A stretch of 64,000 bases of DNA, taken from positions 2,034,836 to 2,098,835 of the forward strand of contig NZ_CP028858.1 in assembly GCF_003058365.1 (NCBI RefSeq), in the 5' to 3' direction. The stretch comes from Halococcoides cellulosivorans. Lineage in GTDB: Archaea; Halobacteriota; Halobacteria; Halobacteriales; Haloarculaceae. The position numbers were made by a program, and so were the translations under genes. The notes under the pieces are model-generated. The model saw nothing but the letters and a program-made list of their open reading frames with translations, searched no databases and had not been told where the DNA came from. Below, in pieces: positions 1 through 64,000 of the stretch. Within the stretch, counting starts at the first letter, position 1; each line of letters starts with the position of its first letter.

Positions 1-23
1 CGGTCGGCCGTACCACAGTCCCG

Positions 24-413
24 TTAGATGACGCGGTTCTGAAGGAAGTCGAGGTGTTTGGCGTTGAAGACGATCTTGACCTCGTCGGTCTCGGGCGTGC
101 CGACACAGGTCAGGCGCACGCCTTTGTCTTCGATCTCCTCGTCGGAGAGGATCTGCTGCATGTCCATGTCGACTTCGCCCTCGACGACGATCGAGGCGCA
201 GTTCGCACACGCCCCGGCGCGACACGAAAAGGGCCAGTCGTAGCCCTGCGCCTCGGCGCTTTCGAGGATGTACTCGCCTTCTGCGACCTCCAGCGAGCCG
301 TGCTCGGACTCGCCAAGGTCGAGGTCCTGAGCCTTCTCGAAGAGGTCGTCGTCTTCGATGTCCCAGCCCTGGTCGTCGATCACTTCGTAGTTGAGGTATT
401 CGACAGTTGGCAT
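24..413 (-). CDS. fer: Halophilic 2Fe-2S ferredoxin
   Basis: Soluble plant-type [2Fe-2S] ferredoxin, the electron carrier of haloarchaeal 2-oxoacid oxidoreductases and other cytoplasmic redox enzymes. The cluster ligands are visible as CRAGACANC followed about 30 residues later by the fourth Cys in LTCVG. The N-terminus carries the very acidic insertion ([16 protein letters not shown]) typical of halophilic ferredoxins. Length is 129 aa, normal for the family. I start at the ATG giving [10 protein letters not shown], the usual family N-terminus, rather than at an upstream TTG. A TATA-like TCTTTTAAC lies about 30 bp upstream (near 441-449), which fits a leaderless or nearly leaderless mRNA. 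Confidence 0.96.
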
Positions 414-589
414 CGACCGGCAGTTCAAGCGCCGAGGTGTTAAAAGATACCCTTCTGAATGCGGTGGAATGTCACACCAAGATCAGTCGAATCGACCAAT
501 TCGAGCAGGACATCACTGCGACCGACGCCCACCGGCAAGTCGTTCGACGCCAGCGGGCGACCGAACCAGAAACGGGTCGGCCCCCACGA

Positions 590-763
590 TCAGTCCATCA
601 ATACATCCAAAGCCGTCATAATGGCCCCAAATGCGACACCGGCCCCGACCGCCTCTGGGATCGAGATTGGACCACTGACGATTGGCATGACCAGCCACAT
701 GAAACACCCGAACAAGATACCGCTGATGATACTACCGATCAGATCGCCGATCGATGTTTCCAT
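590..763 (-). CDS. Small two-helix membrane protein
   Basis: A 57-residue ORF beginning METSIGDLIGSIISGILFG and ending ALDVLMD. Two hydrophobic segments (about residues 8-29 and 36-52) are joined by a short loop containing SGPISIPEAVG. The glycine spacing and lack of basic tails fit a small integral membrane protein. I do not recognise a named family. Support comes from codon use and from an AT-rich TATA-like GTTATTTTC about 28 bp before the ATG (around 788-797). It lies between ferredoxin and SRP54 on the same strand, with its own promoter. Confidence 0.6.
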   Translation of the reverse strand: METSIGDLIGSIISGILFGCFMWLVMPIVSGPISIPEAVGAGVAFGAIMTALDVLMD

Positions 764-832
764 AGCTTCAGGTTCGAATCGGCACTGAAAATAACAACGG
801 ATGGACGATGGTAAAGCGGGTCGGAAAGTGGC

Positions 833-2221
833 TCAGAACGGCCCCATCCCGCCCATACCACCCATCCCGCCACCCTCGCCCAGTTGGTCCATCATCCGCC
901 CGAGGTCGCCGTCGCCCATCCCCTGGAACTGATCGAGCGTGCGGTCCATCATCTGGTGTTGCTGGAGGAGTTCCCGCACGGTCTCGGGGTCGGTCCCCGA
1001 CCCGCGCGCGATGCGCTCGACGCGCTCGGCCCCCACCGACTGGGGGTGTTCGAGTTCGTCCTCGGTCATCGAGTCCATGATGACCTCGAACGACCGCATG
1101 CGATCCTCGGTGACGTCCATCGCGTCGTCGGGCAACTGGTCCATGATCCCGCCGCCCAGGCCGGGAATCATGTCCATCACCTGGTCGAGCGGGCCCATCT
1201 GGTTCATCGCCTCCATCTGCTTGCGCATGTCCTTCAGCGTAAACTCGCCCTCCATCAGGTCCTCGGGGTCCCACTCCTCGTCGTCCTCGCCCGTCTCGAC
1301 CATCGCGCGCTCGACGCGTTCGGCCAGCTGTTCGAGGTCGCCCATCCCGAGGAGTCGCGAGACGAACCCCGAGGGCTCGAAGCGCTCGACGTCTTTGACG
1401 CCCTCACCGGTCCCGAGGAAGGCGATCTCCGCGTCGGTCTGGTCGACCGCCGCGAGCGCGCCGCCACCCTTGGCCGTCCCGTCGAGTTTCGTGATCGTCA
1501 CGCCGTCGACGCCGTCAGCGACCGCGCGATCGAACTCCTCGGCCTGATCGCTCGCGGCCTGGCCGATCGCCGCGTCCAGCACGAGGATCGTGTCGTCGGG
1601 GTCGACGGCCCGATCGATCGCTTCGAGTTCCTCGATCAGGTCGTCTTCGAGGGCGTGCCGCCCGGCGGTGTCGACGATCTGGACTTCCGCATCGGCCGTC
1701 GCTTCGAGTCCGTCGCGGGCGATCTGGACGGGATCGTCGCCGTCGGGATCGCCGTAGAAATCGACCTCCGCGCGCTCGGCCATCTGCTCGGCCTGGTCGT
1801 ACGCGCCGGGCCGGAACGTGTCGGTCTGGATGACCGCCGGGCGGAGGCCTTTCGTCGAGAACCACCACGCCATCTTCGCCGCCGTGGTCGTCTTCCCCGA
1901 CCCCTGCAGGCCCGCGAGGACGATCGTTCGTTCTTCGAGGGGCAACTCCATCGAATCGCCCACGAGATCGACGAGTTCCTCGTAGACGATCCGCAGGACG
2001 TGATCGCGAGCGGACGTCCCCGCCGGGGGCTCTTCGTCGAGTGAACGCGATCGGATCGCCTCCGAGAGGTCCTGGACCAGGCCCACGTCGACGTCGGCCT
2101 GGAGCAGCGACCGTTGGATCTCGGTGACGACCTCGTCGACGTCCTCTTCGTCGATGCGTGACTTTCCCCGCAGGGAATCGAGCGTCCCCCGGAGCGATTC
2201 ACCGAGATCGTCGAGTACCAT
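833..2221 (-). CDS. srp54: Signal recognition particle GTPase SRP54
   Basis: Protein core of the signal recognition particle. It binds 7S RNA and signal sequences and targets ribosomes to the membrane with FtsY. The N domain is residues 1-90. The G domain has the P-loop [13 protein letters not shown], then DTFRPGA, DTAGR and TKLDG. The C-terminal M domain is methionine-rich ([20 protein letters not shown]) and ends in a Met/Gly tail ([13 protein letters not shown]). At 462 aa it is full length. The partner 7S RNA gene is in this same window at about 13.3 kb. The start is an ATG giving [10 protein letters not shown], the usual archaeal beginning. Confidence 0.97.
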
Positions 2222-2280
2222 TTGGCGTGGCTACGCGAGGCGGTCGGTCAACCCTTTCGGTCGGGTTCGGCCCGACGGCG

Positions 2281-2421
2281 TCAGTCGTCCGACCGCCGAC
2301 CGAAGAGGTAGCCGACGACGAACGCCGGCCCGCCGACGAATCCGATCAGGAAGACGAGCAAAATGAGGAGTAGTTCCGGTCCACCAGGCATGCCACCCGT
2401 ACCGGGAATTCCCAGGATCAT
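2281..2421 (-). CDS. Small single-helix membrane protein
   Basis: A 46-residue protein starting MILGIPGTGGMPGGPELL. It has one long hydrophobic helix (about residues 18-40) and a short charged end, GRRSDD. The start ATG is preceded about 28 bp upstream by an AT-rich box (AATTAATTTTT, near 2444-2455), consistent with a leaderless transcript. It is a paralogue of the next small gene upstream (2514-2669): both begin MI(L/V)GIPG(T/L)G and share PEL, a hydrophobic stretch with FVG, and RR near the end. No function can be assigned. The pattern PELLLILLVFLIGFVG suggests a small membrane-inserted factor. Confidence 0.65.
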   Translation of the reverse strand: MILGIPGTGGMPGGPELLLILLVFLIGFVGGPAFVVGYLFGRRSDD

Positions 2422-2513
2422 ACACGAAGGTCTTTGAGAGGAAAAATTAATTGTTTCGAAACGGGATCGGGACGGACGATCGCTCTGCCAGGTCGAATCC
2501 CGAAACGGGTGGG

Positions 2514-2669
2514 TCAGTTCCCGCTGTCGTCCTCGGAGCCACGCCGGCGCAGCACGAGGACGACGATCGCCACCGGAAGGCCCACGAACAGGACCAGCGT
2601 GATGAGCAGTAAGGCGATCAGTTCGGGCAGCGCAGCCATCGGTCCCAGGCCCGGAATCCCAACGATCAT
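2514..2669 (-). CDS. Small single-helix membrane protein (paralogue)
   Basis: A 51-residue protein starting MIVGIPGLGPMAALPEL, followed by a hydrophobic helix (about residues 18-40) and a basic-then-acidic tail, RRRGSEDDSGN. It closely resembles the neighbouring 46-residue protein in length, start, Pro-Glu-Leu before the helix, FVG inside it and Arg residues after it. Its own TATA-like TATTATTTT lies about 28 bp upstream (near 2692-2702). Tandem duplication followed by separate promoters is the simplest reading. Function unknown. Confidence 0.65.
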   Translation of the reverse strand: MIVGIPGLGPMAALPELIALLLITLVLFVGLPVAIVVLVLRRRGSEDDSGN

Positions 2670-2799
2670 GCGCAGACGTATTCAGAAGGAGAAAATAATA
2701 CTTGCGAACGAGGGGAGGATCCAGGTCGTCGACGACGGCCAAGACGATACAAGACGAACCGTCGCTGGCTGCAGACTCCGCCACCGGACCGGTAGGACG

Positions 2800-2807
2800 C
2801 ATATAAC
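2800..2807 (+). promoter_or_regulatory. TATA box of the DUF302 gene
   Basis: CATATAAC stands about 30 bp before the ATG of the DUF302 gene, in otherwise GC-rich sequence. That spacing is the haloarchaeal pattern for a transcript that starts at or within a few bases of the start codon. Confidence 0.6.
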
Positions 2808-2834
2808 GAGGGGCCTGGCACCACGACGATCGGT

Positions 2835-3245
2835 ATGGAGTACACTATCCAGACCACCGTCGACGGTGCGTTCGACGACGTGACCGACGCGACGATCGCC
2901 GCGCTCGAAGCCGAGGGGTTCGGCGTCCTCTGTGACATCGACGTCCAGGCGGTCTTCGCAGAGAAACTCGACGCGGAGTTCGATCAGTACCGGATTCTCG
3001 GGGCCTGCAACCCCGACCTCGCGTACGACGGCCTCGACGCAGAGATCGAACTCGGGACGCTGTTGCCCTGTAACGTCGTCGTCTACGAGACGGAGACCGG
3101 CGAGATCGGCGTGAGCCTCATGGATCCGCGCATCGTGCTCGGGTTGGCCGACGACGACCGCATCGATGCGGTCGCCCGGGAGGCCACCGACCGACTCGAA
3201 CGCGTCGTCAAGACCATCGCCGCCGACCACGCCTCGGCGGCCTGA
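2835..3245 (+). CDS. DUF302 family protein
   Basis: A 136-residue cytoplasmic protein of the DUF302 family. Recognisable parts are the opening YTIQTTVDGAFDDVTDATIAAL, GFGVLCDIDV, ILGACNPDLA and LLPCNVVVYE, and the C-terminal VSLMDPRIVLGLADD. The conserved GACNP and LLPCNV cysteines are present. The family's biochemical role is not established, although members often sit beside metal or sulfur genes. Here the gene is followed, on the opposite strand, by a copper-transporting ATPase, so a link with metal handling is possible but is only inference from position. Confidence 0.88.
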   Translation: MEYTIQTTVDGAFDDVTDATIAALEAEGFGVLCDIDVQAVFAEKLDAEFDQYRILGACNPDLAYDGLDAEIELGTLLPCNVVVYETETGEIGVSLMDPRIVLGLADDDRIDAVAREATDRLERVVKTIAADHASAA

Positions 3246-3285
3246 GGCGGTTTCCGGCCGAGAGCGGAGCAGTGGGTGGACGCCG

Positions 3286-5862
3286 CTATCGGAACCGGCC
3301 GAAGATGCGGTAGTCCCGATCGGGCACATACCGGCGGAAGAGGAGGCTGTTCGTGAGCACCGACACGCTCGAAAACGCCATCGCCGCCGCCGCGAGCACG
3401 GGCTGAAGCAGGCCCAGGGAGGCCAACGGGATCATCGCGGTGTTGTAGCCCAGCGCCCAGACGAGATTCTGTTTGATCTTCTGGAGGGTCGCATCGGAGA
3501 TCCGGATCGCCTTCACGACGTCCTGGGGGTCCGATCGCATCAGCGTCACGTCCGCCGCTTCGATGGCGACGTCGGTGCCCGATCCGATCGCCGTCCCGAC
3601 GTGGGCGACCGCGAGCGCGGGCGCGTCGTTGACGCCGTCACCGACCATCATCGCTTTGCGACCGTCGCTTTGAATCGCCTCCACGGCGTCGGATTTGTCC
3701 TCGGGGAGGACCTCCGCGCGGACGTTCTCGGGGTCGATCCCGACCGACTCGGCGACGGCACGCGCGGTGCGCTCGTTGTCGCCGGTAATCATCATCACGT
3801 CGACGCCCCGCTCGCGAAGCGCCGCGACGGCCTCGGTCGCGCCCTCTTTCACCGTGTCGGCGTCGGCGACGACGCCCGCCAACTGGCCGTCGACCGCGAC
3901 CAACATTGCGGTCTTGCCCTCGCGTTCGAGTCGTTCCATGGTCTCGGCGGCGGGCGCGGGATCGATGCCTGCGTCGTCGAGCAGTTTGCGGTTCCCGACC
4001 AGAACGTCACGACCGTCGACCACCGCGCGGATCCCGTGGCCGGGGACGTTCTCGAAGCTCTCGGGGTCAGGAACGTCCAGGCCGCGGTCCTCGGCCCCCG
4101 CGACGATGGCGCGTGCGAGCGGGTGTTCGCTCCCGCTCTCGGCGCTGGCCGCCAGCCGGAGGATCGCGTCCTCGTCGAGGGCCTCTGCCGTCGCCGCCCC
4201 AGTGCCGCCGTCCGCGCGCGCGTCGAGGGCGATCACGTCCGTCAACTCCATTTCGCCTTCGGTGAGCGTGCCCGTCTTGTCGAACACGACGGTGTCGACG
4301 TCTTTGGCGCGTTCGAGGATATCCCCGCCTTTGAACAGGACGCCGTTCTGGGCCCCGATGGTCGTCCCGACCATCGTCGCCGCGGGCGTCGCCAGCCCGA
4401 GCGCGCAGGGGCAGGCGATCAGCACCGACGACGCGAACACGATGATCGCGAACTCGAACGCCGAGACCGTCCCGCCGGCGATCGCCGGCCCGCCGGCGAC
4501 CAGATCGAAGAGTGGGACCCACCCGACGAGGCCGGCGAGCAGTTCGGGAGCGACGAACCAGACGGTCGCCCAGAAGATGGCGTTCACGATGACCGCCGGG
4601 ACGAAGTACGCAGAGATCCGGTCGGCGACGTTCTGGATCTCCGGCTGACGGGACTGAGCCTCTTTGACGGTCTGGACGATCTGCTGGAGCGCAGTGTCTT
4701 TCCCGACCTTCGTCGCCTCGACGACCAGCAGACCGTTCTCGTTGATCGTCGAGCCGACGACCTCGTCACCCTCGCTCTTCTCGACGGGGACCGATTCCCC
4801 GGTCACCATCGACTCGTCGACCGCCGACTGGCCCTCGACCACGACGCCGTCGGTCGGGATCTGCTCGCCCGGCCGGACTTTCATGCGATCGCCGACTGCG
4901 ACTTCTTCGAGGGGCACCTCTCGTTCGGTGCCGTCCTCGTCGACGAGGGTGGCGGTCTCGGCTTCCATCGCGAGCAGTTCCCGGAGCGCCTCGCCGGCCT
5001 GGCCTTTCGAGCGCGCTTCGAGGTAGTTCCCGAGCGTGATGAAGACCAGAATCAACGCCGCGGTGTCGAAGTACAGCCCCTCGCTGGCGATCAGGGTCGC
5101 GAGGACGGCCAGCGAGTAGAGGTACGCCGTCGAGGATCCCAGCGCGATCAGGACGTCCATGTTCGCGCGGCGGTTGTTCACGAGGGCGTTGTAGGAGTTC
5201 CTGTAAAACGGCCAGCCGAGGACCGCCTGCACGGGCGTCGCGAGCAGGAACTCGACCCACCCGAACCTGATCCCGAGGACCGTCTCGGGGACGATCGCGC
5301 CGCCGAGCAGGAGTTTGTCGGCCATGAACAGGAGCATGGGCGCCGAGAGGACGGCCCCGAACAGCGTCAGGCGAAGCTGTTTTCGGATCTCCCCCTCGCG
5401 GGCGGCGTCGCGTGCGTCCGTCCCGTCGTCGCCGTCGTCGTCCTTCCGGACCGGCGAATACCCCGCCGACTCGACGGCGTCGTACAGGTCGTCGAGCGAG
5501 GTCTCGGCGGGATTGTATCGGACCTGGGCCTCGTCGGTCGCGTAGTTCACGTCCGCGTCGATCACGCCCGGTGTGTCCGCGAACGCCTCACCGATCGTCG
5601 CCGCGCAGTTCGCACACGACATATCGGCGATCGCGATCGTCACCGTCTCCGCGACCGCGCTATACCCCGCCCGGTCGACCGCGTCGTAGATTGCAGAGAG
5701 TGAGACCCGCTCTGGATCGAAGGTGACCGACCCCTCGTCGGTCGCGTAGTTCGCGTCGGCGCTCTCGACGCCGTCGAGATCGGCGAGCGTGTCCTCGATG
5801 GTCCCCGAACAGTTCGCACAGGACATCCCCTGGAGTTCGAGTCGAGACGTTCGCGTACTCAT
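3286..5862 (-). CDS. copA: Copper-translocating P1B-type ATPase
   Basis: An 858-residue heavy-metal P-type ATPase that exports Cu(I), or possibly Ag(I), across the cytoplasmic membrane. It opens with two heavy-metal-associated domains, each with a CxxC (GMSCANCSG at about 13-21 and MSCANC at about 80). These are followed by eight predicted membrane helices, TGESVPV (actuator), the transport motif CPCALG, the phosphorylation site DKTGTLT, the HP motif (SEHPLA) and the hinge [13 protein letters not shown]. The CPC motif and the paired N-terminal CxxC domains point to monovalent copper. It stands alone, convergent with the DUF302 gene, and no CopY/CopR-like regulator is adjacent. Confidence 0.95.
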
Positions 5863-6039
5863 GGGTGACTCGTCCTATGGGCTCCCCACTTAGGCACGTT
5901 GTTGCTTCGTCAATCGGGGTTCGACCCCCGCTAATTTTTGGAGTCGAAAGTCGATCGCGATCGAATCCTGGCCGTCGCAGTCGGGTGCTCGCCAGCGAGG
6001 ACCGCCATCGTTACCACTCGGCCGGTGAAACACGCGCTC

Positions 6040-6762
6040 ATGGGAACGAACGTTCGTCACGGCACGATCGAGGGGGCGGCGACCGTCGACCGCTCGATCG
6101 GGCGCATCGTCGGCATCGCCAGCGCACTCGTCGTGTTCAACATTTTGTTGATGTGGCTGGTGAGTTTCACGCCGATCGCACCGCTCGTGACCCCGCTGTT
6201 GTTCGCGAACTACTTCGTGACGATCGGATTTTTCGTCGTCACCGTCGGGGGCGGGTTCTGGATCGCGAACCTCGGCCTGGAACGCGGGAGTGGGATCCTC
6301 ACGGGCGCGGGCGTCACGCTGACCCAGGCGGGTTACGGCCTGTTCGGGGCGGCGATCCTCGCGATCGCCGGGAGCCAGCTAGGCCTTTCGGCGTCGATGC
6401 GCCTGGCCGGGATCGGCATCGCGGCGTTGATCACCGCCGCGATCACCGCCGTCGTGACGGTGATCGTCTTCTCGACCGATCACTCCTTCGAACGGTGGCA
6501 AACCTACGCCTTCGGCGGATTCATCGGTGGGATGGCGCTGGGCGCGGTCGGCTACTTCGTCAACCCCATGCTGATCGCGCTCGCGGGCGTGATCTTCTTT
6601 CTGGCCTTTGTCTGTGATCTGACCTACGAGATCTGGGCCGTCCGGGAAGATTATCACGCCAGCGACCTCCGATCGGCGATCGGCATCTACGTCGCGGTCA
6701 TGGGCGTGTTCATCCACGTCCTCCAGTGGGTGCTGCGCATCCTCGCGCTGCTCGACAACTGA
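6040..6762 (+). CDS. Bax inhibitor-1/YccA-like membrane protein
   Basis: A 240-residue polytopic protein with about seven predicted helices. The C-terminal segment (CDLTYEIWAVREDYH, then SAIGIYVAVMGVFIHVLQWVL) resembles the Bax inhibitor-1 pattern, where a conserved acidic helix is followed by a final helix starting AIxLY. Bacterial relatives behave as calcium-leak channels, but nothing here shows transport. I start at the ATG giving MGTNVRHGTIEG because the upstream in-frame TTG would add a basic, non-conserved extension. Confidence 0.7.
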   Translation: MGTNVRHGTIEGAATVDRSIGRIVGIASALVVFNILLMWLVSFTPIAPLVTPLLFANYFVTIGFFVVTVGGGFWIANLGLERGSGILTGAGVTLTQAGYGLFGAAILAIAGSQLGLSASMRLAGIGIAALITAAITAVVTVIVFSTDHSFERWQTYAFGGFIGGMALGAVGYFVNPMLIALAGVIFFLAFVCDLTYEIWAVREDYHASDLRSAIGIYVAVMGVFIHVLQWVLRILALLDN

Positions 6763-6829
6763 ACAGGCGGTCGTCACACCGATCGATCAACGCCTAAGTA
6801 CGTCGATCCCTGAGTACGGGCACTGACCG

Positions 6830-7516
6830 ATGCAGATCTTCAAGACGACACGGGATCGCAATCTCGCGATCGCGGGGCTGGTGGCGTTCGCGCTGTTCAT
6901 CGGGAGCATCTACCTGACGATACGGTTGAAATTCCCGTTTTTGCTCAGTGAGGAGGCCCTCAAAGAGATTTTCAGGGGGTTCCCGCCCGGGCTGGGCATG
7001 CTCGTCTTCACCGTCTCGCACATCATCCAAGTCGTGTTGATGGCGATCCCGGGGTACGCCATCGCCGCCGTCGGGGGCGCGCTGTTCGGCCCGGTCGTCG
7101 GCCTCGGCCTCACGATGATCGGCGTCACCGTCGGGAGTACGATCGCCTTCCTGATCGCCCGTCGGTGGGGCCGACCGATCGTCGAGCGGATGATCGAAGA
7201 AGACGCCCTCGAACGGTTCGACGAGTTCGCCCAGAGCGCTGGCACGCCCGGCCTGTTCCTGTTCGTGTTCATCCCCGTGCTCCCGGAGGACGTGATCAGT
7301 TTCGTCGCGGGGATGGCCGAGTTCAAACTCTCGACGTTCGTCGCGGTGATGTTCTTCGGTCGCCTGCCCGCGGCGGCAGTCGCCGTCTTCGCGGGGTCGA
7401 GTTTCGCCAGCGGGGAACTGCTCGAAGCGGGCCTCTGGGCGATGGTGTTGATCGTCTTCTCGGGGTACACCTACTACTACCGCGACGAACTCCTGGAGTA
7501 CGCGAGTCGGCTGTGA
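6830..7516 (+). CDS. TVP38/TMEM64 (DedA-like) membrane protein
   Basis: A 228-residue membrane protein of the SNARE-associated/VTT family. Key signs are the re-entrant-type segment MAIPGYAIAAVGGALFGP, the GSTIAFLIARRWGRP stretch after it, and FVFIPVLPEDVISFVAGM followed by GRLPAAAVAVFAGS. VTT proteins are lipid scramblases or flippases, or undecaprenyl-phosphate carriers, in other organisms. The exact substrate here is unknown. It is preceded by the BI-1-like gene on the same strand and followed closely by the AbrB-type protein. Confidence 0.87.
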   Translation: MQIFKTTRDRNLAIAGLVAFALFIGSIYLTIRLKFPFLLSEEALKEIFRGFPPGLGMLVFTVSHIIQVVLMAIPGYAIAAVGGALFGPVVGLGLTMIGVTVGSTIAFLIARRWGRPIVERMIEEDALERFDEFAQSAGTPGLFLFVFIPVLPEDVISFVAGMAEFKLSTFVAVMFFGRLPAAAVAVFAGSSFASGELLEAGLWAMVLIVFSGYTYYYRDELLEYASRL

Positions 7517-7568
7517 GCGATCGGTGTGGGGAAGGATTTTGCCCGTTCCCACCACAACGAAAACCACG

Positions 7569-7841
7569 ATGAGTCCCGACGACCGGCGAATCGATTCCAC
7601 GGGGCGACTCACGATCCCGAAAGCGATGCGGGATCGTCTCGGGATCGACACCGGCGATCGCGTCACTATCGAAATCGACGACGCGTTCGTCATCCGGCCC
7701 CAGACCGACCGCGAGGAGTTCGTCACCACGATGGAGGGGTGTATCACGGCCGAGACCCGCCGCGAGTCCGCTCGACCGATCTCGCCGGCGGAGTTGAGAG
7801 CAGACTGGACCTCTGACCGTCCCGACGAACGATCGCTGTGA
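7569..7841 (+). CDS. AbrB/SpoVT-type DNA-binding protein
   Basis: A 90-residue protein whose N-terminal half is a swapped-hairpin AbrB domain: STGRLTIPKAMRDRLGI followed by DTGDRVTIEIDD. The C-terminal half is acidic and polar and lacks a recognised fold. Such proteins act as transcription regulators or as antitoxins. No toxin gene follows here; the next gene is a cation exchanger, so a stand-alone regulator is more likely. The start is the ATG giving MSPDDRRIDS. The longer upstream start would place a basic, repeat-like leader in front of the domain. Confidence 0.8.
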   Translation: MSPDDRRIDSTGRLTIPKAMRDRLGIDTGDRVTIEIDDAFVIRPQTDREEFVTTMEGCITAETRRESARPISPAELRADWTSDRPDERSL

Positions 7842-7972
7842 GTGGCTCGTCGTCGATCCCGCCGACCGCGTAGCCCCAGACACAACGGATCCACGCGTTC
7901 GGGTGCGACGGGCGGCCACGGCGTTCACACCGCCCCCAGCTATTTGGAGCCTGACCCTCCAAGGGGAGTCCG

Positions 7973-8980
7973 ATGGTCGGACTGCCCGCCGCTCTCGGTC
8001 TCCTCGCGGTCACCCCCGCGATCATCTGGATCGGCAGTACCTTCTTCGAGCAGTCCGCCGGACGCCTGAGCAAACACTACGGCCTGCCGGTCGCCGTCCA
8101 CGGCGCGATCGTGCTCGCGGTCGGATCGAGCGTTCCCGAGATCAGTTCGATCGTCATCAGCACGGTCGTCCACGGCGAGTTCGCGCTCGGCGTCGGCGCG
8201 ATCGTCGGGAGTGCGATCTTCAACCTGCTGGTGATCCCCGCGCTCTCGGGGCTCACCAGCGAGAGCCTCGAAGCCACGCGGGATATCGTCCACAAGGACG
8301 CCCAGTTTTACATCATCAGCGTGCTCGTGCTCTTCGTCGTCTTCGCGCTGGGGGCGACGTACGTCCCGGGCGGGACGAACGAGGCCGCGATCTTGACGCC
8401 CGCACTGGTCGTCCTCCCCTTGCTCACCTACGGCGTCTACGTCTTTTTACACCAGCAAGACGCGAGCGCCCACGTCGCGCCGGACGGGCCGGCGATCGCA
8501 CCGATTCGGGAGTGGGCCACGCTCGCGGGCGCGCTCGTCGTCATCGCCGTCGGCGTCGAGGGCATCGTCCGCGCGGCGCTCTCGCTCGGCGCGCTCTTCG
8601 AGACCCCCACCTTCCTCTGGGGCGTAACCGTCATCGCCGCCGCGACGAGTCTGCCCGACGCGTTCGTCAGCATCCGGGCCGCTCGAAACGACGACAGCGT
8701 CACCAGCCTGACGAACGTCCTCGGGTCGAACACGTTCAACCTGCTCGTCGCCATCCCCGTCGGCGTCCTCCTCGCGGGGACGGCGACGATCGACTTCCGG
8801 GTGGCGGTCCCGACGATGGGGTTTCTGGGGGTCGCGACGCTCGTCTTCGTCGTCTTCACGCGGACGGACCTCGAGTTGACCGACCGCGAGGCGATCGGCT
8901 TCCTCGCGCTGTACGGCCTCTTCCTGGTGTGGATGATCCTCGAGTCGATCGGTGCGATCGAGACGGTCCGCGGGATCTGA
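7973..8980 (+). CDS. Sodium/calcium exchanger family antiporter
   Basis: A 335-residue CaCA-superfamily antiporter with about ten helices in two inverted repeats. The alpha-repeat motifs are visible as GSSVPEISSIVIS with VGSAIFNLLVIPAL in the first half, and ATSLPDAFVSI with GSNTFNLLVAIPV in the second. A hydrophilic loop near the middle (QQDASAHVAPDG) separates the halves. It probably exchanges Na+ or H+ for Ca2+ or another divalent cation at the cytoplasmic membrane. It lies in a run of membrane-transport genes on the plus strand with short gaps. Confidence 0.88.
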   Translation: MVGLPAALGLLAVTPAIIWIGSTFFEQSAGRLSKHYGLPVAVHGAIVLAVGSSVPEISSIVISTVVHGEFALGVGAIVGSAIFNLLVIPALSGLTSESLEATRDIVHKDAQFYIISVLVLFVVFALGATYVPGGTNEAAILTPALVVLPLLTYGVYVFLHQQDASAHVAPDGPAIAPIREWATLAGALVVIAVGVEGIVRAALSLGALFETPTFLWGVTVIAAATSLPDAFVSIRAARNDDSVTSLTNVLGSNTFNLLVAIPVGVLLAGTATIDFRVAVPTMGFLGVATLVFVVFTRTDLELTDREAIGFLALYGLFLVWMILESIGAIETVRGI

Positions 8981-9028
8981 CCGACCCCCACGGTATTTAC
9001 GACCGGCGACGAAACTGACGACCCGGTC

Positions 9029-10972
9029 ATGGCGGTCGCACAGCTGGGTCAGATAGCGGGACTCCTCGCGGAATCGCCGCTCACCGTGGACATGCTGGTC
9101 GTGTTCGCGATCATCGCCGTCGCGCTCGTGCTGTTCGTCTGGCAGCCGATCCCGATCGACACGACGGCGATCGCCGTCATGGTCGCGTTGATCGTCCTCG
9201 AACCCTGGACCGGGGTGACGCCCGCCGACGGCGTCTCGGGATTCTCGAACCCCGCGACGGTGACCGTCCTCGCGATGTTCGTGTTGAGCGAGGGGGTCCG
9301 GCGAACGGGGGCGGTTCAGATCCTCACGCGGGCGATATCGAAATACACCGGCGACAGCGACCTCAAGCAGTTGCTCGCGGTGATCGGCCTCGGGGGGCCA
9401 CCGGCGGGCTTTATCAACAACACCCCGATCGTCGCGATCTTGATCCCGGCGGTCAACGAGATCGCCCGCAAGGCCGACACCTCACCGTCGAAGCTGTTGA
9501 TGCCACTCTCCTTTGCGGCGATGATGGGCGGGACACTCACCCTGATCGGGACCTCGACGAACCTGCTCGCGAGTGACGTCTGGGCGCGCCAGGGCGGGCC
9601 CGCCGCCGCGCCGTTTACGATGTTCGAGTTCACCCAGCTCGGCGTCGTCGTCTTCGCCGTCGGCGTCGTCTATCTGCTGACCGTCGGGCGATACCTGACG
9701 CCAGCGCGCATCAGCCCCGCCGGCTCGCGCGAGGAGTTCGGGCTCTCGGAGTATCTCACCGACGTGGTCGTCCGAGAGGGGTCGCCGCTGGCCGGCACGA
9801 CCGTGCGCGAGATCCACCGCACCGACGAGTTCGCGATCGAGGTGTTCCAGATCGTCCGCGACGGCCACACGATCGCCCACGATCTCAGCACGCAGCGACT
9901 CCAGGCGGGCGACATCCTCGCCGTCCGGACCGACGAGGACACGATCCAGCGCGTGCTCGACGCCGACGGCCTGGACCTGCTCGCGGACGTCATAGACGAC
10001 ATCGAGGACGAACGATCGGCAGACATTCGCGACGCCGTCGTCGGCGACATGGGAGACGCCGACCGGCCACGCGACACCGACGCGGACCGCGACACCGCCG
10101 CGAACGATAGCGACGACGAGGCCGTCATGACCGAAGTCGTCCTCCTGCCGGGGTCGTGGCTCTCGGGCCGGGCGTATCGCATCGCCGATTTCGAACACCA
10201 GTACGATCTGAGCGTGCTCGCGGTCCGTCGGGGCAGCGAGGTGATCCGCAAGCGCATGCGCGACGTGAGACTCCGCGGCGGCGACACCCTGCTGATCCAG
10301 GCCTCGGGGCCGACCGTCGAGGAGTTACGTACCGCCCGGAACGTCGTCGTCTCGGGCAACGACGACTGGGAGTCGTTCGACCGCCGGAAGATTCCGATCG
10401 CGGTCGGGATCGTCGGTGGCGTCGTCGCACTCGCCGCCCTCGACGTCCTCCCGATCATGGTGAGTGCGCTCGCGGGCATCGTCGCGATGATCGTCACCGG
10501 CTGTCTCCGGCCCGCAGACGCCTACGACGCCGTCAGCTGGGACGTGATCTTCCTGCTCGCGGGCGTGATCCCGCTCGGCATCGCGATGGAGCAGTCGGGC
10601 GCGGCGGCGCTGCTGGGGACGATGATCGTCGGCGTGGGCGATCTACTCCCACCGCTGGCCATGCTCGGGGTGTTCTACCTCTTTACCGCGGTGCTCACCA
10701 ACGTGATCAGCAACAACGCCAGCGTCGTGTTGATGATCCCGATCGCCATCGACGCGGCCGTCAGCCTCGGCGCGAACCCGTTTTCGTTCGTGCTCGCGGT
10801 GACGTTCGCCGCCTCGACGGCGTTCATGACGCCCGTCGGCTACCAGACGAATCTGATGGTCTACGGGCCCGGTGGCTACCGATTCGGTGATTTCGTCCGG
10901 GTGGGACTCCCCTTGCAACTGTTGCTTACGATCGTGACGCCACTCGCGATTGCGTACTTCTGGGGCGTGTGA
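9029..10972 (+). CDS. SLC13-type transporter with two TrkA-C domains
   Basis: A 647-residue permease of the ion transporter superfamily. The N- and C-terminal membrane halves carry the paired NNTPIVAILIPAV and NNASVVLMIPIAI motifs of SLC13/DASS-like carriers. Between them are two cytosolic RCK_C (TrkA-C) domains, the first around residues 240-320 (ending LQAGDILAVRTDEDTIQRV) and the second around 365-445 (ending RLRGGDTLLIQASGPTVEEL). An acidic Asp-rich linker joins the two domains (about 330-365). This architecture is common in sulfate or dicarboxylate transporters of bacteria and haloarchaea. The substrate cannot be read from sequence. Confidence 0.88.
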   Translation: MAVAQLGQIAGLLAESPLTVDMLVVFAIIAVALVLFVWQPIPIDTTAIAVMVALIVLEPWTGVTPADGVSGFSNPATVTVLAMFVLSEGVRRTGAVQILTRAISKYTGDSDLKQLLAVIGLGGPPAGFINNTPIVAILIPAVNEIARKADTSPSKLLMPLSFAAMMGGTLTLIGTSTNLLASDVWARQGGPAAAPFTMFEFTQLGVVVFAVGVVYLLTVGRYLTPARISPAGSREEFGLSEYLTDVVVREGSPLAGTTVREIHRTDEFAIEVFQIVRDGHTIAHDLSTQRLQAGDILAVRTDEDTIQRVLDADGLDLLADVIDDIEDERSADIRDAVVGDMGDADRPRDTDADRDTAANDSDDEAVMTEVVLLPGSWLSGRAYRIADFEHQYDLSVLAVRRGSEVIRKRMRDVRLRGGDTLLIQASGPTVEELRTARNVVVSGNDDWESFDRRKIPIAVGIVGGVVALAALDVLPIMVSALAGIVAMIVTGCLRPADAYDAVSWDVIFLLAGVIPLGIAMEQSGAAALLGTMIVGVGDLLPPLAMLGVFYLFTAVLTNVISNNASVVLMIPIAIDAAVSLGANPFSFVLAVTFAASTAFMTPVGYQTNLMVYGPGGYRFGDFVRVGLPLQLLLTIVTPLAIAYFWGV

Positions 10973-11033
10973 GTGGAGAGAGGGCCGTCCGGGCGTCGAA
11001 ACGTCTTTACAATTTCGTACACATTGTATACAC

Positions 11034-11261
11034 GTGAGCACGATACGCGTCTCCGACGACGTCAAAGAGCGGTTACGGGACCTGAAACGTGACGACGAGT
11101 CGTTCGACGACCTGCTGGATCGACTCAGTCGCCAGGACACCGACGTCGACGAGATCGCGGGCTGTCTGGCCTTTGCGGACGATGATGGCGACCTTCTGGA
11201 TCGGATGGACGACGCCCACGACGAGTTGAGCGATTCGCTGGACGGACACGTTGGACGATGA
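11034..11261 (+). CDS. VapB-like antitoxin
   Basis: A 75-residue acidic protein starting STIRVSDDVKERLRDLKRDDESFDDLLDRL, the ribbon-helix-helix-like N-terminus of haloarchaeal antitoxins, followed by a long acidic tail that would wrap a toxin. I start at the GTG at 11034. An AT-rich element (TTTACAATTT, about 11007-11016) lies roughly 22 bp upstream, and the intervening sequence around CATTGTATACAC is a weak palindrome that could be the autoregulatory operator. Its stop overlaps the ATG of the PIN-domain gene by four bases (ATGA), the standard translational coupling of a type II pair. Confidence 0.85.
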   Translation: MSTIRVSDDVKERLRDLKRDDESFDDLLDRLSRQDTDVDEIAGCLAFADDDGDLLDRMDDAHDELSDSLDGHVGR

Positions 11262-11671
11262 TCGTCCTCGACAGGGACGTTCTGGCGAAAATTTCCGGAC
11301 GAGACGTCGACCAGGGCGTCCTCAACCATTGCCGACAGTACAGCCGAGAGGAGTGGACGATTCCAGCGATCGTCGCCTGGGAGTCGTACAAAGCGGTGTC
11401 GGAACGGTCACAGAAGCGACGTGTCCAGCGGGCACTGGCCGACAACTTCGATCGGATTCTCGACCTGACCGACGACGCTGGTCTCGAAGCCGCCGCACTC
11501 GACGAGAGCCTCTCAGCGCAGGGCGTCACACTCGACACCGCCGATCTCCTGAATCTCGCAATCGCCCACGAGGCCGGCGGCACGTTCGTCACCCACAACG
11601 CCAACGACTTCGATACGCCACCAGTTCACGACCTCGTCGATATCGACGTCGTGACCGGCGACTCAACCTGA
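11258..11671 (+). CDS. PIN-domain toxin (VapC-like RNase)
   Basis: A 137-residue PIN-domain protein. The acidic metal-binding residues are in the expected places: MIVLDRDVLA at the start, IVAWESYKA near 45, LDTADLLNLAIAH near 95 and THNANDF near 112. VapC toxins are Mg2+-dependent RNases, usually cutting tRNA or rRNA. It is coupled to the upstream antitoxin by an ATGA overlap. It is the last gene before the hairpin-rich stretch next to a tRNA, a typical place for accessory modules. Confidence 0.88.
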   Translation: MIVLDRDVLAKISGRDVDQGVLNHCRQYSREEWTIPAIVAWESYKAVSERSQKRRVQRALADNFDRILDLTDDAGLEAAALDESLSAQGVTLDTADLLNLAIAHEAGGTFVTHNANDFDTPPVHDLVDIDVVTGDST

Positions 11672-11720
11672 CCCGGGAGAATCGCGACTCCGTTCCGTGT
11701 CACCGATGATCGAAGGGGAC

Positions 11721-11763
11721 GAGCGTTGGACTCCGTCCAACGAACCACACGGGCGCTGAGGGA
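11721..11763. repeat. tRNA-3'-end direct repeat, copy 1
   Basis: Forty-three bases made of a hairpin (CGTTGGAC, loop, GTCCAACG) then AACCACACGGGCGCTGAGGG. The last part is the reverse complement of the 3' acceptor end of the tRNA-Arg gene at 12288. An almost identical copy lies about 361 bp further on. Confidence 0.75.
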
Positions 11764-12081
11764 CTGAGCGAAGCCGAAGGCTTCGCGAGGGTCGTCGCGG
11801 CCGCTGAATGACGAGCAATGCGAGGAACGAAGCGGCTGCGACGGGACTGAGCGGCGACTCCGTCGCCGCGAGGGTTGAGGGACGCTTGCGTCCCTCAGGA
11901 CTGAGCGAACGCGTTGCGTTCGCGATGATCGAACGACGCGTGCGTCGGTCGGGATTTGAACCACCTGCACTTCGCTCACTTCGTTCGCTCGTGCCGTCGT
12001 TCAAATCCTTCAGTGCCGGTTCGCTCGTTTCTCACTCCGTTCGAAAACTCGCTGTCTCCGAAAATCGAAGATTTTCGGGAT

Positions 12082-12132
12082 GAGCGTTGGACTTTGTCCA
12101 ACGAACCACACGGGCGCTGAGGGATTTGAACC
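12082..12132. repeat. tRNA-3'-end direct repeat, copy 2
   Basis: It repeats copy 1 with only two changes in the hairpin loop and extends further into the tRNA: CGGGCGCTGAGGGATTTGAACC (split across 12111-12132) matches the acceptor and T-arm of the tRNA-Arg gene. It is followed by a hairpin and then GGGTTCAAATCC, which forms an 11-base inverted repeat with GGATTTGAACC. This looks like an attachment-site copy or partial tRNA remnant. Confidence 0.75.
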
Positions 12133-12287
12133 GAAGCCAGACGTGCTCGCTCCGCTGCGCGCGACTGGCAGGGTTCAAATCCGCAGTGCCGGTTCGTTCG
12201 CCGGTTCGCTGGCTCACGGCCATGCCGTTCGCCGTTCCGAGGCTCTCACTTCGTTCGAGCCTCGCTATCGCTCACCGGCTCACTGCA

Positions 12288-12362
12288 CGGGCGCTGAGGG
12301 ATTTGAACCCCCGGCAACTTGGTTCGAAGCCAAGCACTCTGTCCAGGCTGAGCTAAGCGCCC
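12288..12362 (-). tRNA. tRNA-Arg (anticodon UCG)
   Basis: Seventy-five bases that fold as a complete cloverleaf. The acceptor is GGGCGCT/AGCGCCC with discriminator G. The D-stem is GCTC/GAGT, the anticodon stem CTTGG/CCAAG with loop CTTCGAA (anticodon TCG), and the T-arm is GGGGG-TTCAAAT-CCCTC. CCA is not encoded. An AT-rich box (TTTTATCC, about 12391-12398) lies roughly 30 bp upstream on the minus strand. It reads arginine CGA codons. Confidence 0.93.
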
Positions 12363-12448
12363 TTATCCGAGCCAAAACACGCGCAGGGATAAAACCCACC
12401 ATCCCGCCGTCCGCCACACCTATGACAGTGGGCGTTCCCTGTCCACAC

Positions 12449-12862
12449 ATGTCACTCTCTGACGACGCGATCACCGACCTGCTCGCATCGGCCGAAACGA
12501 TCGCCGTGGTCGGCTGTTCGAGCACGCCCGGTAAGGCCGCCCACGACGTCCCGAAGTATCTCGACGGGCACGGCTACAACATCCTGCCAGTCAACCCGTT
12601 CGCCGACGAGATCCTGGGCCGCGAGGCCGTCGATTCGCTCGCCGACATCGACGAATCGGTCGACATCGTCGACGTGTTCCGCCCGAGCGACGAAGTCCCG
12701 GAGATCATCGACAGTGCGCTCGACAATACGGACGATGCGGCGATCTGGCTGCAACTCGGTATCGATCACCCCAATGCCGTCGAACGCGCCAGAGCGGCGG
12801 GCCGGTCGGTCGTCGCCGATCGGTGCATGAAGATCGAACACGGCCGCCTGATCGAAACCTAA
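12449..12862 (+). CDS. CoA-binding (YccU-like) protein
   Basis: A 137-residue Rossmann-fold protein of the CoA_binding_2 family. It shows ETIAVVGCSSTPGKAAHDVPKYL (nucleotide-binding loop), GYNILPVNPFADEILGREAV, VDIVDVFRPSDEVPEI and, near the end, AIWLQLGIDHPNAVERARAAG then VVADRCMKIEH. It presumably binds CoA or a dinucleotide; the physiological partner is unknown. The start MSLSDDAITD is the family-like N-terminus, although an upstream ATG nine codons earlier (12422) is possible. It converges with the next gene: the two stops share bases 12859-12862. Confidence 0.88.
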   Translation: MSLSDDAITDLLASAETIAVVGCSSTPGKAAHDVPKYLDGHGYNILPVNPFADEILGREAVDSLADIDESVDIVDVFRPSDEVPEIIDSALDNTDDAAIWLQLGIDHPNAVERARAAGRSVVADRCMKIEHGRLIET

Positions 12863-13221
12863 CGCTCGTCGCTCGCGCTGTCGGTACTCTCGGCGGGCGA
12901 GTCGGGCGTGGCCTCGTCGCTCCCGCCGTCTGAATCCTCGTCCGCGTCCCCCTCCGCGGACTCGTCGTCCGCGTCCACGTCCTCGATCGACGCCTCGGCG
13001 ATGATCGCGTCGGGATCGAGCCCCTGCTCGGCGGCGATCGCCTCGATGAGCGCACGATTTTCCGCGACGTCTCGGTCGAGGCCGTCGACGGTGTCGGCAG
13101 TCGTGTTGAGCTTCTTGCGGATCTCGATGACGTGCTCGCGGAGTTCGACCATCCGCTCGTACAGCTCCTCGGCGACCTCGACCATCTTCTGGACGCGTTT
13201 CGCCGTGTCGGTGAGTGCCAT
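12859..13221 (-). CDS. Haloarchaeal coiled-coil protein, DUF5798-like
   Basis: A 120-residue protein starting MALTDTAKRVQKMVEVAEELYERMVELREH. The first 70 residues form a predicted long coiled coil, followed by a short helix (ALIEAIAAEQGLDPDAII). The last 50 residues are a disordered Asp/Glu/Ser tail typical of halophilic proteins. It resembles the haloarchaea-specific DUF5798 family, for which I know no function. Convergent with the CoA-binding gene. Confidence 0.75.
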   Translation of the reverse strand: MALTDTAKRVQKMVEVAEELYERMVELREHVIEIRKKLNTTADTVDGLDRDVAENRALIEAIAAEQGLDPDAIIAEASIEDVDADDESAEGDADEDSDGGSDEATPDSPAESTDSASDER

Positions 13222-13315
13222 TGTCGGATCGAGGCGGTCGACCCCTGTGGCCCTTTCGGTGGCCCGCCGTCGAGCGAAAGGTCCTTGAGGGGAGCCGGCG
13301 GAGTGTGGAGTGGAC

Positions 13316-13605
13316 TAGGCCGGGCGGCCAGGCCCCGCCCCTCGCCCGCATGATGGTCTTGAGCGGGGGCCGAACACCGGAGACGTCGGATCCGCCGGGT
13401 GCGGACCCCGGCCCCAACCGTGGAAGCCTCGTCCCGCGGGGGCAGCGGTCCACGTCGGCTCGCCTGCAGGGGCGACTCGGCGTGGTTGATCGGCGCCAGC
13501 CCGTCAGGCGCGGAAGCGAGCAGCGGAGCGCCGGACACCTGTCGCTCGCGGGGTTGCGGGGTGGAGGGACGGGCCGGGACTACCCGCACCCGAACGATCC
13601 GGCAA
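13316..13605 (+). ncRNA. ffs: SRP 7S RNA
   Basis: GC-rich structured RNA with the signature of SRP RNA helix 8: GTCAGGCGCGGAAGCGAGCAGC around 13502-13523, where GGAA is the tetraloop and GTCAGG opposite AGCAGC is the SRP54-binding symmetric loop. The flanks pair over a long distance: GGCCCCGCCCCTC near 13330 with GAGGGACGGGCC near 13564. The Alu-domain side resembles remembered halobacterial 7S RNA (GGGGGCCGAACACCGG). End points are estimates from pairing and the usual length of about 300 nt. I see no clear TATA box. Confidence 0.87.
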
Positions 13606-13701
13606 CTCCGGCCGTCCACTCCCATTCATCGCGACATCGACCGACGAGCGGTCGCTCCGTGTCGGTTGCGCGCGCCGGGAATTCGATCGCAGCGCGTCCC
13701 A

Positions 13702-14589
13702 TCACTCGGTCTCGAACGCCGCGCCCTCGACGGTCAGCCCGCCGCTGACCGTGCGATTCGGATACGGGATGTCGATGCCGGCGTCGTCGAATCGCTCTTT
13801 GACGCTGGCGGTGTACTCGCCGCGGATCCGCACCACGTCCGACCGACTCGGATCACCGATCCAGACCCGCGACTGGAGGACGACCGACGAGTCACCGAGT
13901 TCGGTCACCCGCACCGAGGGGTCGGGGGTCGCGAGCACGTCCGGGTGGGCCTCGGCCTCGTCGAGGACGATGTCGGTCGCAGCGTCGATGTCGTCGTCGT
14001 ACCCGATGCCAAAGTCGACTTTGACGCGCAACCGGTCGGCGTCGACCGGGTTCTTGATGACGCCGTCGGTGAGGTGGCTGTTCGGGACCGTCAGCAGTTC
14101 GTTGTCGAACGTCCGGACGCGGGTCACCCGGAGGCTGATGTCCTCGACGCGCCCGCTGTAATCGTCCCACTCGATCCAATCACCGATGCGGAACGGCCGA
14201 TCGGTGAAGATGAACACGCCCGCCGCGAGGTTTTTCATCACGTCCTGCAGGGCGAACCCGATCGCGAGCGTCCCGGCGGCGGCGATGGTCGCGAGCGACT
14301 GGAGGAAGCTTCCGAAGCCCGCGAGGCCGAAGGCGACCGCGACCGCGACGAACAGAACGGCGATGTTGACGAGTTTGATCAGGGGTTTCCGGGCGTGTGC
14401 GTCGAGATTCCGGGCCTGCAGGACACGGCCGATCGCCGGCGCGACGACCGCCCGGCCCACGATCACGAGTGCCACGAAGACGGCGAAGAAGGTGAGTGCG
14501 CTGCCGATCTCGGCGGCATAGGGCAGCCCTGCCGCGTCGAGCGTCTGGCCGATCGGGCCCGCCGTGACGTTGGTGTCGAGGACGCTCAT
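13702..14589 (-). CDS. MscS-family mechanosensitive channel
   Basis: A 295-residue MscS-type channel that opens under membrane tension to release solutes. Three predicted N-terminal helices are followed by the pore-lining segment AAAGTLAIGFALQDVMKNLAAG. Next come the beta domain (FRIGDWIEWDDYSGRVEDISLRVT, TVPNSHLTD) and a C-terminal alpha/beta cap (DFGIGYDDDIDAATDIVLDEA). Its ATG overlaps the stop of the YhbY-like gene upstream (ATGA), so the two are translationally coupled. Confidence 0.93.
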   Translation of the reverse strand: MSVLDTNVTAGPIGQTLDAAGLPYAAEIGSALTFFAVFVALVIVGRAVVAPAIGRVLQARNLDAHARKPLIKLVNIAVLFVAVAVAFGLAGFGSFLQSLATIAAAGTLAIGFALQDVMKNLAAGVFIFTDRPFRIGDWIEWDDYSGRVEDISLRVTRVRTFDNELLTVPNSHLTDGVIKNPVDADRLRVKVDFGIGYDDDIDAATDIVLDEAEAHPDVLATPDPSVRVTELGDSSVVLQSRVWIGDPSRSDVVRIRGEYTASVKERFDDAGIDIPYPNRTVSGGLTVEGAAFETE

Positions 14590-14825
14590 TCGTAGACGGC
14601 GGTGTGCCCTCTCGTCTCGACGAGATCCGCGCCGGCGCGGTCGGCCAGGTCGGCCGCCAACTCGTCGGTGGTCGTTCCGCCCCGTGCCGCGCGGTGGAAG
14701 CGGACCTTGACGAACGCGCGATCGTCGAGTTGGGCCGCGAGTTCCTCGACGGCGGGGTCGAGGCCACGCTTGCCCACCCAGAGGCTCACGTCGAGGTCGT
14801 GAATCTGCTGGCGTCGATCGGTCAT
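14586..14825 (-). CDS. YhbY-like RNA-binding (CRM) protein
   Basis: A 79-residue protein with the CRM/YhbY pattern. It has a VGKRGLDPAVEELAAQLDD helix-turn segment containing the GxxG-like loop, FVKVRFHRAARGG on the central strand, and a closing ADLVETRGHTAVYE. YhbY proteins associate with pre-50S ribosomes in bacteria, so a role in ribosome assembly is likely by family. I start at the ATG giving MTDRRQQIHD because the longer frame has a non-conserved extension. Its stop overlaps the start of the MscS gene by four bases. Confidence 0.75.
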   Translation of the reverse strand: MTDRRQQIHDLDVSLWVGKRGLDPAVEELAAQLDDRAFVKVRFHRAARGGTTTDELAADLADRAGADLVETRGHTAVYE

Positions 14826-14928
14826 ACGGGGTTCACCCGATGCAGATGTGAATAGCTTTCGGCGCGGGCGCGCCACCGGGCCGACGACGGACGATAGTTT
14901 TTCCCGCCAGCGCTCCAACGTGGGGAGT

Positions 14929-15234
14929 ATGTCCCGCTGGGAGTGTGCCATCGAGGGCGACGATCGGACCTTCGATCGGGTCGAAGACCTGATCGTCCAC
15001 CAGGCCAGCGCGCACGAGCACGTCGAGTGCAAGGTCTGCGGGACCGTCCTGCCCGACGGCTACTTCGCGATTCGCCACGCCTTCGAGGAACACACCCGGG
15101 CGGACTACGTGCGGGCCTACGACGCGACGGCCGCCGAGGTCCGCCGTCGCGAACAGGTCAAACAGGTCGTCGAGTCCGCCGCCGACATCCGCGAGGTCGT
15201 CGACCGCCTGGAGGGCGGCGACGGCACGCTCTAA
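14929..15234 (+). CDS. Small zinc-finger protein of unknown role
   Basis: A 101-residue protein starting MSRWECAIEGDDRTFDRVEDLIVHQASAHEH. It has a CxxH/CxxC-like set of ligands (WEC near residue 5, HQASAHEH, then VECKVCGTVLP and RHAFEEH), suggesting a C2H2-type zinc-binding unit repeated once. The rest is a basic-acidic helix (RRREQVKQVVESAADIREVVDRLEG). Similar small proteins are common in haloarchaea and unassigned. The start is the ATG after an AT-rich TAGTTTTTCC element; the longer upstream frame is arginine-rich and unlikely. Confidence 0.72.
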   Translation: MSRWECAIEGDDRTFDRVEDLIVHQASAHEHVECKVCGTVLPDGYFAIRHAFEEHTRADYVRAYDATAAEVRRREQVKQVVESAADIREVVDRLEGGDGTL

Positions 15235-15253
15235 TTTTCAGCCGCCGATCGGC

Positions 15254-15982
15254 TCAGTCCGCCGCGGTCGCGGGGAGTTCCGACTCGACAGCGAGTCGTT
15301 CGTCCGCATCGCAGACGAGCGCCCGAGCGTCGCTGTGCGATTCGACCGCATCGGCGAACTCGTCGGTGTCCACCTCGATCGGCGGGAACGAGTCGTAGTG
15401 CATCGGGAGCGCGAGATCGGCTCCGACCCAGTCGACGGCGATCGCGGCCTGCTCGGGCCCCATCGTGAAGTGATCGCCGATCGGCACGGCCGCGACGTCC
15501 GGTTCGAGGAACTCGCCGATCACGTCGGCCATCTCGCTCATCAGCGCGGTATCGCCAGCATGGTAAAACACCGGATCGTCGTCGGCCGCGAGCGGCGGGG
15601 CCGCACCGATCAGATAGCCCGCGGGCATCCCACCGGTGGCGTCGGGCGCGGTCTCCATGCCGTTGGAGTGGTCCGCGCGATGCATCGTCACGTGAGCGTC
15701 GCCCAGTTCGATCGTCCCACCGAGGTTGAACCCGATCGTCTCGCCGATGTCGAACGCCTGCTCGCAGTAGCCCACGACCTCGGGCGTGCCCGCGACCGGG
15801 CAGTCGTAGGCCCCCACGTCGGCGATGTGGTCGGCGTGACCGTGGGTCAGGAGGACGTAGTCGGGATCCACGTCGGTCGGGTCCGCGTCGGTCTTGGGAT
15901 TGTCGAAGAACGGATCGATCAGCAGCGTCGTCGAGTCTATCTCGACACGCCAGGTCGAGTGGCCGAACCAGGTAAGCTCCAT
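15254..15982 (-). CDS. UPF0173-type metal-dependent hydrolase
   Basis: A 242-residue metallo-beta-lactamase-fold protein. It opens with [14 protein letters not shown], the UPF0173 signature, then [10 protein letters not shown] and the metal motif LLTHGHADH. It continues with [20 protein letters not shown] and a final [10 protein letters not shown]. The metal ligands (HxHxDH, His, Asp, His) are all present. The substrate is unknown; members are thought to hydrolyse small esters or lactones. It is isolated, transcribed towards the zinc-finger gene. Confidence 0.9.
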
Positions 15983-16068
15983 AGGCGGCGGTCGGGGCGG
16001 ATCGCACTTAATCGTTGAGTGGTCCAGTCGAGCGAAGTGGGCGAGATCGGCGGATCACCGCCCCGATG

Positions 16069-16506
16069 TCATCCGAGCAACTCCCGAATCCGGCGTTCGA
16101 ACAGTTCCTCCAGAGCGATCCAGAGGATCTCGGTCGGAATCGTCGGGTCGAACGACGACGCCTCGTGGTGAGTGTCCGAAGCGTCCGGCACCTGGTACTG
16201 GAAGTGGACCGGACCGAGGTCGGGATGATCCGCGTCGCGGTGGTACCCACAGTTGAACCCCGTGTTCGGATCGGCGTAATGAATGCGATAGAACTGCTCG
16301 TCACCCCGAAACCGCCACTCCACGTCGAGTGTGGGATCGGCAGGACCCGTCGACGGCCGGACGCGATCGGCCGCGACAGTCGCTCGAAGAGACCGTTTCA
16401 CGATGCTGTCCGGTTCGTAGGTGACGGTCGTGATTTCTGGCTGGCGTTCGAGTACGTCCCTGAGCCCGCGATAGACCGTCGTATCGATCGTCCCTGGCAG
16501 ACTCAT
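16069..16506 (-). CDS. Putative toxin, TumE/DUF6516-like
   Basis: A 145-residue protein with WRFRGDEQFYRIHYADPNTG, then GYHRDADHPDLGPVHFQYQ and a C-terminal helix. The layout (YRIHY... GYHxDxDHP... HFQYQ) resembles the DUF6516/TumE-like proteins found with HTH antitoxins in haloarchaea. It lies one base after the stop of the HTH gene, on the same strand, as expected for a toxin in a type II-like pair. The activity is not known. Confidence 0.65.
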   Translation of the reverse strand: MSLPGTIDTTVYRGLRDVLERQPEITTVTYEPDSIVKRSLRATVAADRVRPSTGPADPTLDVEWRFRGDEQFYRIHYADPNTGFNCGYHRDADHPDLGPVHFQYQVPDASDTHHEASSFDPTIPTEILWIALEELFERRIRELLG

Positions 16507-16507
16507 A

Positions 16508-17020
16508 TCAGACCGACAGTGCGTCTCGCTCGCTCGCCCAGTCGTACTCGTTGAGCGCGGCCCTGAGGACTGGCTGACGGTCGGCGAGATGTTCCCACTC
16601 GCTGGCGATATCGCGGCGGCGATCGATCTCGTCGATCGCGTCGAGGTCTGCGATCGACGCGCGGAGTTCGCCCGGCGTATCGACCCCGAACTCGTCTTTC
16701 CAGTCGGCGATCGACGATCGAATCGACACGAGAGAACTCGTCAGTGCCTCACGGTCGTGTTCGCGCTGGAGGGTCGCGATCTCCCGGTAAGTCGCCATCA
16801 ACTGGTCGATACAGTAGCGTCGCTGGCCGTCTTGCTCGACGACACGCAGCACGTCGTCCTCGACGAGTTGGTCGAGATACTTCCGGGCGGTCTTGGCGGA
16901 GACGTCAGTTTCGTCGGCGACCCACGCCGCCGTCCGCGGCGTCCGAAGCGTCCGCGCGGCCGCCCGGACACGCTCTCCGCGTGTCAACTCGGTTCGGTCG
17001 CCAGATGGCTCGTCGGTCAC
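16508..17020 (-). CDS. HTH protein, probable antitoxin/regulator
   Basis: A 170-residue winged-helix-like protein. The N-terminal region (RGERVRAAARTLRTPRTAAWVADETDVSAKTARKYLDQLVEDDVLRVV) is a helix-turn-helix of the haloarchaeal DUF7342 type, followed by a coiled coil. I choose the GTG at 17020 (VTDEPSGDRTELTRGERV) because a TATA-like TATATTTG stands 25-30 bp upstream and the family begins near this point. The ORF otherwise runs on with no domain. Operon partner of the putative toxin at 16069-16506. Confidence 0.72.
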   Translation of the reverse strand: MTDEPSGDRTELTRGERVRAAARTLRTPRTAAWVADETDVSAKTARKYLDQLVEDDVLRVVEQDGQRRYCIDQLMATYREIATLQREHDREALTSSLVSIRSSIADWKDEFGVDTPGELRASIADLDAIDEIDRRRDIASEWEHLADRQPVLRAALNEYDWASERDALSV

Positions 17021-17039
17021 GTTCGTGTAGAGGTGGCCC

Positions 17040-17075
17040 GCGAACAAATATACATCGCCGGGGAAATATACGAAT
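17040..17075 (-). promoter_or_regulatory. Promoter/operator of the HTH-toxin pair
   Basis: Two copies of AAATATAC about 20 bp apart (near 17046 and 17065 on the plus strand) in a GC-rich context. The one nearer the gene is at the right distance to be the TATA box for a leaderless start at 17020. The repeated copy could be part of an autoregulatory operator. Confidence 0.5.
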
Positions 17076-17159
17076 CGCGCCCACGACACTCTGCGTCGGT
17101 CACACTCGAACGTCCGGTCGGGTCGGATGCGATCGAACCGACGGCCGGTCACCCTCGGG

Positions 17160-17534
17160 TCAGTCCTCGTGTCTGAGGTACCCCACGACGAACACGATTC
17201 CCGCACCGACAGCGATCGTGAGATGGGCGAGTACTTGCCACCCGTTGAAGCCGGCGGCGAGAAGGGCGAGACCCGCCCCCAGGTACAGCGCCAAGGCGCT
17301 GGCGACGGCGAGATCGATGATCGTCCACCCCTCGTCGATCGATTGCTGAGATTCGAAGACGACCTTGAACCCGACACTGACGAACAGGAGCGTGAGGACA
17401 GCCCCGAAGACGACCCCCGGCCTGAACAGCGGTTGTCCAGCACCGATGTCGTCCCCATGGGTGACGGCGAACGCTCCTCCGGCGATCACGACGATGGCAA
17501 TTGCGAGTGACGTTTGTTTGAGTCCGATATCCAT
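17160..17534 (-). CDS. Four-helix membrane protein, unknown
   Basis: A 124-residue hydrophobic protein, MDIGLKQTSLAIAIVVIAGG at the start, with four predicted helices (about 8-24, 38-56, 70-92 and 98-118) and short polar loops (FESQQSIDEGW). Codon use and the predicted topology support a real gene. I do not recognise a family. It is transcribed on its own between the SDR gene and the toxin-antitoxin pair. Confidence 0.65.
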   Translation of the reverse strand: MDIGLKQTSLAIAIVVIAGGAFAVTHGDDIGAGQPLFRPGVVFGAVLTLLFVSVGFKVVFESQQSIDEGWTIIDLAVASALALYLGAGLALLAAGFNGWQVLAHLTIAVGAGIVFVVGYLRHED

Positions 17535-17591
17535 GAGTTCGCGTTACTGCGGTACAACAGTATCCCGTAGCGTCGAGACCCCGTTCGACCG

Positions 17592-18335
17592 TCACTGCGT
17601 GACGTAGCCGCCGTCGATCACCATCGACTCGCCGGTGACGAAGGAGGCGTCGTCCGAGCAGAGCCAGACCGCGGCGTCACCGATCTCCTCGGGATCACCC
17701 AGGCGGCCCATCGGCGTCGCGTCCGCGGCCGCGTCCGCCGTGTCGGAGTCGTCGGTCATCGGCGTCCGGATCACACCCGGACAGATGGCGTTGACCCGGA
17801 CGCCGTCGGCGGCGAATTCCAGCGCGGCGGACTTCGTCAGGCCGAGCACGCCGTGTTTGCTCGCGACGTAGGGGCTCAGACCGGGAAAACCGACGACGCC
17901 AGCGATCGAGGCGGTGTTGACGATCGACCCACCGCCCGATTCGAGCATCGCGGGGATCTGGGCGCGCATCGAGCAGAACACGCCCTTGAGATTCACGCCG
18001 ATGACCGACTCCCAGTTGTCCATCGGTTGGTCGGCAGTCGCGCCGCTTTCCCCGTCGATGCCAGCGTTGTTGAACGCGAAGTCGAGACCGCCGTAGGTGT
18101 CGACGGTCGCCTCGACGAGCGCCTCGACGCTTTCCTCGTCGCTCACGTCGGTCTCGACGAACGTCGCCTCACCGCCCGCCGATTCGATGTCCGCGACGGT
18201 CTGCTGGCCGTCCTGGACGTTCACGTCCGCGACGACGACCCGTGCGCCTTCGGCGGCGAATCGCTGTGCGGCGGCGTCTCCGATCCCTGTGCTCGCGCCC
18301 GTGACGATCGTGACTGCTCCATCGAGTCCGTCCAT
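17592..18335 (-). CDS. Short-chain dehydrogenase/reductase
   Basis: A 247-residue classical SDR. The cofactor loop TGASTGIG, the NNAG motif (FAFNNAGIDG), the catalytic Ser in IVNTASIAGVVG and the YVASKHG (YxxxK) motif are present. A PGVIRTPM segment follows, and IDGGYVTQ ends the protein. It oxidises or reduces a hydroxyl/ketone group with NAD(P)(H); the substrate is not evident. The ATG gives MDGLDGAVTIVTGAS. A longer upstream frame adds an arginine-rich region that I reject. Confidence 0.92.
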   Translation of the reverse strand: MDGLDGAVTIVTGASTGIGDAAAQRFAAEGARVVVADVNVQDGQQTVADIESAGGEATFVETDVSDEESVEALVEATVDTYGGLDFAFNNAGIDGESGATADQPMDNWESVIGVNLKGVFCSMRAQIPAMLESGGGSIVNTASIAGVVGFPGLSPYVASKHGVLGLTKSAALEFAADGVRVNAICPGVIRTPMTDDSDTADAAADATPMGRLGDPEEIGDAAVWLCSDDASFVTGESMVIDGGYVTQ

Positions 18336-18394
18336 ACGATCGAAGGGGGGACGGGCCAGAGAATAATAGTTTCGGCAGTGACAGGGAGGGGCGA

Positions 18395-19717
18395 TCAGAC
18401 TCGGTCTTCGAGCGCGCTCGCGACCCGGACGATCGTCGGTTCGCCGAACGCGGGGCCGACGAACTGCGCGCCGACCGGGAGGCCGTCGGTCTCGCCTGCG
18501 GGCACGCTGATCGCGGGCAGGTTCGCCAGATTCACAGGCGTCGTGTTCGCGTCCGCGAGATACATTGTGAGCGGATCGTCCAGACTCTCCCCGCGTTCCA
18601 TCGGCGGGACCGGCATCGTCGGCGACGCCAACACGTCGACCTCGTCGAAGACGGCGTCGAAGTCCTGTTTGATCCACGCGCGGGCCTCCTGGGCCTGTTT
18701 GTAGTACTTGTCGTGATAGCCCGCCGAGAGCGCATACGTGCCCAGCAGGATCCGACGGATCACTTCCTCGCCGAAGCCCTCCGCACGGGTCGCGCCGAAC
18801 GATTCGTTCCAGTTGCCCGATTTCCCGGCGTCGTGGCCGAAGCGGACGCCGTCGAACCGCGCGAGGTTCGACGAGGCTTCCGACATCGCGATGACGTAGT
18901 ACGCGGCGACGGCGTGTTCGAGACTCGGGAGTTCGACCTCCCGGATCGTCGCGCCAGCGTCGGAGAGGCAGTCAATGGCGTCCTCGAACGTCCCGACGAC
19001 ACCCGCGTCGGCCCCGTCGAGCAGGTCGGTCACCACACCGATGGTGAGATTCGCGACCGATCCGTCGGCGGCGTCGGCGAAGCCATAGGCGGGCGCAGGG
19101 CCAGCGGGGTCGGCCCCCGTCGCGGTGTCGTAGTGGTCGCTGGCGTCGCGCGTCGTCGCGTCCCGGTCGTCCGGCCCCGCGATGACGTCCAGCGCGAGCG
19201 CCGCGTCTTCGACGCTCTCCGCGATCGGGCCGATCTGTTCGAGGCTGTTCGCATAGGCGATCAGGCCGTACCGGCTGACCAGCCCGTAGGTGGGCTTGAT
19301 CCCGACCGTGCCCGTAAAGGCCGCGGGACAGCGCACCGATCCACCCGTATCGCTGCCGAGCGCGATCGGCACGTCGCCGTCGGCGACCGCTGCGGCCGAT
19401 CCACCCGACGATCCGCCGGGAACGTGGCCCTCCGCGACGGGGTTCTCGACGGCCCCGAACGCCGACGTCTCGGTCGTCGTCCCCATCCCGAACTCGTCCA
19501 TGTTGGTCTTCCCGACGATGGCTGCCCCCGCCGCGCGCAGACGCTCGACGACGGTCGCGCTGTAGGGCGGGACGTACTCCGCGAGCATCGTCGAGCCAGC
19601 GGTCGTCCGGACGCCCGCCGTCGAGATGTTGTCTTTGACCGCGACCTCGCGATCGGCGAGTGCGCCCGATCCGTCGGCGTCGATCCGCTCGCGAGTGACG
19701 TACGCGTTCGAGTCCAT
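18395..19717 (-). CDS. gatA: Glu-tRNA(Gln) amidotransferase subunit A
   Basis: A 440-residue amidase-signature protein that supplies ammonia for conversion of Glu-tRNA(Gln), and possibly Asp-tRNA(Asn), to the amidated form. The Ser-cisSer-Lys triad is visible in VAVKDN, GGSSGGSAAAVADG and GSDTGGSVRCPAAF. It forms the GatCAB complex with the GatC subunit encoded immediately upstream (one-base gap, same strand). GatB is not in this window. It is full length and cytoplasmic. Confidence 0.95.
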   Translation of the reverse strand: MDSNAYVTRERIDADGSGALADREVAVKDNISTAGVRTTAGSTMLAEYVPPYSATVVERLRAAGAAIVGKTNMDEFGMGTTTETSAFGAVENPVAEGHVPGGSSGGSAAAVADGDVPIALGSDTGGSVRCPAAFTGTVGIKPTYGLVSRYGLIAYANSLEQIGPIAESVEDAALALDVIAGPDDRDATTRDASDHYDTATGADPAGPAPAYGFADAADGSVANLTIGVVTDLLDGADAGVVGTFEDAIDCLSDAGATIREVELPSLEHAVAAYYVIAMSEASSNLARFDGVRFGHDAGKSGNWNESFGATRAEGFGEEVIRRILLGTYALSAGYHDKYYKQAQEARAWIKQDFDAVFDEVDVLASPTMPVPPMERGESLDDPLTMYLADANTTPVNLANLPAISVPAGETDGLPVGAQFVGPAFGEPTIVRVASALEDRV

Positions 19718-19718
19718 C

Positions 19719-19997
19719 TCAGGACACCCGTGGCCCCTTGAAGTAGCCCGCCTCGGTCTCGGCGGCGTTGTCGAGTGCGTCCTCGGTGTCGAGTGACTCG
19801 CGCACCTCGTCGGCGCGGAGGACGTTCGTCAGGTCGGGGTCCGCGTCTGTCTCGGGCACCTCGTCGAGGCGATCGAAGTACTCGAGGATGTCGCCAAACT
19901 GGTCGGCCATACGGTCGACGGCGTCGTCGTCCAGGTCGACTCGGGCCAGATCAGCGACGTGGCGGACCTCTTCGTGATCGACGGTCCGGTCGCTCAT
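19719..19997 (-). CDS. gatC: Glu-tRNA(Gln) amidotransferase subunit C
   Basis: A 92-residue GatC that stabilises GatA in the GatCAB complex. Typical features are the N-terminal HEEVRHVADLARVDLDDD, the middle FGDILEYFDRLDEV and the C-terminal VLRADEVRESLD followed by AGYFKGPRV. The start is the ATG giving MSDRTVDHEEV. The stop lies one base before the gatA start, so the two genes are co-transcribed. Confidence 0.93.
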   Translation of the reverse strand: MSDRTVDHEEVRHVADLARVDLDDDAVDRMADQFGDILEYFDRLDEVPETDADPDLTNVLRADEVRESLDTEDALDNAAETEAGYFKGPRVS

Positions 19998-20130
19998 GAC
20001 TCGCTGGCGGGTCGCTGCGCCACTAAGCGTTTCGACCCCGAGCGCACCGGGTGTGACAGTGATCGCCAAGCAAATCTTCGTCGAGAAAAACTCACGTTCG
20101 AGAGTCGCCGGCCAAATTTTTGGCTTGCCA

Positions 20131-20162
20131 AAGATTTAAGTCGCTTCCGGTCCAACAATAAA
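20131..20162 (+). promoter_or_regulatory. TATA elements upstream of tfb
   Basis: Two AT-rich candidates sit in GC-rich surroundings: AGATTTAAGT (20131-20140) and AACAATAAATC (about 20153-20163). Either would give a short leader before the ATG at 20208. The first has the better TTTAAG-like core. Confidence 0.45.
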
Positions 20163-20207
20163 TCGAGTGACGGAGTTTTCCGGGCTCACGCCCGATCATG
20201 GAGACCA

Positions 20208-21173
20208 ATGTCAGATACGACAATCAGAACCACCGAGCGCGACACGGACGAACGTACAGAACCCGCTGGTGAACACCTCGAATGTCCGGAGTGTGGGGGA
20301 TCGCTGAAGAGTGACTCCGGCCGCGGCGAGACGGTCTGTGAGGAGTGTGGGCTGGTGGTCGAAAGCGACGAGATCGACCCTGGTCCGGAGTGGCGCGCGT
20401 TCGACTCCGCGGAGAAAGACGAGAAGTCCCGCGTGGGCGCGCCCACGACGAAGATGATGCACGACAAGGGCCTCTCGACGAACATCGGGTGGCAGGACAA
20501 AGACGCCTACGGGAACTCACTGTCCAGCCGTCAGCGCGAGAAGATGCAGCGCCTGCGGACCTGGAACGAGCGCTTTCGCACCCGCGACTCCAAAGAGCGC
20601 AACCTCAAGCAGGCCCTCGGTGAGATCGATCGGATGGCGTCGGCACTCGGCCTCCCCGAGAACGTTCGCGAGACCGCGAGCGTGATCTATCGACGCGCCC
20701 TCGACGAGGACCTCCTGCCCGGGCGATCGATCGAAGGCGTCGCGACCGCCTCGCTGTACGCCTCCGCGCGGCAGGCCGGCACCCCGCGAAGTCTCGACGA
20801 GATCGACGCCGTCTCGCGGGTCGACAAAGACGAGGTCGCCCGAACCTATCGGTACGTCGTCCGCGAACTCGGCCTCGAAGTCCAGCCTGCCGACCCCGAA
20901 AGCTACGTGCCCCGCTTCGCGAGCGATCTCGACCTCTCGGACGAGGTCGAGCGCCGCGCGCGCGAACTGCTTCAGAACGCCAAAGAGAAAGGCGTCCACT
21001 CCGGCAAGTCGCCGGTCGGTCTCGCTGCGGCGTCGGTGTACGCCGCCTCCTTGCTCGCCAACGAGAAGGTGACCCAGAGCGACGTCTCCGCGGTCGCCAA
21101 CATCTCGGAAGTGACGATTCGGAATCGGTATCACGAACTGCTGGAAGCCGAAGAGTCGATCCGCACGCTGTAG
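20208..21173 (+). CDS. tfb: Transcription initiation factor TFB
   Basis: A 321-residue archaeal TFIIB homologue that links TBP-bound promoters to RNA polymerase. It has an N-terminal zinc ribbon (CPECGG and CEECGLV) and a B-finger region (WRAFDSAEKDEKSRVGAPTTK). Two cyclin-fold repeats follow (about 125-215 and 220-310), with RSIEGVATASLYASARQAG and GLAAASVYAASLL. Haloarchaea carry several TFBs; this looks like a standard complete copy. The ATG gives MSDTTIRTTE. It is divergent from gatC-gatA. Confidence 0.95.
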   Translation: MSDTTIRTTERDTDERTEPAGEHLECPECGGSLKSDSGRGETVCEECGLVVESDEIDPGPEWRAFDSAEKDEKSRVGAPTTKMMHDKGLSTNIGWQDKDAYGNSLSSRQREKMQRLRTWNERFRTRDSKERNLKQALGEIDRMASALGLPENVRETASVIYRRALDEDLLPGRSIEGVATASLYASARQAGTPRSLDEIDAVSRVDKDEVARTYRYVVRELGLEVQPADPESYVPRFASDLDLSDEVERRARELLQNAKEKGVHSGKSPVGLAAASVYAASLLANEKVTQSDVSAVANISEVTIRNRYHELLEAEESIRTL

Positions 21174-21220
21174 ATCGTCGGGTCGCGCTCCGCTCCGTCT
21201 CGACTGTTTTCGACGCCGTT

Positions 21221-23824
21221 TCAGACCATCTCGAACAGCGCGAGCACGTCCTGCTGGTCGAGGGTGCCGTCGCCCGTGAAGTCGTAGTACTCCAGATTGT
21301 CTTGCGCGACGCTCGAATCGGCGTTCTGGAACAGCCTGTTCACGTCGGGGAAGTTGAGCGTCCCGTCACCCGAGAGGTCCTCGTACAGGCCGTCACCGTC
21401 CGGATCGGTCGGTGCGTTCGGCCACGTCGGTCCGTCGGGCAGTGGGTCACCCTCGTCGCCCCCGACGACGAGGTCGGTCGCCGGATACGACCACCACGGC
21501 CCGTCGGCGGCGATCACGCCGATCTCGTAGGTCTGACCCGTATCGAGCCCACCGATCGTCGCGCTGGTCTCGGTCGTCGTCGTGACGACCCGATCGTCGA
21601 GTTCGACGAGGTACTCGTCGGCGTCCGCGACGGACGACCACTCGACCATGACGCTGGTGCCGTTGCCGTCCGTCGAGACCGTCGCGGGCGCGGGCGGGCG
21701 CAGAGAGTTCTCGGGCGTACTCGTCTGGCCGGGTTCGCGGCCCGCGACCTGATCGCCATCGTAGTACACCGGGAGGGTCTCGACGACGTCCACCTCCGAC
21801 CCGATGCCCTCGTGGCTGGGCGACGCAGCGGGATCCCAGCCGTCGACCCCGTAGGCCGCGATGGCGAAGCTGATCTCCTTGCGACCGCGGAAGGCGTGCC
21901 CCGAGTAGTCGAACTCGACGTAGTAGAGGCCGTCCTCGTCGGTGGGTTTCGGATCGCTCACCGCGACCGAATGCCCCTCCTGACTGCCGACCTGGTCGTA
22001 GGTCACGTCGAACGTGACGTCGTCGACCGTCCCCGACATCTCGGAGACGTCGAAGTAGTATCGGAAGCTCAGCCCGTCGACGCCTCGAGCCGGGTGGAAC
22101 AGTTCGCTGATGAGATAGGCTTTGTAGTCGATGCGGTTGCCGTCGTTGCGGTCGACGGCCGCCTCGACCCAGAACGCGTCCTCGTCGCGGCCCTCCGGCG
22201 GGAACTCACTGACCGGGAGCGGGTCGTCGGACCCGAACCGCTCGTAGAAGCCCGCGAGCGCGCCGACGAAGGCGGCGTTGTAGTCGCTGGTGACTTCGTT
22301 GAGCTTCCAGTCGTCCGTCTCGTCGACGTGATTGTCGCTGACGTCGGGCCCGCCGACGAGCGCGCCCCACAGCGTGTGGCGGTGCTCGACCGGATCGGTC
22401 GGATCGCCAGTCAGCGCACCGTGAGCGGTGTCGTGGTGTGGGTGGGAGGCGTAGTCGTCGGTGAAGCCGACGATCAGCGAGTAGTCGAACGGATTCGATC
22501 CCATGATATAACGCATCTGCCCTTTCGCCCACTCGACGAACCCGTCGTGATCGTTGTACTTGTCGTAGACCAGCGCGGACAGTTGCGCGGCGGCGTTGTA
22601 CCGGGCCGACCCCCACTCGCTGAGCCACGAGAAGCCCGCCGGGGTCGTCGTGATGTAACTGCCGCCGCCTGATTTGTGCTCGATGTCGCCACCCGACCAG
22701 AAGGCCAGATTCTGGTGGGCGAAATCCCACCACTTCTGATCGTCGGTGATCGCGCCCAGGCGGAGGAAGACGCCACCCCAGACGTTCTCCCAGCAGTGCA
22801 CCCAGTGGTTGTTCCAGTCGTCCGATTCGGTGCTCAGAATCGCGCTCAGGTGACCGGTGTACGACCCGCTGGCGTCAGTGCCGATGACGTCGTCGAGATA
22901 CTGGTCCTCGCCAGTCGCCTCGTGCAGCCACAGCGCGGCCCACGCCAGGTCGTCGGCGTCACTGGTCGAACCGTAGTACGGGGCGGCCGTGTCCGGCCTC
23001 CCCCGGTACTCGTCACCGAAGTCGTACAGCTTTCGGGCCGTCTCGACACACTCGGTCGCGAACTCCGGATCGCGGTCCTCGAACGCCAGCGAGACGACCG
23101 CCAGCGCGGCCGCCGCCTCACCGGCGCGGTCGCTCGCGGGATTGTCCGCCGTCGCGAAGTAGGCCGGACGGGGCGACGTCTCGGGATCCTGTAGCTCCGC
23201 AGGCCCCCAGTAGTTGTGGTCGAACCCGTCCCCACCGTTCGAGACCTGATAGGCAAAGGCGACGACCTCGCCGTCCGCGACGAACGTGTTCCCGAGGATG
23301 TACTCGGCGTACCGCCGGAGGTGATGGCGGATGTGGTCGTCGGTCTCGGTGTCCTCGAACGCGTCGGGGAACTCGTAGTACGCCCACCCGAGCGTCGAGG
23401 CCGTATAGAACGCCGGCAGGCCGAACTTCACGTGGTCACCGGCGTCGTGATACCCCCCCGCGAGGTCGACCGTCCCCGTCCCCTCGGGGTCGAGCACATC
23501 GCTGTACTCGTCGATGAATCCGCTAGAGAGTGTCGTTCCGCCCTCCTCGACGGCCGCGTCGAGCGGCACGGCAGTATCGGTCGTGTGACAGTCCCCGCGC
23601 CAGTCCAGGCGACTCTCCTCGCGGACGCCCGGACCGCACATGTTGGCGTCGTAGAAGTACAGCGACTTCTGCAGCGCCTCCGCGACGTTGTACCCCTCCA
23701 TCCCGGCGACCGGCGTGACCGCCGACCCCCCGATGGCCAGCGCGCCGAGTCCAGCGCCGGTCGTTCGAACGAACGTCCGTCGGTCGATGCCACTCCTGTC
23801 GGACGATTGCATGTTGTCTGTCAT
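21221..23824 (-). CDS. Tat-secreted GH9 cellulase with CBM3, FN3, dockerin-like end
   Basis: Endoglucanase- or cellobiohydrolase-type beta-1,4-glucanase of family GH9, exported by the twin-arginine route (DRRTFVRTTGAG). The catalytic domain spans about 45-555. Asp residues lie in YHDAGDHVKFG (near 127 and 130), a His motif in PHHDTAHG, and the probable acid Glu in KLNEVTSDYNA. A CBM3-like domain (FWVEAAVDRNDGNRIDYK, LSFRYYFDVSE), an FN3 domain (TVSTDGNGTSVMVEWSSV) and a C-terminal pair of F-hands follow. The F-hands are DLSGDGTLNFPDVNRLF and DFTGDGTLDQQDVLALF. The end matches that of the GH3 enzyme and of a giant surface protein. I use the ATG at 23824: a TATA-like ACAATAATC near 23851-23859 fits it better than the GTG at 23830. 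Confidence 0.94.
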   Translation of the reverse strand: MTDNMQSSDRSGIDRRTFVRTTGAGLGALAIGGSAVTPVAGMEGYNVAEALQKSLYFYDANMCGPGVREESRLDWRGDCHTTDTAVPLDAAVEEGGTTLSSGFIDEYSDVLDPEGTGTVDLAGGYHDAGDHVKFGLPAFYTASTLGWAYYEFPDAFEDTETDDHIRHHLRRYAEYILGNTFVADGEVVAFAYQVSNGGDGFDHNYWGPAELQDPETSPRPAYFATADNPASDRAGEAAAALAVVSLAFEDRDPEFATECVETARKLYDFGDEYRGRPDTAAPYYGSTSDADDLAWAALWLHEATGEDQYLDDVIGTDASGSYTGHLSAILSTESDDWNNHWVHCWENVWGGVFLRLGAITDDQKWWDFAHQNLAFWSGGDIEHKSGGGSYITTTPAGFSWLSEWGSARYNAAAQLSALVYDKYNDHDGFVEWAKGQMRYIMGSNPFDYSLIVGFTDDYASHPHHDTAHGALTGDPTDPVEHRHTLWGALVGGPDVSDNHVDETDDWKLNEVTSDYNAAFVGALAGFYERFGSDDPLPVSEFPPEGRDEDAFWVEAAVDRNDGNRIDYKAYLISELFHPARGVDGLSFRYYFDVSEMSGTVDDVTFDVTYDQVGSQEGHSVAVSDPKPTDEDGLYYVEFDYSGHAFRGRKEISFAIAAYGVDGWDPAASPSHEGIGSEVDVVETLPVYYDGDQVAGREPGQTSTPENSLRPPAPATVSTDGNGTSVMVEWSSVADADEYLVELDDRVVTTTTETSATIGGLDTGQTYEIGVIAADGPWWSYPATDLVVGGDEGDPLPDGPTWPNAPTDPDGDGLYEDLSGDGTLNFPDVNRLFQNADSSVAQDNLEYYDFTGDGTLDQQDVLALFEMV

Positions 23825-23898
23825 GTCCACCCCGGGACCGTCCCCGTTGGATTATTGTAGCACCTCCGCGATGATAAGAATTCGCGTCCGCGCCCGCA

Positions 23899-23931
23899 CG
23901 CACGACACAAATTGTCGCGCTATGTCGTGCG
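23899..23931. promoter_or_regulatory. Perfect inverted repeat between GH3 and GH9
   Basis: CGCACGACA and TGTCGTGCG, nine bases each, separated by 15 bases. It lies between the stop of GH3 (23943) and the promoter of GH9. It could be a regulator binding site for the cellulase or a terminator-like hairpin for GH3. It lacks the T-run of a classic terminator. Confidence 0.45.
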
Positions 23932-23942
23932 ATCGGCAGCGA

Positions 23943-26222
23943 TCAGACCGCCTCGAACAGCGCGAGCACGTCCTGTTGGTCGACGATGGCGTCGCCCGTG
24001 AGGTCGTACGCACCGACGTGGTCCTGGACCGCGGCGGAGTCGGTCTGCTGGAAGAAGCGGTTGACGTCCGGGAAGTCGAGTTTACCGTTCGCGTTGAAGT
24101 CCTCGTGGATGCCGTCGCCGTCGATATCGCGAGGCACGACCCCGTCGACTGGCGTCAAGCCGCTCTCCCCGACCGCGATATCGACGGTCTCGCGAACGTC
24201 CCGAGAGGACGCCCCGACGTGAATCCGGAACTGGCCGTCATCGACGGCCCACGCGCGAGCGTCCGGGTCGAAATACGCGAACGCCGAGCGATCGAGATCG
24301 ATCTCGACTGTCGTCGCCGTCCCCGGGTCGAGACGGACTTTCTGGAAGCCCGAGAGTTCTTTCGGCGGGCGCTCGACCGCCGGGTCGCGCTCCTCGACGT
24401 ACACCTGGACGACCTCGCTGCCCGCGACCGACCCGGTGTTGGTCACTTCGACGGAGACCGTCGCGCGATCCTCGGTCGTCGGGTCGTATCCTGCGGGCGC
24501 GTCGACCACCTCGATCGCGAACTCCGTATACGAGAGGCCGTGCCCGAACGGATAGAGCGGGTCGACGCCCGCCGCGTCGAAGTGTCGATAGCCGACGAAC
24601 ACGCCTTCGTCGAAGTGGACCCGATCGTTCTCGCCCGGGTACTGCCGCTGCTCGGAGACGGGGTAATCGTCGAAGGACTGTCCGAACGTCGTCGGGAGTT
24701 TCCCGCCCGGGTCGCAGTCCCCGAAGACGACGTTCGCCGTCGCGGTGCCGTCCTCCATGCCCGGATACCACATCGAGAGCACCCCGTCGACGTCGTCGAC
24801 CCACGGCATCACGATCGGCCCCGGAATGTGCACGACCGCGACGGTGGGCCCACTCGACGCGGCCTGCTGGATCAATTCGTCGTCACGCCGTTCGAGGTGC
24901 ATGTCCGAGCGATCCTCGAACTCCGAAGAGTACACCTGGCCAAAGGCCAGTGTGACGTCGGCCTCGCTCGCGACCCGGGCCGCCGAACTCGGATCGCGAC
25001 CCGTCCGGATCTCCGCGCGCCCGTCGACGAACTCCTGGATGCCCTCCAGCGGACTGACGGTATCGGCCGGCGTGACCTCCGCCGCGCCGCCACCGCCCAC
25101 GAGCGCGTCGTCGATCGCACGCCCGACGACGCCGATCCGATCGACCGCGTCGGGATCGATGGGCAGCGCGCCGTCGTTTTTCAGCAGTGTCGCACCTTCT
25201 TCAGCGATCTCACGGGCGAGGTCCCGATGGGCGGTCGTGTTGCGTTCGCCCGGGCCGATCGACCCGTCGAGATGGCCCGTCTCGGCAAACGCCGTGAGGA
25301 CCCGTGTGACCATCTCGTCGAGCTGTGATTCGGGCACCTCGCCGTTCTCGACCGCACGGCGAAGGTCAGCCCCGTAATACTCGTCTTCCCACATCTCGAC
25401 GTCCTGGCCCGCGAGCGCGCTGTCGACGGTACTGCCCATCGCGCCCCAGTCCGAGACGACGAAGCCCTCGAATCCCCATTCGTCTTTCAGCACGTCCGAG
25501 AGGAGAACCTCGTGTTCGGTGCAGTACGTGCCGTTGACCCGGTTGTACGCCGACATCATCGAGAGCGCGCCCGCCTCGACGGTCGCCCGGTAGCCCGGGA
25601 GATAGATCTCACGAAGCGCGCGCTCGCTCACCTCGGAACTGACGTACTTGCGGCGTGTCTCCTGGGTGTTCGCCGCGAAGTGTTTCGGCGTCGCGACGAC
25701 GTCTTCGGACTGGATCCCGCGCGTGCTCGCGGCCGCCATCGCGGCAGTGAGCAACGGATCTTCGCTGTAGTACTCGAAGTTGCGCCCACAGACGGGCACG
25801 CGCTGGATGTTCAACGCTGGCCCGAGCAGTTGGTGGGCATCGACCGCTTTGGCCTCCCGACCCATCGCCCGACCCTGTCGTTCCATCAACTCGGGATCGA
25901 ACGACGCCGCGGCGGCGATCGACGCCGGAAACGCGGTCATCGGGGTCTCGGATTCGGTCCGAACGCCGACCGGCCCGTCGAACATTCTGATCCCCGGAAT
26001 GCCAAGGTCGTGCAGTGGCGCGATCCACCCCGTCGCGTCTCTTTTGTCGTGGCCGTGCACCATGTGGACCTTCTGGTCGATCGACATCTTATCGACCAAG
26101 CCGGATACCTGGGTCGCGCCCGCCGCGAGGCCGCTCGACCCCGCCGCGATGGCGGCGAGCGTTCCCAGTACGCGTCGGCGTGTCACACTCTGCGGTCCGT
26201 CGTCCCCCGATCGGTCAGTCAT
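23943..26222 (-). CDS. Tat-secreted GH3 beta-glucosidase with dockerin-like end
   Basis: A 759-residue GH3 glycosidase that would release glucose, or another terminal sugar, from cello-oligomers outside the cell. The Tat signal is TRRRVLGTLAAIAAG. GH3 N-terminal landmarks are IRMFDGPVGVR, the KHF motif in ATPKHFAANTQETRRKY, and the nucleophile Asp258 in VVSDWGAMGS. The C-terminal domain (WYPGMEDGTATANVVFGD, YPFGHGLSYTEF) and an FN3-like domain follow. The last about 60 residues are the dockerin-like pair (DFNANGKLDFPDVNRFF, DLTGDAIVDQQDVLALF). The gene is just upstream of GH9 on the same strand, and the two could act in sequence on cellulose. Confidence 0.94.
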   Translation of the reverse strand: MTDRSGDDGPQSVTRRRVLGTLAAIAAGSSGLAAGATQVSGLVDKMSIDQKVHMVHGHDKRDATGWIAPLHDLGIPGIRMFDGPVGVRTESETPMTAFPASIAAAASFDPELMERQGRAMGREAKAVDAHQLLGPALNIQRVPVCGRNFEYYSEDPLLTAAMAAASTRGIQSEDVVATPKHFAANTQETRRKYVSSEVSERALREIYLPGYRATVEAGALSMMSAYNRVNGTYCTEHEVLLSDVLKDEWGFEGFVVSDWGAMGSTVDSALAGQDVEMWEDEYYGADLRRAVENGEVPESQLDEMVTRVLTAFAETGHLDGSIGPGERNTTAHRDLAREIAEEGATLLKNDGALPIDPDAVDRIGVVGRAIDDALVGGGGAAEVTPADTVSPLEGIQEFVDGRAEIRTGRDPSSAARVASEADVTLAFGQVYSSEFEDRSDMHLERRDDELIQQAASSGPTVAVVHIPGPIVMPWVDDVDGVLSMWYPGMEDGTATANVVFGDCDPGGKLPTTFGQSFDDYPVSEQRQYPGENDRVHFDEGVFVGYRHFDAAGVDPLYPFGHGLSYTEFAIEVVDAPAGYDPTTEDRATVSVEVTNTGSVAGSEVVQVYVEERDPAVERPPKELSGFQKVRLDPGTATTVEIDLDRSAFAYFDPDARAWAVDDGQFRIHVGASSRDVRETVDIAVGESGLTPVDGVVPRDIDGDGIHEDFNANGKLDFPDVNRFFQQTDSAAVQDHVGAYDLTGDAIVDQQDVLALFEAV

Positions 26223-26344
26223 GCCTGAGAGTCCCTGTCACTGACGGTCGGACGCCGTCAGCGATGATCGAAGATTACGTTCTTATTTCGCATTAAAATT
26301 TTCGTCGGTCGAGGGTCGAAAATGGGGAAAACCGCGTCGTGTCG

Positions 26345-29062
26345 CTACCGCCGGTAGATCAGCACGCCAGCAGCAGCGACGAGGACGACGACGATCAGCA
26401 GCGGCAGGACGAATCCACCACTGCTGTCTTCGGGCGGCTCACCGCCACCAGCCTGCGTGGTGGTCGGTTCGTCGGTCGGCTCGTCGGTCGTCGGCTCGTC
26501 GGTCGTCGGTTCGTCAGTCTCGGGTTCGTCGGTCTCCGAGTCGTCGTCGGAGGGAACCGGCGTCTGGACCGCGCCACCCGAATCGTCGTCGGGTTCGTCG
26601 GGCGTGATCGGAACGCGATCGTTCCCACCGGTCGGGGGCGAGCCACTGCCGTCCTCGGTGTCGGTGGGTTCGGGTTCGGTCACCGAGAGCGTCCCGGTGG
26701 CCGAGGCACTGCGGTCGGCCCCGTCCTGGGCCACCGCGTCGAGCGTCCACGTGCCCGCCGCGGCGTCCGAGGGCGCCGAGAGCGTGACGTTGATCGTCAC
26801 GCTCCGGTTCTCGGACCAGGTCCACCCGATCTTCTGGGCGTCGTCGACCGTCCCGACCTGGGGCGTCCCGTCCGCGTCGTCGTAGGCTTCGATCGTCCAG
26901 TCGGACGGAATGCCCGACAGCGTGAGCACGCCCGTGTTCTCGGTGGTCAGCGAAAGCGTCATGTTCTCGCCAGCCAGCGCGCTGGCGTTCGAGACGCTCA
27001 CGGACGGCCCGGTCGGAGTCGCCTCCTCGACGGTGATCGTCCCGGTGGCAGTCGCCGTCAGATCGTCGGCGTTGGCCGCTTCCGCGGTCAACACCGTCTC
27101 ACCGAGCGCAGCGTCCTCGGGGATCGTCATCGTGATCGACACCGAGCGGTTGTCGTTTTGATCCCAGGCCCACGCGATCTTCCGGGCCCCGTCGGCAGTG
27201 TCGACCACCGTCGTGGCACCGTTCTCGTCGTACTCGTCGATCGTCCAGTTGTTCTGGATCCCTGCCAGCGAGAGCAGGCCCGTGTTCTCGGCGGTCACGT
27301 CGACCGTCACCGTCTCGCCCGGTGCGACCGTGCCGTTCGTGACGCTCACGCTCGGCTCGACCGGCTCAGGCCCGGCCTCTTCGACGGTGATCGTGCCGGT
27401 GGAAGTCGCCATCGCGTCGTCGGTGTCTTCGGCTACTGCAGTGAGGTCCGTCTCACCGAGCGTCGCGTCGTCGGGGATCGACAGCGTGACCGACACCGTG
27501 CGGTCGTCGTCCTGATCCCACGCCCAACCGATCTTCTGAGCACCGTCGACCGTGCCAACCACCGGTGACCCGCCCGCGTCGTCGTAGGAGTCGATCTCCC
27601 ACGCGGTCGGGATACCCGCCAGCGACAGCACGCCCGTGTTCTCGGCGGTCACGTCGACCGTCACCGTCTCGCCCGGTGCGACCGTACCGTCCGTCACGCT
27701 CACCGACGGTCCGGGCTCCGTGCCGGCGTCTTCGACGGTGAGTTGACCGTCCTCGGTCCCGGAGATAGCCGACTCCCCGGTCCGACGGTCGCTCGTGACC
27801 TCGACGTCGGACAGCGAGAGGGCCACGGTGCCGTCAACGTCCGCTGCGGCCTGCAGGTCGACGGTCGCGAGGACGACCTGCGAGTCGGTCTCGTTGATCG
27901 CTCCGGCCTCGTCAGCGACGCTCAGAGTCGCATTGCTGCCGTCGGAAGCGACCGATTTGCTGACGAACTGCGGATCGACCTCGCCCACCGCGTGATTCAC
28001 GTCGGTGATCGTCGCGAGCGAGGTATCAGAGGTGTCGACGGTGAAGCCGAACCCGGAGACCCCCATGGGCGCGCTGTCCATGACGATCTGTGCCGTCGTG
28101 GTCTCACCCGCGGTGACGTTCCCAGCGACGACCCGAAGCGGAACCTGCTCGCCCGGTTCCGGCGTGGTCGTCGTCGATTCGGTGACCGCGACCGTCCCGG
28201 TGGCAGTCACCGTCTCGTCGTCCAAACTGCTCGCTTCTCCGGTGAGGTCCGTCTCACCGGGTGCCGCGTCGTCGGGGATCGACAGCGTGACCGAGACCGA
28301 TCGGTCGTCGTCCTGATCCCACGTCCAGCCGATCTTCTGGGCGCCGTCGACCGTCCCGTCTTGCGGCGTCCCGCCCGCCGTGTCGTAGGAGTCGATCTCC
28401 CACGCGGTCGGGATACCCGACAGCGAGAGTACGCCAGCGTTCTCGGCGGTCACGTCGACCGTCACCGTCTCGCCCGGTGCGACCGATCCGTCCGTCACGC
28501 TCACGCTCGGCGCGTCGGGCGCAGCAGTCGTCGGTTCCGGTTCGATCGTCGACTCCGGCGGCGTCTCCGTCGGGTCCGGCGTCGGCGTCGTCTCCGGTTC
28601 AGTCGTCGGTTCCGTCCCCTCGACGCTGACCGACACCGTCGAAGAGATCATCCCACCCTTGTATCGTTCGAGTTCGAGTGGGAACTCGTACGTCCCGCCC
28701 GCGTCCGCGGGCACGTCGAAGACGACCCAGTCCGTCCCGGTGTTATTGGAGGCCCGGACCCAGCCGACGCTCTGATAGCTCTCGCCATCGGGCGATTTCG
28801 TCACGACACCGCCCGAGTCGTCCGCGACCGTCCAGGAGTTGGGCACCTCCCTGATGTTCACACCCGACGCGTTCTCGTAGGTGACCGATACGTTCACTTG
28901 TCCGCCCGGTTCGACCGATAGCTGGTCGGTGTGATCGACGAGTGTCGGTGTCTCTTCGGCAGCCACGAGGCCGACGCCCGCAGAGGCTCCGACCGCGACG
29001 AGGACGACCGCAAGTGCAACGAGTCCCGTCCGTAATCGCCTGTTCGGTGAATTAGAAATCAT
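26345..29062 (-). CDS. Membrane-anchored cohesin-like scaffold protein
   Basis: A 905-residue surface protein. It has a signal peptide (1-35) and a divergent N-terminal beta-module (38-149). Four near-identical modules of about 110 residues follow (185-295, 451-561, 569-680 and 685-796), each with APGETVTVDVTAEN and GIPTAWEIDSY. The domain at 306-445 is cohesin-like: VPLRVVAGNVTAGETTTAQ, MGVSGFGFTVDTSDTSLATI, and a closing VALSLSDVEV. A Pro/Thr/Asp/Glu linker (797-880) leads to a C-terminal helix, FVLPLLIVVVLVAAAGVLIYRR, which would hold it in the membrane. The layout fits an anchoring scaffoldin. The start lies 38 bp after the stop of the 669-residue scaffold gene, so the two are probably co-transcribed. 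Confidence 0.82.
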   Translation of the reverse strand: MISNSPNRRLRTGLVALAVVLVAVGASAGVGLVAAEETPTLVDHTDQLSVEPGGQVNVSVTYENASGVNIREVPNSWTVADDSGGVVTKSPDGESYQSVGWVRASNNTGTDWVVFDVPADAGGTYEFPLELERYKGGMISSTVSVSVEGTEPTTEPETTPTPDPTETPPESTIEPEPTTAAPDAPSVSVTDGSVAPGETVTVDVTAENAGVLSLSGIPTAWEIDSYDTAGGTPQDGTVDGAQKIGWTWDQDDDRSVSVTLSIPDDAAPGETDLTGEASSLDDETVTATGTVAVTESTTTTPEPGEQVPLRVVAGNVTAGETTTAQIVMDSAPMGVSGFGFTVDTSDTSLATITDVNHAVGEVDPQFVSKSVASDGSNATLSVADEAGAINETDSQVVLATVDLQAAADVDGTVALSLSDVEVTSDRRTGESAISGTEDGQLTVEDAGTEPGPSVSVTDGTVAPGETVTVDVTAENTGVLSLAGIPTAWEIDSYDDAGGSPVVGTVDGAQKIGWAWDQDDDRTVSVTLSIPDDATLGETDLTAVAEDTDDAMATSTGTITVEEAGPEPVEPSVSVTNGTVAPGETVTVDVTAENTGLLSLAGIQNNWTIDEYDENGATTVVDTADGARKIAWAWDQNDNRSVSITMTIPEDAALGETVLTAEAANADDLTATATGTITVEEATPTGPSVSVSNASALAGENMTLSLTTENTGVLTLSGIPSDWTIEAYDDADGTPQVGTVDDAQKIGWTWSENRSVTINVTLSAPSDAAAGTWTLDAVAQDGADRSASATGTLSVTEPEPTDTEDGSGSPPTGGNDRVPITPDEPDDDSGGAVQTPVPSDDDSETDEPETDEPTTDEPTTDEPTDEPTTTQAGGGEPPEDSSGGFVLPLLIVVVLVAAAGVLIYRR

Positions 29063-29100
29063 GTGTGGAGGGTGATTAATTGGCTTTCACAGCGGTGAGA

Positions 29101-31110
29101 TCAGAAGAAGTACGCCCTCATCACAGTGACAGCGTCTTCGAGCGAGATGTCACCAATCAGGTAGTCACCCTTGGCCTCCATGACTTCGGAGGGCTGGAGC
29201 TCGTCTTTGGGCTCTTTGATCTGCATGTACTGCTCGACGATGCCAGGTTCCGGATCGGTCGGCGTCGGTTCCGGATCGGTCGGCGTCGGTTCCGGATCGG
29301 TCGGCGTCGGGTCGGTGCCCTCGACCGTGAGCTGACCGTCCTCGGTCCCGGAGATAGCCGACTCACCGGTCCGACGGTCGCTCGTGACCATCGCGTCGGA
29401 CAGCGACAGCGTCACGGTACCGTCGGCGTCGGCGGCCTGCAGGTCGACGGTCGCGAGGACGACCTGCGATTCGGACTCACCGACCACTTTGTTGGTGTCT
29501 CCGACTTTCAGGAAGGCACTGCTGCCGTCGGAGGCGACCGTTTTGTCGACGAAGTCCGGATCGGTCTCGCTCAGAGCGGGACTCACGTCGGAGATCGTCG
29601 CGAGCGAGGTGTCGGAGACCTCGACGGTGAAGTCGAACCCGGAGACACCCATGGGCGCGCTGTCCATGACGACCTCCGCGGTCGTGGTCTCGCCAGCGGA
29701 CACGCTGCCGGCGACGACCCGCAGCGGAACCTGATCGAGCGGGGTCTCCGTCGTGGTCTCTTCGGGCGTGGGCTCCTCGGTCGTCGTCTCTTCGGGCGTG
29801 CCGTCGGAGATCGTCGCCGTCCCGAAGCCGGGCGCGAGGTCGATCTCGTCACCGTCGCTGTTCTGCAGTGTGCCGATCTCGGTCGAGAGCGAGGCCGTCC
29901 CGCTGCCCGTGCTCACGAGGTTGACCGTCGCCAGTTCGACGTCGGTCGCACCCGCACCGAACTCGCCGGCCGAGTCGCTCGCCTTGATCGTGACCGCCGA
30001 CGCGTCCGATGAGACACTCGTGGAGCTGACAGTGGAGAACGCCGACGGGTACGTCGCGGAGTCCGTTCCGCGCCCGGTGGCGACCTCGACGACGCTCGTG
30101 TCGCTGAGCGAGACAGTCATCTCGTACCCCGAGAGCCCGTTCGGCGCTTCGGTCAGCGTCAGGGTCGCGCCGTAGCCCGAGTCGGTCTCGGCCAGGTCGA
30201 CGTCGATCGTCGGCATGTCGACGGACCCGTCTGTCGTCGTCTCCGTCTCCGTCGGCGTTTCAGTATCCGTCGGCGTTTCAGTATCCGTCGGCGTTTCAGT
30301 ATCCGTCGGCGTTTCAGTATCCGTCGGCGTTTCAGTATCCGTCGGCGTTTCAGTATCCGTCGGCGTTTCAGTATCCGTCGGCGTCTGGTCAGGGCCGATG
30401 ACCTCGGTGGACGTGGACCCGGACTCGTTCGTCAGCATCATCGACTCGACGGTGTACGTGCTCTCGTCGTACCCACCCTTGTAGGCGTCGTCGAGGTCGG
30501 CCGGATACTCCCAACTCGTCTTCGTGGACCCATCGGGCGCCGAGGAGAGGTTGTTGACCTCGACACCGATGTTGGCGGTCCCCGTTCCCGCGTGGTTGAC
30601 CGTGAACTCCACCATCTCGATGCCCGTGTCGCCGGGCCAGATCTCGTAGCCGAAGTCGAGCGTTCGACCGGACACACTCCCCGGCCCGTCGATCGTCACG
30701 AACGGCGACGATGTGTCGTCAGTGTTGTATTCTCCCCAGAGCTTGCCGAGGTCGATCGGATCGGAGTCCTCGTTGATCGTGACCGACGAGAAGACGAACT
30801 CCTCGTCGATGGTCGCCACGTCGGTGTCGTCCGACGTGAAGGTGAGGTTGAAACCGGCGAGGCCAGCGGGCGCGTGCGAGAGTTCGACCTGCACCGTCGT
30901 CGAACCCCCGGTACCCTCCTGAACGACCGTCGGAGTCAGTTCGACGGTCGGTTTCTCGGCGCCGCTGACGGTCGAGACAGCTGCCGTGCCCCCAATGGTC
31001 AGCAGTGCCCCCGCACCGGCTGTCGTCTTCAAGAACTCGCGACGGTTCTGTCGCGAGCCGCGTTCGGGTGTCTGTTCCACAGAATCGATCGACTGAGTTT
31101 GTTCTGTCAT
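29101..31110 (-). CDS. Tat-secreted protein with three cohesin-like domains
   Basis: A 669-residue surface protein. A twin-arginine signal (QNRREFLKTTAGAGALL) is followed by three cohesin-like beta domains at about 52-226, 297-434 and 460-598. The third is nearly identical to the cohesin-like domain of the 905-residue protein (VPLRVVAG, ETTTAEVVMDSAPMGVSGF). The first two are more divergent but keep the alternating hydrophobic pattern (HAPAGLAGFNLTF, APNGLSGYEMTVSL). A TPTDTE repeat linker joins domains 1 and 2, and Pro/Thr/Asp linkers join the others. The C-terminus (ELQPSEVMEAKGDYLIGD) is the tail shared with three giant surface proteins. It resembles an adaptor scaffoldin, which would bind enzymes through its cohesins and another partner through its tail. 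Confidence 0.8.
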   Translation of the reverse strand: MTEQTQSIDSVEQTPERGSRQNRREFLKTTAGAGALLTIGGTAAVSTVSGAEKPTVELTPTVVQEGTGGSTTVQVELSHAPAGLAGFNLTFTSDDTDVATIDEEFVFSSVTINEDSDPIDLGKLWGEYNTDDTSSPFVTIDGPGSVSGRTLDFGYEIWPGDTGIEMVEFTVNHAGTGTANIGVEVNNLSSAPDGSTKTSWEYPADLDDAYKGGYDESTYTVESMMLTNESGSTSTEVIGPDQTPTDTETPTDTETPTDTETPTDTETPTDTETPTDTETPTDTETPTETETTTDGSVDMPTIDVDLAETDSGYGATLTLTEAPNGLSGYEMTVSLSDTSVVEVATGRGTDSATYPSAFSTVSSTSVSSDASAVTIKASDSAGEFGAGATDVELATVNLVSTGSGTASLSTEIGTLQNSDGDEIDLAPGFGTATISDGTPEETTTEEPTPEETTTETPLDQVPLRVVAGSVSAGETTTAEVVMDSAPMGVSGFDFTVEVSDTSLATISDVSPALSETDPDFVDKTVASDGSSAFLKVGDTNKVVGESESQVVLATVDLQAADADGTVTLSLSDAMVTSDRRTGESAISGTEDGQLTVEGTDPTPTDPEPTPTDPEPTPTDPEPGIVEQYMQIKEPKDELQPSEVMEAKGDYLIGDISLEDAVTVMRAYFF
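30251..30376 (-). repeat. Seven perfect 18-bp tandem repeats
   Basis: Seven exact copies of GTCGGCGTTTCAGTATCC (plus strand) encode a run of TPTDTE in the linker between cohesin-like domains 1 and 2. Perfect nucleotide identity, including synonymous positions, means recent expansion. Copy number is likely to vary between strains and would change linker length. Confidence 0.95.
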
Positions 31111-31187
31111 GGTCCGTGTTTCACCGCGTGAGCCAGATGACGGCGTGTCACCAACCCACGTGATCGGTTTTCCCCTGTGACCCCCAC
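31107..31187 (-). CDS. Possible short leader ORF before the triple-cohesin gene
   Basis: A GTG-initiated 26-codon frame whose TGA overlaps the ATG of the triple-cohesin gene (ATGA). A GGTGA Shine-Dalgarno-like sequence lies about 10 bases before that ATG. The architecture is like that before the giant genes, but this peptide is not conserved with theirs. Its own promoter spacing is uncertain, so I rate it low. Confidence 0.3.
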   Translation of the reverse strand: MGVTGENRSRGLVTRRHLAHAVKHGP

Positions 31188-31385
31188 GATTAGACCGACG
31201 GTGGGGTATACTTTCGATTAAGGGGCCGGAACAAAAAATTTTTTCGCATGATTCCTCCGACTATCACGTTGACCAACTTGATTCCTCCCACTGGGGAGAT
31301 ATATTCAGCCATTGTATCGGAAGAATTTTTCCGAAATGCAGTCGCCAGCAACTGAAACGAAGTCGGGGTCCTCACGCGAGTGCGA

Positions 31386-32675
31386 TCAGGCCGTGTCGCT
31401 CGACACCGTTTCGTTCGACACGGGGTCCGCGAGCTCCGGGTGAAGCTCCTCGACACCGGGATCGCCGCTGAACCCGGTTTCGCCCTGCTCGGAAGCGGAG
31501 TCCTCGTCATCCGGATCGACGCCAGAGTCGCCCTCCTCGTCCGGATCGGCGGTTGAGTCGTCGTCCTCGGCGTCCGGATCGGCACGAGAGTCGCCCTCGT
31601 CGGCGTCGTCTCCGAACGCGGGGTCAGGACCGGCGCCCGGTGGGCCAGCGCCGTCCGCGGAGTCGTCGGCGTCCCAATCATCGTCGAAATCGTCTCGGGT
31701 GTCCTCACTCGACGGATCGGCAGGCGCGTCGGAGTCGTCGCCGTCCCGATCATCGTCGAAATCGTCTCGGGCGTCCTCACTCGACGGATCGGCGGGCGCG
31801 TCGGAGTCGGCGGGGTCGGCCGGAACCACGTTCGAGTCGGGCCCGTCCGGGTCGTCCCGATCGCCGGTCTCCCAGCCGTCTGCGGGCGGTGATCCACGGT
31901 GCTCGTGTCCGCGATCCGCCGACTCCGCGTCGTCCGATTCGTCGTCGCGGTCGTCGCTTCCCGCCGACCGGTTCGTTCCGGGCCGATCGTCGGACTCGTC
32001 GGCCCACGGGTCGGGCCACTCGTCACTCCAGGGCGCGTCCGAAACCGTCTCGACGCCGCGGTCGGGGCCGGTCGCTGTCGACTGACGCGCGGGCGTCGAT
32101 CGTCCGGACTGATCGCTCCAGTCCCTGTCGGCGGCCGACCCGCTCCCGGGCAATTCGCGCACGATGCGATCGGACTCCGTTTCGTCGACCGCCGACCGCT
32201 CGACGAGATGGCGGAGTGCGTTCGCGCGGGCCGCACTGGCGGTCATCTTGACTCTGTAGACCGACGCAGGGACCGACCCCGAGGCGTACCCATCACGGGT
32301 TCGGTTCCAGTCTGCGGACAGATTTCTGGCGTCCCGTTCGAGCGCGGCCAGGTGGGCCCGGCGGACGCGCTCGCGAGCGGCCGGCGAGTCCGCCCGGTCG
32401 AGGTCCTCTTCGAGCAGCGCTTCCTGATAGGATTGGGACGTTCGAGCCTCCTGAACGGCGATCGCTGACGACACGAACGCACCGGGCGGAGCGGCCTCCG
32501 TGGCCGACGCGTTCGACGCTGCAGTCGCGTTCGGCGCGGGAGACGACGCCGACGGGTCGGCTGCCGACACCCCACCGATCGCGCCCACTGTCGCGACGAT
32601 CACCACGGCGACGACGGCCCACGTGCTCAGCGCGGCGATCGACGGACGGCGTTCGATTGCGTCGGTCTCAATCAT
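31386..32675 (-). CDS. Secreted protein with acidic disordered tail
   Basis: A 429-residue secreted protein. A signal-type helix (ALSTWAVVAVVIVATVGAIGG) is followed by an Ala/Ser/Asn linker. A folded helical region (about 65-175) contains VQEARTSQSYQEALLEEDLD, RRAHLAALERDARNLSADWN and YRVKMTASAARANALRHLV. After that it is almost all Asp, Ser, Pro and Glu, with a tandem 24-residue repeat (PADPSSEDxRDDFDDDxDxD). Its start overlaps the end of the upstream membrane-bound regulator gene by eight bases, so they form an operon. The function is unrecognised. Confidence 0.78.
   Translation of the reverse strand: MIETDAIERRPSIAALSTWAVVAVVIVATVGAIGGVSAADPSASSPAPNATAASNASATEAAPPGAFVSSAIAVQEARTSQSYQEALLEEDLDRADSPAARERVRRAHLAALERDARNLSADWNRTRDGYASGSVPASVYRVKMTASAARANALRHLVERSAVDETESDRIVRELPGSGSAADRDWSDQSGRSTPARQSTATGPDRGVETVSDAPWSDEWPDPWADESDDRPGTNRSAGSDDRDDESDDAESADRGHEHRGSPPADGWETGDRDDPDGPDSNVVPADPADSDAPADPSSEDARDDFDDDRDGDDSDAPADPSSEDTRDDFDDDWDADDSADGAGPPGAGPDPAFGDDADEGDSRADPDAEDDDSTADPDEEGDSGVDPDDEDSASEQGETGFSGDPGVEELHPELADPVSNETVSSDTA
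31666..31809 (-). repeat. Two 72-bp repeats in the acidic tail
   Basis: Two adjacent units of 72 bp, nearly identical, encode the repeated Asp/Ser/Pro block in the acidic tail of the secreted protein. They differ at only a few positions, so the duplication is recent. Confidence 0.75.
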
Positions 32676-33702
32676 CGGTGTGCTCCTGGGCGGTGATAAC
32701 GTTCTCGCGGCCGAGTCTGAACACCTCGATCGTCCCCGCCTCGGCCAGTCGGCGGACGACTTTGCTGGTCTTCGAATCGCCCCAGCCACACTCCTCCGCG
32801 AGCACCTGCTGTTTCACGCGGCCGTCGTGGCGCTCCAGGACCCACTGCACGTGTTCTTCGTTGCTCAGCGGCGTCGGCGGCTGATCGGCCGGATCCTCGG
32901 TGGTCGTCGCGGCGGACGACTCGCTATCCTCGGCCCCAGCCTCGCGATTCCGGCGGCGGCGCACGACCGTGATCGATCCCACGCCGACGCTGACGGCGAC
33001 CAGGCCCGCGACGCTCGGAAGAGGGGGTGGGCCGCCTTCGCTCGCGGTGAAGACGATCTGCGGTTCGGAGGCATCGAACCGACCGCCGGTCCAGACCAGC
33101 GCACCGTCCTCGCGGTCATCGGGCGCTGGGTCGACACGCTCGATTTCGTAGCCCGCCGGCGCCTCGACGGTCAGTTGCGTCCGTGGGCCGATGTAGAATC
33201 CGCGCAGCGGTTCACCCGCGTGGACGGTCGAATCGTCGACGACCGCGAAGCCCGACCACTCGAAGCGGTGGACCACCAGCCCCGCCTCCCGGGGCACCGA
33301 CTGGCGGCGTGCATCGACGGAGACGGACTCGACGGCCATCGATCGGCCAGTCGCGTTCTCGACCGCCCCGACAGTCCGTTCGACGTCCGACCGGACGGAT
33401 CCGACGTAGTTCGACCGGTCCGCAACGAGGCGATCCTGCAGGCGATCGAACGCCGCCGATCGGTTCTCCGTCCCGAGGCGATAGTGATACTCGACCGTCC
33501 AGATCGCAGTGCCGTTGGGCTGGACCTCGACGGTGATCCGAACCTCGTCCGCCGAGAGGGCGTCCGAACCGCCGGCCTGGCCGGCCGCGATGCTCGCAGA
33601 CCCACCAGCGACGACGATCAGCGTAACCAGAGCCATCACTCTGGCCCGGTGCCAGCCCCCCACGATACACCTATATTCGGTCTCTATCGATGAAAAATTC
33701 AT
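32668..33702 (-). CDS. Membrane-anchored winged-helix regulator
   Basis: A 344-residue protein. A short signal/anchor helix (VMALVTLIVVAGGSASIAAGQ) is followed by an extracytoplasmic beta domain of about 180 residues (VQPNGTAIWTVEYHYRLGTEN, GFYIGPRTQLTVEAPAGYEIERV). A second helix (LPSVAGLVAVSVGVGSITVV) with an RRRRNR stop-transfer follows. The cytoplasmic part (about 250-345) is a winged helix: LSNEEHVQWVLERHDGRVKQQVLAEECGWGDSKTSKVVRRLAEAGTIEV. This topology, an outside sensor and an inside DNA-binding domain, is known from haloarchaeal TrmB-like membrane regulators. Starts at 33702 (ATG), 33663 (GTG) or 33636 (ATG) are all possible; a TATATTC at 33672-33680 favours a downstream one. Confidence 0.82.
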   Translation of the reverse strand: MNFSSIETEYRCIVGGWHRARVMALVTLIVVAGGSASIAAGQAGGSDALSADEVRITVEVQPNGTAIWTVEYHYRLGTENRSAAFDRLQDRLVADRSNYVGSVRSDVERTVGAVENATGRSMAVESVSVDARRQSVPREAGLVVHRFEWSGFAVVDDSTVHAGEPLRGFYIGPRTQLTVEAPAGYEIERVDPAPDDREDGALVWTGGRFDASEPQIVFTASEGGPPPLPSVAGLVAVSVGVGSITVVRRRRNREAGAEDSESSAATTTEDPADQPPTPLSNEEHVQWVLERHDGRVKQQVLAEECGWGDSKTSKVVRRLAEAGTIEVFRLGRENVITAQEHTDD

Positions 33703-33896
33703 TGGTACTCTGTAGAATATTGACGGCTTCGCGCCCGACCCGCGCCGGACAGATCGCGCAGATCGGCCTCGCCAGAACCGGGCCGCACCGTTCGTGTCTG
33801 AAATGGCGTCATTCTGTGTACGGAAAGGGGAATCCACCGGGACCGGCCGTGGTCCCGGAGAGGGTGACCGGTGGGTGCCGCTCAACCTGTGGATCC

Positions 33897-35012
33897 TTAC
33901 GCGAGCGTCGCGTTCACGCCGTCCGGCAGGTCGGACTCGTTGCCACCGAGGTCCGTCTCGTTGCCGTCAGGCATCTCGATTTCTTCGTCGGACTCGTCGT
34001 CCTCGGGCGTCTCGACCTCAGGCGTCTCCTCGGACTCGTCGTCTTCGGGCGTCTCGACCTCAGGCGTCTCCTCGGACTCGTTGTCGTCGGGCGTCTCGAC
34101 CTCAGGCGTCTCCTCGGACTCGTTGTCGTCGGGCGTCTCGACCTCAGGCGTCTCCTCGGACTCGTTGTCGTCGGGCGTCTCGACCTCAGGTGCGTCCTCG
34201 GAGGGGTTGTCCGCCCAGGGCTCCTCGTCGTCGGAGTCGTTGTCTTCCCAGGGGTTCTCGGGAGCCTCGTCGTTTTCGTCCTCGTCTTCAGCGTCCTCGG
34301 ACTCGTTTTCGTCGTCCCAGGGCGCTTCGGGAGCCTCGTCGGACTCGTTCTCGTCGTCGTCGAACTCAGGCGCCTCGCCGTCGTCAGCCCACGGCGGTGC
34401 GCTGTCGTCTTCGGACTCGTTCGCGTCCTCGGAGTCGTTCTCCTCGCCCGCCCACGGCGGGGCGTGGCTGTCGTCGGTGTCGTCGTCCTCGACGTCGAAT
34501 CGGTCGCTCCAGGTCCAGTCGGGGCCCGCGTCGTCAGACTCGTTCTCGTCGGACTCGTTCGCCTCGTCAGCCTTCTCCTGGGCCCAGGCGCGACGGTCCT
34601 CGGCGTCCTCGGACCAGTTCATCTCGTCGGGTTTCTCCGCGGACCAGTTGTGAGCGAACTCGGGCTTCTCGCTCTCCGAGTCCTCGTCGGCGGATTCGTT
34701 CTCCTCAGCGTCCGGCGCGTCGTCGTCCGGTGCCTCGACGTCTGGCGTCTCGACGTCCTCGGGGTCCGGTGTCTCCGCGTCTTCCTCGGACTCGTTGTCC
34801 TCGTCCGTCTCAGCCTCGTCAGGGACCTCGGTCTCGTCGTCCCAGAAGTCGAAGCCCGCGTCCGTCGCGTTCGCGTCGGCGTTCGTTGCGTTCTCGGCCC
34901 AGATGCCGTCGGGGTCGGCTGCCGTGACACCCGCCCCCGCAGCGGCCACGAGCAAGAGCGTGACCAGTGCGACCGCCCGTCCGAACCGTTTCGTCGTTTG
35001 TTTCGCAGACAT
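33897..35012 (-). CDS. Highly acidic repetitive secreted protein
   Basis: A 371-residue protein with a signal peptide (RAVALVTLLLVAAAGAGVTAA) and then a mature chain that is mostly Asp, Glu, Ser, Asn and Pro with scattered Trp (PPWADDGEAPE, AHNWSAEKPDEMNWSED). The C-terminal third has about five 14-residue repeats, VETPDDNESEETPE. It has no recognised domain or membrane anchor. It is probably intrinsically disordered and surface-associated, and NxS/T sites are common. The start is ATG (MSAKQTTKRFG): a TATA-like ATTTTATAT lies about 34 bp upstream. An in-frame ATG ten codons earlier overlaps that box. Confidence 0.8.
   Translation of the reverse strand: MSAKQTTKRFGRAVALVTLLLVAAAGAGVTAADPDGIWAENATNADANATDAGFDFWDDETEVPDEAETDEDNESEEDAETPDPEDVETPDVEAPDDDAPDAEENESADEDSESEKPEFAHNWSAEKPDEMNWSEDAEDRRAWAQEKADEANESDENESDDAGPDWTWSDRFDVEDDDTDDSHAPPWAGEENDSEDANESEDDSAPPWADDGEAPEFDDDENESDEAPEAPWDDENESEDAEDEDENDEAPENPWEDNDSDDEEPWADNPSEDAPEVETPDDNESEETPEVETPDDNESEETPEVETPDDNESEETPEVETPEDDESEETPEVETPEDDESDEEIEMPDGNETDLGGNESDLPDGVNATLA
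34005..34192 (-). repeat. 42-bp tandem repeats in the acidic gene
   Basis: Four full units and one partial unit with a period of 42 bp (starts at 34005, 34047, 34089, 34131 and 34173). They begin GGGCGTCTCGACCTCAGG on the plus strand and encode the VETP(D/E)D(N/D)ESEETPE repeats. Units are nearly identical at the DNA level, which fits recent slippage or unequal crossing-over. Confidence 0.85.
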
Positions 35013-35219
35013 TGCATCCGATTTTACACGGTCGTACCCCATATAAAATGGAGTCCGTCGCAGTGGGTCCACGCCAGTTTCGGACCGTTCAAAACCCAAA
35101 ATTATGCCCGTTAGAGCGGATTTTACTCTGTCGCACCGTGAACTATCCCCAACTTTTAAGTGTAGTTCTCGCAGGGTCGGCGACCCAAACGCCAAGGACA
35201 CACGGCATCGACACGACCT

Positions 35220-35825
35220 ATGGCCGTCACGAACCTCACTGCCGACGCGGACGTGTTCACCTCGAACGCCTTTCTGGTGACCGGCGCGGAGACCACCCTC
35301 GTCGATCCGGGCGCCGACCCAGCGATCGTCGACGCGCTCCGCGCGCGAGTCGACACGCTCGATCGGATCGTCGTGACCCACCAGGACAGCGATCACGTCG
35401 ACCAACTCGGTGCGGTCGTCGAGGCGTTCGATCCCGCGGTGTACACCGCCGCCGAGCACCCCCACCGGACGCACACACTCGCAAGCGGTGACGAACTCCT
35501 CGTCGGTGACGAGACGGTGCGCGTCGTCGAAACACCGGGCCACGCCGACGATCACGTCTCGCTGGTCGGTTCGGACGCGCTGTACAGCGGCGACGTGGTG
35601 GTGTACGCCGACGGCGCGTTCGACGACGGCAGTTTCGGCCGGACCGACCGCCCGTATCAGTCCCGCGAACGACTCATCGAGTCGATCGAGCGACTGATCG
35701 ACGTGACGCCCGCGAGCGTCGCGGCGCTCTATCCGGGCCACGGGCCGAGTTACGAGGGGGACGTTCGAGCGGTCCTCGACCGAGCGCTCGAACGGGCCGA
35801 GCGACGCGAACCGAAATACGACTGA
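35220..35825 (+). CDS. MBL-fold metallohydrolase
   Basis: A 201-residue metallo-beta-lactamase-fold enzyme. Metal motif: VVTHQDSDHVDQLG (HxDxDH; the first His pair is His-Gln-Asp, a variant of HxHxDH). Then ETPGHADDHVSL, LYSGDVVVYADG and a C-terminal ALYPGHGPSYEGD. The glyoxalase II-like layout suggests hydrolysis of a thioester or similar small metabolite. The HQDSDH variant is worth noting. A TTTTAAG element is present about 60 bp upstream. Confidence 0.88.
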   Translation: MAVTNLTADADVFTSNAFLVTGAETTLVDPGADPAIVDALRARVDTLDRIVVTHQDSDHVDQLGAVVEAFDPAVYTAAEHPHRTHTLASGDELLVGDETVRVVETPGHADDHVSLVGSDALYSGDVVVYADGAFDDGSFGRTDRPYQSRERLIESIERLIDVTPASVAALYPGHGPSYEGDVRAVLDRALERAERREPKYD

Positions 35826-35874
35826 CGACGCAAAGAACAGCGCAGGGACTCACAGCGGTGACGACCGGAGCCGA

Positions 35875-36024
35875 TCAGGTCGAACGCGATTCCGTGGCTT
35901 TCGGGCGCAGACGACCGTAGCCACACTTGCGGCAGCGATCTGCCTTCTTGGGATTTCGCGCGTTGCATTTCATGCAGATCATCTTTTCGAGCGTCCGTTC
36001 GGTCGCGGGGCCGAATGCTGGCAT
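35875..36024 (-). CDS. rpl40e: Ribosomal protein eL40 (L40e)
   Basis: A 49-residue zinc-binding protein of the large ribosomal subunit. Sequence landmarks are [20 protein letters not shown], then [19 protein letters not shown]. The paired CxxC motifs (CMKC and CRKC) hold zinc. Length, start and motif match archaeal L40e. The start ATG is at 36024. It is convergent with the upstream MBL gene and lies between that gene and the MATE transporter gene. Confidence 0.95.
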
Positions 36025-36063
36025 GCGCCGGGATAGCGGACCCGTCGGAATAGGCGTTTCGAG

Positions 36064-37500
36064 TCAGTCGGGCCGATACTGCCGGCTGATCGCCCGCCAC
36101 TTCCCGGTCGCGAACCGCGAATAGTTGATCGCCGCGGGGATGACGGTCTCCGCGAGGAAGGCCAGATACAGGCCGAGAACGCCCAGCGGCGTGATCGCAC
36201 CGAGATACGCCAGCGGGAGCGCGACGACGATCGTCCCGATCGCCTTCGAGATGAACGGCCAGACGGTGTCGCCGGTCGCGTCGAGCGCACCAGCGATCGC
36301 GCTCGCGACCCCCTGGGGGACGATCGCGAGACAGGCCGCATAGACCAGTGCGACGGCGATCGGGATCGCTGGATCGCCCCGTTCGACGAACAGGCCGACG
36401 ATCGGACGCGCGAACAGCGCGACCAGCCCCGCCGCGACGACGTACGTCCCGACCGAGAAGATCGTGATCTCACGGCCGTACGCCGCCGCCTGCTCTTCCT
36501 CGTCGGTGCCCAGATGCTGGCCGACCAGACTCGACGCCGCGAGGCCAAAGCCCCACCCCGGCGTATTGAGGAGGCCCCAGATCCGCCGCGCGACGACGTA
36601 GGCGGTCAGCGTCGCCGGGCCGAACAGCGTCACGATCGCGAGCATCGGAAAGCGCGCGACCGTCCAGGTGGCGTTCCGACCGACGGCGGGCGTCCCGATC
36701 GAGACGATGTCGTGAATCGTTCCGACGAGGAGATAGCGGCCGCGCGGAGAGACCTGGACCGGCAGCGCCCCGATCAGGGGAAGCCACCCGAGAGCGATCC
36801 CAACCGCGAAGGTCGTGGCGACGAGGGCGTTCGCGAGCACGGTCGCCCCCGCCGCACCGACGACACCCAGCGCCGGGGCGGGCCCCAGCCCGAAGATCAA
36901 CACGGCGTTGAGCCCGACGTTCAGCGTCGCGCCCGCCGTCCGGATCAGCATCGGCGTCCGCGCGTCGTTGGCCCCGATGAGGACGCGACTCGCGATCAGG
37001 CTCAGGCCGGCGAAGGGGACGCCCAGCGCGACGACCCGGAGATAGCTCGCGCCGTAGGCGATCGTCGTCGGATCCGAGCCGAGGACGGCGATCAGCGGGC
37101 GGGCGAAGAGGCCAAAGACGAGCGCGAGTGGAATCGTCGCGACGAGGACCGTAACCGCACTCGCGCGCACGGCCTCACCCAGCGCCTCGGGATCGTCGGC
37201 CCCGAACCGCTGGCTGACGAGGGCGATCGTCCCGCTCGCGAGGCCGCCGCCGACCGCGAAGGTGAGCCCCCAGTACGGCCCGGCGTACCCGAGCCCGTTG
37301 ATCGCGAGCGAGCCGACGCCGATGCCGACCATCGCCGCGTCCGCGGCGTTCTTCGACATCCGCGCGATGCCGGTGACGACGCGCGGCCAGGCCAGATCGG
37401 TCGTCCGCCGCGCGCGGTGGGCGTCGATCAGACCGAGTCGAGAGAGAGCACGGCCGACGAGGTGGATCGCGAGCCAGACGGGGTTGGCGTAGCGGTACAC
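36064..37500 (-). CDS. MATE-family efflux transporter
   Basis: A 478-residue protein with twelve predicted helices, consistent with a MATE (multidrug and toxic compound extrusion) carrier driven by Na+ or H+. Landmarks include GLTFAVGGGLASGTIALVSQ with RFGADDPEALGEAV in the N-half, ILIGANDARTP-like RVLIGANDARTPMLIRTAG and, in the C-half, GWGFGLAASSLVGQHLGTDE and VYAACLAIVPQGVAS. The N-terminus is longer than usual (a 40-residue amphipathic stretch). The drug or metabolite substrate cannot be deduced. Confidence 0.92.
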   Translation of the reverse strand: MYRYANPVWLAIHLVGRALSRLGLIDAHRARRTTDLAWPRVVTGIARMSKNAADAAMVGIGVGSLAINGLGYAGPYWGLTFAVGGGLASGTIALVSQRFGADDPEALGEAVRASAVTVLVATIPLALVFGLFARPLIAVLGSDPTTIAYGASYLRVVALGVPFAGLSLIASRVLIGANDARTPMLIRTAGATLNVGLNAVLIFGLGPAPALGVVGAAGATVLANALVATTFAVGIALGWLPLIGALPVQVSPRGRYLLVGTIHDIVSIGTPAVGRNATWTVARFPMLAIVTLFGPATLTAYVVARRIWGLLNTPGWGFGLAASSLVGQHLGTDEEEQAAAYGREITIFSVGTYVVAAGLVALFARPIVGLFVERGDPAIPIAVALVYAACLAIVPQGVASAIAGALDATGDTVWPFISKAIGTIVVALPLAYLGAITPLGVLGLYLAFLAETVIPAAINYSRFATGKWRAISRQYRPD

Positions 37501-37540
37501 GCAGGTTGCGCTTGCCCCCAGAAAACGAAAGGCGTGGTGG

Positions 37541-39091
37541 TTACCGGCGACTCGAGGTTTGTTCGATGTCCAGTTCGTCGAGCCGATCGGCCCACTCGTC
37601 GCGCTTGTCCTGATGGTCGTCGAGGAACGCCTCCATCAGGTCGGCAGCCTGCTGTTTGCAGCCACCACACAGCCGATCCCCGCCGAGACACTCCTCGTAG
37701 ACCTCGGTCGCCAACGCGTCGTCGTCACCCGCGAGCAGGTAGGCGTACAGTTCGTAGACCGGACAGTCGTCAGGTTCGCCACCGAGTTCGCGCTGTTCTT
37801 CGGCGGTCGTCCGTCCCCCCGTCGTCGCGGAGAGCACCTTGTCTTTGCCCGATTCGGGGGGTTCGAGCAGCGAGATGTGACTCGCGGGCTCCGAAGAGGA
37901 CATCTTCCCACCGGTCAGCCCGGTCATGAACCGGTGATAGATCGAGGAGGGCAGTTGGAAGCCGTGCCCGCCGTGGTCGAGTTCGAGTTCGCGGGCGAGG
38001 GTTTCGGCAGCCCCGTGGTCCATCTCGAAGGCGTCGACGTGGGCGTCGTAAACGCGTTTCTCGCCGTCGATGGATTCGACGAGCGCCTCGAAGGCCTCGT
38101 CGGTCGCGTTGCGATCGAGAAAGCGCACGCGCGGGCGGAGCGGTTCCTTGCCCGCCTCGTTGAGCATCGTGATCACCCGATCGCGGACGGCGTCGTGGCC
38201 CTGACGGTCGGTTTCGAGCAGGCGGGCCGCGTCCTCACACCGCACGGTCGCGTCGGGATCGCGCGCGATAAGCGTCTCGTAAGCGTCGGCGAGGATCGCG
38301 CGCTCGTCGTCGTCGGTCGCGAAACTCGCGTACGCCTCGGTCACGCCGAAAAATCGAGTGCGCGCGGCCAGATCGCGCGCCAACCGGATGTGGGGGTCCT
38401 GGTCGGGCCCGACGGGGATCACCGTCGGCTTCGGTGCGTCGAGTTGCGGATAGAGGATGTCGGCCATCTGGGTGAGGACGCTCTGGACGTGGCTGACCTC
38501 GGTGTCGCCACCGAATCCGTAGATCGCGTCGAGTTCCGAGAGGTTGGCCTCCGCGCCCAACTCGAAGGCGAGATCCTGAAGTGCGCGGTTCTCGGACTGC
38601 CGATACAGCGTGCCGTCCTCGGGGTCGAACCCCAGCGCGAGCAGGCTGAGCAGGTAGTTTTTCGTGTGCTCGTCGATTGCGGCCCAGGAGAGCCCGCGGG
38701 CGGCGTTGGCCTCCAGGTCCGCGATCACGGCGTAGGCGTCCCCGCCCTGCTCCTGGTGCCAGATGATCTCGTCGAAGACGAGTTTGTGCCCGATGTGCGG
38801 GTCGCCGGTCGGCATGAATCCCGAGAGCACGGCGAAGGGATCGTCCTCGCGCATGGCACGCGCGACCGGGCGGTAGTCGCGCTGCCCGAAGATGACGCCC
38901 CGGCGCATCAGATAGTGTGGCTCCGGAACCGCGTCGAGGAGCGCGTCGAACGCCTCGATGCCGAACTCCTCGAACAGTTTGCGGTAGTCCGCGATCGTCG
39001 AGGAGCCCCAGGGGTCGAGCGTGACGTCGTCGGCCCCGGTCGTGCCCCCGTCAGTGCGTGCGTCGGTCGGAGTCCCAGTGTCCTCAGTCAT
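37541..39091 (-). CDS. trpS: Tryptophanyl-tRNA synthetase
   Basis: A 516-residue class I aminoacyl-tRNA synthetase. The HIGH motif appears as TGDPHIGHK and the KMSKS motif as GGKMSSSEP. Other landmarks are GFMPTGDP and PVGPDQDPHIRLARDLA, which bind tryptophan and ATP. It has a C-terminal extension with CGGCKQQ (a possible zinc site). A longer open frame runs upstream into endA, but the ATG at 39091 gives the family start MTEDTGTPTD, with an acidic leader common in haloarchaea. It is downstream of endA on the same strand, an arrangement seen in other haloarchaea. Confidence 0.94.
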   Translation of the reverse strand: MTEDTGTPTDARTDGGTTGADDVTLDPWGSSTIADYRKLFEEFGIEAFDALLDAVPEPHYLMRRGVIFGQRDYRPVARAMREDDPFAVLSGFMPTGDPHIGHKLVFDEIIWHQEQGGDAYAVIADLEANAARGLSWAAIDEHTKNYLLSLLALGFDPEDGTLYRQSENRALQDLAFELGAEANLSELDAIYGFGGDTEVSHVQSVLTQMADILYPQLDAPKPTVIPVGPDQDPHIRLARDLAARTRFFGVTEAYASFATDDDERAILADAYETLIARDPDATVRCEDAARLLETDRQGHDAVRDRVITMLNEAGKEPLRPRVRFLDRNATDEAFEALVESIDGEKRVYDAHVDAFEMDHGAAETLARELELDHGGHGFQLPSSIYHRFMTGLTGGKMSSSEPASHISLLEPPESGKDKVLSATTGGRTTAEEQRELGGEPDDCPVYELYAYLLAGDDDALATEVYEECLGGDRLCGGCKQQAADLMEAFLDDHQDKRDEWADRLDELDIEQTSSRR

Positions 39092-39142
39092 GGCGACGGT
39101 GAGAGTGTCGGTACTCGGGTCCCGGCGAGTAAATAGACGACG

Positions 39143-39601
39143 ATGGTCGTCGGCCCGGACTGGGCGGCCCCGGCGGTCGCACGCCTCGCGGACGACCGAT
39201 CGATTGAGGGCGATCGCGTCCGGACCGCCGGTATGGCCGATCTCACCGTCCAGGTCGCAGACCACGACCTCGACGCCGACTGGGTCGATCAGAACGCCGC
39301 GCTGCGTGACGCACTCGCAGCGGCGAGTCCGGTCGGCGGGCGGGCGACACGCTGGGGCGCAGAACTGTACGTCGGCGTTCCCCTCGACGCCGAGGCGGCG
39401 GCGACGGCGACGATCGTCGACCCCGGAACGGTCGCGTACTGGCCGACCGGCGACGCGCTCTGTCTGTTCTGGGGGCCGACGCCCGCGAGCGACGACGACC
39501 GCCCGCAGGCCGCCGGACCGGTCGCGCCGCTGGCCCGTCTTCGCGATATCGACCCGCTGGCGGCGATCGACGGCGACGCGACGCTGACCGTCAGGGTGTG
39601 A
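39143..39601 (+). CDS. Cyclophilin-like fold protein
   Basis: A 152-residue cytoplasmic protein of the archaeal cyclophilin-like family. The diagnostic part is GGRATRWGAELYVGVPLDAEAAA then DPGTVAYWPTGDALCLFWGPTPASD and a closing APLARLRDID. No peptidyl-prolyl isomerase residues are obvious and the role is unknown. It is divergent from trpS and overlaps the 3' end of endA by 11 bases on the opposite strand. Confidence 0.82.
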   Translation: MVVGPDWAAPAVARLADDRSIEGDRVRTAGMADLTVQVADHDLDADWVDQNAALRDALAAASPVGGRATRWGAELYVGVPLDAEAAATATIVDPGTVAYWPTGDALCLFWGPTPASDDDRPQAAGPVAPLARLRDIDPLAAIDGDATLTVRV

Positions 39602-40598
39602 GCCGCTCGATCGCGAGCCACTCGACGCTGTCCGGACGCGGCGTCTCCGGATCGACGAGCGCGTACACCATCGTCTTCCGGACGCCGTGGGCCATCCGGA
39701 CGTCGAGCGCCAGATCCCGCGGCGCGACCGGGCGGTCGGCGGGCCGCACCCGCACCAGCCACTCCGAGTGGCCCAGATTATCGACGGACTCGATCGACGC
39801 ATAGCTCCGGAAGTCCGCGCCGAATTTGTATCCTGTTTTGGGGGCGATCCCCGCCGATCGAAGCGCGCGATACGCCGCGAGACGGCGCTCGAAGCGGTCG
39901 CCCTCCAGGTCGCGCCCGACCGCGCGGAGACGAGCGTCGGGGTCCGCGTGCTCGGCCAGCGCCAGTCGATCGGTCGCCGCGAGATGCGTCGCTTCGAGGA
40001 TCGAGAGGCCGATGCCGTCGAGCCCACCCGGCAGGGGCTGGCCGTAAAAGGATGGGTCGTAGACGCCCGCTGGCGGCTCAGCCACGAGGACGCGATCCTC
40101 GACGAGACGGCCCGCGAGCGACGTCTCGACGCGATCGACCGATCCCGCGGGGTCGCGCGTCGTGCACTCGATATAGGAGACCTCGCCGTCCTCGTCGACG
40201 ACGGCGAGCACGCCCGGTGTGGGGGCGACGGTCTCGCGCTCCCCGACCACGTCGATCCGGTAGGCGACCGCGTCGTCCCAGGGGCCCGATCCACGGGGGT
40301 AGACCACGAACGCCGCGCGCTCGTCGAGGAGTCGGCCCGGCGTGAGATAGAAGCCCCGGTCGCGCAGGTCGGCGTACACCGCAAACTCCGCGAGTGAGAC
40401 CCGCTCGGTGGCCAACAGGTCCCGCACCCCGAGCCCGTCGATCCGATCGACGTCACCGCGGGCGAGCAGGTGAGCGGCCTCGACCGGCGCGAGCACGAGA
40501 CTCCCGTCGTCGGAGCGGCCGTACGCGCGCGTGTCGTGAAATCGCTCGCGAGCCTCGCGACCACCCCGGACGAGACCGTCCGCGAACCGCAGGTTCAT
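39591..40598 (-). CDS. endA: tRNA-splicing endonuclease
   Basis: A 335-residue tRNA intron endonuclease of the double-size archaeal type, with two tandem repeats, the first degenerate. The catalytic set is in the C-half: Tyr in KTGYKFGADFRSY, His in LGHSEWLVRV and Lys in VRKTMVYALV. It cuts bulge-helix-bulge motifs in pre-tRNA and pre-rRNA. It is followed by trpS on the same strand, sensible because haloarchaeal pre-tRNA-Trp carries an intron cut by this enzyme. Its end overlaps the convergent cyclophilin-like gene by 11 bases. Confidence 0.94.
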   Translation of the reverse strand: MNLRFADGLVRGGREARERFHDTRAYGRSDDGSLVLAPVEAAHLLARGDVDRIDGLGVRDLLATERVSLAEFAVYADLRDRGFYLTPGRLLDERAAFVVYPRGSGPWDDAVAYRIDVVGERETVAPTPGVLAVVDEDGEVSYIECTTRDPAGSVDRVETSLAGRLVEDRVLVAEPPAGVYDPSFYGQPLPGGLDGIGLSILEATHLAATDRLALAEHADPDARLRAVGRDLEGDRFERRLAAYRALRSAGIAPKTGYKFGADFRSYASIESVDNLGHSEWLVRVRPADRPVAPRDLALDVRMAHGVRKTMVYALVDPETPRPDSVEWLAIERLTP

Positions 40599-40720
40599 AC
40601 GCCGACTGACCCGCCCGCCCGGAAAACGGTTGCGAGCGCCGCTCGGCCTGGACCGTCACGGCCCGTGAACTGCCAGCACACTCCAAGCACTCTTGAGGGG
40701 GCAGATCCTGATATGAACCA

Positions 40721-41089
40721 ATGGGCAGAGGGCGAGCAGTCTCGGAGTCTGCGGCGGACGCCCTCGGCGCAGTCGTCGGACTCGCGGCGTTCGGGACTGT
40801 CCTCGCGTTCGCCGCGGAACTGACCGGCGTGCCGACCGGTGGCCCCGATCCGGCGACCGCCGGCCTGACGGCGCTGATCGTCGCGACGCTCGCCGGGGCC
40901 GCCCGATCGCGCCTGCGCAGCGAACGAGACGCGACCGGGGTGTACCTCGTCGCGACCGGCGGGCTGATCACGTTCACACTCGCGCCGTCGGACTCGCTCG
41001 TCGAGTGGGCAGCGGTGGCCGTGCTGGCTGTCGCCGGACTCACACTGCTCACGGAGGGCATCCGCGACGCCAATCAGTCCACGAGGTAG
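40721..41089 (+). CDS. Small membrane protein, unknown
   Basis: A 122-residue protein with four predicted helices (about 13-32, 46-59, 72-86 and 93-110) separated by short loops ([12 protein letters not shown]). [16 protein letters not shown] helix opens it. No family recognised. It converges with tsr3; the last 16 bases overlap the end of that gene on the other strand. Conventional codon use supports it as real. Confidence 0.62.
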
Positions 41090-41565
41090 TCGTCCTGGAC
41101 GGCGACGACTGCACTCGAATCCGCACAGTCGGCGTACCGTTCGAGCGGTTCGGCGTTGAGTTCGAGAAACGTCTCGCCCCACCGGACCGCTTCGAGCACG
41201 CGCTCGGCCTGATCGCGCTGACCGAGGATGACGAGTGCGGCCGCGAGCGCCTCGACGGTCGTCAACTCGAAGGGGTGTCCGAAGTTGACCGGGTTCGCGG
41301 CGACGAGAAAGGGCAGCGCACGCCGTTCGCCCGGCAGGTCGTAGGCCTCGCGCTCGGCGGTCTCCCACGAGCAGTCGAGTGCGACGAGTCGGTCCCAGTC
41401 GGCATCGGTCGGTGAGAGGGCCTGCTCGGCGTGAGGATCGAGGACGATCCCCGGCGGGACCGATCCCGGGCGACGATGGAGGTCGACCCTATCGTCCCGG
41501 TCGAGCGCCCGCGCCGTGCACTTCTCGGGGTCGTCGTCGCCCTCGTACCGGACGTGAAGCTCCAC
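41074..41565 (-). CDS. tsr3: rRNA acp-transferase Tsr3 (DUF367)
   Basis: A 163-residue enzyme that puts the 3-amino-3-carboxypropyl group, from S-adenosylmethionine, on a pseudouridine or uridine of small-subunit rRNA. Family signs are [58 protein letters not shown] and the closing [16 protein letters not shown] use the GTG at 41565 ([21 protein letters not shown]), which matches the usual start. The ATG at 41610 would add 15 residues not in the family. Confidence 0.9.
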
Positions 41566-41645
41566 GGGACGGTTAACGGCCGATCGATCAAAGGCCCGTC
41601 GGAGCGACATCGTGGGCTATTCCCCGCTCGCCGGGAACTCCCGGT

Positions 41646-41975
41646 ATGACCGCCCACCGCGACCGCGCCCGGGCGTACTACCGGGCGCTCGACGACGGCG
41701 ACTACGACCGCCTGGAGACGCTGCTCGCGCCCGGATTCACCCACGACCGACCCGATCAGCGGATCGAGGGGCGCGATCGGTTCGTCACGTTCATGCGCTC
41801 AGAGCGACCCCGCACCGACACCAGCCACCCGATCGACGCGGTCTTCGAGGGGCCCGACGGCGTCGTTGCGACTGGACGGCTGGAGACCGACGACGGCGAT
41901 CGAATCGCCGCGTTCGCCGATCGATTCACCTTCGAGGACGGGCGAATCGCGTCGATTCGAACCTACACGCGGTAG
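41646..41975 (+). CDS. SnoaL/NTF2-like protein
   Basis: A 109-residue protein with a cone-shaped NTF2-like fold. It opens with a helix (RARAYYRALDDGDYDRLETLLAPGF), then has THDRPDQRIEGRDRFVTFMR and ends with FTFEDGRIASIRTYTR, the usual SnoaL final strands. Substrate unknown; such proteins are isomerases, hydrolases or ligand-binding domains. Start is ATG. It stands just upstream of the 3-hydroxyacyl-CoA dehydrogenase-like gene. Confidence 0.85.
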   Translation: MTAHRDRARAYYRALDDGDYDRLETLLAPGFTHDRPDQRIEGRDRFVTFMRSERPRTDTSHPIDAVFEGPDGVVATGRLETDDGDRIAAFADRFTFEDGRIASIRTYTR

Positions 41976-42055
41976 CGCGGACTGGCGTCGAGTCGGCGTA
42001 TCGGACCCCCGCCACCTGCACAATAGTTAACCGCGGTCGGGTCGCCTGTGGGCAC

Positions 42056-42859
42056 ATGTCGATAGCCGTTCTCGGGACTGGTCCGCTCGCCCGGCGGATC
42101 GCCGCGGCCGCCATCGAAGCCGGGCGATCGGTCGCGCTGTTCGGAGATCCAAACGCCGTCGTCGACGCGATCGAACACCTCGACGCTGGCGACAGCGCCG
42201 ACGGGACGACGGATCTCGACGCCGCCGTCGACGGCGCGGACGTCGTCGTCGACACGCGCGAGCACGACGACGCCCAGCGCGCGCTCGCGACCGTCGAGGA
42301 ATCCGCCGCGGACGACGCGACGCTCGTCGTCGTGAGCGAGGGGTCGATCACCGCCGCCGCGGCGGGCTGTCGTGACCCCGGTCGCGTGATGGGGCTGACG
42401 GAACTCGACGCCGCAGACGCGATCGAACTGGTCGCGACCGACCACACCGATCCCGACGTCCAGGAGACGACCCAGGCGCTGTTCGAGGAGTTCGGGGTCG
42501 TCGTCCCGGTCCAGGACGTCCCCGGCCGGGTCGGCCACCGCCTCGAACTCGCGCTCGAACACGAAGCCATGCTCGCACTCGAAGACGGCGTCGCGACGCC
42601 GGCGGACATCGACCGGGCGATGGAGACTGCCTACGGACACGGCGAGGGCCCGCTGGCGACCGCCGACCGCGTCGGCCTGGACGATCGCTTAGAGACGCTC
42701 GAATCGCTCGCGGACTACCTGGGCAGTCGGTTCGAGCCGCCCGCGATCTTGCGTGAACGGGTCGAATCGGGCGCCACAGGGCGATCGGCTGGCCAGGGAT
42801 TTTACGCCTACGAGGACGGTGAGCGCGTCGAACTCGCTCCCGGAGACGAGTCACCGTGA
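42056..42859 (+). CDS. 3-hydroxyacyl-CoA dehydrogenase-like protein
   Basis: A 267-residue NAD-dependent dehydrogenase-type protein. The Rossmann motif is IAVLGTGPLARRIAAAAIEAG. The C-terminal domain resembles 3-hydroxyacyl-CoA dehydrogenase: VVVPVQDVPGRVGHRLELALEHEAML, then VATPADIDRAMETAYGHGEGPLATADRVGLD. It presumably oxidises a 3-hydroxyacyl-CoA, but it is shorter than typical enzymes and the catalytic pair is not fully clear. The stop overlaps the GTG start of the next gene. Confidence 0.85.
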   Translation: MSIAVLGTGPLARRIAAAAIEAGRSVALFGDPNAVVDAIEHLDAGDSADGTTDLDAAVDGADVVVDTREHDDAQRALATVEESAADDATLVVVSEGSITAAAAGCRDPGRVMGLTELDAADAIELVATDHTDPDVQETTQALFEEFGVVVPVQDVPGRVGHRLELALEHEAMLALEDGVATPADIDRAMETAYGHGEGPLATADRVGLDDRLETLESLADYLGSRFEPPAILRERVESGATGRSAGQGFYAYEDGERVELAPGDESP

Positions 42860-43458
42860 CCGCCGACCGCGAAGATCCGGGTGGCAACGAGGCCCATCGA
42901 GACGACGACGACGACGACGAGCGCCCCGATTTCGCGGATCTGTACGACGAACTCGCCGCCCTGGAGGGCGTCGTCGACGACCCCGAAGAGCGCGAACGGG
43001 TCCGCGAGGCGATGGCAACGGCCGTGGAGGCACAGCCCACTGGTCAGTTCGGTCGGGTCGTCTACGGCTTTACGACGCGTGACGCCGCCCAGTCGGTGAT
43101 GGGCGCAGCGGTGTTCGGCTTCCCGATGCTCGTCGAGGACGGCACCCGCGACATCGGGCGATTCCTCGCGGGCCATCCCCCGCTGTTGGTCGGCACGGCG
43201 CTCGCGGGGCTGGCACTCGTGATCGGAATTCTGTACGTCGCAGACATTCAGGCGGTGCGAATCCATCGGCCGATCCTGGGCGTGATCCCGCGGAAACTGC
43301 TCGGCGTCGTCGCCGTCTCGCTGTTCGTCGCCGTCGTCGGCATGCTCGGGTGGGGCCGCGTCGATCCCGACACCCCCCGCGTCGCGATCGGCCAGATCCT
43401 CACCGCGTGGGTCCCGATGGGCGTCGGGGCCGCCCTCGGTGACATCGTGCCAGGGTAA
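42856..43458 (+). CDS. DUF2391 membrane protein
   Basis: A 200-residue membrane protein with an acidic N-terminal region (HRDDDDDDERPDFADLYDELAA), a GFTTRDAAQSVMGAAVFGFPML opening to the membrane part, and four to five helices ending WVPMGVGAALGDIVPG. This matches DUF2391 (TIGR02587-type) proteins of unknown function. The start is a GTG, overlapping the stop of the dehydrogenase gene (GTGA), so it is translationally coupled to it. Confidence 0.85.
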   Translation: MTADREDPGGNEAHRDDDDDDERPDFADLYDELAALEGVVDDPEERERVREAMATAVEAQPTGQFGRVVYGFTTRDAAQSVMGAAVFGFPMLVEDGTRDIGRFLAGHPPLLVGTALAGLALVIGILYVADIQAVRIHRPILGVIPRKLLGVVAVSLFVAVVGMLGWGRVDPDTPRVAIGQILTAWVPMGVGAALGDIVPG

Positions 43459-43644
43459 GTAGACGACGGGACGAGGGTTCGACCGAGACCGGACGCCCGA
43501 GTGACGGACCGGGACGACGATCGAAATCACCGACGACTGCCACCACTGACGGCAGCGAGCGATCGTCGTCAGAGGGGTGTCGCTCCCGGGTCAGTGTGCC
43601 ACACGAAAAACAGTCGGTCGAACCCACCGAGAGGGCCAGGCCGA

Positions 43645-46600
43645 TCAGACCATCTCGAACAGCGCGAGCACGTCCTGTAGACCGACGACACCGTCACCGT
43701 CGAAATCGAAATACTGGACGTTGTTCTGGACGGCGTCCGACGTGGTGTTCTGGAACAGTGCGTTCACGTCGGGGAAGTTCAGGTCACCGTCGCCCGAGAC
43801 GTCTTCGTACAGGCCGTCGCCGTCGGGGTCGGTCGGGGCCGGGTCGGTCGGCCAGTCGAGGCCGGACGAGACGGTCGCACGCTCCGAGACCGGCGATCCG
43901 TCGGCGTTCTCGTAGGCCCCGTCGCCGTCGTACTGTTCGTTCCCGTTCGCGTCGGTGTGGGCGACGGCGTAGACCGTCTCGCCCTCGCTGACCCCATCGA
44001 CGGGGATTTCGACACCGGAGTGGTGACCGGGATCGAGATATCCGGAGACACCGGCGAATGAACCGGTGGCGCTGCCAGTCTTGACGACCACGAAGCCACC
44101 CTCGGACAGATTGACGCCCTCGACCGTGACGGTGTCCGCTGTCGTCGTCACACCATCGAAGGCAGCCACCGGACGGCCGATTTCGTCCTCGTACGCCGCG
44201 TAGACATCCGGTTCGATCACCGAGACGGTGTATTCCTGTCCGCGGGATCCATCAGAGAAGTCGACCTGACCCGACCAGGTCCCGTCGGCCTGGACGGTCG
44301 CGGTGAACTCAGTCTCTACCGAGGGCGAATACGGCGTCGACTGAGACTCCAGGGCAATCGTTAGCTCCGTTCCGGGGGCGAAATTTGTGGTCCCGGAGAT
44401 GGTCTGACCCGGGGCCGCAGAGACGTCATTCTGGTCGAACTCGACGGTCGGGGACTCCATTTCGAAGGCCTGCTCGACGGTCACGTCGTTCTCGTCGGAC
44501 GTCGCGAGAGTGTCGGTAGTGTCACCAGCGTTGACGGTGAACGTCGGGACGCGCTGGTCACCGTCTGCGACGCCGTCGAAGGCCGACGTGTCCATCAGGA
44601 CGTACAGCGTGCCGTCGTCCTGGTTCGGAATGACCGTCAGAGCAGCCGTGTTGGCCGACAGGTTGACGGTGTTGTCTTCGTACATATTACTGACGCCTTC
44701 CTCGACCGTGAAGTTCAGACTGTCCACGTTCTCGTCGAGAGAGATCAACATCTCTGCGTACGTGTTTCCGGGCTGAGCTTCGAGCGCACCGAAGATACCC
44801 GTCGCTTCGAGTTCGGCGACCGCGTAGTCGCCCTCGGTGATGAGTCGACTCTCGGTGAGGTGATCCTCGGAAATAGCGGTTGCGACATCATCGGCAGTCT
44901 CGATGTCGGCATCGTTTGGGGCCGTCCAGACGTTCATCCCGGTCGTCGTTCGCGGCTCGACGTTCAGTCTGCCGACACCATACTCGCCTACGAAGCGGTC
45001 TCCACTGGCGTTGTACGCCTCGTGGACAGCCACTGTGTAAGCGTACGAGCGCTCGAGTCCAGTCCCGAGTGCACCACTGAAGGTCCCATACTGATCGTCG
45101 AACCTCCGAACCTCGTCGGCACCGATCGCCTCGATTCCACTGCTCTCGAGAGTATCGGCGGCAGCGGTGAACGTATTCACGCGTAGCGTAACCTGCCCGT
45201 CGCCATCAACGTCTTCGACACGGACGACGCGTTCCCAGCCCGCGTACTCACTCCCGAGACGGACCGAGACACGGTCGTTGTCGCCCACTTCGATCGGGAT
45301 CGTCGCGACATCGCCCTTAGCGACCGTCGCATTCTCGACGGCGAGTGAGCCCGATCCGGGAGCCAGTCTCGTCCGGTCGGTCACCCTGAATGTATCCGTC
45401 TGGACCGCCGCGGCAGGTTCTTCGAGCCGAGGGACAAACACACTCTCCTCTGGAATCGCGAATTCGAAGAGCGAATCGCCCGAGAGCGACCTGGCCTCGG
45501 GGTCCATCACCACATAGACTGTCTCGTTGTCGTAATCCGTGGCAACGTGTGCCCCGTCGGATTCGAGATCGATCCGATCGTCGACCGGATTCGTGACGTC
45601 GGCCCGCTTCGGCCCGAATTCGACGACATCGTCAGCGACGAGTGACGCGAACCGATCGGCGGTAGTCTCACCGTCAGCAGCTCGAATCGCTCCCTCCAGC
45701 CCGGAGGCTTCGATCTTCACGACCGCCGTTCGATTCTCGAGAGTCGGCCATTCTTTGACCCGTCTCTCCGGACGGGAAGACTCGACTGCCGACACCGAAT
45801 CGAGTGTCACGCTGGTCGGCGTCGTCCACATCGACAGGTCGTGAGTGCTGCGCTCGTAGACGCGCATGACCGTGCTGTCAGTGTCCCCGCCGAGTTCGTA
45901 GTTGCTTGTGTCGAAGGTGCTGCCCGCACGAACGTCGTGGCTCTTTGCGCCGCCACCGACGAGGACAGGCTCGTCGAAGTCCGAGCTGTTGTACCAGACG
46001 TTCTCGACGGAGTCGTCGTCGTCAGCCGTCCAGAACTTATCGTCCATGCTCGCGTCGTGGTCGAGCATGTTGTAGGTGTTGGCTTCGAGGATGACCTCAC
46101 CGTCGTCACTCCCGTCGTTGACTTCGACGATGGTTCGGAAACCGGCACCGTCCATCCTCCCGATCGCGACGTACGCGGTGTCGGTCGAATCGAGTTCGAC
46201 CGGGATCGACGCGACGTCACCACGGTCGACGTCGGACGTGTCCGGCAGTTCGACACTCGCAGTAGATTCGATCGTGACCGATGCGGTGTCTGTGGCAGCC
46301 GAATCGACCACGTCGAACGTGAACGTGTACTCGCCAGGGGCGACATCACTCGCCTCGACGTCGGCGTCCAGCGAACCCCCGGAGACGTTGACAGTCGTGC
46401 CGCCGAAAATGCGCTCGATTTCGGCGTCAGTCGCATCGGGTGAGGAGATCTCGACAGAGTAGATGGCTCGATTGGAGGTCAGCGTCATCGAAGCAGTCTC
46501 GCCGGTCGTGACGCTGTCCTCGTCGAACGACGTCGAGAGCCCCTGATCGACCACCGAGAACGACGCGTCCGAGACGCTCGCGTCCTCGGACGCGTCCCCA

Positions 46601-47610
46601 TCCGCATCGAACGCGAAGAGGTCGGTCTTGGTCCGTCCGATCACGTACTCGCCCTGGCCGCCGATATCGGTCTCGGTGTCGAGAAGTCGAGTCCCGTCCG
46701 CGTCGATCAGGACCTCGGAGACCAGCGTGCCGACGGTATCGTCCTCGACGGTGTAGATCCGAACGACGTCGTCCGACCCGCTGGCGACCGACCCGCTGTC
46801 GAAAGAGACGGTCTGACCGGTCCAATACCGTTGGCCCGACGTCAGGAAGCGCGCCGCTGCGACCTCGTCGGTGGAGGGTTCGACCGTAATCGAGACGGTC
46901 GCGGACGCAGACGTGTCGGTCACGTCGAAGGTGAACGAGTAGTCGCCGGGGTCGAGCCCGGAGAGGTCGGCGTTCAGATCGTCAGTATTCGACAGCCCGG
47001 TCACCGTGATGGTGTCGTCGTTCCCGATGACGGCGTCACCATTGCCCGCGAAGATACTCGCGAGTTCAGCCGACGATACATCGTTCGCGGAGATATCGAG
47101 GTCGAAGCCCGCCCGGTTGGTGGAGATGTCTATGGTCGTGCTCTCGCCGTTCTCTAGAACACTGTCGCTTGCAGACGCCGTGAAGGCCTGAGAAAGCACG
47201 CTGAACTCGCTGTCAGTGACGCTCCCGCTGGCCGTCACCGCTCCGTCGGTGAACTGGACGGCCGTGCCCGTCTCGTTCGTGACGACGAACGAGTTCGAAT
47301 CGTGGTCTGTCAGATCGGCCGTGTCGATCAAGGCCGCTCCAGATGCGTCGAGGGCAATCTCGGTCACGAAGTCGCCCCACTCGCCGTCCTCGCTCGTAAA
47401 CACGGCCCAGGTGGCGTTCGCGTGCTCGGTGGGGTCCGCGTCGATCCGGACCGTCTGCCCCTCCCAGTACACCTGCCCACTCGTCAGATTCGCGTCCGCG
47501 TCAGTCTCGTCGACGGCCGTCGCATCGGCCGCCGCCGGTGTCGCGGCCACGCCCGCTCCGATCACCGCGAGTGCGACCAAAGCGATCATCGCCCACCGCC
47601 GGCCGCTCAT
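43645..47610 (-). CDS. Giant surface protein 1, dockerin-like end
   Basis: A 1321-residue secreted protein. The signal peptide (MIALVALAVIGAGVAATPAAA) is followed by two large beta-modules (41-245 and 255-448), each opening LTSGQxYWxGQTV, which resemble haloarchaeal S-layer surface modules. Then come several modules of the type DRGDVASIPVELDSTDTAYV and ANTYNMLD or VNTFTAAADT, and a DUF7282-like domain (GGFVVVKTGSATGSFAGVSG). The C-terminus is the double F-hand dockerin-like domain (VSGDGDLNFPDVNALF, DFDGDGVVGLQDVLALF), the same type as in GH9 and GH3. Everything but the two N-terminal modules and the tail is paralogous to the next giant. NxS/T sites are frequent. Confidence 0.85.
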   Translation of the reverse strand: MSGRRWAMIALVALAVIGAGVAATPAAADATAVDETDADANLTSGQVYWEGQTVRIDADPTEHANATWAVFTSEDGEWGDFVTEIALDASGAALIDTADLTDHDSNSFVVTNETGTAVQFTDGAVTASGSVTDSEFSVLSQAFTASASDSVLENGESTTIDISTNRAGFDLDISANDVSSAELASIFAGNGDAVIGNDDTITVTGLSNTDDLNADLSGLDPGDYSFTFDVTDTSASATVSITVEPSTDEVAAARFLTSGQRYWTGQTVSFDSGSVASGSDDVVRIYTVEDDTVGTLVSEVLIDADGTRLLDTETDIGGQGEYVIGRTKTDLFAFDADGDASEDASVSDASFSVVDQGLSTSFDEDSVTTGETASMTLTSNRAIYSVEISSPDATDAEIERIFGGTTVNVSGGSLDADVEASDVAPGEYTFTFDVVDSAATDTASVTIESTASVELPDTSDVDRGDVASIPVELDSTDTAYVAIGRMDGAGFRTIVEVNDGSDDGEVILEANTYNMLDHDASMDDKFWTADDDDSVENVWYNSSDFDEPVLVGGGAKSHDVRAGSTFDTSNYELGGDTDSTVMRVYERSTHDLSMWTTPTSVTLDSVSAVESSRPERRVKEWPTLENRTAVVKIEASGLEGAIRAADGETTADRFASLVADDVVEFGPKRADVTNPVDDRIDLESDGAHVATDYDNETVYVVMDPEARSLSGDSLFEFAIPEESVFVPRLEEPAAAVQTDTFRVTDRTRLAPGSGSLAVENATVAKGDVATIPIEVGDNDRVSVRLGSEYAGWERVVRVEDVDGDGQVTLRVNTFTAAADTLESSGIEAIGADEVRRFDDQYGTFSGALGTGLERSYAYTVAVHEAYNASGDRFVGEYGVGRLNVEPRTTTGMNVWTAPNDADIETADDVATAISEDHLTESRLITEGDYAVAELEATGIFGALEAQPGNTYAEMLISLDENVDSLNFTVEEGVSNMYEDNTVNLSANTAALTVIPNQDDGTLYVLMDTSAFDGVADGDQRVPTFTVNAGDTTDTLATSDENDVTVEQAFEMESPTVEFDQNDVSAAPGQTISGTTNFAPGTELTIALESQSTPYSPSVETEFTATVQADGTWSGQVDFSDGSRGQEYTVSVIEPDVYAAYEDEIGRPVAAFDGVTTTADTVTVEGVNLSEGGFVVVKTGSATGSFAGVSGYLDPGHHSGVEIPVDGVSEGETVYAVAHTDANGNEQYDGDGAYENADGSPVSERATVSSGLDWPTDPAPTDPDGDGLYEDVSGDGDLNFPDVNALFQNTTSDAVQNNVQYFDFDGDGVVGLQDVLALFEMV

Positions 47611-47678
47611 GAGCGATCACCCAGTCTCTCGGTTTCCAGTCTTCGCGCCGATTCGTCTGTTGGGGAACACAACTCCAT
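47607..47678 (-). CDS. Leader mini-ORF of giant gene 1
   Basis: A 23-codon ORF, peptide MELCSPTDESARRLETER followed by LGDRS. Its TGA overlaps the ATG of giant gene 1 (ATGA). A GGTGAT Shine-Dalgarno-like sequence sits five bases before that ATG. A TATA-like GAATTATGAG is about 31 bp before the mini-ORF's ATG, so transcription would begin almost at it. The peptide is conserved with the one before giant gene 2. Confidence 0.7.
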   Translation of the reverse strand: MELCSPTDESARRLETERLGDRS

Positions 47679-47745
47679 GTGGACTATTGGTCACGCCAAG
47701 AGACTCATAATTCTATCGGTACTCCTGGAAAACGATTCGGCCAGA
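47640..47745 (-). promoter_or_regulatory. Duplicated promoter of giant gene 1
   Basis: About 100 bp nearly identical to 50510-50605, including TCGTTTTC, GGAGTACCG, the TATA-like GAATTATG and GTCTCTT, and then the mini-ORF start with TTGTGTTCCCCAACAG. It suggests a recent tandem duplication that kept the control region. Confidence 0.7.
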
Positions 47746-47798
47746 GTGTGACAAACTACACGCGGGCGTCGGTATCGGGCCAGTGCGGCGGGCCACAG

Positions 47799-50471
47799 TC
47801 ACCCGAAGAAGTACGCCTGCATCACTGCGACGACGGTCGCGAGATCGGTCTCATCAGCCAGGTAATCGCCTTTCGCAGTCATCACCGCCGACGGCGACAG
47901 TTCGTCGGTCGGGGTCGCGAGACTCCGGTAGTAGTCGACGTCCCGGACCGACGAGACCGTCATCGAGTCGGAGACGCGTGATCCGTCGGCGTTCGTGTAG
48001 GCCCCGTCGCCGTCGTACTGTTCGTTGCCGTTGTCGTCGGTGTGGGCGACGGCGTACACCGTCTCGCCCTCGCTGACGCCAGATACCGGGATCTCGACGT
48101 CGTAACTCAGACCGGGTTCGAGATAGCCCGAGACACCGGCGAACGACCCGGTGGCGCTACCGGACTTGACGACGACGAAGCCACCCTCGGACAGTTCGAC
48201 GCTCTCGATCGTGATCCTGTCCGCGGTCGTCTCCGCGGCCGAAATCGACGCCGTCAGACGACCGATCTCCCCGTCGTATGAGGCAGCGAGGTCGGGGTCG
48301 AGGACCCACACCGAATAGCCCTGTCCGTCGTAGCCCTCGGAGAGGTCGGCCTGGCCGGACCAGGTCCCGTCGGCCTGGACGGTCGCGGTGAACTGCTCGA
48401 TGAACGCCGACTCCGAATCCGGAGTGAGCTCAGACTCGACGACGAGCGTCAACTCCGTCCCGGGCGCGAGATTGGACACCCCAGAGATGGTCTGGCCCGC
48501 CGCCGGGGAGACCTCGTTGTGATCGAAGTCGACCTCGGGGGCGTCGATCTCGAAGGCCTCCTCGGAAGTCACGTCGTCGGTCTCCGAGGTCGCGAGGGTC
48601 TCGGTCGTGTCACCGGCGTTGACGGTGAACGTCGGGACGCGCTGGTCGCCGTCTTCGAGGCCGAGCACAGCGGTGTCGATCACGACGAACAGTCGTCCGT
48701 CCGCCTGGTTCGGGATCACCGTCAGCGCGTCCGCGTTCGCGGCGAGGTCCAGCGTGTTGTCACCGTATTCGGGGAGGACTGCCGGATTCACGATCGAGAC
48801 GTTCAGGCTGCTGACGTTCTCGTCGAGCGAGGCGAGTTTCTCGACGTTCGAACTCCCGGGCTGGGCTTCGAGCGCTCCGAAAATGCCCGTTGCCCGGAGT
48901 TCAGCGACTGCGTAGTCACCCTCAGCGATGAACTGGCTCTTGGTGAGTCTGTCGGTCGCGATGGCGTCCGTGATGTCCCTGGAGGTTGCGATTTCGTCAC
49001 CGTCGGGCGCGGTCCAGATGTCGACCCCCGTCGTGGTTCGCTGCTCGACGATCATCCTTCCAGTACCGTACGCGCCACTGAAGCTGTCCGTGGTCTCATC
49101 GTACTCTTCGTGTACCGCGACTGTGTAGGCGTACCCACCGTTAGACCCGATCCCGAGCGGGCTAGCGAAGGTGTTGGACTGGTCTTGAACCTCCAGGACA
49201 TCGTCCCCATCAGTCGCCTGGATCGCTCCGCGATCGGGTGAGTCGGTAGCGGCGGTGAACGTGTTCACCCGCAGGTCGATCTGCCCGTCGCCGTCACCGT
49301 CCTCGACGCGTACGACGCGTTCCCAGCCCTCATACTCGCTCCCGAGCCGGACCGAGACACGGTCATTGTCCCCCACTTCGAGCGAGATCGTCGCGATGTC
49401 GCCCCGAGCGACGGTCGCGTTGTCCACTGCGAGCGAGCCCGAGCCGGGGGCCAGCCTGGACCGGTCGGTCACCGAAAACGATGACGTCTCGACGGCGGTT
49501 CGACCGGTAGTGGCGATCGGACTCCCCTCAGGGACGGCGAACTCGAACACCGAATCGCCCGAGAGCGATCGTGCGTCGGGGTCCAGCACGACGTAGAGTC
49601 TCCCCACATCGGGATCAGTGACGACGCGCGCCCCGTCGGATTCGAGATCGATCCGATCGTCGACCGGGTTGGTGACGTCAGCACGTTTTGGCCCGAACTC
49701 GACGACGCCGTCATCGACGAGCGACGCGAAGCGATCGGCGGTAGTCTCGCCCTCGGCGGCTCGAATCGCTCCCTCCAGTCCGGAAGCTTCGATTTCCACG
49801 ACCGCCGTTTGATTCTCGATGGACTGGGGCTGTTCGGGCGTCCCGTCCGCACGAGCGTCCTGAATCGCCGACGGCGAATCGAGGGGCTCAGTAGTGGATG
49901 CAGTCCAGATGCTCACGCCGCCCGTGTGTCGCTCCTGAACGCGCATGACAGAACGATCAGTGTCGCCAGTGAGTTCCGCCCCAGTGGAGTTCCAGCCGCT
50001 CCCAGCACGGAGAGCATAGCTCCACGCGTCGTTGCTTCCCACCCGCAGGGGTTCGTCGTAGGTCGTCATCACGCCGTCATGATCGACGAACGTGACGGAG
50101 TCCGCGTCGTCTGCGGTCCAGTAGCGGTCGTCGTTGGAGGTGTTGAGGAGGGAGTACGTATTGGCCTCGATCGTGACGTCGCCGTCGCTATTTCCGTCCT
50201 CGACTTTCACGATCGCGCGGAAGCCCTCAACGTCCTCACTGCCGATCGTGACGTAGCCAGTATCTGTCCCGTCGAGTTCGACCAGGATGGAGGCGACGTC
50301 ACCCCGGTCGACGGTGACAGCGGACAGCGCGACGACAGTCTCGTTCGACTCGATCGTGGTTGCCTCGGCGGTCGAATCGGCCGCTGCCGGCGTCGCAGCC
50401 ACACCGGCACCGATCACCGCGCACGCGACCAGCGCGATCAGTGCCCAGCGCCGACCCGAACCGCCACTCAC
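47799..50471 (-). CDS. Giant surface protein 2, KGDYL tail
   Basis: An 890-residue secreted protein that starts with GTG and a signal peptide (RRWALIALVACAVIGAGVAAT). It repeats the module type of giant 1 (VDRGDVASILVELDGTDTGYV, EANTYSLLN, ARGDIATISLEVGDNDRVSV, RVNTFTAATD) and the DUF7282-like domain (GGFVVVKSGSATGSFAGVSG). It then switches to a different end: TDELSPSAVMTAKGDYLAD ending VMQAYFFG. It is a paralogue of giant 1 over most of its length but lacks the two S-layer-like N-terminal modules and has the other tail type. The function is unknown. Confidence 0.83.
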   Translation of the reverse strand: MSGGSGRRWALIALVACAVIGAGVAATPAAADSTAEATTIESNETVVALSAVTVDRGDVASILVELDGTDTGYVTIGSEDVEGFRAIVKVEDGNSDGDVTIEANTYSLLNTSNDDRYWTADDADSVTFVDHDGVMTTYDEPLRVGSNDAWSYALRAGSGWNSTGAELTGDTDRSVMRVQERHTGGVSIWTASTTEPLDSPSAIQDARADGTPEQPQSIENQTAVVEIEASGLEGAIRAAEGETTADRFASLVDDGVVEFGPKRADVTNPVDDRIDLESDGARVVTDPDVGRLYVVLDPDARSLSGDSVFEFAVPEGSPIATTGRTAVETSSFSVTDRSRLAPGSGSLAVDNATVARGDIATISLEVGDNDRVSVRLGSEYEGWERVVRVEDGDGDGQIDLRVNTFTAATDSPDRGAIQATDGDDVLEVQDQSNTFASPLGIGSNGGYAYTVAVHEEYDETTDSFSGAYGTGRMIVEQRTTTGVDIWTAPDGDEIATSRDITDAIATDRLTKSQFIAEGDYAVAELRATGIFGALEAQPGSSNVEKLASLDENVSSLNVSIVNPAVLPEYGDNTLDLAANADALTVIPNQADGRLFVVIDTAVLGLEDGDQRVPTFTVNAGDTTETLATSETDDVTSEEAFEIDAPEVDFDHNEVSPAAGQTISGVSNLAPGTELTLVVESELTPDSESAFIEQFTATVQADGTWSGQADLSEGYDGQGYSVWVLDPDLAASYDGEIGRLTASISAAETTADRITIESVELSEGGFVVVKSGSATGSFAGVSGYLEPGLSYDVEIPVSGVSEGETVYAVAHTDDNGNEQYDGDGAYTNADGSRVSDSMTVSSVRDVDYYRSLATPTDELSPSAVMTAKGDYLADETDLATVVAVMQAYFFG

Positions 50472-50539
50472 GAGCGATCACCGCGAACCACTGGATCCGG
50501 TCTCCGCATCGACTCCTCTGTTGGGGAACACAACTCCAT
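50468..50539 (-). CDS. Leader mini-ORF of giant gene 2
   Basis: A 23-codon ORF, peptide MELCSPTEESMRRPDPVV followed by RGDRS, aligned without gaps to the giant-1 leader. Several differences are synonymous (GAA/GAG, CGA/CGG, TCA/TCG). Its TGA overlaps the GTG start of giant gene 2 (GTGA), with GGTGAT five bases ahead. A GAATTATGGG TATA-like element sits about 32 bp upstream of its ATG. Confidence 0.7.
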   Translation of the reverse strand: MELCSPTEESMRRPDPVVRGDRS

Positions 50540-50605
50540 ACTACCTATTGATCACGTAAAGAGACCCATAATTCTGCCGGTACTCCGAGAAAACGATCGA
50601 TCCAA
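50510..50605 (-). promoter_or_regulatory. Duplicated promoter of giant gene 2
   Basis: Counterpart of the block at 47640-47745, conserved from the AT-rich TATA region through the beginning of the mini-ORF. TGTTGGGGAACACAACTCCAT is identical in both copies and contains a TGTT-GGGG-AACA inverted repeat that could be an operator. Confidence 0.65.
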
Positions 50606-50660
50606 ACGGCGAAAACTACGTTGGGGCGCAGGGTCTAGGCCACAGCGGCGTGACCCATGT

Positions 50661-53402
50661 TCACCCGAAGAAGTACGCCCGCATCACCGTGACGGCGGAT
50701 TCGAGCGAGATCGCGCCGGTGAGGTAATCACCCTTCGCATCCATCACGGCCGACGGCTGGATCGCGTCGGTGGGTGCACTCGCGCGGCGATAGTTCCGCA
50801 CCGCGATCGGCTCGGGGTCCGGGGCCGAACCGATCCGGTACTCCGCGGACGCGGACGTCCCCTCGCTGCCCAGGCTCAGTTTGTACCACCCGGAATCGAG
50901 TCCCGAGAGGTTGACGTCGGCCGCCCAGTCGCCGTCCGGCCCGATCGTCGTCTCGACCTGTCGAACCGTCAGACCGCCGTAAATCGCTCGATCGGACAGG
51001 CTCGGTCTCAACGAGAGGAATACCTGCGTCCCCGGGTCGAACGTCGAGGTGCCCGACAGCGTCGTCGGTTCGGGTGACAGTGACGATCGATCGGGCGTCA
51101 CCGACGTCTCCTGCGGAGCCTCACCGATGACCGCGTCGACCGACCCGACGGAGTCAGGCTCCACCACGTCGGCCGTGAATCGCTGGCCCTCGACGCCCTC
51201 CGAGAGATCGATCGTCGTCGACCACGACCCGTCGGGTGCGACGACGGCCGACGTTTCGGTCAGGAACGCGCTCTCGGACTCCGGAGTGAGGTCCGACTCC
51301 ACGCCGACCGTCAGTTCGGTCCCCGGCGGAAGCGTCGTCGTCCCCGAGATGGGCTGTTCGGCCTCGGGAGCGTACGAGCGATCGTCGAACATCACGATCG
51401 CAGACTCGTTGATCCCCGACGAATCTCCGTACTCGAATGGTTCCTCGACGCTCCGATCGGCCCCCGTCGAGAGCGGGCTCTCCTCGGGGATCGACAGTTC
51501 GGGGATGTACTGATCGCCGTCGGTGAGACCACCGTCGAGCGTCGTCGCGTCGAGGACCACGATCAGGTGGCCAGTCTCCGAATCCCTGACGACGCTCGTG
51601 ACGTTCGAGGTCGTCAACTCGACGGAGGGATCGTCAAAGAACGCAAACGGGTTTTCAACCCCGAACGAGACCGGATCACCGTCGGTCGCGTTCAGGAAAC
51701 GCTCGGTGGGCGTCGACCCGTTCGCTGCGGCGAGCGCGCCACCCAAGCCCGTCGCGTCGAGTTCGACGAGGATCAGCTCCTGACCGACGATCTGGCTCTC
51801 GACGATCCGGCCGTCGTCGATCGCGTCGAGGGAGGCGTCGCCCGTCAATTCACCCGCCATGGATCGCGGTGCGCTGTGGATCGCGATCCCGTCGGTCGAG
51901 CGCTGGTCGACTCGCAGCGTGCCCGCACCGTGATCGCCAGTCGCCGTCGTGGCGTTGTACTCCTCGTGGGCGCTCACCGCGTAGGCGTAGTGACCGTCGG
52001 GGCCCGCGCCGAGCGCGCGATCGAAGTCGTTGGACTGCGCTTCGATCGCGACGACGCCGTCCTCGCCGGTCGCCTCGATCGCCGTTCGCGGGTCGGCGTC
52101 GCCCGCCAGCAGCGTGTTCACCCGCAGATCGATCTGCCCATCGTCGTCTCGGTCCGCGACGCGGACGATGCGTTCCCACCCCGCGCGCTCACTCCCGAGT
52201 CGAACGGTCACGCGATCGCCGTTACCGACCGAGACGGGGATCCTCGCGACGTCACCCCGGACGACGCTCGCGTTCTCGACGGCGATCGGCCCAGATGGGG
52301 CGGCCGTGAATCGGGGGCCGGGATCGACGGTCACGGGGTCGATCGACGTGGAAACTCGTTGATCGCTTCCGGCGTTCAACGCGCTCTCATCGGGAATCGC
52401 GAACTCGACGCTGACGTGCTCGGTGGTGGGCCACGACCCCGATTCGAGGACGACGAACAGCGTGTCGTTCTGGTGGTCAGCGACCACCCGGGTCGTCTCC
52501 GAGCGCAGATCGATCGCGCCCGCCGACGAGACGGGATTGCCCGCCCGCGAGGAGACCCGCGTCGAGAACCGGACGACGTCGCCGTCCGACAGCGTCGCGA
52601 GTCGATCGGCGGTCGTCGACCCGTTCGTCGCGCGCAGCGCCCCGGTCAGGCCCGAGGCCTGGATCGACAGGACGGCCGTCCGATCGCCCACGGCAGTCGT
52701 CTCGGCCATCAGCCCGTCGGCCTGTGCCGATCGAATCGACGACACGCTGTCGAGGTCGGCGTCGGTCGGTGCGGCCCACGTCGAGAAGTCGGTCGTCGAC
52801 CGTTCGAAGACGCGCAGGACCGTCCTGTCGAGCGCGCCGCCGAGGCCACCCGACGTGTCGTTCCACGTCGTCCCGACACGCAGTTCGTAGCTCCGGGCGT
52901 CGTTGCTGCCGACCGGCAGTGGCTCGTCGTACTCGTGGGCCCCCTCATGTCGCAAGATCGTCACCGAATCCGCGTCGTCTGCGGCCCGGAACCGCGTCGC
53001 GTTGTCGGCCGTCGCATCGATCAGATTGTAGGTGTTGGCCTCCAGAATGACCGTCCCGTCGTCGTTGCCGTCCCGAACACGGACGATCAGGCGGACCCCG
53101 TCGTCGTCGACGTCACCGATCGAGACGAACGCCGTGTCGGTGCCGTCCATCCCGACCTGGATTCGGGCCACGTCACCGCGGTCGACGGAGACGGGGTCGA
53201 TCGTGACCTGTTCGTCCGCGGTCGACCGGTCGGTCGGCGTCGCCGTCTCGGTGGTCTGGGTGGCGGTCGTATTCGCGTCGGTCGCGACCGCTCCCGCAGC
53301 GGGCCCGGCGATGGCCCCCGCCGCGACGAGCGATCCAGCCAGTGCGACGAGGACGATCAGCCCAGAGACCGACGACCCGGAGGGCCGACATCGGAGAGTC
53401 AC
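50661..53402 (-). CDS. Giant surface protein 3, KGDYL tail
   Basis: A 913-residue secreted protein. Signal region: GSSVSGLIVLVALAGSLVAA. Repeat modules: VDRGDVARIQVGMDGTDTAFV with LEANTYNLID, then VVRGDVARIPVSVGNGDRVTV with RVNTLLAGDA. Two Ig-like domains follow (PISGTTTLPPGTELTVGVES, TTLSGTSTFDPGTQVFLSL). It ends TDAIQPSAVMDAKGDYL then TGAISLESAVTVMRAYFFG. I put the start at the GTG at 53402: GGAG lies eight bases upstream and the mini-ORF's stop overlaps it (GTGA). A GTG at 53411 is also possible. Confidence 0.8.
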   Translation of the reverse strand: MTLRCRPSGSSVSGLIVLVALAGSLVAAGAIAGPAAGAVATDANTTATQTTETATPTDRSTADEQVTIDPVSVDRGDVARIQVGMDGTDTAFVSIGDVDDDGVRLIVRVRDGNDDGTVILEANTYNLIDATADNATRFRAADDADSVTILRHEGAHEYDEPLPVGSNDARSYELRVGTTWNDTSGGLGGALDRTVLRVFERSTTDFSTWAAPTDADLDSVSSIRSAQADGLMAETTAVGDRTAVLSIQASGLTGALRATNGSTTADRLATLSDGDVVRFSTRVSSRAGNPVSSAGAIDLRSETTRVVADHQNDTLFVVLESGSWPTTEHVSVEFAIPDESALNAGSDQRVSTSIDPVTVDPGPRFTAAPSGPIAVENASVVRGDVARIPVSVGNGDRVTVRLGSERAGWERIVRVADRDDDGQIDLRVNTLLAGDADPRTAIEATGEDGVVAIEAQSNDFDRALGAGPDGHYAYAVSAHEEYNATTATGDHGAGTLRVDQRSTDGIAIHSAPRSMAGELTGDASLDAIDDGRIVESQIVGQELILVELDATGLGGALAAANGSTPTERFLNATDGDPVSFGVENPFAFFDDPSVELTTSNVTSVVRDSETGHLIVVLDATTLDGGLTDGDQYIPELSIPEESPLSTGADRSVEEPFEYGDSSGINESAIVMFDDRSYAPEAEQPISGTTTLPPGTELTVGVESDLTPESESAFLTETSAVVAPDGSWSTTIDLSEGVEGQRFTADVVEPDSVGSVDAVIGEAPQETSVTPDRSSLSPEPTTLSGTSTFDPGTQVFLSLRPSLSDRAIYGGLTVRQVETTIGPDGDWAADVNLSGLDSGWYKLSLGSEGTSASAEYRIGSAPDPEPIAVRNYRRASAPTDAIQPSAVMDAKGDYLTGAISLESAVTVMRAYFFG

Positions 53403-53464
53403 ACGCGACACTCCCGACAGAGGGGTGGCGATACCGTTCCATGGAGATTCACGAGATTGTCCAT
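53399..53464 (-). CDS. Leader mini-ORF of giant gene 3
   Basis: A 21-codon ORF (MDNLVNLHGTVSPPLCRECR, then V) whose TGA overlaps the GTG start of giant gene 3. A TATA-like ATAATTTTA at about 53492-53500 is roughly 30 bp before its ATG, so it too would be leaderless. The peptide is not similar to those of giants 1 and 2; only the architecture is shared. Confidence 0.5.
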   Translation of the reverse strand: MDNLVNLHGTVSPPLCRECRV

Positions 53465-53534
53465 TGACCTCTCACTCAGCGATCCAGCGGTAAAATTATA
53501 CCTGTTCGACTGCCGAAATCTGCCGGCCCGACGA

Positions 53535-56500
53535 TCAGCCGAAGAAGTACGCCCGCATCACCGTGACGGCAGATTCGAGTGAGATCGCACCCGAGAGGTA
53601 ATCACCCTTGGCGTCCATCAGCGCCGACGGCGACAGTTCGTCGGTCGGGGTGCTCGCCCGGCGGTAGTTCCGGACCACGATCGGATCAGCGCCCGGCGGA
53701 TCCCCGACAGTCACGTCGGTCCACGCCGCCGACCCGTTCGCAGTCGCACGGAGGCGGTATCGGCCATCCGCGAGCGCGGACAGGTCGAACTCCGCTGTCC
53801 AGTCGCCGTCCGTCCCGACTGTCGTCCAGACGGCCCGAACCGGGGTGTCGCCGTACGCCGATCCGCGGTCGTCGAGGCTCGGGTAGAGGGCGATCTGTAC
53901 CGAGTCGCCGGCCCCGAACGTCGAGGTGCCCGACAGCGTCGTTCGCTCGCGAGGCAGCGCCGTCCGATCGGTCGACACCGACGTCGATTCGATGGCCGTG
54001 TCGAACTCGTCGGGCGTCACGCTGGGCTCGTAGAACTCGATACTGAAGTCCTGGCCCTCGACGCCATCGGAGAGATCGACCGTCGTCGACCAGGTCCCAT
54101 CGGGTGCGACGACCGCTCTGGCCTCGGTGAGGAACGCCGAACCGGTCTCCGAATCGAGATCGGACTCGAGATATACGACGAGTTCCGTGCCCGGCGGGAG
54201 CGTGGTCGTCCCCGAGACGGTCTGGTTCGGGGCCGGGTCGTACGAGCGGTCGTCCATGTCGACGAGCGCCGACTCGTTGACGTCCGGAACGGTCTCCTCG
54301 ACCCACATCGACCAGTCCGTGCTCAGGAAGTCGTCGCCGTCGGGAATCAGATGATCGGCCGCACCAGTCGATGCGTTTCTCGTGCCGACGTGCATGTCGA
54401 TCGACTCTGCGGACCCGGTCGGCTCCGAGACATCGAGGAACACGTAGTACTGCCCGGTATCGGGTCGGGAGACCACACGGTACGGGGACCCGGACCCACC
54501 TCCGATGCTGGCGACCGGCCATTCGACACTGGCAAAGATTGGAACGGGGTCTTGGAGGATAGAGATCGACCCCATCTGGCGACCGTCGGTCGAATAATAC
54601 ACTGGCACGATCACAGGCAGTGTATCCCCCCGGCGAGCACGCGCCTCGATCGCGCCCTCGATCCCGTCGGCCTGAAGTTCGAGGATCGCCGTCCCGTTCG
54701 TTGGCGCGCGAGAGCTCTCGAACACGCGGCCTGCCGCACCGGTCTGGATGTCGTCGACACTCACATCGTCGAGGGAGGGCGCGCCGGCGTACCCGCGGAC
54801 GGTGGGTTCGCCCGGCGCTTCGAGGCGCAACGTCGCGCGATCGGCCTGCCCACGCAGTTGCCCGTCGACGACGGGCATCGCGGTCACGTCGTCGTCGGTC
54901 CGGCCCGTCGGTCCGACGGCGAGTGCGCCGACCCGCTCCATCGGACGCTGATCGACCGCCGTGACGCTGTCCTCGCCGCGCGCCCAGTAGCTGACGTTCG
55001 TCGGCGTCGAGGTGTTGCCCGCCGTGAACGTGTTCACTGCCAGCCGGACGGTCCCGTCGCCGTCGCGATCGGCCACCCGGACGCGGGCGTCGTAGACGTC
55101 CTGGGGACTCGCGATCCGGACCGAGGCCGCGTCGGCCCCGTCGAGCGTGACCGGGATCTCCGCGACGTCACCCTGGTGTTCTGTGAGCCGATCACTCTCG
55201 ATCGTCGCGCTTGGCCCGTCGCTGGCCTCGACGATGATCGGCCGCGAACTGTTCCCGGCCGTGAGGTCGTACCGGCCCGGGGAAAGCCCGGAGAGGTCCA
55301 TCGTGGTCGTCCAGACGCCGTCCCGGCCGGCGGTCGCGGTGGTCTCTCGATCCCCGACCGAGACGGCGACCGTCTCGTCGGGCGTCGCCGTCCCGGCCAG
55401 CGTTCGCTCGGTCGGGCGGTGGACCGGCGCGACGACCGCAATCGAATGCGTCCGCGAGTGCTCGGGCCCCGCGATCGTCAGGGTGTATCGGCCTGGATCG
55501 ACACCGGCGAGATCGAGCGGGGCCGACACGCGCGGGCCTGTCCCGGCGGTCGTCTCCGCGCTCGCGACGGTCTGACCGTCGGCGTCGGTGACGGTGAGCG
55601 TCACGGGCCGATCCGGCGCGGCGGCAAACCACCACGTCGGTGCGACCCCGTCGCGGGCGTGGACCGTCCGTTCGCCTCCGAACGGTGCCGCCAGATCGAC
55701 CGCCGTGCCTGTCACTCGCGGTGAGTCGTCCTCGAACAGAGCGTCCTCGGGCGCTCCCGGGAGCGGGCTACCGGAGTCGAGGGCGAGTCTCGCCTCGACG
55801 TTGCCTGGCAGGTCCAGCCGGTCGGTGTCGATCGCGAGATAGAGTCGATCGCGATCACGGTCGGGGATCGCGGTGATCGCGTGGGTGGCGTTCGACAGCG
55901 AGCGGCGCGTTTCCCCCGCATTGGGGTCTCGGGGCACACCGAGGAGTGTCAGTTCGAGGCCGGTCTCCCAGTCGTCGGACGCGCGCACGAGATTCGCCGT
56001 CGCGTTCGGGCCGCCCTGCTGGTCGAGCAGCGGGACGATCCCAACGGCGTCGATCGAGACGATCGCCGTGCCCGACCCGACGGTCGCGCCGCGGGTCGCG
56101 TTCGTCTCGATCGCGTGCCGAAGGTCCGCGCGCGAGTCGATGTTGGCGTCTGCAGGCGCGGTCCAACTGTCCAGCAACGGCCCGTCGCGGGCCCCCAGCG
56201 CGAACCCGCGAGTCGCGTTCTGGCTCGATCCGTCCACAGGGGCCAGCGGCCCGGACTCCGGGATGCCAAGCGTGGCCCAGTAGTCCGACGCTCCGGACAG
56301 GCCGAGATCGACACGATCGAAGAGGACGTAGACGTGCCCGGTCGCGGGGTCGATCTCGACGCGAACCGGATCGTCGGGGGAGAGTCCGAGGGTGTCGGCG
56401 GGCCCGAGCGGAGTCCCCGACGATGTCTCGATCGCGAACGTCGCCGGGTCGCCGTCGGTCACCGCGAAGAAGCGCTCGGTCGTCGTTGACCCGTTCGCCG

Positions 56501-58121
56501 CACGGAGCGCCCCCGCCAGACCCGTCGCCTGGAGTTCGGCCACGACCGTCGCACCGGTGACGCGTTGCTCGCGGTCGAGACTGCCGTTCTCGATCGCCGT
56601 CCGCACCGCCGTGCCGGTCTGGGCCGTCTCGTAAATCGATTCGGAGCCGTGGTAGATCGCGATCCCCTCCGTCGAACGCCGTTCGACGCGCAACGCTCCA
56701 ACCCCGTGATCGCCCTCGAAGGTATCATTCGTCGCGTCGTACCGCTCGTGGGCGGTCACTCGGTACACGAACGAGCCGTCGGTGCCCGCGCCGAGCGCGC
56801 GGTCGAAGCTGTTGAACTGGGACCGAACGTCGACGACGCTGTCCTCACCGACCGCCTCGATCGCCGTTCGCGGGTCGGCGTCGCCCGCCGTGTAGGTGTT
56901 CAGGCGCAGGCGGACGGCCCCGTCGTCGTCACGGTCCGCGACGCGGACGATGCGTTCCCACCCCGCACGGTCGCTGCCCACCCGGACCGTGACCCGGTCG
57001 CGATCACCGACCGAGATGGGGATCGTCGCCACGTCACCGCGGACGACGCTCGAATTCTCGACGGCGATCGAACTGTCCGGATCGGGGTCGGGGCGGACTT
57101 CTCCGGCTCCCCCCACGTCGATCGACGTCTCGACGGTCCGGTCACCGCTCGCGTCGTCTCTGGCGAGCGAACTCACCTCGGGAACGGTGAACGCGACGCC
57201 AGTCACCCCCGAGGGAATCGTACCGGGAGGCAGAACCAGGGAGACACGATCGGTCTCGGCGTCCGAGATCACACGGAGAGCGTCGCGGTCGATGCCGTTC
57301 GGCCCGATCGGATTGCCGGACCCGAGACTGACAGTGAATTCGACCTCGCCGGTATCCACGAGGCTAAGAAAGCGCTCGGTCGTCGACGCGTTCGCGGCCC
57401 GGAGCGCGCCAGAGAGTCCCGTCGCGTCGATCGTCGCGACTGCCGTGCGGTTCTCGACGGTCGAATTTTCGGTGAGGGTGCCGTCCGCGCGGGCCGACCG
57501 GATCGCACTGGCACTGTCGAGTGCCGTCTCGGCGGGCGCCGTCCACATCGTCAGCCCGTTCGTCGTGCGTTCGTACACGCGGAGAACCGATCGATCGGTC
57601 GCACCGCCGAGGGCGTCCGCACTCCGATCGTACTGCGTCGCAACCTCGAGTCGATACCCCCGAGCGCCGTCGGGGGCCGGAAGCGGAGCGTCGTAGTCCG
57701 GTGCAGGCCGAACCAGTTCGACCGAGTCGTTCGTCGCCGCCCGATACCGAACCGCGGGGGAGACGCCCTGGTCGAGCAGGTTGTACGTGTTGGCCTCCAG
57801 GATAACCTCTCCGTCACCGTTCTTGTCTTCGACCTTCACGATGGCCCGGAAGCCGTCGGTGTCTTCGTCTCCAATCGCGACGAACGCCGTGTCGGTCCCG
57901 TTCATCTCCACTGGAATCCTCGCGACATCGCCACGGTCGACGGTGACCTGATCCGGAATCGAGACGGTCCCGTTCGGCGTGTCGGCGCTGGGCGACGGGG
58001 TCGTGGTCTCCGCCGCGGCCGGGGTGGCCACCGCGAGCAGCGCACACCCGACGAGCACGACGACGCCGAAAAGTAAGAGGGCGCCTCGTCGACCACCGAA
58101 TCGACGCGACCGATCGATCAC
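53535..58121 (-). CDS. Giant surface protein 4, KGDYL tail
   Basis: A 1528-residue secreted protein, the largest in the window. After a signal peptide (LLLFGVVVLVGCALLAVATPAAA) come three modules of the DRGDVARIPVEMNGTDTAFV/LEANTYNLLD or VRLRLNTYTAG type. They are separated by unique Ig-like domains, one with WWFAAAPDRPVTLTVTDADG. C-terminal Ig-like domains (TVSGTTTLPPGTELVVYLES, TTLSGTSTFGAGDSVQIAL) precede the tail TDELSPSALMDAKGDYL, SGAISLESAVTVMRAYFFG. The start is a GTG overlapping the stop of a short upstream ORF (GTGA). The domains are related to those of the other three giants, so the cluster arose by repeated duplication. Confidence 0.82.
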   Translation of the reverse strand: MIDRSRRFGGRRGALLLFGVVVLVGCALLAVATPAAAETTTPSPSADTPNGTVSIPDQVTVDRGDVARIPVEMNGTDTAFVAIGDEDTDGFRAIVKVEDKNGDGEVILEANTYNLLDQGVSPAVRYRAATNDSVELVRPAPDYDAPLPAPDGARGYRLEVATQYDRSADALGGATDRSVLRVYERTTNGLTMWTAPAETALDSASAIRSARADGTLTENSTVENRTAVATIDATGLSGALRAANASTTERFLSLVDTGEVEFTVSLGSGNPIGPNGIDRDALRVISDAETDRVSLVLPPGTIPSGVTGVAFTVPEVSSLARDDASGDRTVETSIDVGGAGEVRPDPDPDSSIAVENSSVVRGDVATIPISVGDRDRVTVRVGSDRAGWERIVRVADRDDDGAVRLRLNTYTAGDADPRTAIEAVGEDSVVDVRSQFNSFDRALGAGTDGSFVYRVTAHERYDATNDTFEGDHGVGALRVERRSTEGIAIYHGSESIYETAQTGTAVRTAIENGSLDREQRVTGATVVAELQATGLAGALRAANGSTTTERFFAVTDGDPATFAIETSSGTPLGPADTLGLSPDDPVRVEIDPATGHVYVLFDRVDLGLSGASDYWATLGIPESGPLAPVDGSSQNATRGFALGARDGPLLDSWTAPADANIDSRADLRHAIETNATRGATVGSGTAIVSIDAVGIVPLLDQQGGPNATANLVRASDDWETGLELTLLGVPRDPNAGETRRSLSNATHAITAIPDRDRDRLYLAIDTDRLDLPGNVEARLALDSGSPLPGAPEDALFEDDSPRVTGTAVDLAAPFGGERTVHARDGVAPTWWFAAAPDRPVTLTVTDADGQTVASAETTAGTGPRVSAPLDLAGVDPGRYTLTIAGPEHSRTHSIAVVAPVHRPTERTLAGTATPDETVAVSVGDRETTATAGRDGVWTTTMDLSGLSPGRYDLTAGNSSRPIIVEASDGPSATIESDRLTEHQGDVAEIPVTLDGADAASVRIASPQDVYDARVRVADRDGDGTVRLAVNTFTAGNTSTPTNVSYWARGEDSVTAVDQRPMERVGALAVGPTGRTDDDVTAMPVVDGQLRGQADRATLRLEAPGEPTVRGYAGAPSLDDVSVDDIQTGAAGRVFESSRAPTNGTAILELQADGIEGAIEARARRGDTLPVIVPVYYSTDGRQMGSISILQDPVPIFASVEWPVASIGGGSGSPYRVVSRPDTGQYYVFLDVSEPTGSAESIDMHVGTRNASTGAADHLIPDGDDFLSTDWSMWVEETVPDVNESALVDMDDRSYDPAPNQTVSGTTTLPPGTELVVYLESDLDSETGSAFLTEARAVVAPDGTWSTTVDLSDGVEGQDFSIEFYEPSVTPDEFDTAIESTSVSTDRTALPRERTTLSGTSTFGAGDSVQIALYPSLDDRGSAYGDTPVRAVWTTVGTDGDWTAEFDLSALADGRYRLRATANGSAAWTDVTVGDPPGADPIVVRNYRRASTPTDELSPSALMDAKGDYLSGAISLESAVTVMRAYFFG

Positions 58122-58165
58122 ACCCGATCACCACCAGGCGACCCACGCAGTGGGCCCGACCCCAT
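58118..58165 (-). CDS. Leader mini-ORF of giant gene 4
   Basis: A 15-codon ORF (MGSGPLRGSPGGDRV) whose TGA overlaps the GTG start of giant gene 4. GGTGAT lies five bases before that start. A TTTTATC element is about 40 bp upstream of its ATG. It shares the C-terminal GDR with the leaders of giants 1 and 2, but that comes partly from the embedded Shine-Dalgarno sequence. Confidence 0.5.
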   Translation of the reverse strand: MGSGPLRGSPGGDRV

Positions 58166-58282
58166 CGTCCAGTCAGTCACGGTCGCCGCCGGAGGGCACG
58201 GATAAAACGGCATGATTGCTAGCGATCAGGTTCGCCATCACAAAAATGTACTGAACGAGATGTTGAAACAACAGACCGACGA

Positions 58283-59533
58283 TCAGATCCCGGTGTCGTA
58301 TCGCAAAATCCCCGCGACACCACCGAACGCCGAGAGCAACTGGTCGCCTTTCTCGAAGTCCGTCGAGACGAACACGGTCTCGGTGCCGCGCTCTTCGGCC
58401 AGTTCCATCAGGTGGTCGATGGCGTCGGTGCGCTCGTCTGGCTCGTCGATCGCCGCGCCACAGGAGTTACAGACCGCATCGCTCGCGTCGGCGTTCGGAT
58501 CGAGCATGGCGTAGGTGTCGTGGCCGTTCGGACACGTATAGCTCGCGACCTCCTGGCGGAGGTCCTCGCTGATGAGCAACTGCTCGACCGCGCCCATGTT
58601 GAGGTTCTGGCGGGTCGGGCCGAACCCGTAGGTCGCCAACTCGCCGTCGTGCAGTTCCTTGAAGAACTGCTCCATGACCTGCTTGTCCTGGAGCACCTCG
58701 TACTCGTCGAGGACGTCTTCGGCGGCGTCGACGAGTTCCGACAGGCCGGATTCGTCGGTATAGGAGACGTCGAATTTCCCGAGGACCAGATCCTGGAGTT
58801 CGTGGTGCAGATAATCGCCGGAGAGGAAGTCGTCTTTGGTCGGGGAGGGCCCGCCCACGAGGATGCCGTCGATCTCACCGCGCTTGGGAACGAACAACTC
58901 GTCGGCCATCCCCGCGACCTCCTGATAGAAGTTGTCGATCGCTTCGAGGCGGAGGCGGGCGAATCGCTGGGCGGACTGACCCCCCTTTCGCTGTTTGCCC
59001 GGGACGAGCGAGGTGGCCGACTTGACGGGGTCGATGCGCTTGCCACGGAGCCACCCGACGTTGGCCTCGCGCCGGTCGAGGACGATCAGGCCGAACAGGC
59101 CCTTGTCTTCGAGCATGCTCTCCAGTGGCTCGGTCAGAAACTCCGAGTCACAGTGATAGCGAAAGGACTGGATCGGGTCGGGCGGACTCTCCAGGACGCG
59201 CGTGATCATATCGGAGCGGCCGCCGCCGGCGTCGACCGCGCCCGAGAAGAGGACGAGACCGTTCTCGGGTGGGTAGGTGTCGTAGTAGCGCAGGCGGTCC
59301 TTGATCGACTTGAGTGCGTCCTGGACGTTCGTGCGCGTCTGTTTGGATTTGATGTTCGCGGCCTCGCTGTGCTCCTGGGTGACGTGGGCGACGACCTCGC
59401 TCACCTGCGTGTCATCGGGAATGTAGATCGTCACGAGTTGGGTGCCCGACCCACGGTAGTCTTCGAGTTCCTCGATCACCTTCTGGAACTCGTAGTCCTG
59501 CCGATCGGACTGCCCGGACGACGAATCGCTCAT
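58283..59533 (-). CDS. prf1: Peptide chain release factor aRF1
   Basis: A 416-residue archaeal class-1 release factor that reads all three stop codons and triggers peptide release. Domain 1 carries the NIKS motif (EAANIKSKQTR) and domain 2 the catalytic GGQ (RKGGQSAQRF). Domain 3 contains the zinc-type cysteines (YTCPNGHDTYAML, CNSCGA). The start is the ATG giving MSDSSSGQSD; a longer upstream frame encodes no recognisable domain. Its divergent neighbour is the MinD-type ATPase. Normal length. Confidence 0.96.
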   Translation of the reverse strand: MSDSSSGQSDRQDYEFQKVIEELEDYRGSGTQLVTIYIPDDTQVSEVVAHVTQEHSEAANIKSKQTRTNVQDALKSIKDRLRYYDTYPPENGLVLFSGAVDAGGGRSDMITRVLESPPDPIQSFRYHCDSEFLTEPLESMLEDKGLFGLIVLDRREANVGWLRGKRIDPVKSATSLVPGKQRKGGQSAQRFARLRLEAIDNFYQEVAGMADELFVPKRGEIDGILVGGPSPTKDDFLSGDYLHHELQDLVLGKFDVSYTDESGLSELVDAAEDVLDEYEVLQDKQVMEQFFKELHDGELATYGFGPTRQNLNMGAVEQLLISEDLRQEVASYTCPNGHDTYAMLDPNADASDAVCNSCGAAIDEPDERTDAIDHLMELAEERGTETVFVSTDFEKGDQLLSAFGGVAGILRYDTGI

Positions 59534-59665
59534 GGGCCGAATACGCCCCAGACCGGGTAAGTACCCTTTGGGGTGGAGCCACCACGCCTCGTTCGACGGA
59601 GACGTTCCCGCGCGCGAGTGCCGGACGCACGGCTTTATGTGCCTGCCCACGTGAGAGTACGATCA

Positions 59666-60481
59666 ATGACGGGCCACGTGTTCACGATCGCCGGCGGGAA
59701 AGGCGGCGTCGGGAAGACGACGACCGCCATCAACCTCGGCGTCGCCCTCGAAGAGGACGGCTACGACGTGGTCGTGGTCGACGCCGATCTCGGCATGGCG
59801 AACCTCGCCGCGATGCTCGCCGTCGACCACGAGACGAGCATCCACGAGGTGCTAGCCGAGGACGCCGCGATCAGCGACACGCTCACCGACGCGCCGGGCG
59901 GGACGACGATCGTTCCCGGCGAGCAGAGTCTCGACGCGTTCGCTGACGCCGATCCGGCGAAACTCCGGAAGGTCGTCAAGACGCTCGCGAACGCCTACGA
60001 CGTCGTGCTCGTCGATACGGGTGCGGGACTCTCTCACGAGGCGACCGTACCGCTCGGACTCGCGGACTCGATCATCCTGGTGACGACGCCGGACAGCGTG
60101 GCCATCGCGAACGCCGACAAGACCGCTCAACTCGCCCAGCGGGTCGACGGGCGCGTCGTCGGGACCGTCCTCACGCGCTCGACCGATCGATCGGATCTCG
60201 ACGCCGTCGAGGACGAACTCAACTACGACGTCGCGGGCGTGATCCCCGAGGATTCGGAGGCGGCAGGGACCGAACCGCTGGTGATTCACGCCCCCGACAG
60301 TCCCGCCGCGCGAGCCTACCGGACGCTCGCCGGGCGGATCGAGCAGATCGTCGAGGGCGACCCCGTCCCGGACGTGGTCGGCCGGCCGATCGAGTGGTTC
60401 GACGGCGACGACGAACGGGCCGACGACGAAGACGACGAGGACGGCGACGGCGGCGGGCTCCGAAGTCTCCTGCCCTGGTGA
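59666..60481 (+). CDS. MinD-family P-loop ATPase
   Basis: A 271-residue MinD/ParA-family ATPase with the deviant Walker A motif GGKGGVGKTTTAINL, then DADLGMANLAAMLAV (Walker A') and VVLVDTGAGLSHEATV (Walker B). It has a long acidic C-terminal region (DDERADDEDDEDGDGGG) ending LRSLLPW, a possible membrane-targeting helix. Haloarchaea have several MinD homologues that act in cell positioning of archaella and chemoreceptors rather than division; which one this is I cannot say. Start: ATG giving MTGHVFTIAGGKGG. Confidence 0.9.
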   Translation: MTGHVFTIAGGKGGVGKTTTAINLGVALEEDGYDVVVVDADLGMANLAAMLAVDHETSIHEVLAEDAAISDTLTDAPGGTTIVPGEQSLDAFADADPAKLRKVVKTLANAYDVVLVDTGAGLSHEATVPLGLADSIILVTTPDSVAIANADKTAQLAQRVDGRVVGTVLTRSTDRSDLDAVEDELNYDVAGVIPEDSEAAGTEPLVIHAPDSPAARAYRTLAGRIEQIVEGDPVPDVVGRPIEWFDGDDERADDEDDEDGDGGGLRSLLPW

Positions 60482-60502
60482 GAAATTTTCGAGGGGAGAC
60501 GC

Positions 60503-62248
60503 TCACATCGACTCGGGAGCGGGCACGCCGAGGAGAGCGAGTGCGTTCGCGATCGTCTGTCGGGCCGCCGCGACGAGCGCGATTCTGGCCGCGCGCTGGT
60601 CGCCCTCGGCGTCGAGGACCGGACACTCCCGGTAGAAGGCGTTGAACGTCTCCGCGAACGTGCGGGTGTAGGCGGCGATCACGTGCGGGCGACGGCGCTC
60701 GGCGGCGGTCTCGACGCGTTCGGGGAAGCGTGCGATCGTGCGAACGAGATCGATGGCCGCGGGATCGTCGAGTGCGCTCGCCGAGATTGCGTCCGGGTCG
60801 GGCACCGCCTCGACCGCGTCGAGAATACCACAGCAACGCGCGTGGACGTACTGGACGTAGGGGGCGGACTGGGCCTCGAAGTCGAGTGCGCGCTCCCACT
60901 CGAAGGTGATCCCCTTCGTGGGTTGGGTGGCGACGACGTCGAACCGGACCGCGCCGATGCCGACCTGGTGGGCGATCCGATCGAGGTCCGCTTCGTCCAG
61001 ATCGTCGTCACGAAGCCGGTCGGCCAGGCGATCCTCGACTTCCGCGCGGGCGCGCTCGATCGACTCGTCGAGCAGGTCGTCCAGATCGACGCCCGTCCCC
61101 TCGCGCGTGCTCATCCCGCCCTCGGGCAGGTTCACCCACGAGTAGAAGACCTGATCCAGGCGATCGGTGTCCTGGCCGAGCAGGTCGAGCGCCGCGGTGA
61201 TCTGCTCGGCCTGGAGTTTGTGGTCCTCACCGAGCACCGTCACCGCGCGGTCGAAGTTCGCGAGTTTCCACTCGTGGTGAGCCAGATCGCGCGTCGAATA
61301 GAGTGAGGTGCCGTCCGAGCGGACGAAGACCAGGTTCTTCTCGATGTCGGGGAAATCGAGTTGCCAGGCGCCCTCCTCGTGGACCGAATACTCACTGTCG
61401 CGCAACCGGTCGATCACGTCGTCGGTCGAGCCGTCGCGCATGAACTGGGTCTCTTTGACGAACCGATCGAACGTGACGGGGAGACGCTCCAGCGTGTCGG
61501 TCATGCCCTCCAAAACGGTGTCGACGACGCGTTCGACGCGCTCGTAGGTGGCGTCGTCGCCGGATTCCAGCCCCTGGAGGATCGCCTCGATCTCGTCTTC
61601 GGCGGCCGCCTGGGCCTCGGGATCGGCCGATTCGAGAAAGTCGTTCCCGGCCCGGTAGTACCGGACCATGTCGTACTCGGGACTCTCCCGCTCGGGATCG
61701 GGCAGGTCTGACTCGTCGAAGCGATCGAACGCCCAGGTGAACAGCGCGATCTGGCGGCCCGCATCGTTGACGTAGTAGTTGGTCTCGACGTCGTGGCCCG
61801 CCGCCGAGAGGACCCTCGCGAGCGCGTCGCCCAAAATCGGGTTCCGGGCGCGGCCGACGTGGACCGGGCCCGTCGGGTTCGCACTCGTGTGTTCGACGAC
61901 GACGGACTCGTCGGTCGCCGGAAGCGTCCCGTAGTCGTCGTCGCGGGCGGCCGCGACGGTCGCCGCGTCGTAGGCCGGCGCGGGGACGGCGTTGACGTAC
62001 GGGCCCTGGCTGGTGACCCGGCCGAGATACTCGTACTCGTCGGGAGCGGTCGCGTCGGCGATCTCGCTCGCGACCTGTGGCGGTGGCGCACCCGCCGATT
62101 CGGCCAGCCGATAGGCCACGCTCGACGCGACCTCGGCCGCGACGCCCTCCGGGGGGTGTTCGATGCCCGGATCGTCGACGTCGTAGCCCAGTCCGTCGAG
62201 CGCCGTCGATATCGCCTCGGTGAACTCCGCACGCAACGACCTGTACAT
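60503..62248 (-). CDS. argS: Arginyl-tRNA synthetase
   Basis: A 581-residue class I aminoacyl-tRNA synthetase. The Add-1 domain is residues 1-95. The HIGH motif is HVGRARN inside [19 protein letters not shown] and the KMSKS position is MSTREGTG. The C-terminal anticodon-binding domain includes [13 protein letters not shown] and ends [16 protein letters not shown]. The start ATG gives [13 protein letters not shown] tRNA-Arg gene lies elsewhere in the window at 12288. Confidence 0.95.
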
Positions 62249-62359
62249 GGCCGCGCGTTCAGGACGCGCGGGCATAGGGGTGACGAACCGGGGCCCCGCG
62301 AGAGGTCAACTCGACACTACCGGCGCTCTCCGGCAATGATACTCACGAAAGAAATAGCA

Positions 62360-62851
62360 TCAGGCCAGCGGTGGCGGCATCTCGACGCTCGACTCCCGCT
62401 CGACGTTAGCCGGGTCCGCGCCGTCCTCGATGGCCGAGAGCGCGTCGTCGACGGTGAACCGCTCGTCGCCTTCACTCACCGGATAGACCCCGACGATCCG
62501 ATCGCCCTCGCGAACCAGTAGTCCGACGACCGGGAGATAGAGCAGCGGTCGCCCACCGGTATCTTCGGACCGACGGAACGCCGGCGACAACGACAGGTCA
62601 GTACCCTCGACGGCATCGACGATGTCCTCGACCACTTCGGCGCGGTCGTCGACCGCGCCCGGGGGGACGTCTCCCGGATGGAGCACACACTTCCCCCAGC
62701 GTCGGACCCGCATACCGTCGATCCGATCGCGGTGTTTCAGACGCCGCACGCGATCGAGAACGGCACTTTGGCGGGCCGCGACGACGCCCTGAACGTCTGT
62801 CCGGAGGCAAACCTCGACCGTTCGACCAGGGGACTGGTGGGAATCTGTCAC
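62360..62851 (-). CDS. Haloarchaeal HTH-type protein
   Basis: A 163-residue protein of a haloarchaeal family often labelled HTH domain protein. It opens with VTDSHQSPGRTVEVCLRTDV and has the core VLDRVRRLKHRDRIDGMRVRRWGK. It ends with LYLPVVGLLVREGDRIVGVYPVSEGDERFTVDDALSAIEDG. No clear DNA-recognition helix is visible, so regulator status is uncertain. I start at the GTG at 62851; the frame extends only to a TTG upstream. Confidence 0.65.
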   Translation of the reverse strand: MTDSHQSPGRTVEVCLRTDVQGVVAARQSAVLDRVRRLKHRDRIDGMRVRRWGKCVLHPGDVPPGAVDDRAEVVEDIVDAVEGTDLSLSPAFRRSEDTGGRPLLYLPVVGLLVREGDRIVGVYPVSEGDERFTVDDALSAIEDGADPANVERESSVEMPPPLA

Positions 62852-63017
62852 GGTTGTTCCCCTATCTACTCGGATTGGGGTCAAAAGCCTTGTCGCGTCA
62901 CTGTTAGCACGTCACACGGCACGGCGGATCGCGATATCGGCCCGAGAGGCGATCGGAACATCCCTCAATAGCGGGGGCCAGCGCGGTGCTTTTCACCCTC
63001 GGTTCGCAACGGCAGGT

Positions 63018-63932
63018 ATGACGCCACAGGGAGCCACCGACACGATCGAACACCTCGCGGTCCAGACCTGTGGCTGGACCGATTCCTCGCTGCAGTGTGA
63101 GGGCGCCTGTTACAAAAATGGCTTCTACGGCATCGCGAGTCACCGCTGTGTCCAGATGACGCCCGTCCAGACCTGCAACGAGCGGTGCGTGTTCTGCTGG
63201 CGGGACCACGCCGATCACAGCGTGCCCGAGGATCGAATCTGGGCCGGCCCCGAAGATGTTGCCGAGGAATCGATCGAGCGCCATCGTCGGCTGGTCTCGG
63301 GGTACGGCGGGAACGAAGACGTGCCCCGCGAGCGGTTCGATCAGTCACGCGACCCTCGTCACGTCGCGATCAGCCTCGACGGTGAGCCGACGCTGTACCC
63401 GCACCTGCCGGGGCTGATCGAGGCCTACCGGGATCGGGGGCTCTCGACGTTTCTGGTGACCAACGGGACGCGGCCACAGCGTCTGGCCGACTGTTCGCCC
63501 ACACAGCTGTACTGTTCGGTCGACGCGCCCGATCGGGAGACGTTCCAGGCGGTCGTCCAGCCGATGGTGAGCGACGCGTGGGACCGCCTGGGCGAGAGTC
63601 TCGACGTGATGGCGTCGAAAGACCGACCGCGCACGGCGATTCGGATCACGCTGGTCGCGGGGCACAACGACCACGACCCCGCGGGCTACGCGCGCCTGAT
63701 CGAGCGGGCGGCCGCGGACGTCGTCGAGGTGAAAGCCTACATGCACGTCGGCCACTCCAGAGACCGCCTGGCCCGCGAGCGCATGCCCGATCACGAGGCA
63801 GTGTGTGCGTTTGCCGACCGAATCGCGGCCCACCTCGACCACGACCGCCGCGCGGACGTGGCGGCCTCCCGGGTCGCCTTGCTCGCCCGATCGGACCCAC
63901 CGCTGGAGACGCCGGTCCCCACGGCGGACTGA
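63018..63932 (+). CDS. taw1: 4-demethylwyosine synthase Taw1
   Basis: A 304-residue radical-SAM enzyme that makes 4-demethylwyosine from N1-methylguanosine at position 37 of tRNA-Phe, using pyruvate carbons. The SAM-cluster motif is CNERCVFC (CxxxCxxC), followed by SLDGEPTLYP and, at the C-half, MASKDRPRTAIRITLVAGHND and VKAYMHVGHSRDRL. The extra N-terminal cysteines (QTCGWTDSSLQCEGACYK) can bind a second cluster. Start: ATG giving MTPQGATD. The gene is complete, with a stop at 63930-63932. Confidence 0.94.
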   Translation: MTPQGATDTIEHLAVQTCGWTDSSLQCEGACYKNGFYGIASHRCVQMTPVQTCNERCVFCWRDHADHSVPEDRIWAGPEDVAEESIERHRRLVSGYGGNEDVPRERFDQSRDPRHVAISLDGEPTLYPHLPGLIEAYRDRGLSTFLVTNGTRPQRLADCSPTQLYCSVDAPDRETFQAVVQPMVSDAWDRLGESLDVMASKDRPRTAIRITLVAGHNDHDPAGYARLIERAAADVVEVKAYMHVGHSRDRLARERMPDHEAVCAFADRIAAHLDHDRRADVAASRVALLARSDPPLETPVPTAD

Positions 63933-64000
63933 GCCTCGATCCCAGGAGGGCGGGCCGCCGGAACCGACCCCTCATTCGAGACCAACACGAACGTTCGTCG

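Follow-up and report, generated by a model that had tools for sequence, protein, structure and literature searches.

Four co-directional genes on the minus strand of Halococcoides cellulosivorans, at positions 21221-31110 of the window (by which we mean the whole 64,000-nucleotide stretch of DNA that was analyzed), probably specify parts of a cellulosome-like system in haloarchaea, a reading to which we assign a probability of about 0.8. The open reading frame list gives their order as P0004, P0003, GH3, and GH9, with intergenic gaps of approximately 38, 122, and 112 nt. In the system that we propose, a GH9 cellulase and a GH3 exo-glycosidase would be exported by the Tat pathway, each with a C-terminal calcium-loop dockerin, and these dockerins would bind to cohesins on the secreted and membrane-anchored scaffoldins P0004 and P0003, presumably in a calcium-dependent manner at molar salt. 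Many different enzymes would thereby be gathered on the cell surface. The complex would be held on the cellulose fiber by the CBM-like domain of a further scaffoldin, L054 (C1:381.6-383.9 kb), and may contribute to growth on cellulose; the individual cohesin-dockerin pairs considered below are likewise predictions.

Enzymes and cohesin proteins of the locus

The GH9 enzyme (21221..23830, minus strand) combines a Tat signal with CBM3, fn3, and dockerin domains and matches Pfam PF00759 GH9 (E = 7.3e-117) and CBM_3 (E = 2.1e-8). The GH3 enzyme (23943..26222, minus strand) has a Tat signal, an Fn3-like domain, and a dockerin, with Pfam matches to the GH3 N and C domains of 1.4e-47 and 4.9e-46. In both proteins a double F-hand dockerin forms the exact C-terminal end (GH9, 21224..21406; GH3, 23946..24128; both minus strand), and both domains show the features of a type I dockerin, namely, two F-hand calcium loops, a length of approximately 60 aa, and a family match. 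The GH9 dockerin was recognized by the own-genome dockerin HMM (E = 1e-30) and by PF00404, with 24.0 bits in the genome scan, which is above the cut-off, and 18.7 bits in hmmscan. The GH3 dockerin matched the own-genome HMM (E = 4e-27) and the haloarchaeal dockerin profile (E = 3.3e-27) but had no PF00404 match in the Pfam scan, being recognized only by the haloarchaeal HMMs. An HMM built from 68 dockerins, all from other genomes, retrieved both domains (GH9, 7.8e-21; GH3, 2e-17) and matched none of 200 shuffled control proteins. Pfam and the HMMs from other genomes thus bear out an earlier note on this DNA, which had described secreted GH9 and GH3 enzymes on one strand, each ending in a dockerin-like domain; the PF00404 comparison that it proposed holds for the GH9 domain and misses the GH3 domain. 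A third dockerin of the window, of the enzyme type (43648-43830), ends a DUF7827/DUF7282 surface protein (43645..47610, minus strand).

Upstream of the enzymes lie the two cohesin-bearing surface proteins, one Tat-secreted and one membrane-anchored, that the note had recognized. P0004 (29101..31110, minus strand), a scaffoldin candidate, has a Tat signal and three cohesins identified by HMM, and P0003 (26345..29062, minus strand), a candidate anchoring scaffoldin, carries a single cohesin together with five Nis1-like repeats and ends in a membrane helix (26345..26425, minus strand; GGFVLPLLIVVVLVAAAGVLIYRR), in which a hydrophobic stretch is followed by RR. A cohesin HMM built from 60 domains of other genomes, which matched 0 of 200 shuffled proteins, recognized P0004 cohesin 1 (30499..30954; E = 1.6e-12), cohesin 2 (29803..30231; E = 3.9e-24), and cohesin 3 (29317..29733; E = 4.2e-22), as well as the P0003 cohesin (27728..28147; E = 3.8e-19), all on the minus strand. 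Together, the HMMs from other genomes return exactly four cohesins and two dockerins in the four-gene locus. The PGETVTVDV repeats of P0003, of which there are five, were considered as further cohesins and ruled out by an hhalign probability of 3%. Ig-like repeats of the form PGETVTVDVTAENxGxLSLxGIPxxW are common to both anchored cohesin proteins, P0003 and L085; Nis1 is their only Pfam match, and its meaning is uncertain.

In a tree of cohesins, P0004 cohesin 1 is the most divergent and sits on a long branch, cohesin 2 groups with the cohesins of the anchored protein L085 (C1:2256162-2261180; SH-aLRT 95), and cohesin 3 branches together with its P0003 counterpart (76% identity; SH-aLRT 97). 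The latter two stand by themselves in the tree, separate from the cohesins of the scaffoldin L054. The three cohesins of P0004 are therefore of three different kinds, and the protein may gather ligands of differing specificity; since the four cohesins of the window are of several kinds, perhaps not all of them accept the enzyme dockerin. P0004 had been proposed as an adaptor scaffoldin. However, it lacks a dockerin, and its 48-aa tail, considered as a candidate for one, was unrecognized by the dockerin HMM, so that P0004 is no adaptor as the term is normally used and looks more like a scaffoldin that is either cell-free or tethered by its tail. The sequence of P0003 fits an anchoring scaffoldin.

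Structure comparison had been set beforehand as the test of cohesin identity, and its outcome supports the assignment. The AlphaFold (AF2) model of P0004 cohesin 3 reached a pLDDT of 93.4 and a pTM of 0.87, and its best 50 PDB fold matches were all cohesins, the majority cellulosomal and one from Archaeoglobus (2xdh), with E values as low as 1.1e-10 and TM scores reaching 0.78. This model carries the fold assignment for cohesin 3, and HMMs carry that for P0004 cohesins 1 and 2 and the P0003 cohesin. In searches of the PDB by sequence, a profile of 14 own-genome cohesins gave weak CBM2-type matches only; it was superseded by a profile of 33 haloarchaeal domains, whose top match was the Ruminococcus flavefaciens ScaC cohesin 5lxv_A (5.3e-5). 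The dockerin part of a cohesin-dockerin profile matched 5lxv_B and several clostridial dockerins in the PDB, in addition to other EF-hand proteins. Neither Pfam PF00963 nor NCBIfam gave a cohesin match in any of the four window cohesins, so the PF00963 comparison that the note proposed misses all four, and one paralogue elsewhere in the genome, L065, matches PF00963 weakly (E = 0.017 to 0.049). A model of a natural cohesin-dockerin fusion (pTM 0.74) had good domains and no clear interface between them.

A dispersed system across the genome

The genome consists of one contig of 2,723,120 bp, in which PF00404 marks 69 places (E up to 1) and the haloarchaeal dockerin profile marks 70. Open reading frames were taken from the stretches around the profile matches, and in 64 of the 69 analyzed the dockerin is exactly C-terminal. 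Of 74 proteins with a dockerin or a cohesin, approximately 60 have a Tat-like start according to a simple pattern. Pfam analysis of 62 such proteins identified GH5 (22), GH10 (5), GH9 (3), GH43 (2), and esterase (2) domains, with CBM6, CBM3, CBM35, fn3, and lectin domains as accessory modules; many enzymes for plant polysaccharides thus bear dockerins, as is expected of a cellulosome. Dockerins are present on 19 of the 21 GH5 genes (E 1e-5) and on all three GH9 genes. The dockerin consensus reads DGDGLYEDLSGDGxLNFPDVNxLFQ...YDFxGDGxVDxQDVLALFExV, and its FPDVN, FQ, and QDVLALFE elements, which lie outside the calcium loops, are nearly invariant across 62 proteins with unrelated bodies, which is what a shared binding face would predict.

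The four window domains, used as queries, led to approximately 11 more cohesins, giving approximately 15 in the genome. L054 is a CipA-like scaffoldin with a Tat signal, a CBM-like domain, three cohesins, and a divergent dockerin. L085 and L079 carry two cohesins and one cohesin, respectively, each with a weak PGF-CTERM, and the Glug-repeat proteins L089 and L091 carry two and one, respectively, plus a dockerin. Multi-cohesin proteins therefore comprise P0004 and L054, with three domains each, and L085 and L089, with two each. As judged from sequence, candidate anchoring cohesins are provided by P0003 through its membrane helix, by L079 and L085 through the weak PGF-CTERM, and by the L157, L163, and L165 neighbors. 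The secreted protein L065 (C1:1020720-1022420) joins a cohesin to an enzyme-type dockerin and could chain enzymes together; its N-terminal domain resembles that of a dockerin-bearing neighbor, which is GH12-like by eye only. The note had taken the four genes of the window as a minimal, self-contained cellulosome set, and they form instead a small part of this dispersed, genome-wide system. A second, different cohesin-dockerin type occurs in the same genome: at L083 (C1:2196186-2198362), a beta-helix-cohesin protein with a canonical dockerin adjoins a protein with a cohesin and a membrane helix, and the cohesins of this pair are recognized by Pfam.

Among the dockerins of haloarchaeal type in this genome, those of L054 and L091 diverge furthest: their mean identity to the enzyme dockerins is 0.44 and 0.46, respectively, versus a median of 0.65. 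Bacterial scaffoldins avoid docking to themselves by means of a divergent dockerin, as is established for types I and II. By analogy, the divergence of the L054 and L091 dockerins would match this pattern of self-docking avoidance.

Recurrence in other haloarchaea and alternative readings

Cohesins of the haloarchaeal type were found in 153 of 391 Halobacteria genomes (approximately 35 to 40%). Their usual form is an adjacent gene pair encoding a cohesin-dockerin protein of approximately 900 aa and a single-cohesin membrane protein of approximately 260 aa (L095-L155), a conserved pair that is apparently not linked to cellulose. Cluster-type loci also occur, most of which are adjoined by a membrane-anchored single cohesin and have dockerin enzymes nearby; related loci were gathered with a GH5 alignment. 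Natronoglomus mannanivorans (G344) has a scaffoldin of the form GH5-Coh8-CBM-like, an adjoining anchored cohesin, and a run of dockerin enzymes; Natronobiforma cellulositropha (G103) has a GH5 protein with at least five cohesins that is truncated at the end of its contig, an anchored cohesin, and 47 dockerins; and Halovivax sp. KZCA124 has a scaffoldin with ten cohesins. In G264, which belongs to the same family as Halococcoides, a protein with a CBM-like domain, five cohesins, and a dockerin is followed by GH5-cohesin-dockerin and GH5-dockerin genes (GH5 assigned by eye), and smaller cluster-type loci are present in G321, G061, and G307. The CBM-like domain is similar by eye on the scaffoldins of three genera, with weak CBM_11 matches in two (E = 0.006 to 0.02) and no Pfam match in L054. 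Six GH5 loci of Halosimplex, Halocatena, and HArc-gm2 had neither dockerin nor cohesin within the flanks examined, and dockerins are therefore no general feature of haloarchaeal GH5 genes.

Among 56 evenly drawn genomes, 15 have both domains, 37 have neither, and 2 have only dockerins and 2 only cohesins, a co-occurrence that is partly built in, because the class-wide fusion protein carries both. Dockerin and cohesin counts in these genomes correlate with a rho of 0.86, and a cohesin-dockerin mirror comparison across seven genomes gave an r of 0.65, both values uncorrected for phylogeny. Dockerins share 62 to 85% identity within a genome versus 36 to 64% between genomes, and scaffoldin cohesins cluster by genome in the tree. 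On balance, we lean toward the broader view that haloarchaea possess true cellulosomes. These would represent a separate cohesin-dockerin type working at approximately 4 M salt that arose when an ancient archaeal surface pair expanded in two or more lineages, among them the Halococcoides family and that of Natronoglomus and Natronobiforma. Recognition would be specific to each genome, and the dockerins would fall into an enzyme class and a scaffoldin class.

The dockerins might instead tether enzymes one by one to the cell surface or S-layer through single-cohesin anchors such as P0003, L079, and L085, without multi-enzyme scaffolding, which would make this a surface display system instead of a cellulosome. 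One of the window cohesin proteins is such an anchor, and across the class cohesins occur mostly as the pair described above. H. cellulosivorans HArcel1 was isolated on cellulose (PMC4569967, PMC10267330), and HArcel1 and its sister strains colonize the fibers, grow optimally at 3.5 to 4.5 M NaCl, and show activity on insoluble cellulose solely with the cells and CMC activity in both fractions (PMC4569967). A surface-bound complex would give such cell-bound activity, and singly tethered enzymes would give it equally. We nevertheless regard single tethering as improbable, given the multi-cohesin scaffoldins of the same genome and the proteins with up to 10 cohesins that lie inside enzyme clusters in relatives. 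Less credible still is that the C-terminal domain serves to bind substrate and that the cohesin-like domains have an unrelated role in adhesion, even though the former reading has been published for Natronoglomus GH26 enzymes (PMC10963439, PMC13260240). The calcium-loop pairs are conserved, solved dockerins are among the sequence matches, and the cohesins are predicted by modeling to have a true cohesin fold. Moreover, one dockerin is common to enzymes for different polymers and to the surface protein at 43645-47610, which has no recognized catalytic domain, and dockerin numbers track cohesin numbers.

A variant that would still be a cellulosome concerns the pairing alone: P0003 and P0004 might bind the divergent scaffoldin dockerins of L054, L089, and L091, linking scaffold to surface only, while the window enzymes dock elsewhere. 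The private grouping of the P0003 cohesin with P0004 cohesin 3 and the divergence of the L054 and L091 dockerins both agree with this arrangement. However, P0003 and P0004 share an operon-like unit with two enzymes that carry the standard dockerin, and in G344, G321, and G307 the anchor and scaffoldin cohesins are of the same kind; we therefore treat the variant as a tentative minority possibility. 

Known systems and possible attachment modules

The arrangement resembles the cellulosome of Acetivibrio (Clostridium) thermocellum in that several cohesins and a divergent C-terminal dockerin are united on one scaffoldin (here in L054 and G264), together with a CBM or, here, a putative CBM-like domain, with tens of dockerin-bearing GH5, GH9, GH10, and GH43 enzymes and surface-anchored cohesin proteins. 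In contrast to that system, the one proposed in Halococcoides is archaeal and aerobic, would operate at approximately 4 M NaCl, and uses Tat export; its genes are scattered, and the scaffoldins of Natronoglomus and Natronobiforma bear a GH5 domain. The haloarchaeal anchors are a membrane helix or PGF-CTERM instead of SLH, the cohesins fall below Pfam recognition, and the CBM-like domain is not CBM3. R. flavefaciens ScaC complex 5lxv provides the best solved cohesin by sequence, and its partner dockerin was also matched, but identity in the fold alignments is 14 to 18% and the bacterial scaffold system is a different one. The non-cellulosomal Archaeoglobus fulgidus cohesin 2xdh shares the fold, being among the best 50 matches, whereas A. 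fulgidus is not known to have cellulases or a multi-cohesin scaffoldin. In its AF2375/AF2376 pair, one protein joins a cohesin to a dockerin and the other has a single cohesin, an arrangement that we take to resemble the class-wide haloarchaeal pair. In ANME archaea, proteins with a dockerin can carry as many as five cohesins (PMC9012536), so the mere presence of several cohesins on an archaeal protein is no novelty; however, these organisms are methanotrophs rather than polysaccharide degraders, and their dockerins are on ABC substrate-binding components (PMC9012536).

A literature search of openly accessible journal articles returned none joining cohesin, dockerin, and halophilic archaea, nor any naming an archaeal or haloarchaeal cellulosome, in agreement with the note, which knew of no described haloarchaeal cluster with GH9 and GH3. 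The archaeal cohesins and dockerins in the literature that we found had no link to cellulose, and papers on the cellulolytic haloarchaea HArcel1 and Natronoglomus leave cohesins unmentioned. A survey of cellulose use that includes HArcel1 mentions the cellulosome solely as a bacterial model (PMC10267330), and a recent genome survey places cellulosomes in anaerobic bacteria only (PMC11557425). HArcel1 and Natronobiforma, the "specialists" of the former survey (PMC10267330), have the most dockerins among the genomes scanned here. The Natronoglomus paper lists a "GH5/CBM6 endoglucanase, 1,755 aa" and an "S-layer glycoprotein, 258 aa" and reads the dockerins as substrate-binding. Judging from order and length, these two entries are probably the 8-cohesin scaffoldin and its anchor, which would correct the published annotation of both genes, along with the reading of the dockerin. 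If binding is confirmed, this would be the first described cellulosome in Archaea. Cellulosome architecture would then not be tied to anaerobic bacteria, the cell-bound activity on insoluble cellulose and little sugar leakage would be accounted for, and salt-proof cohesin-dockerin pairs would become available for enzyme assembly.

The 48-aa C-terminal tail of P0004 (29104..29247, minus strand) recurs at the C terminus of other secreted proteins of the genome. Its motif, PSAVMxAKGDYLxGxISLExAVTVMRAYFF, has eight matches in the own genome, four in the window (29104-29247, 47805-47939, 50667-50804, and 53541-53684) and four elsewhere (C1:1322315-1322416, C1:1290052-1290186, C1:2362116-2362220, and C1:40046-40180), and none in 193 other Halobacteria at an E value of 1e-3. 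Besides P0004, the bearers include three adjacent window surface proteins, a protein that is solute-binding-like by eye, and a GH5 cellulase, which is one of the two GH5 genes without a dockerin. The tail may be a lineage-specific attachment module or another kind of tether. The window region 43645-58121 (minus strand) encodes four adjacent large secreted surface proteins that are mutually similar by eye; three of these end in the tail and the fourth, at 43645-47610, ends in a dockerin, and tail and dockerin therefore look exchangeable.
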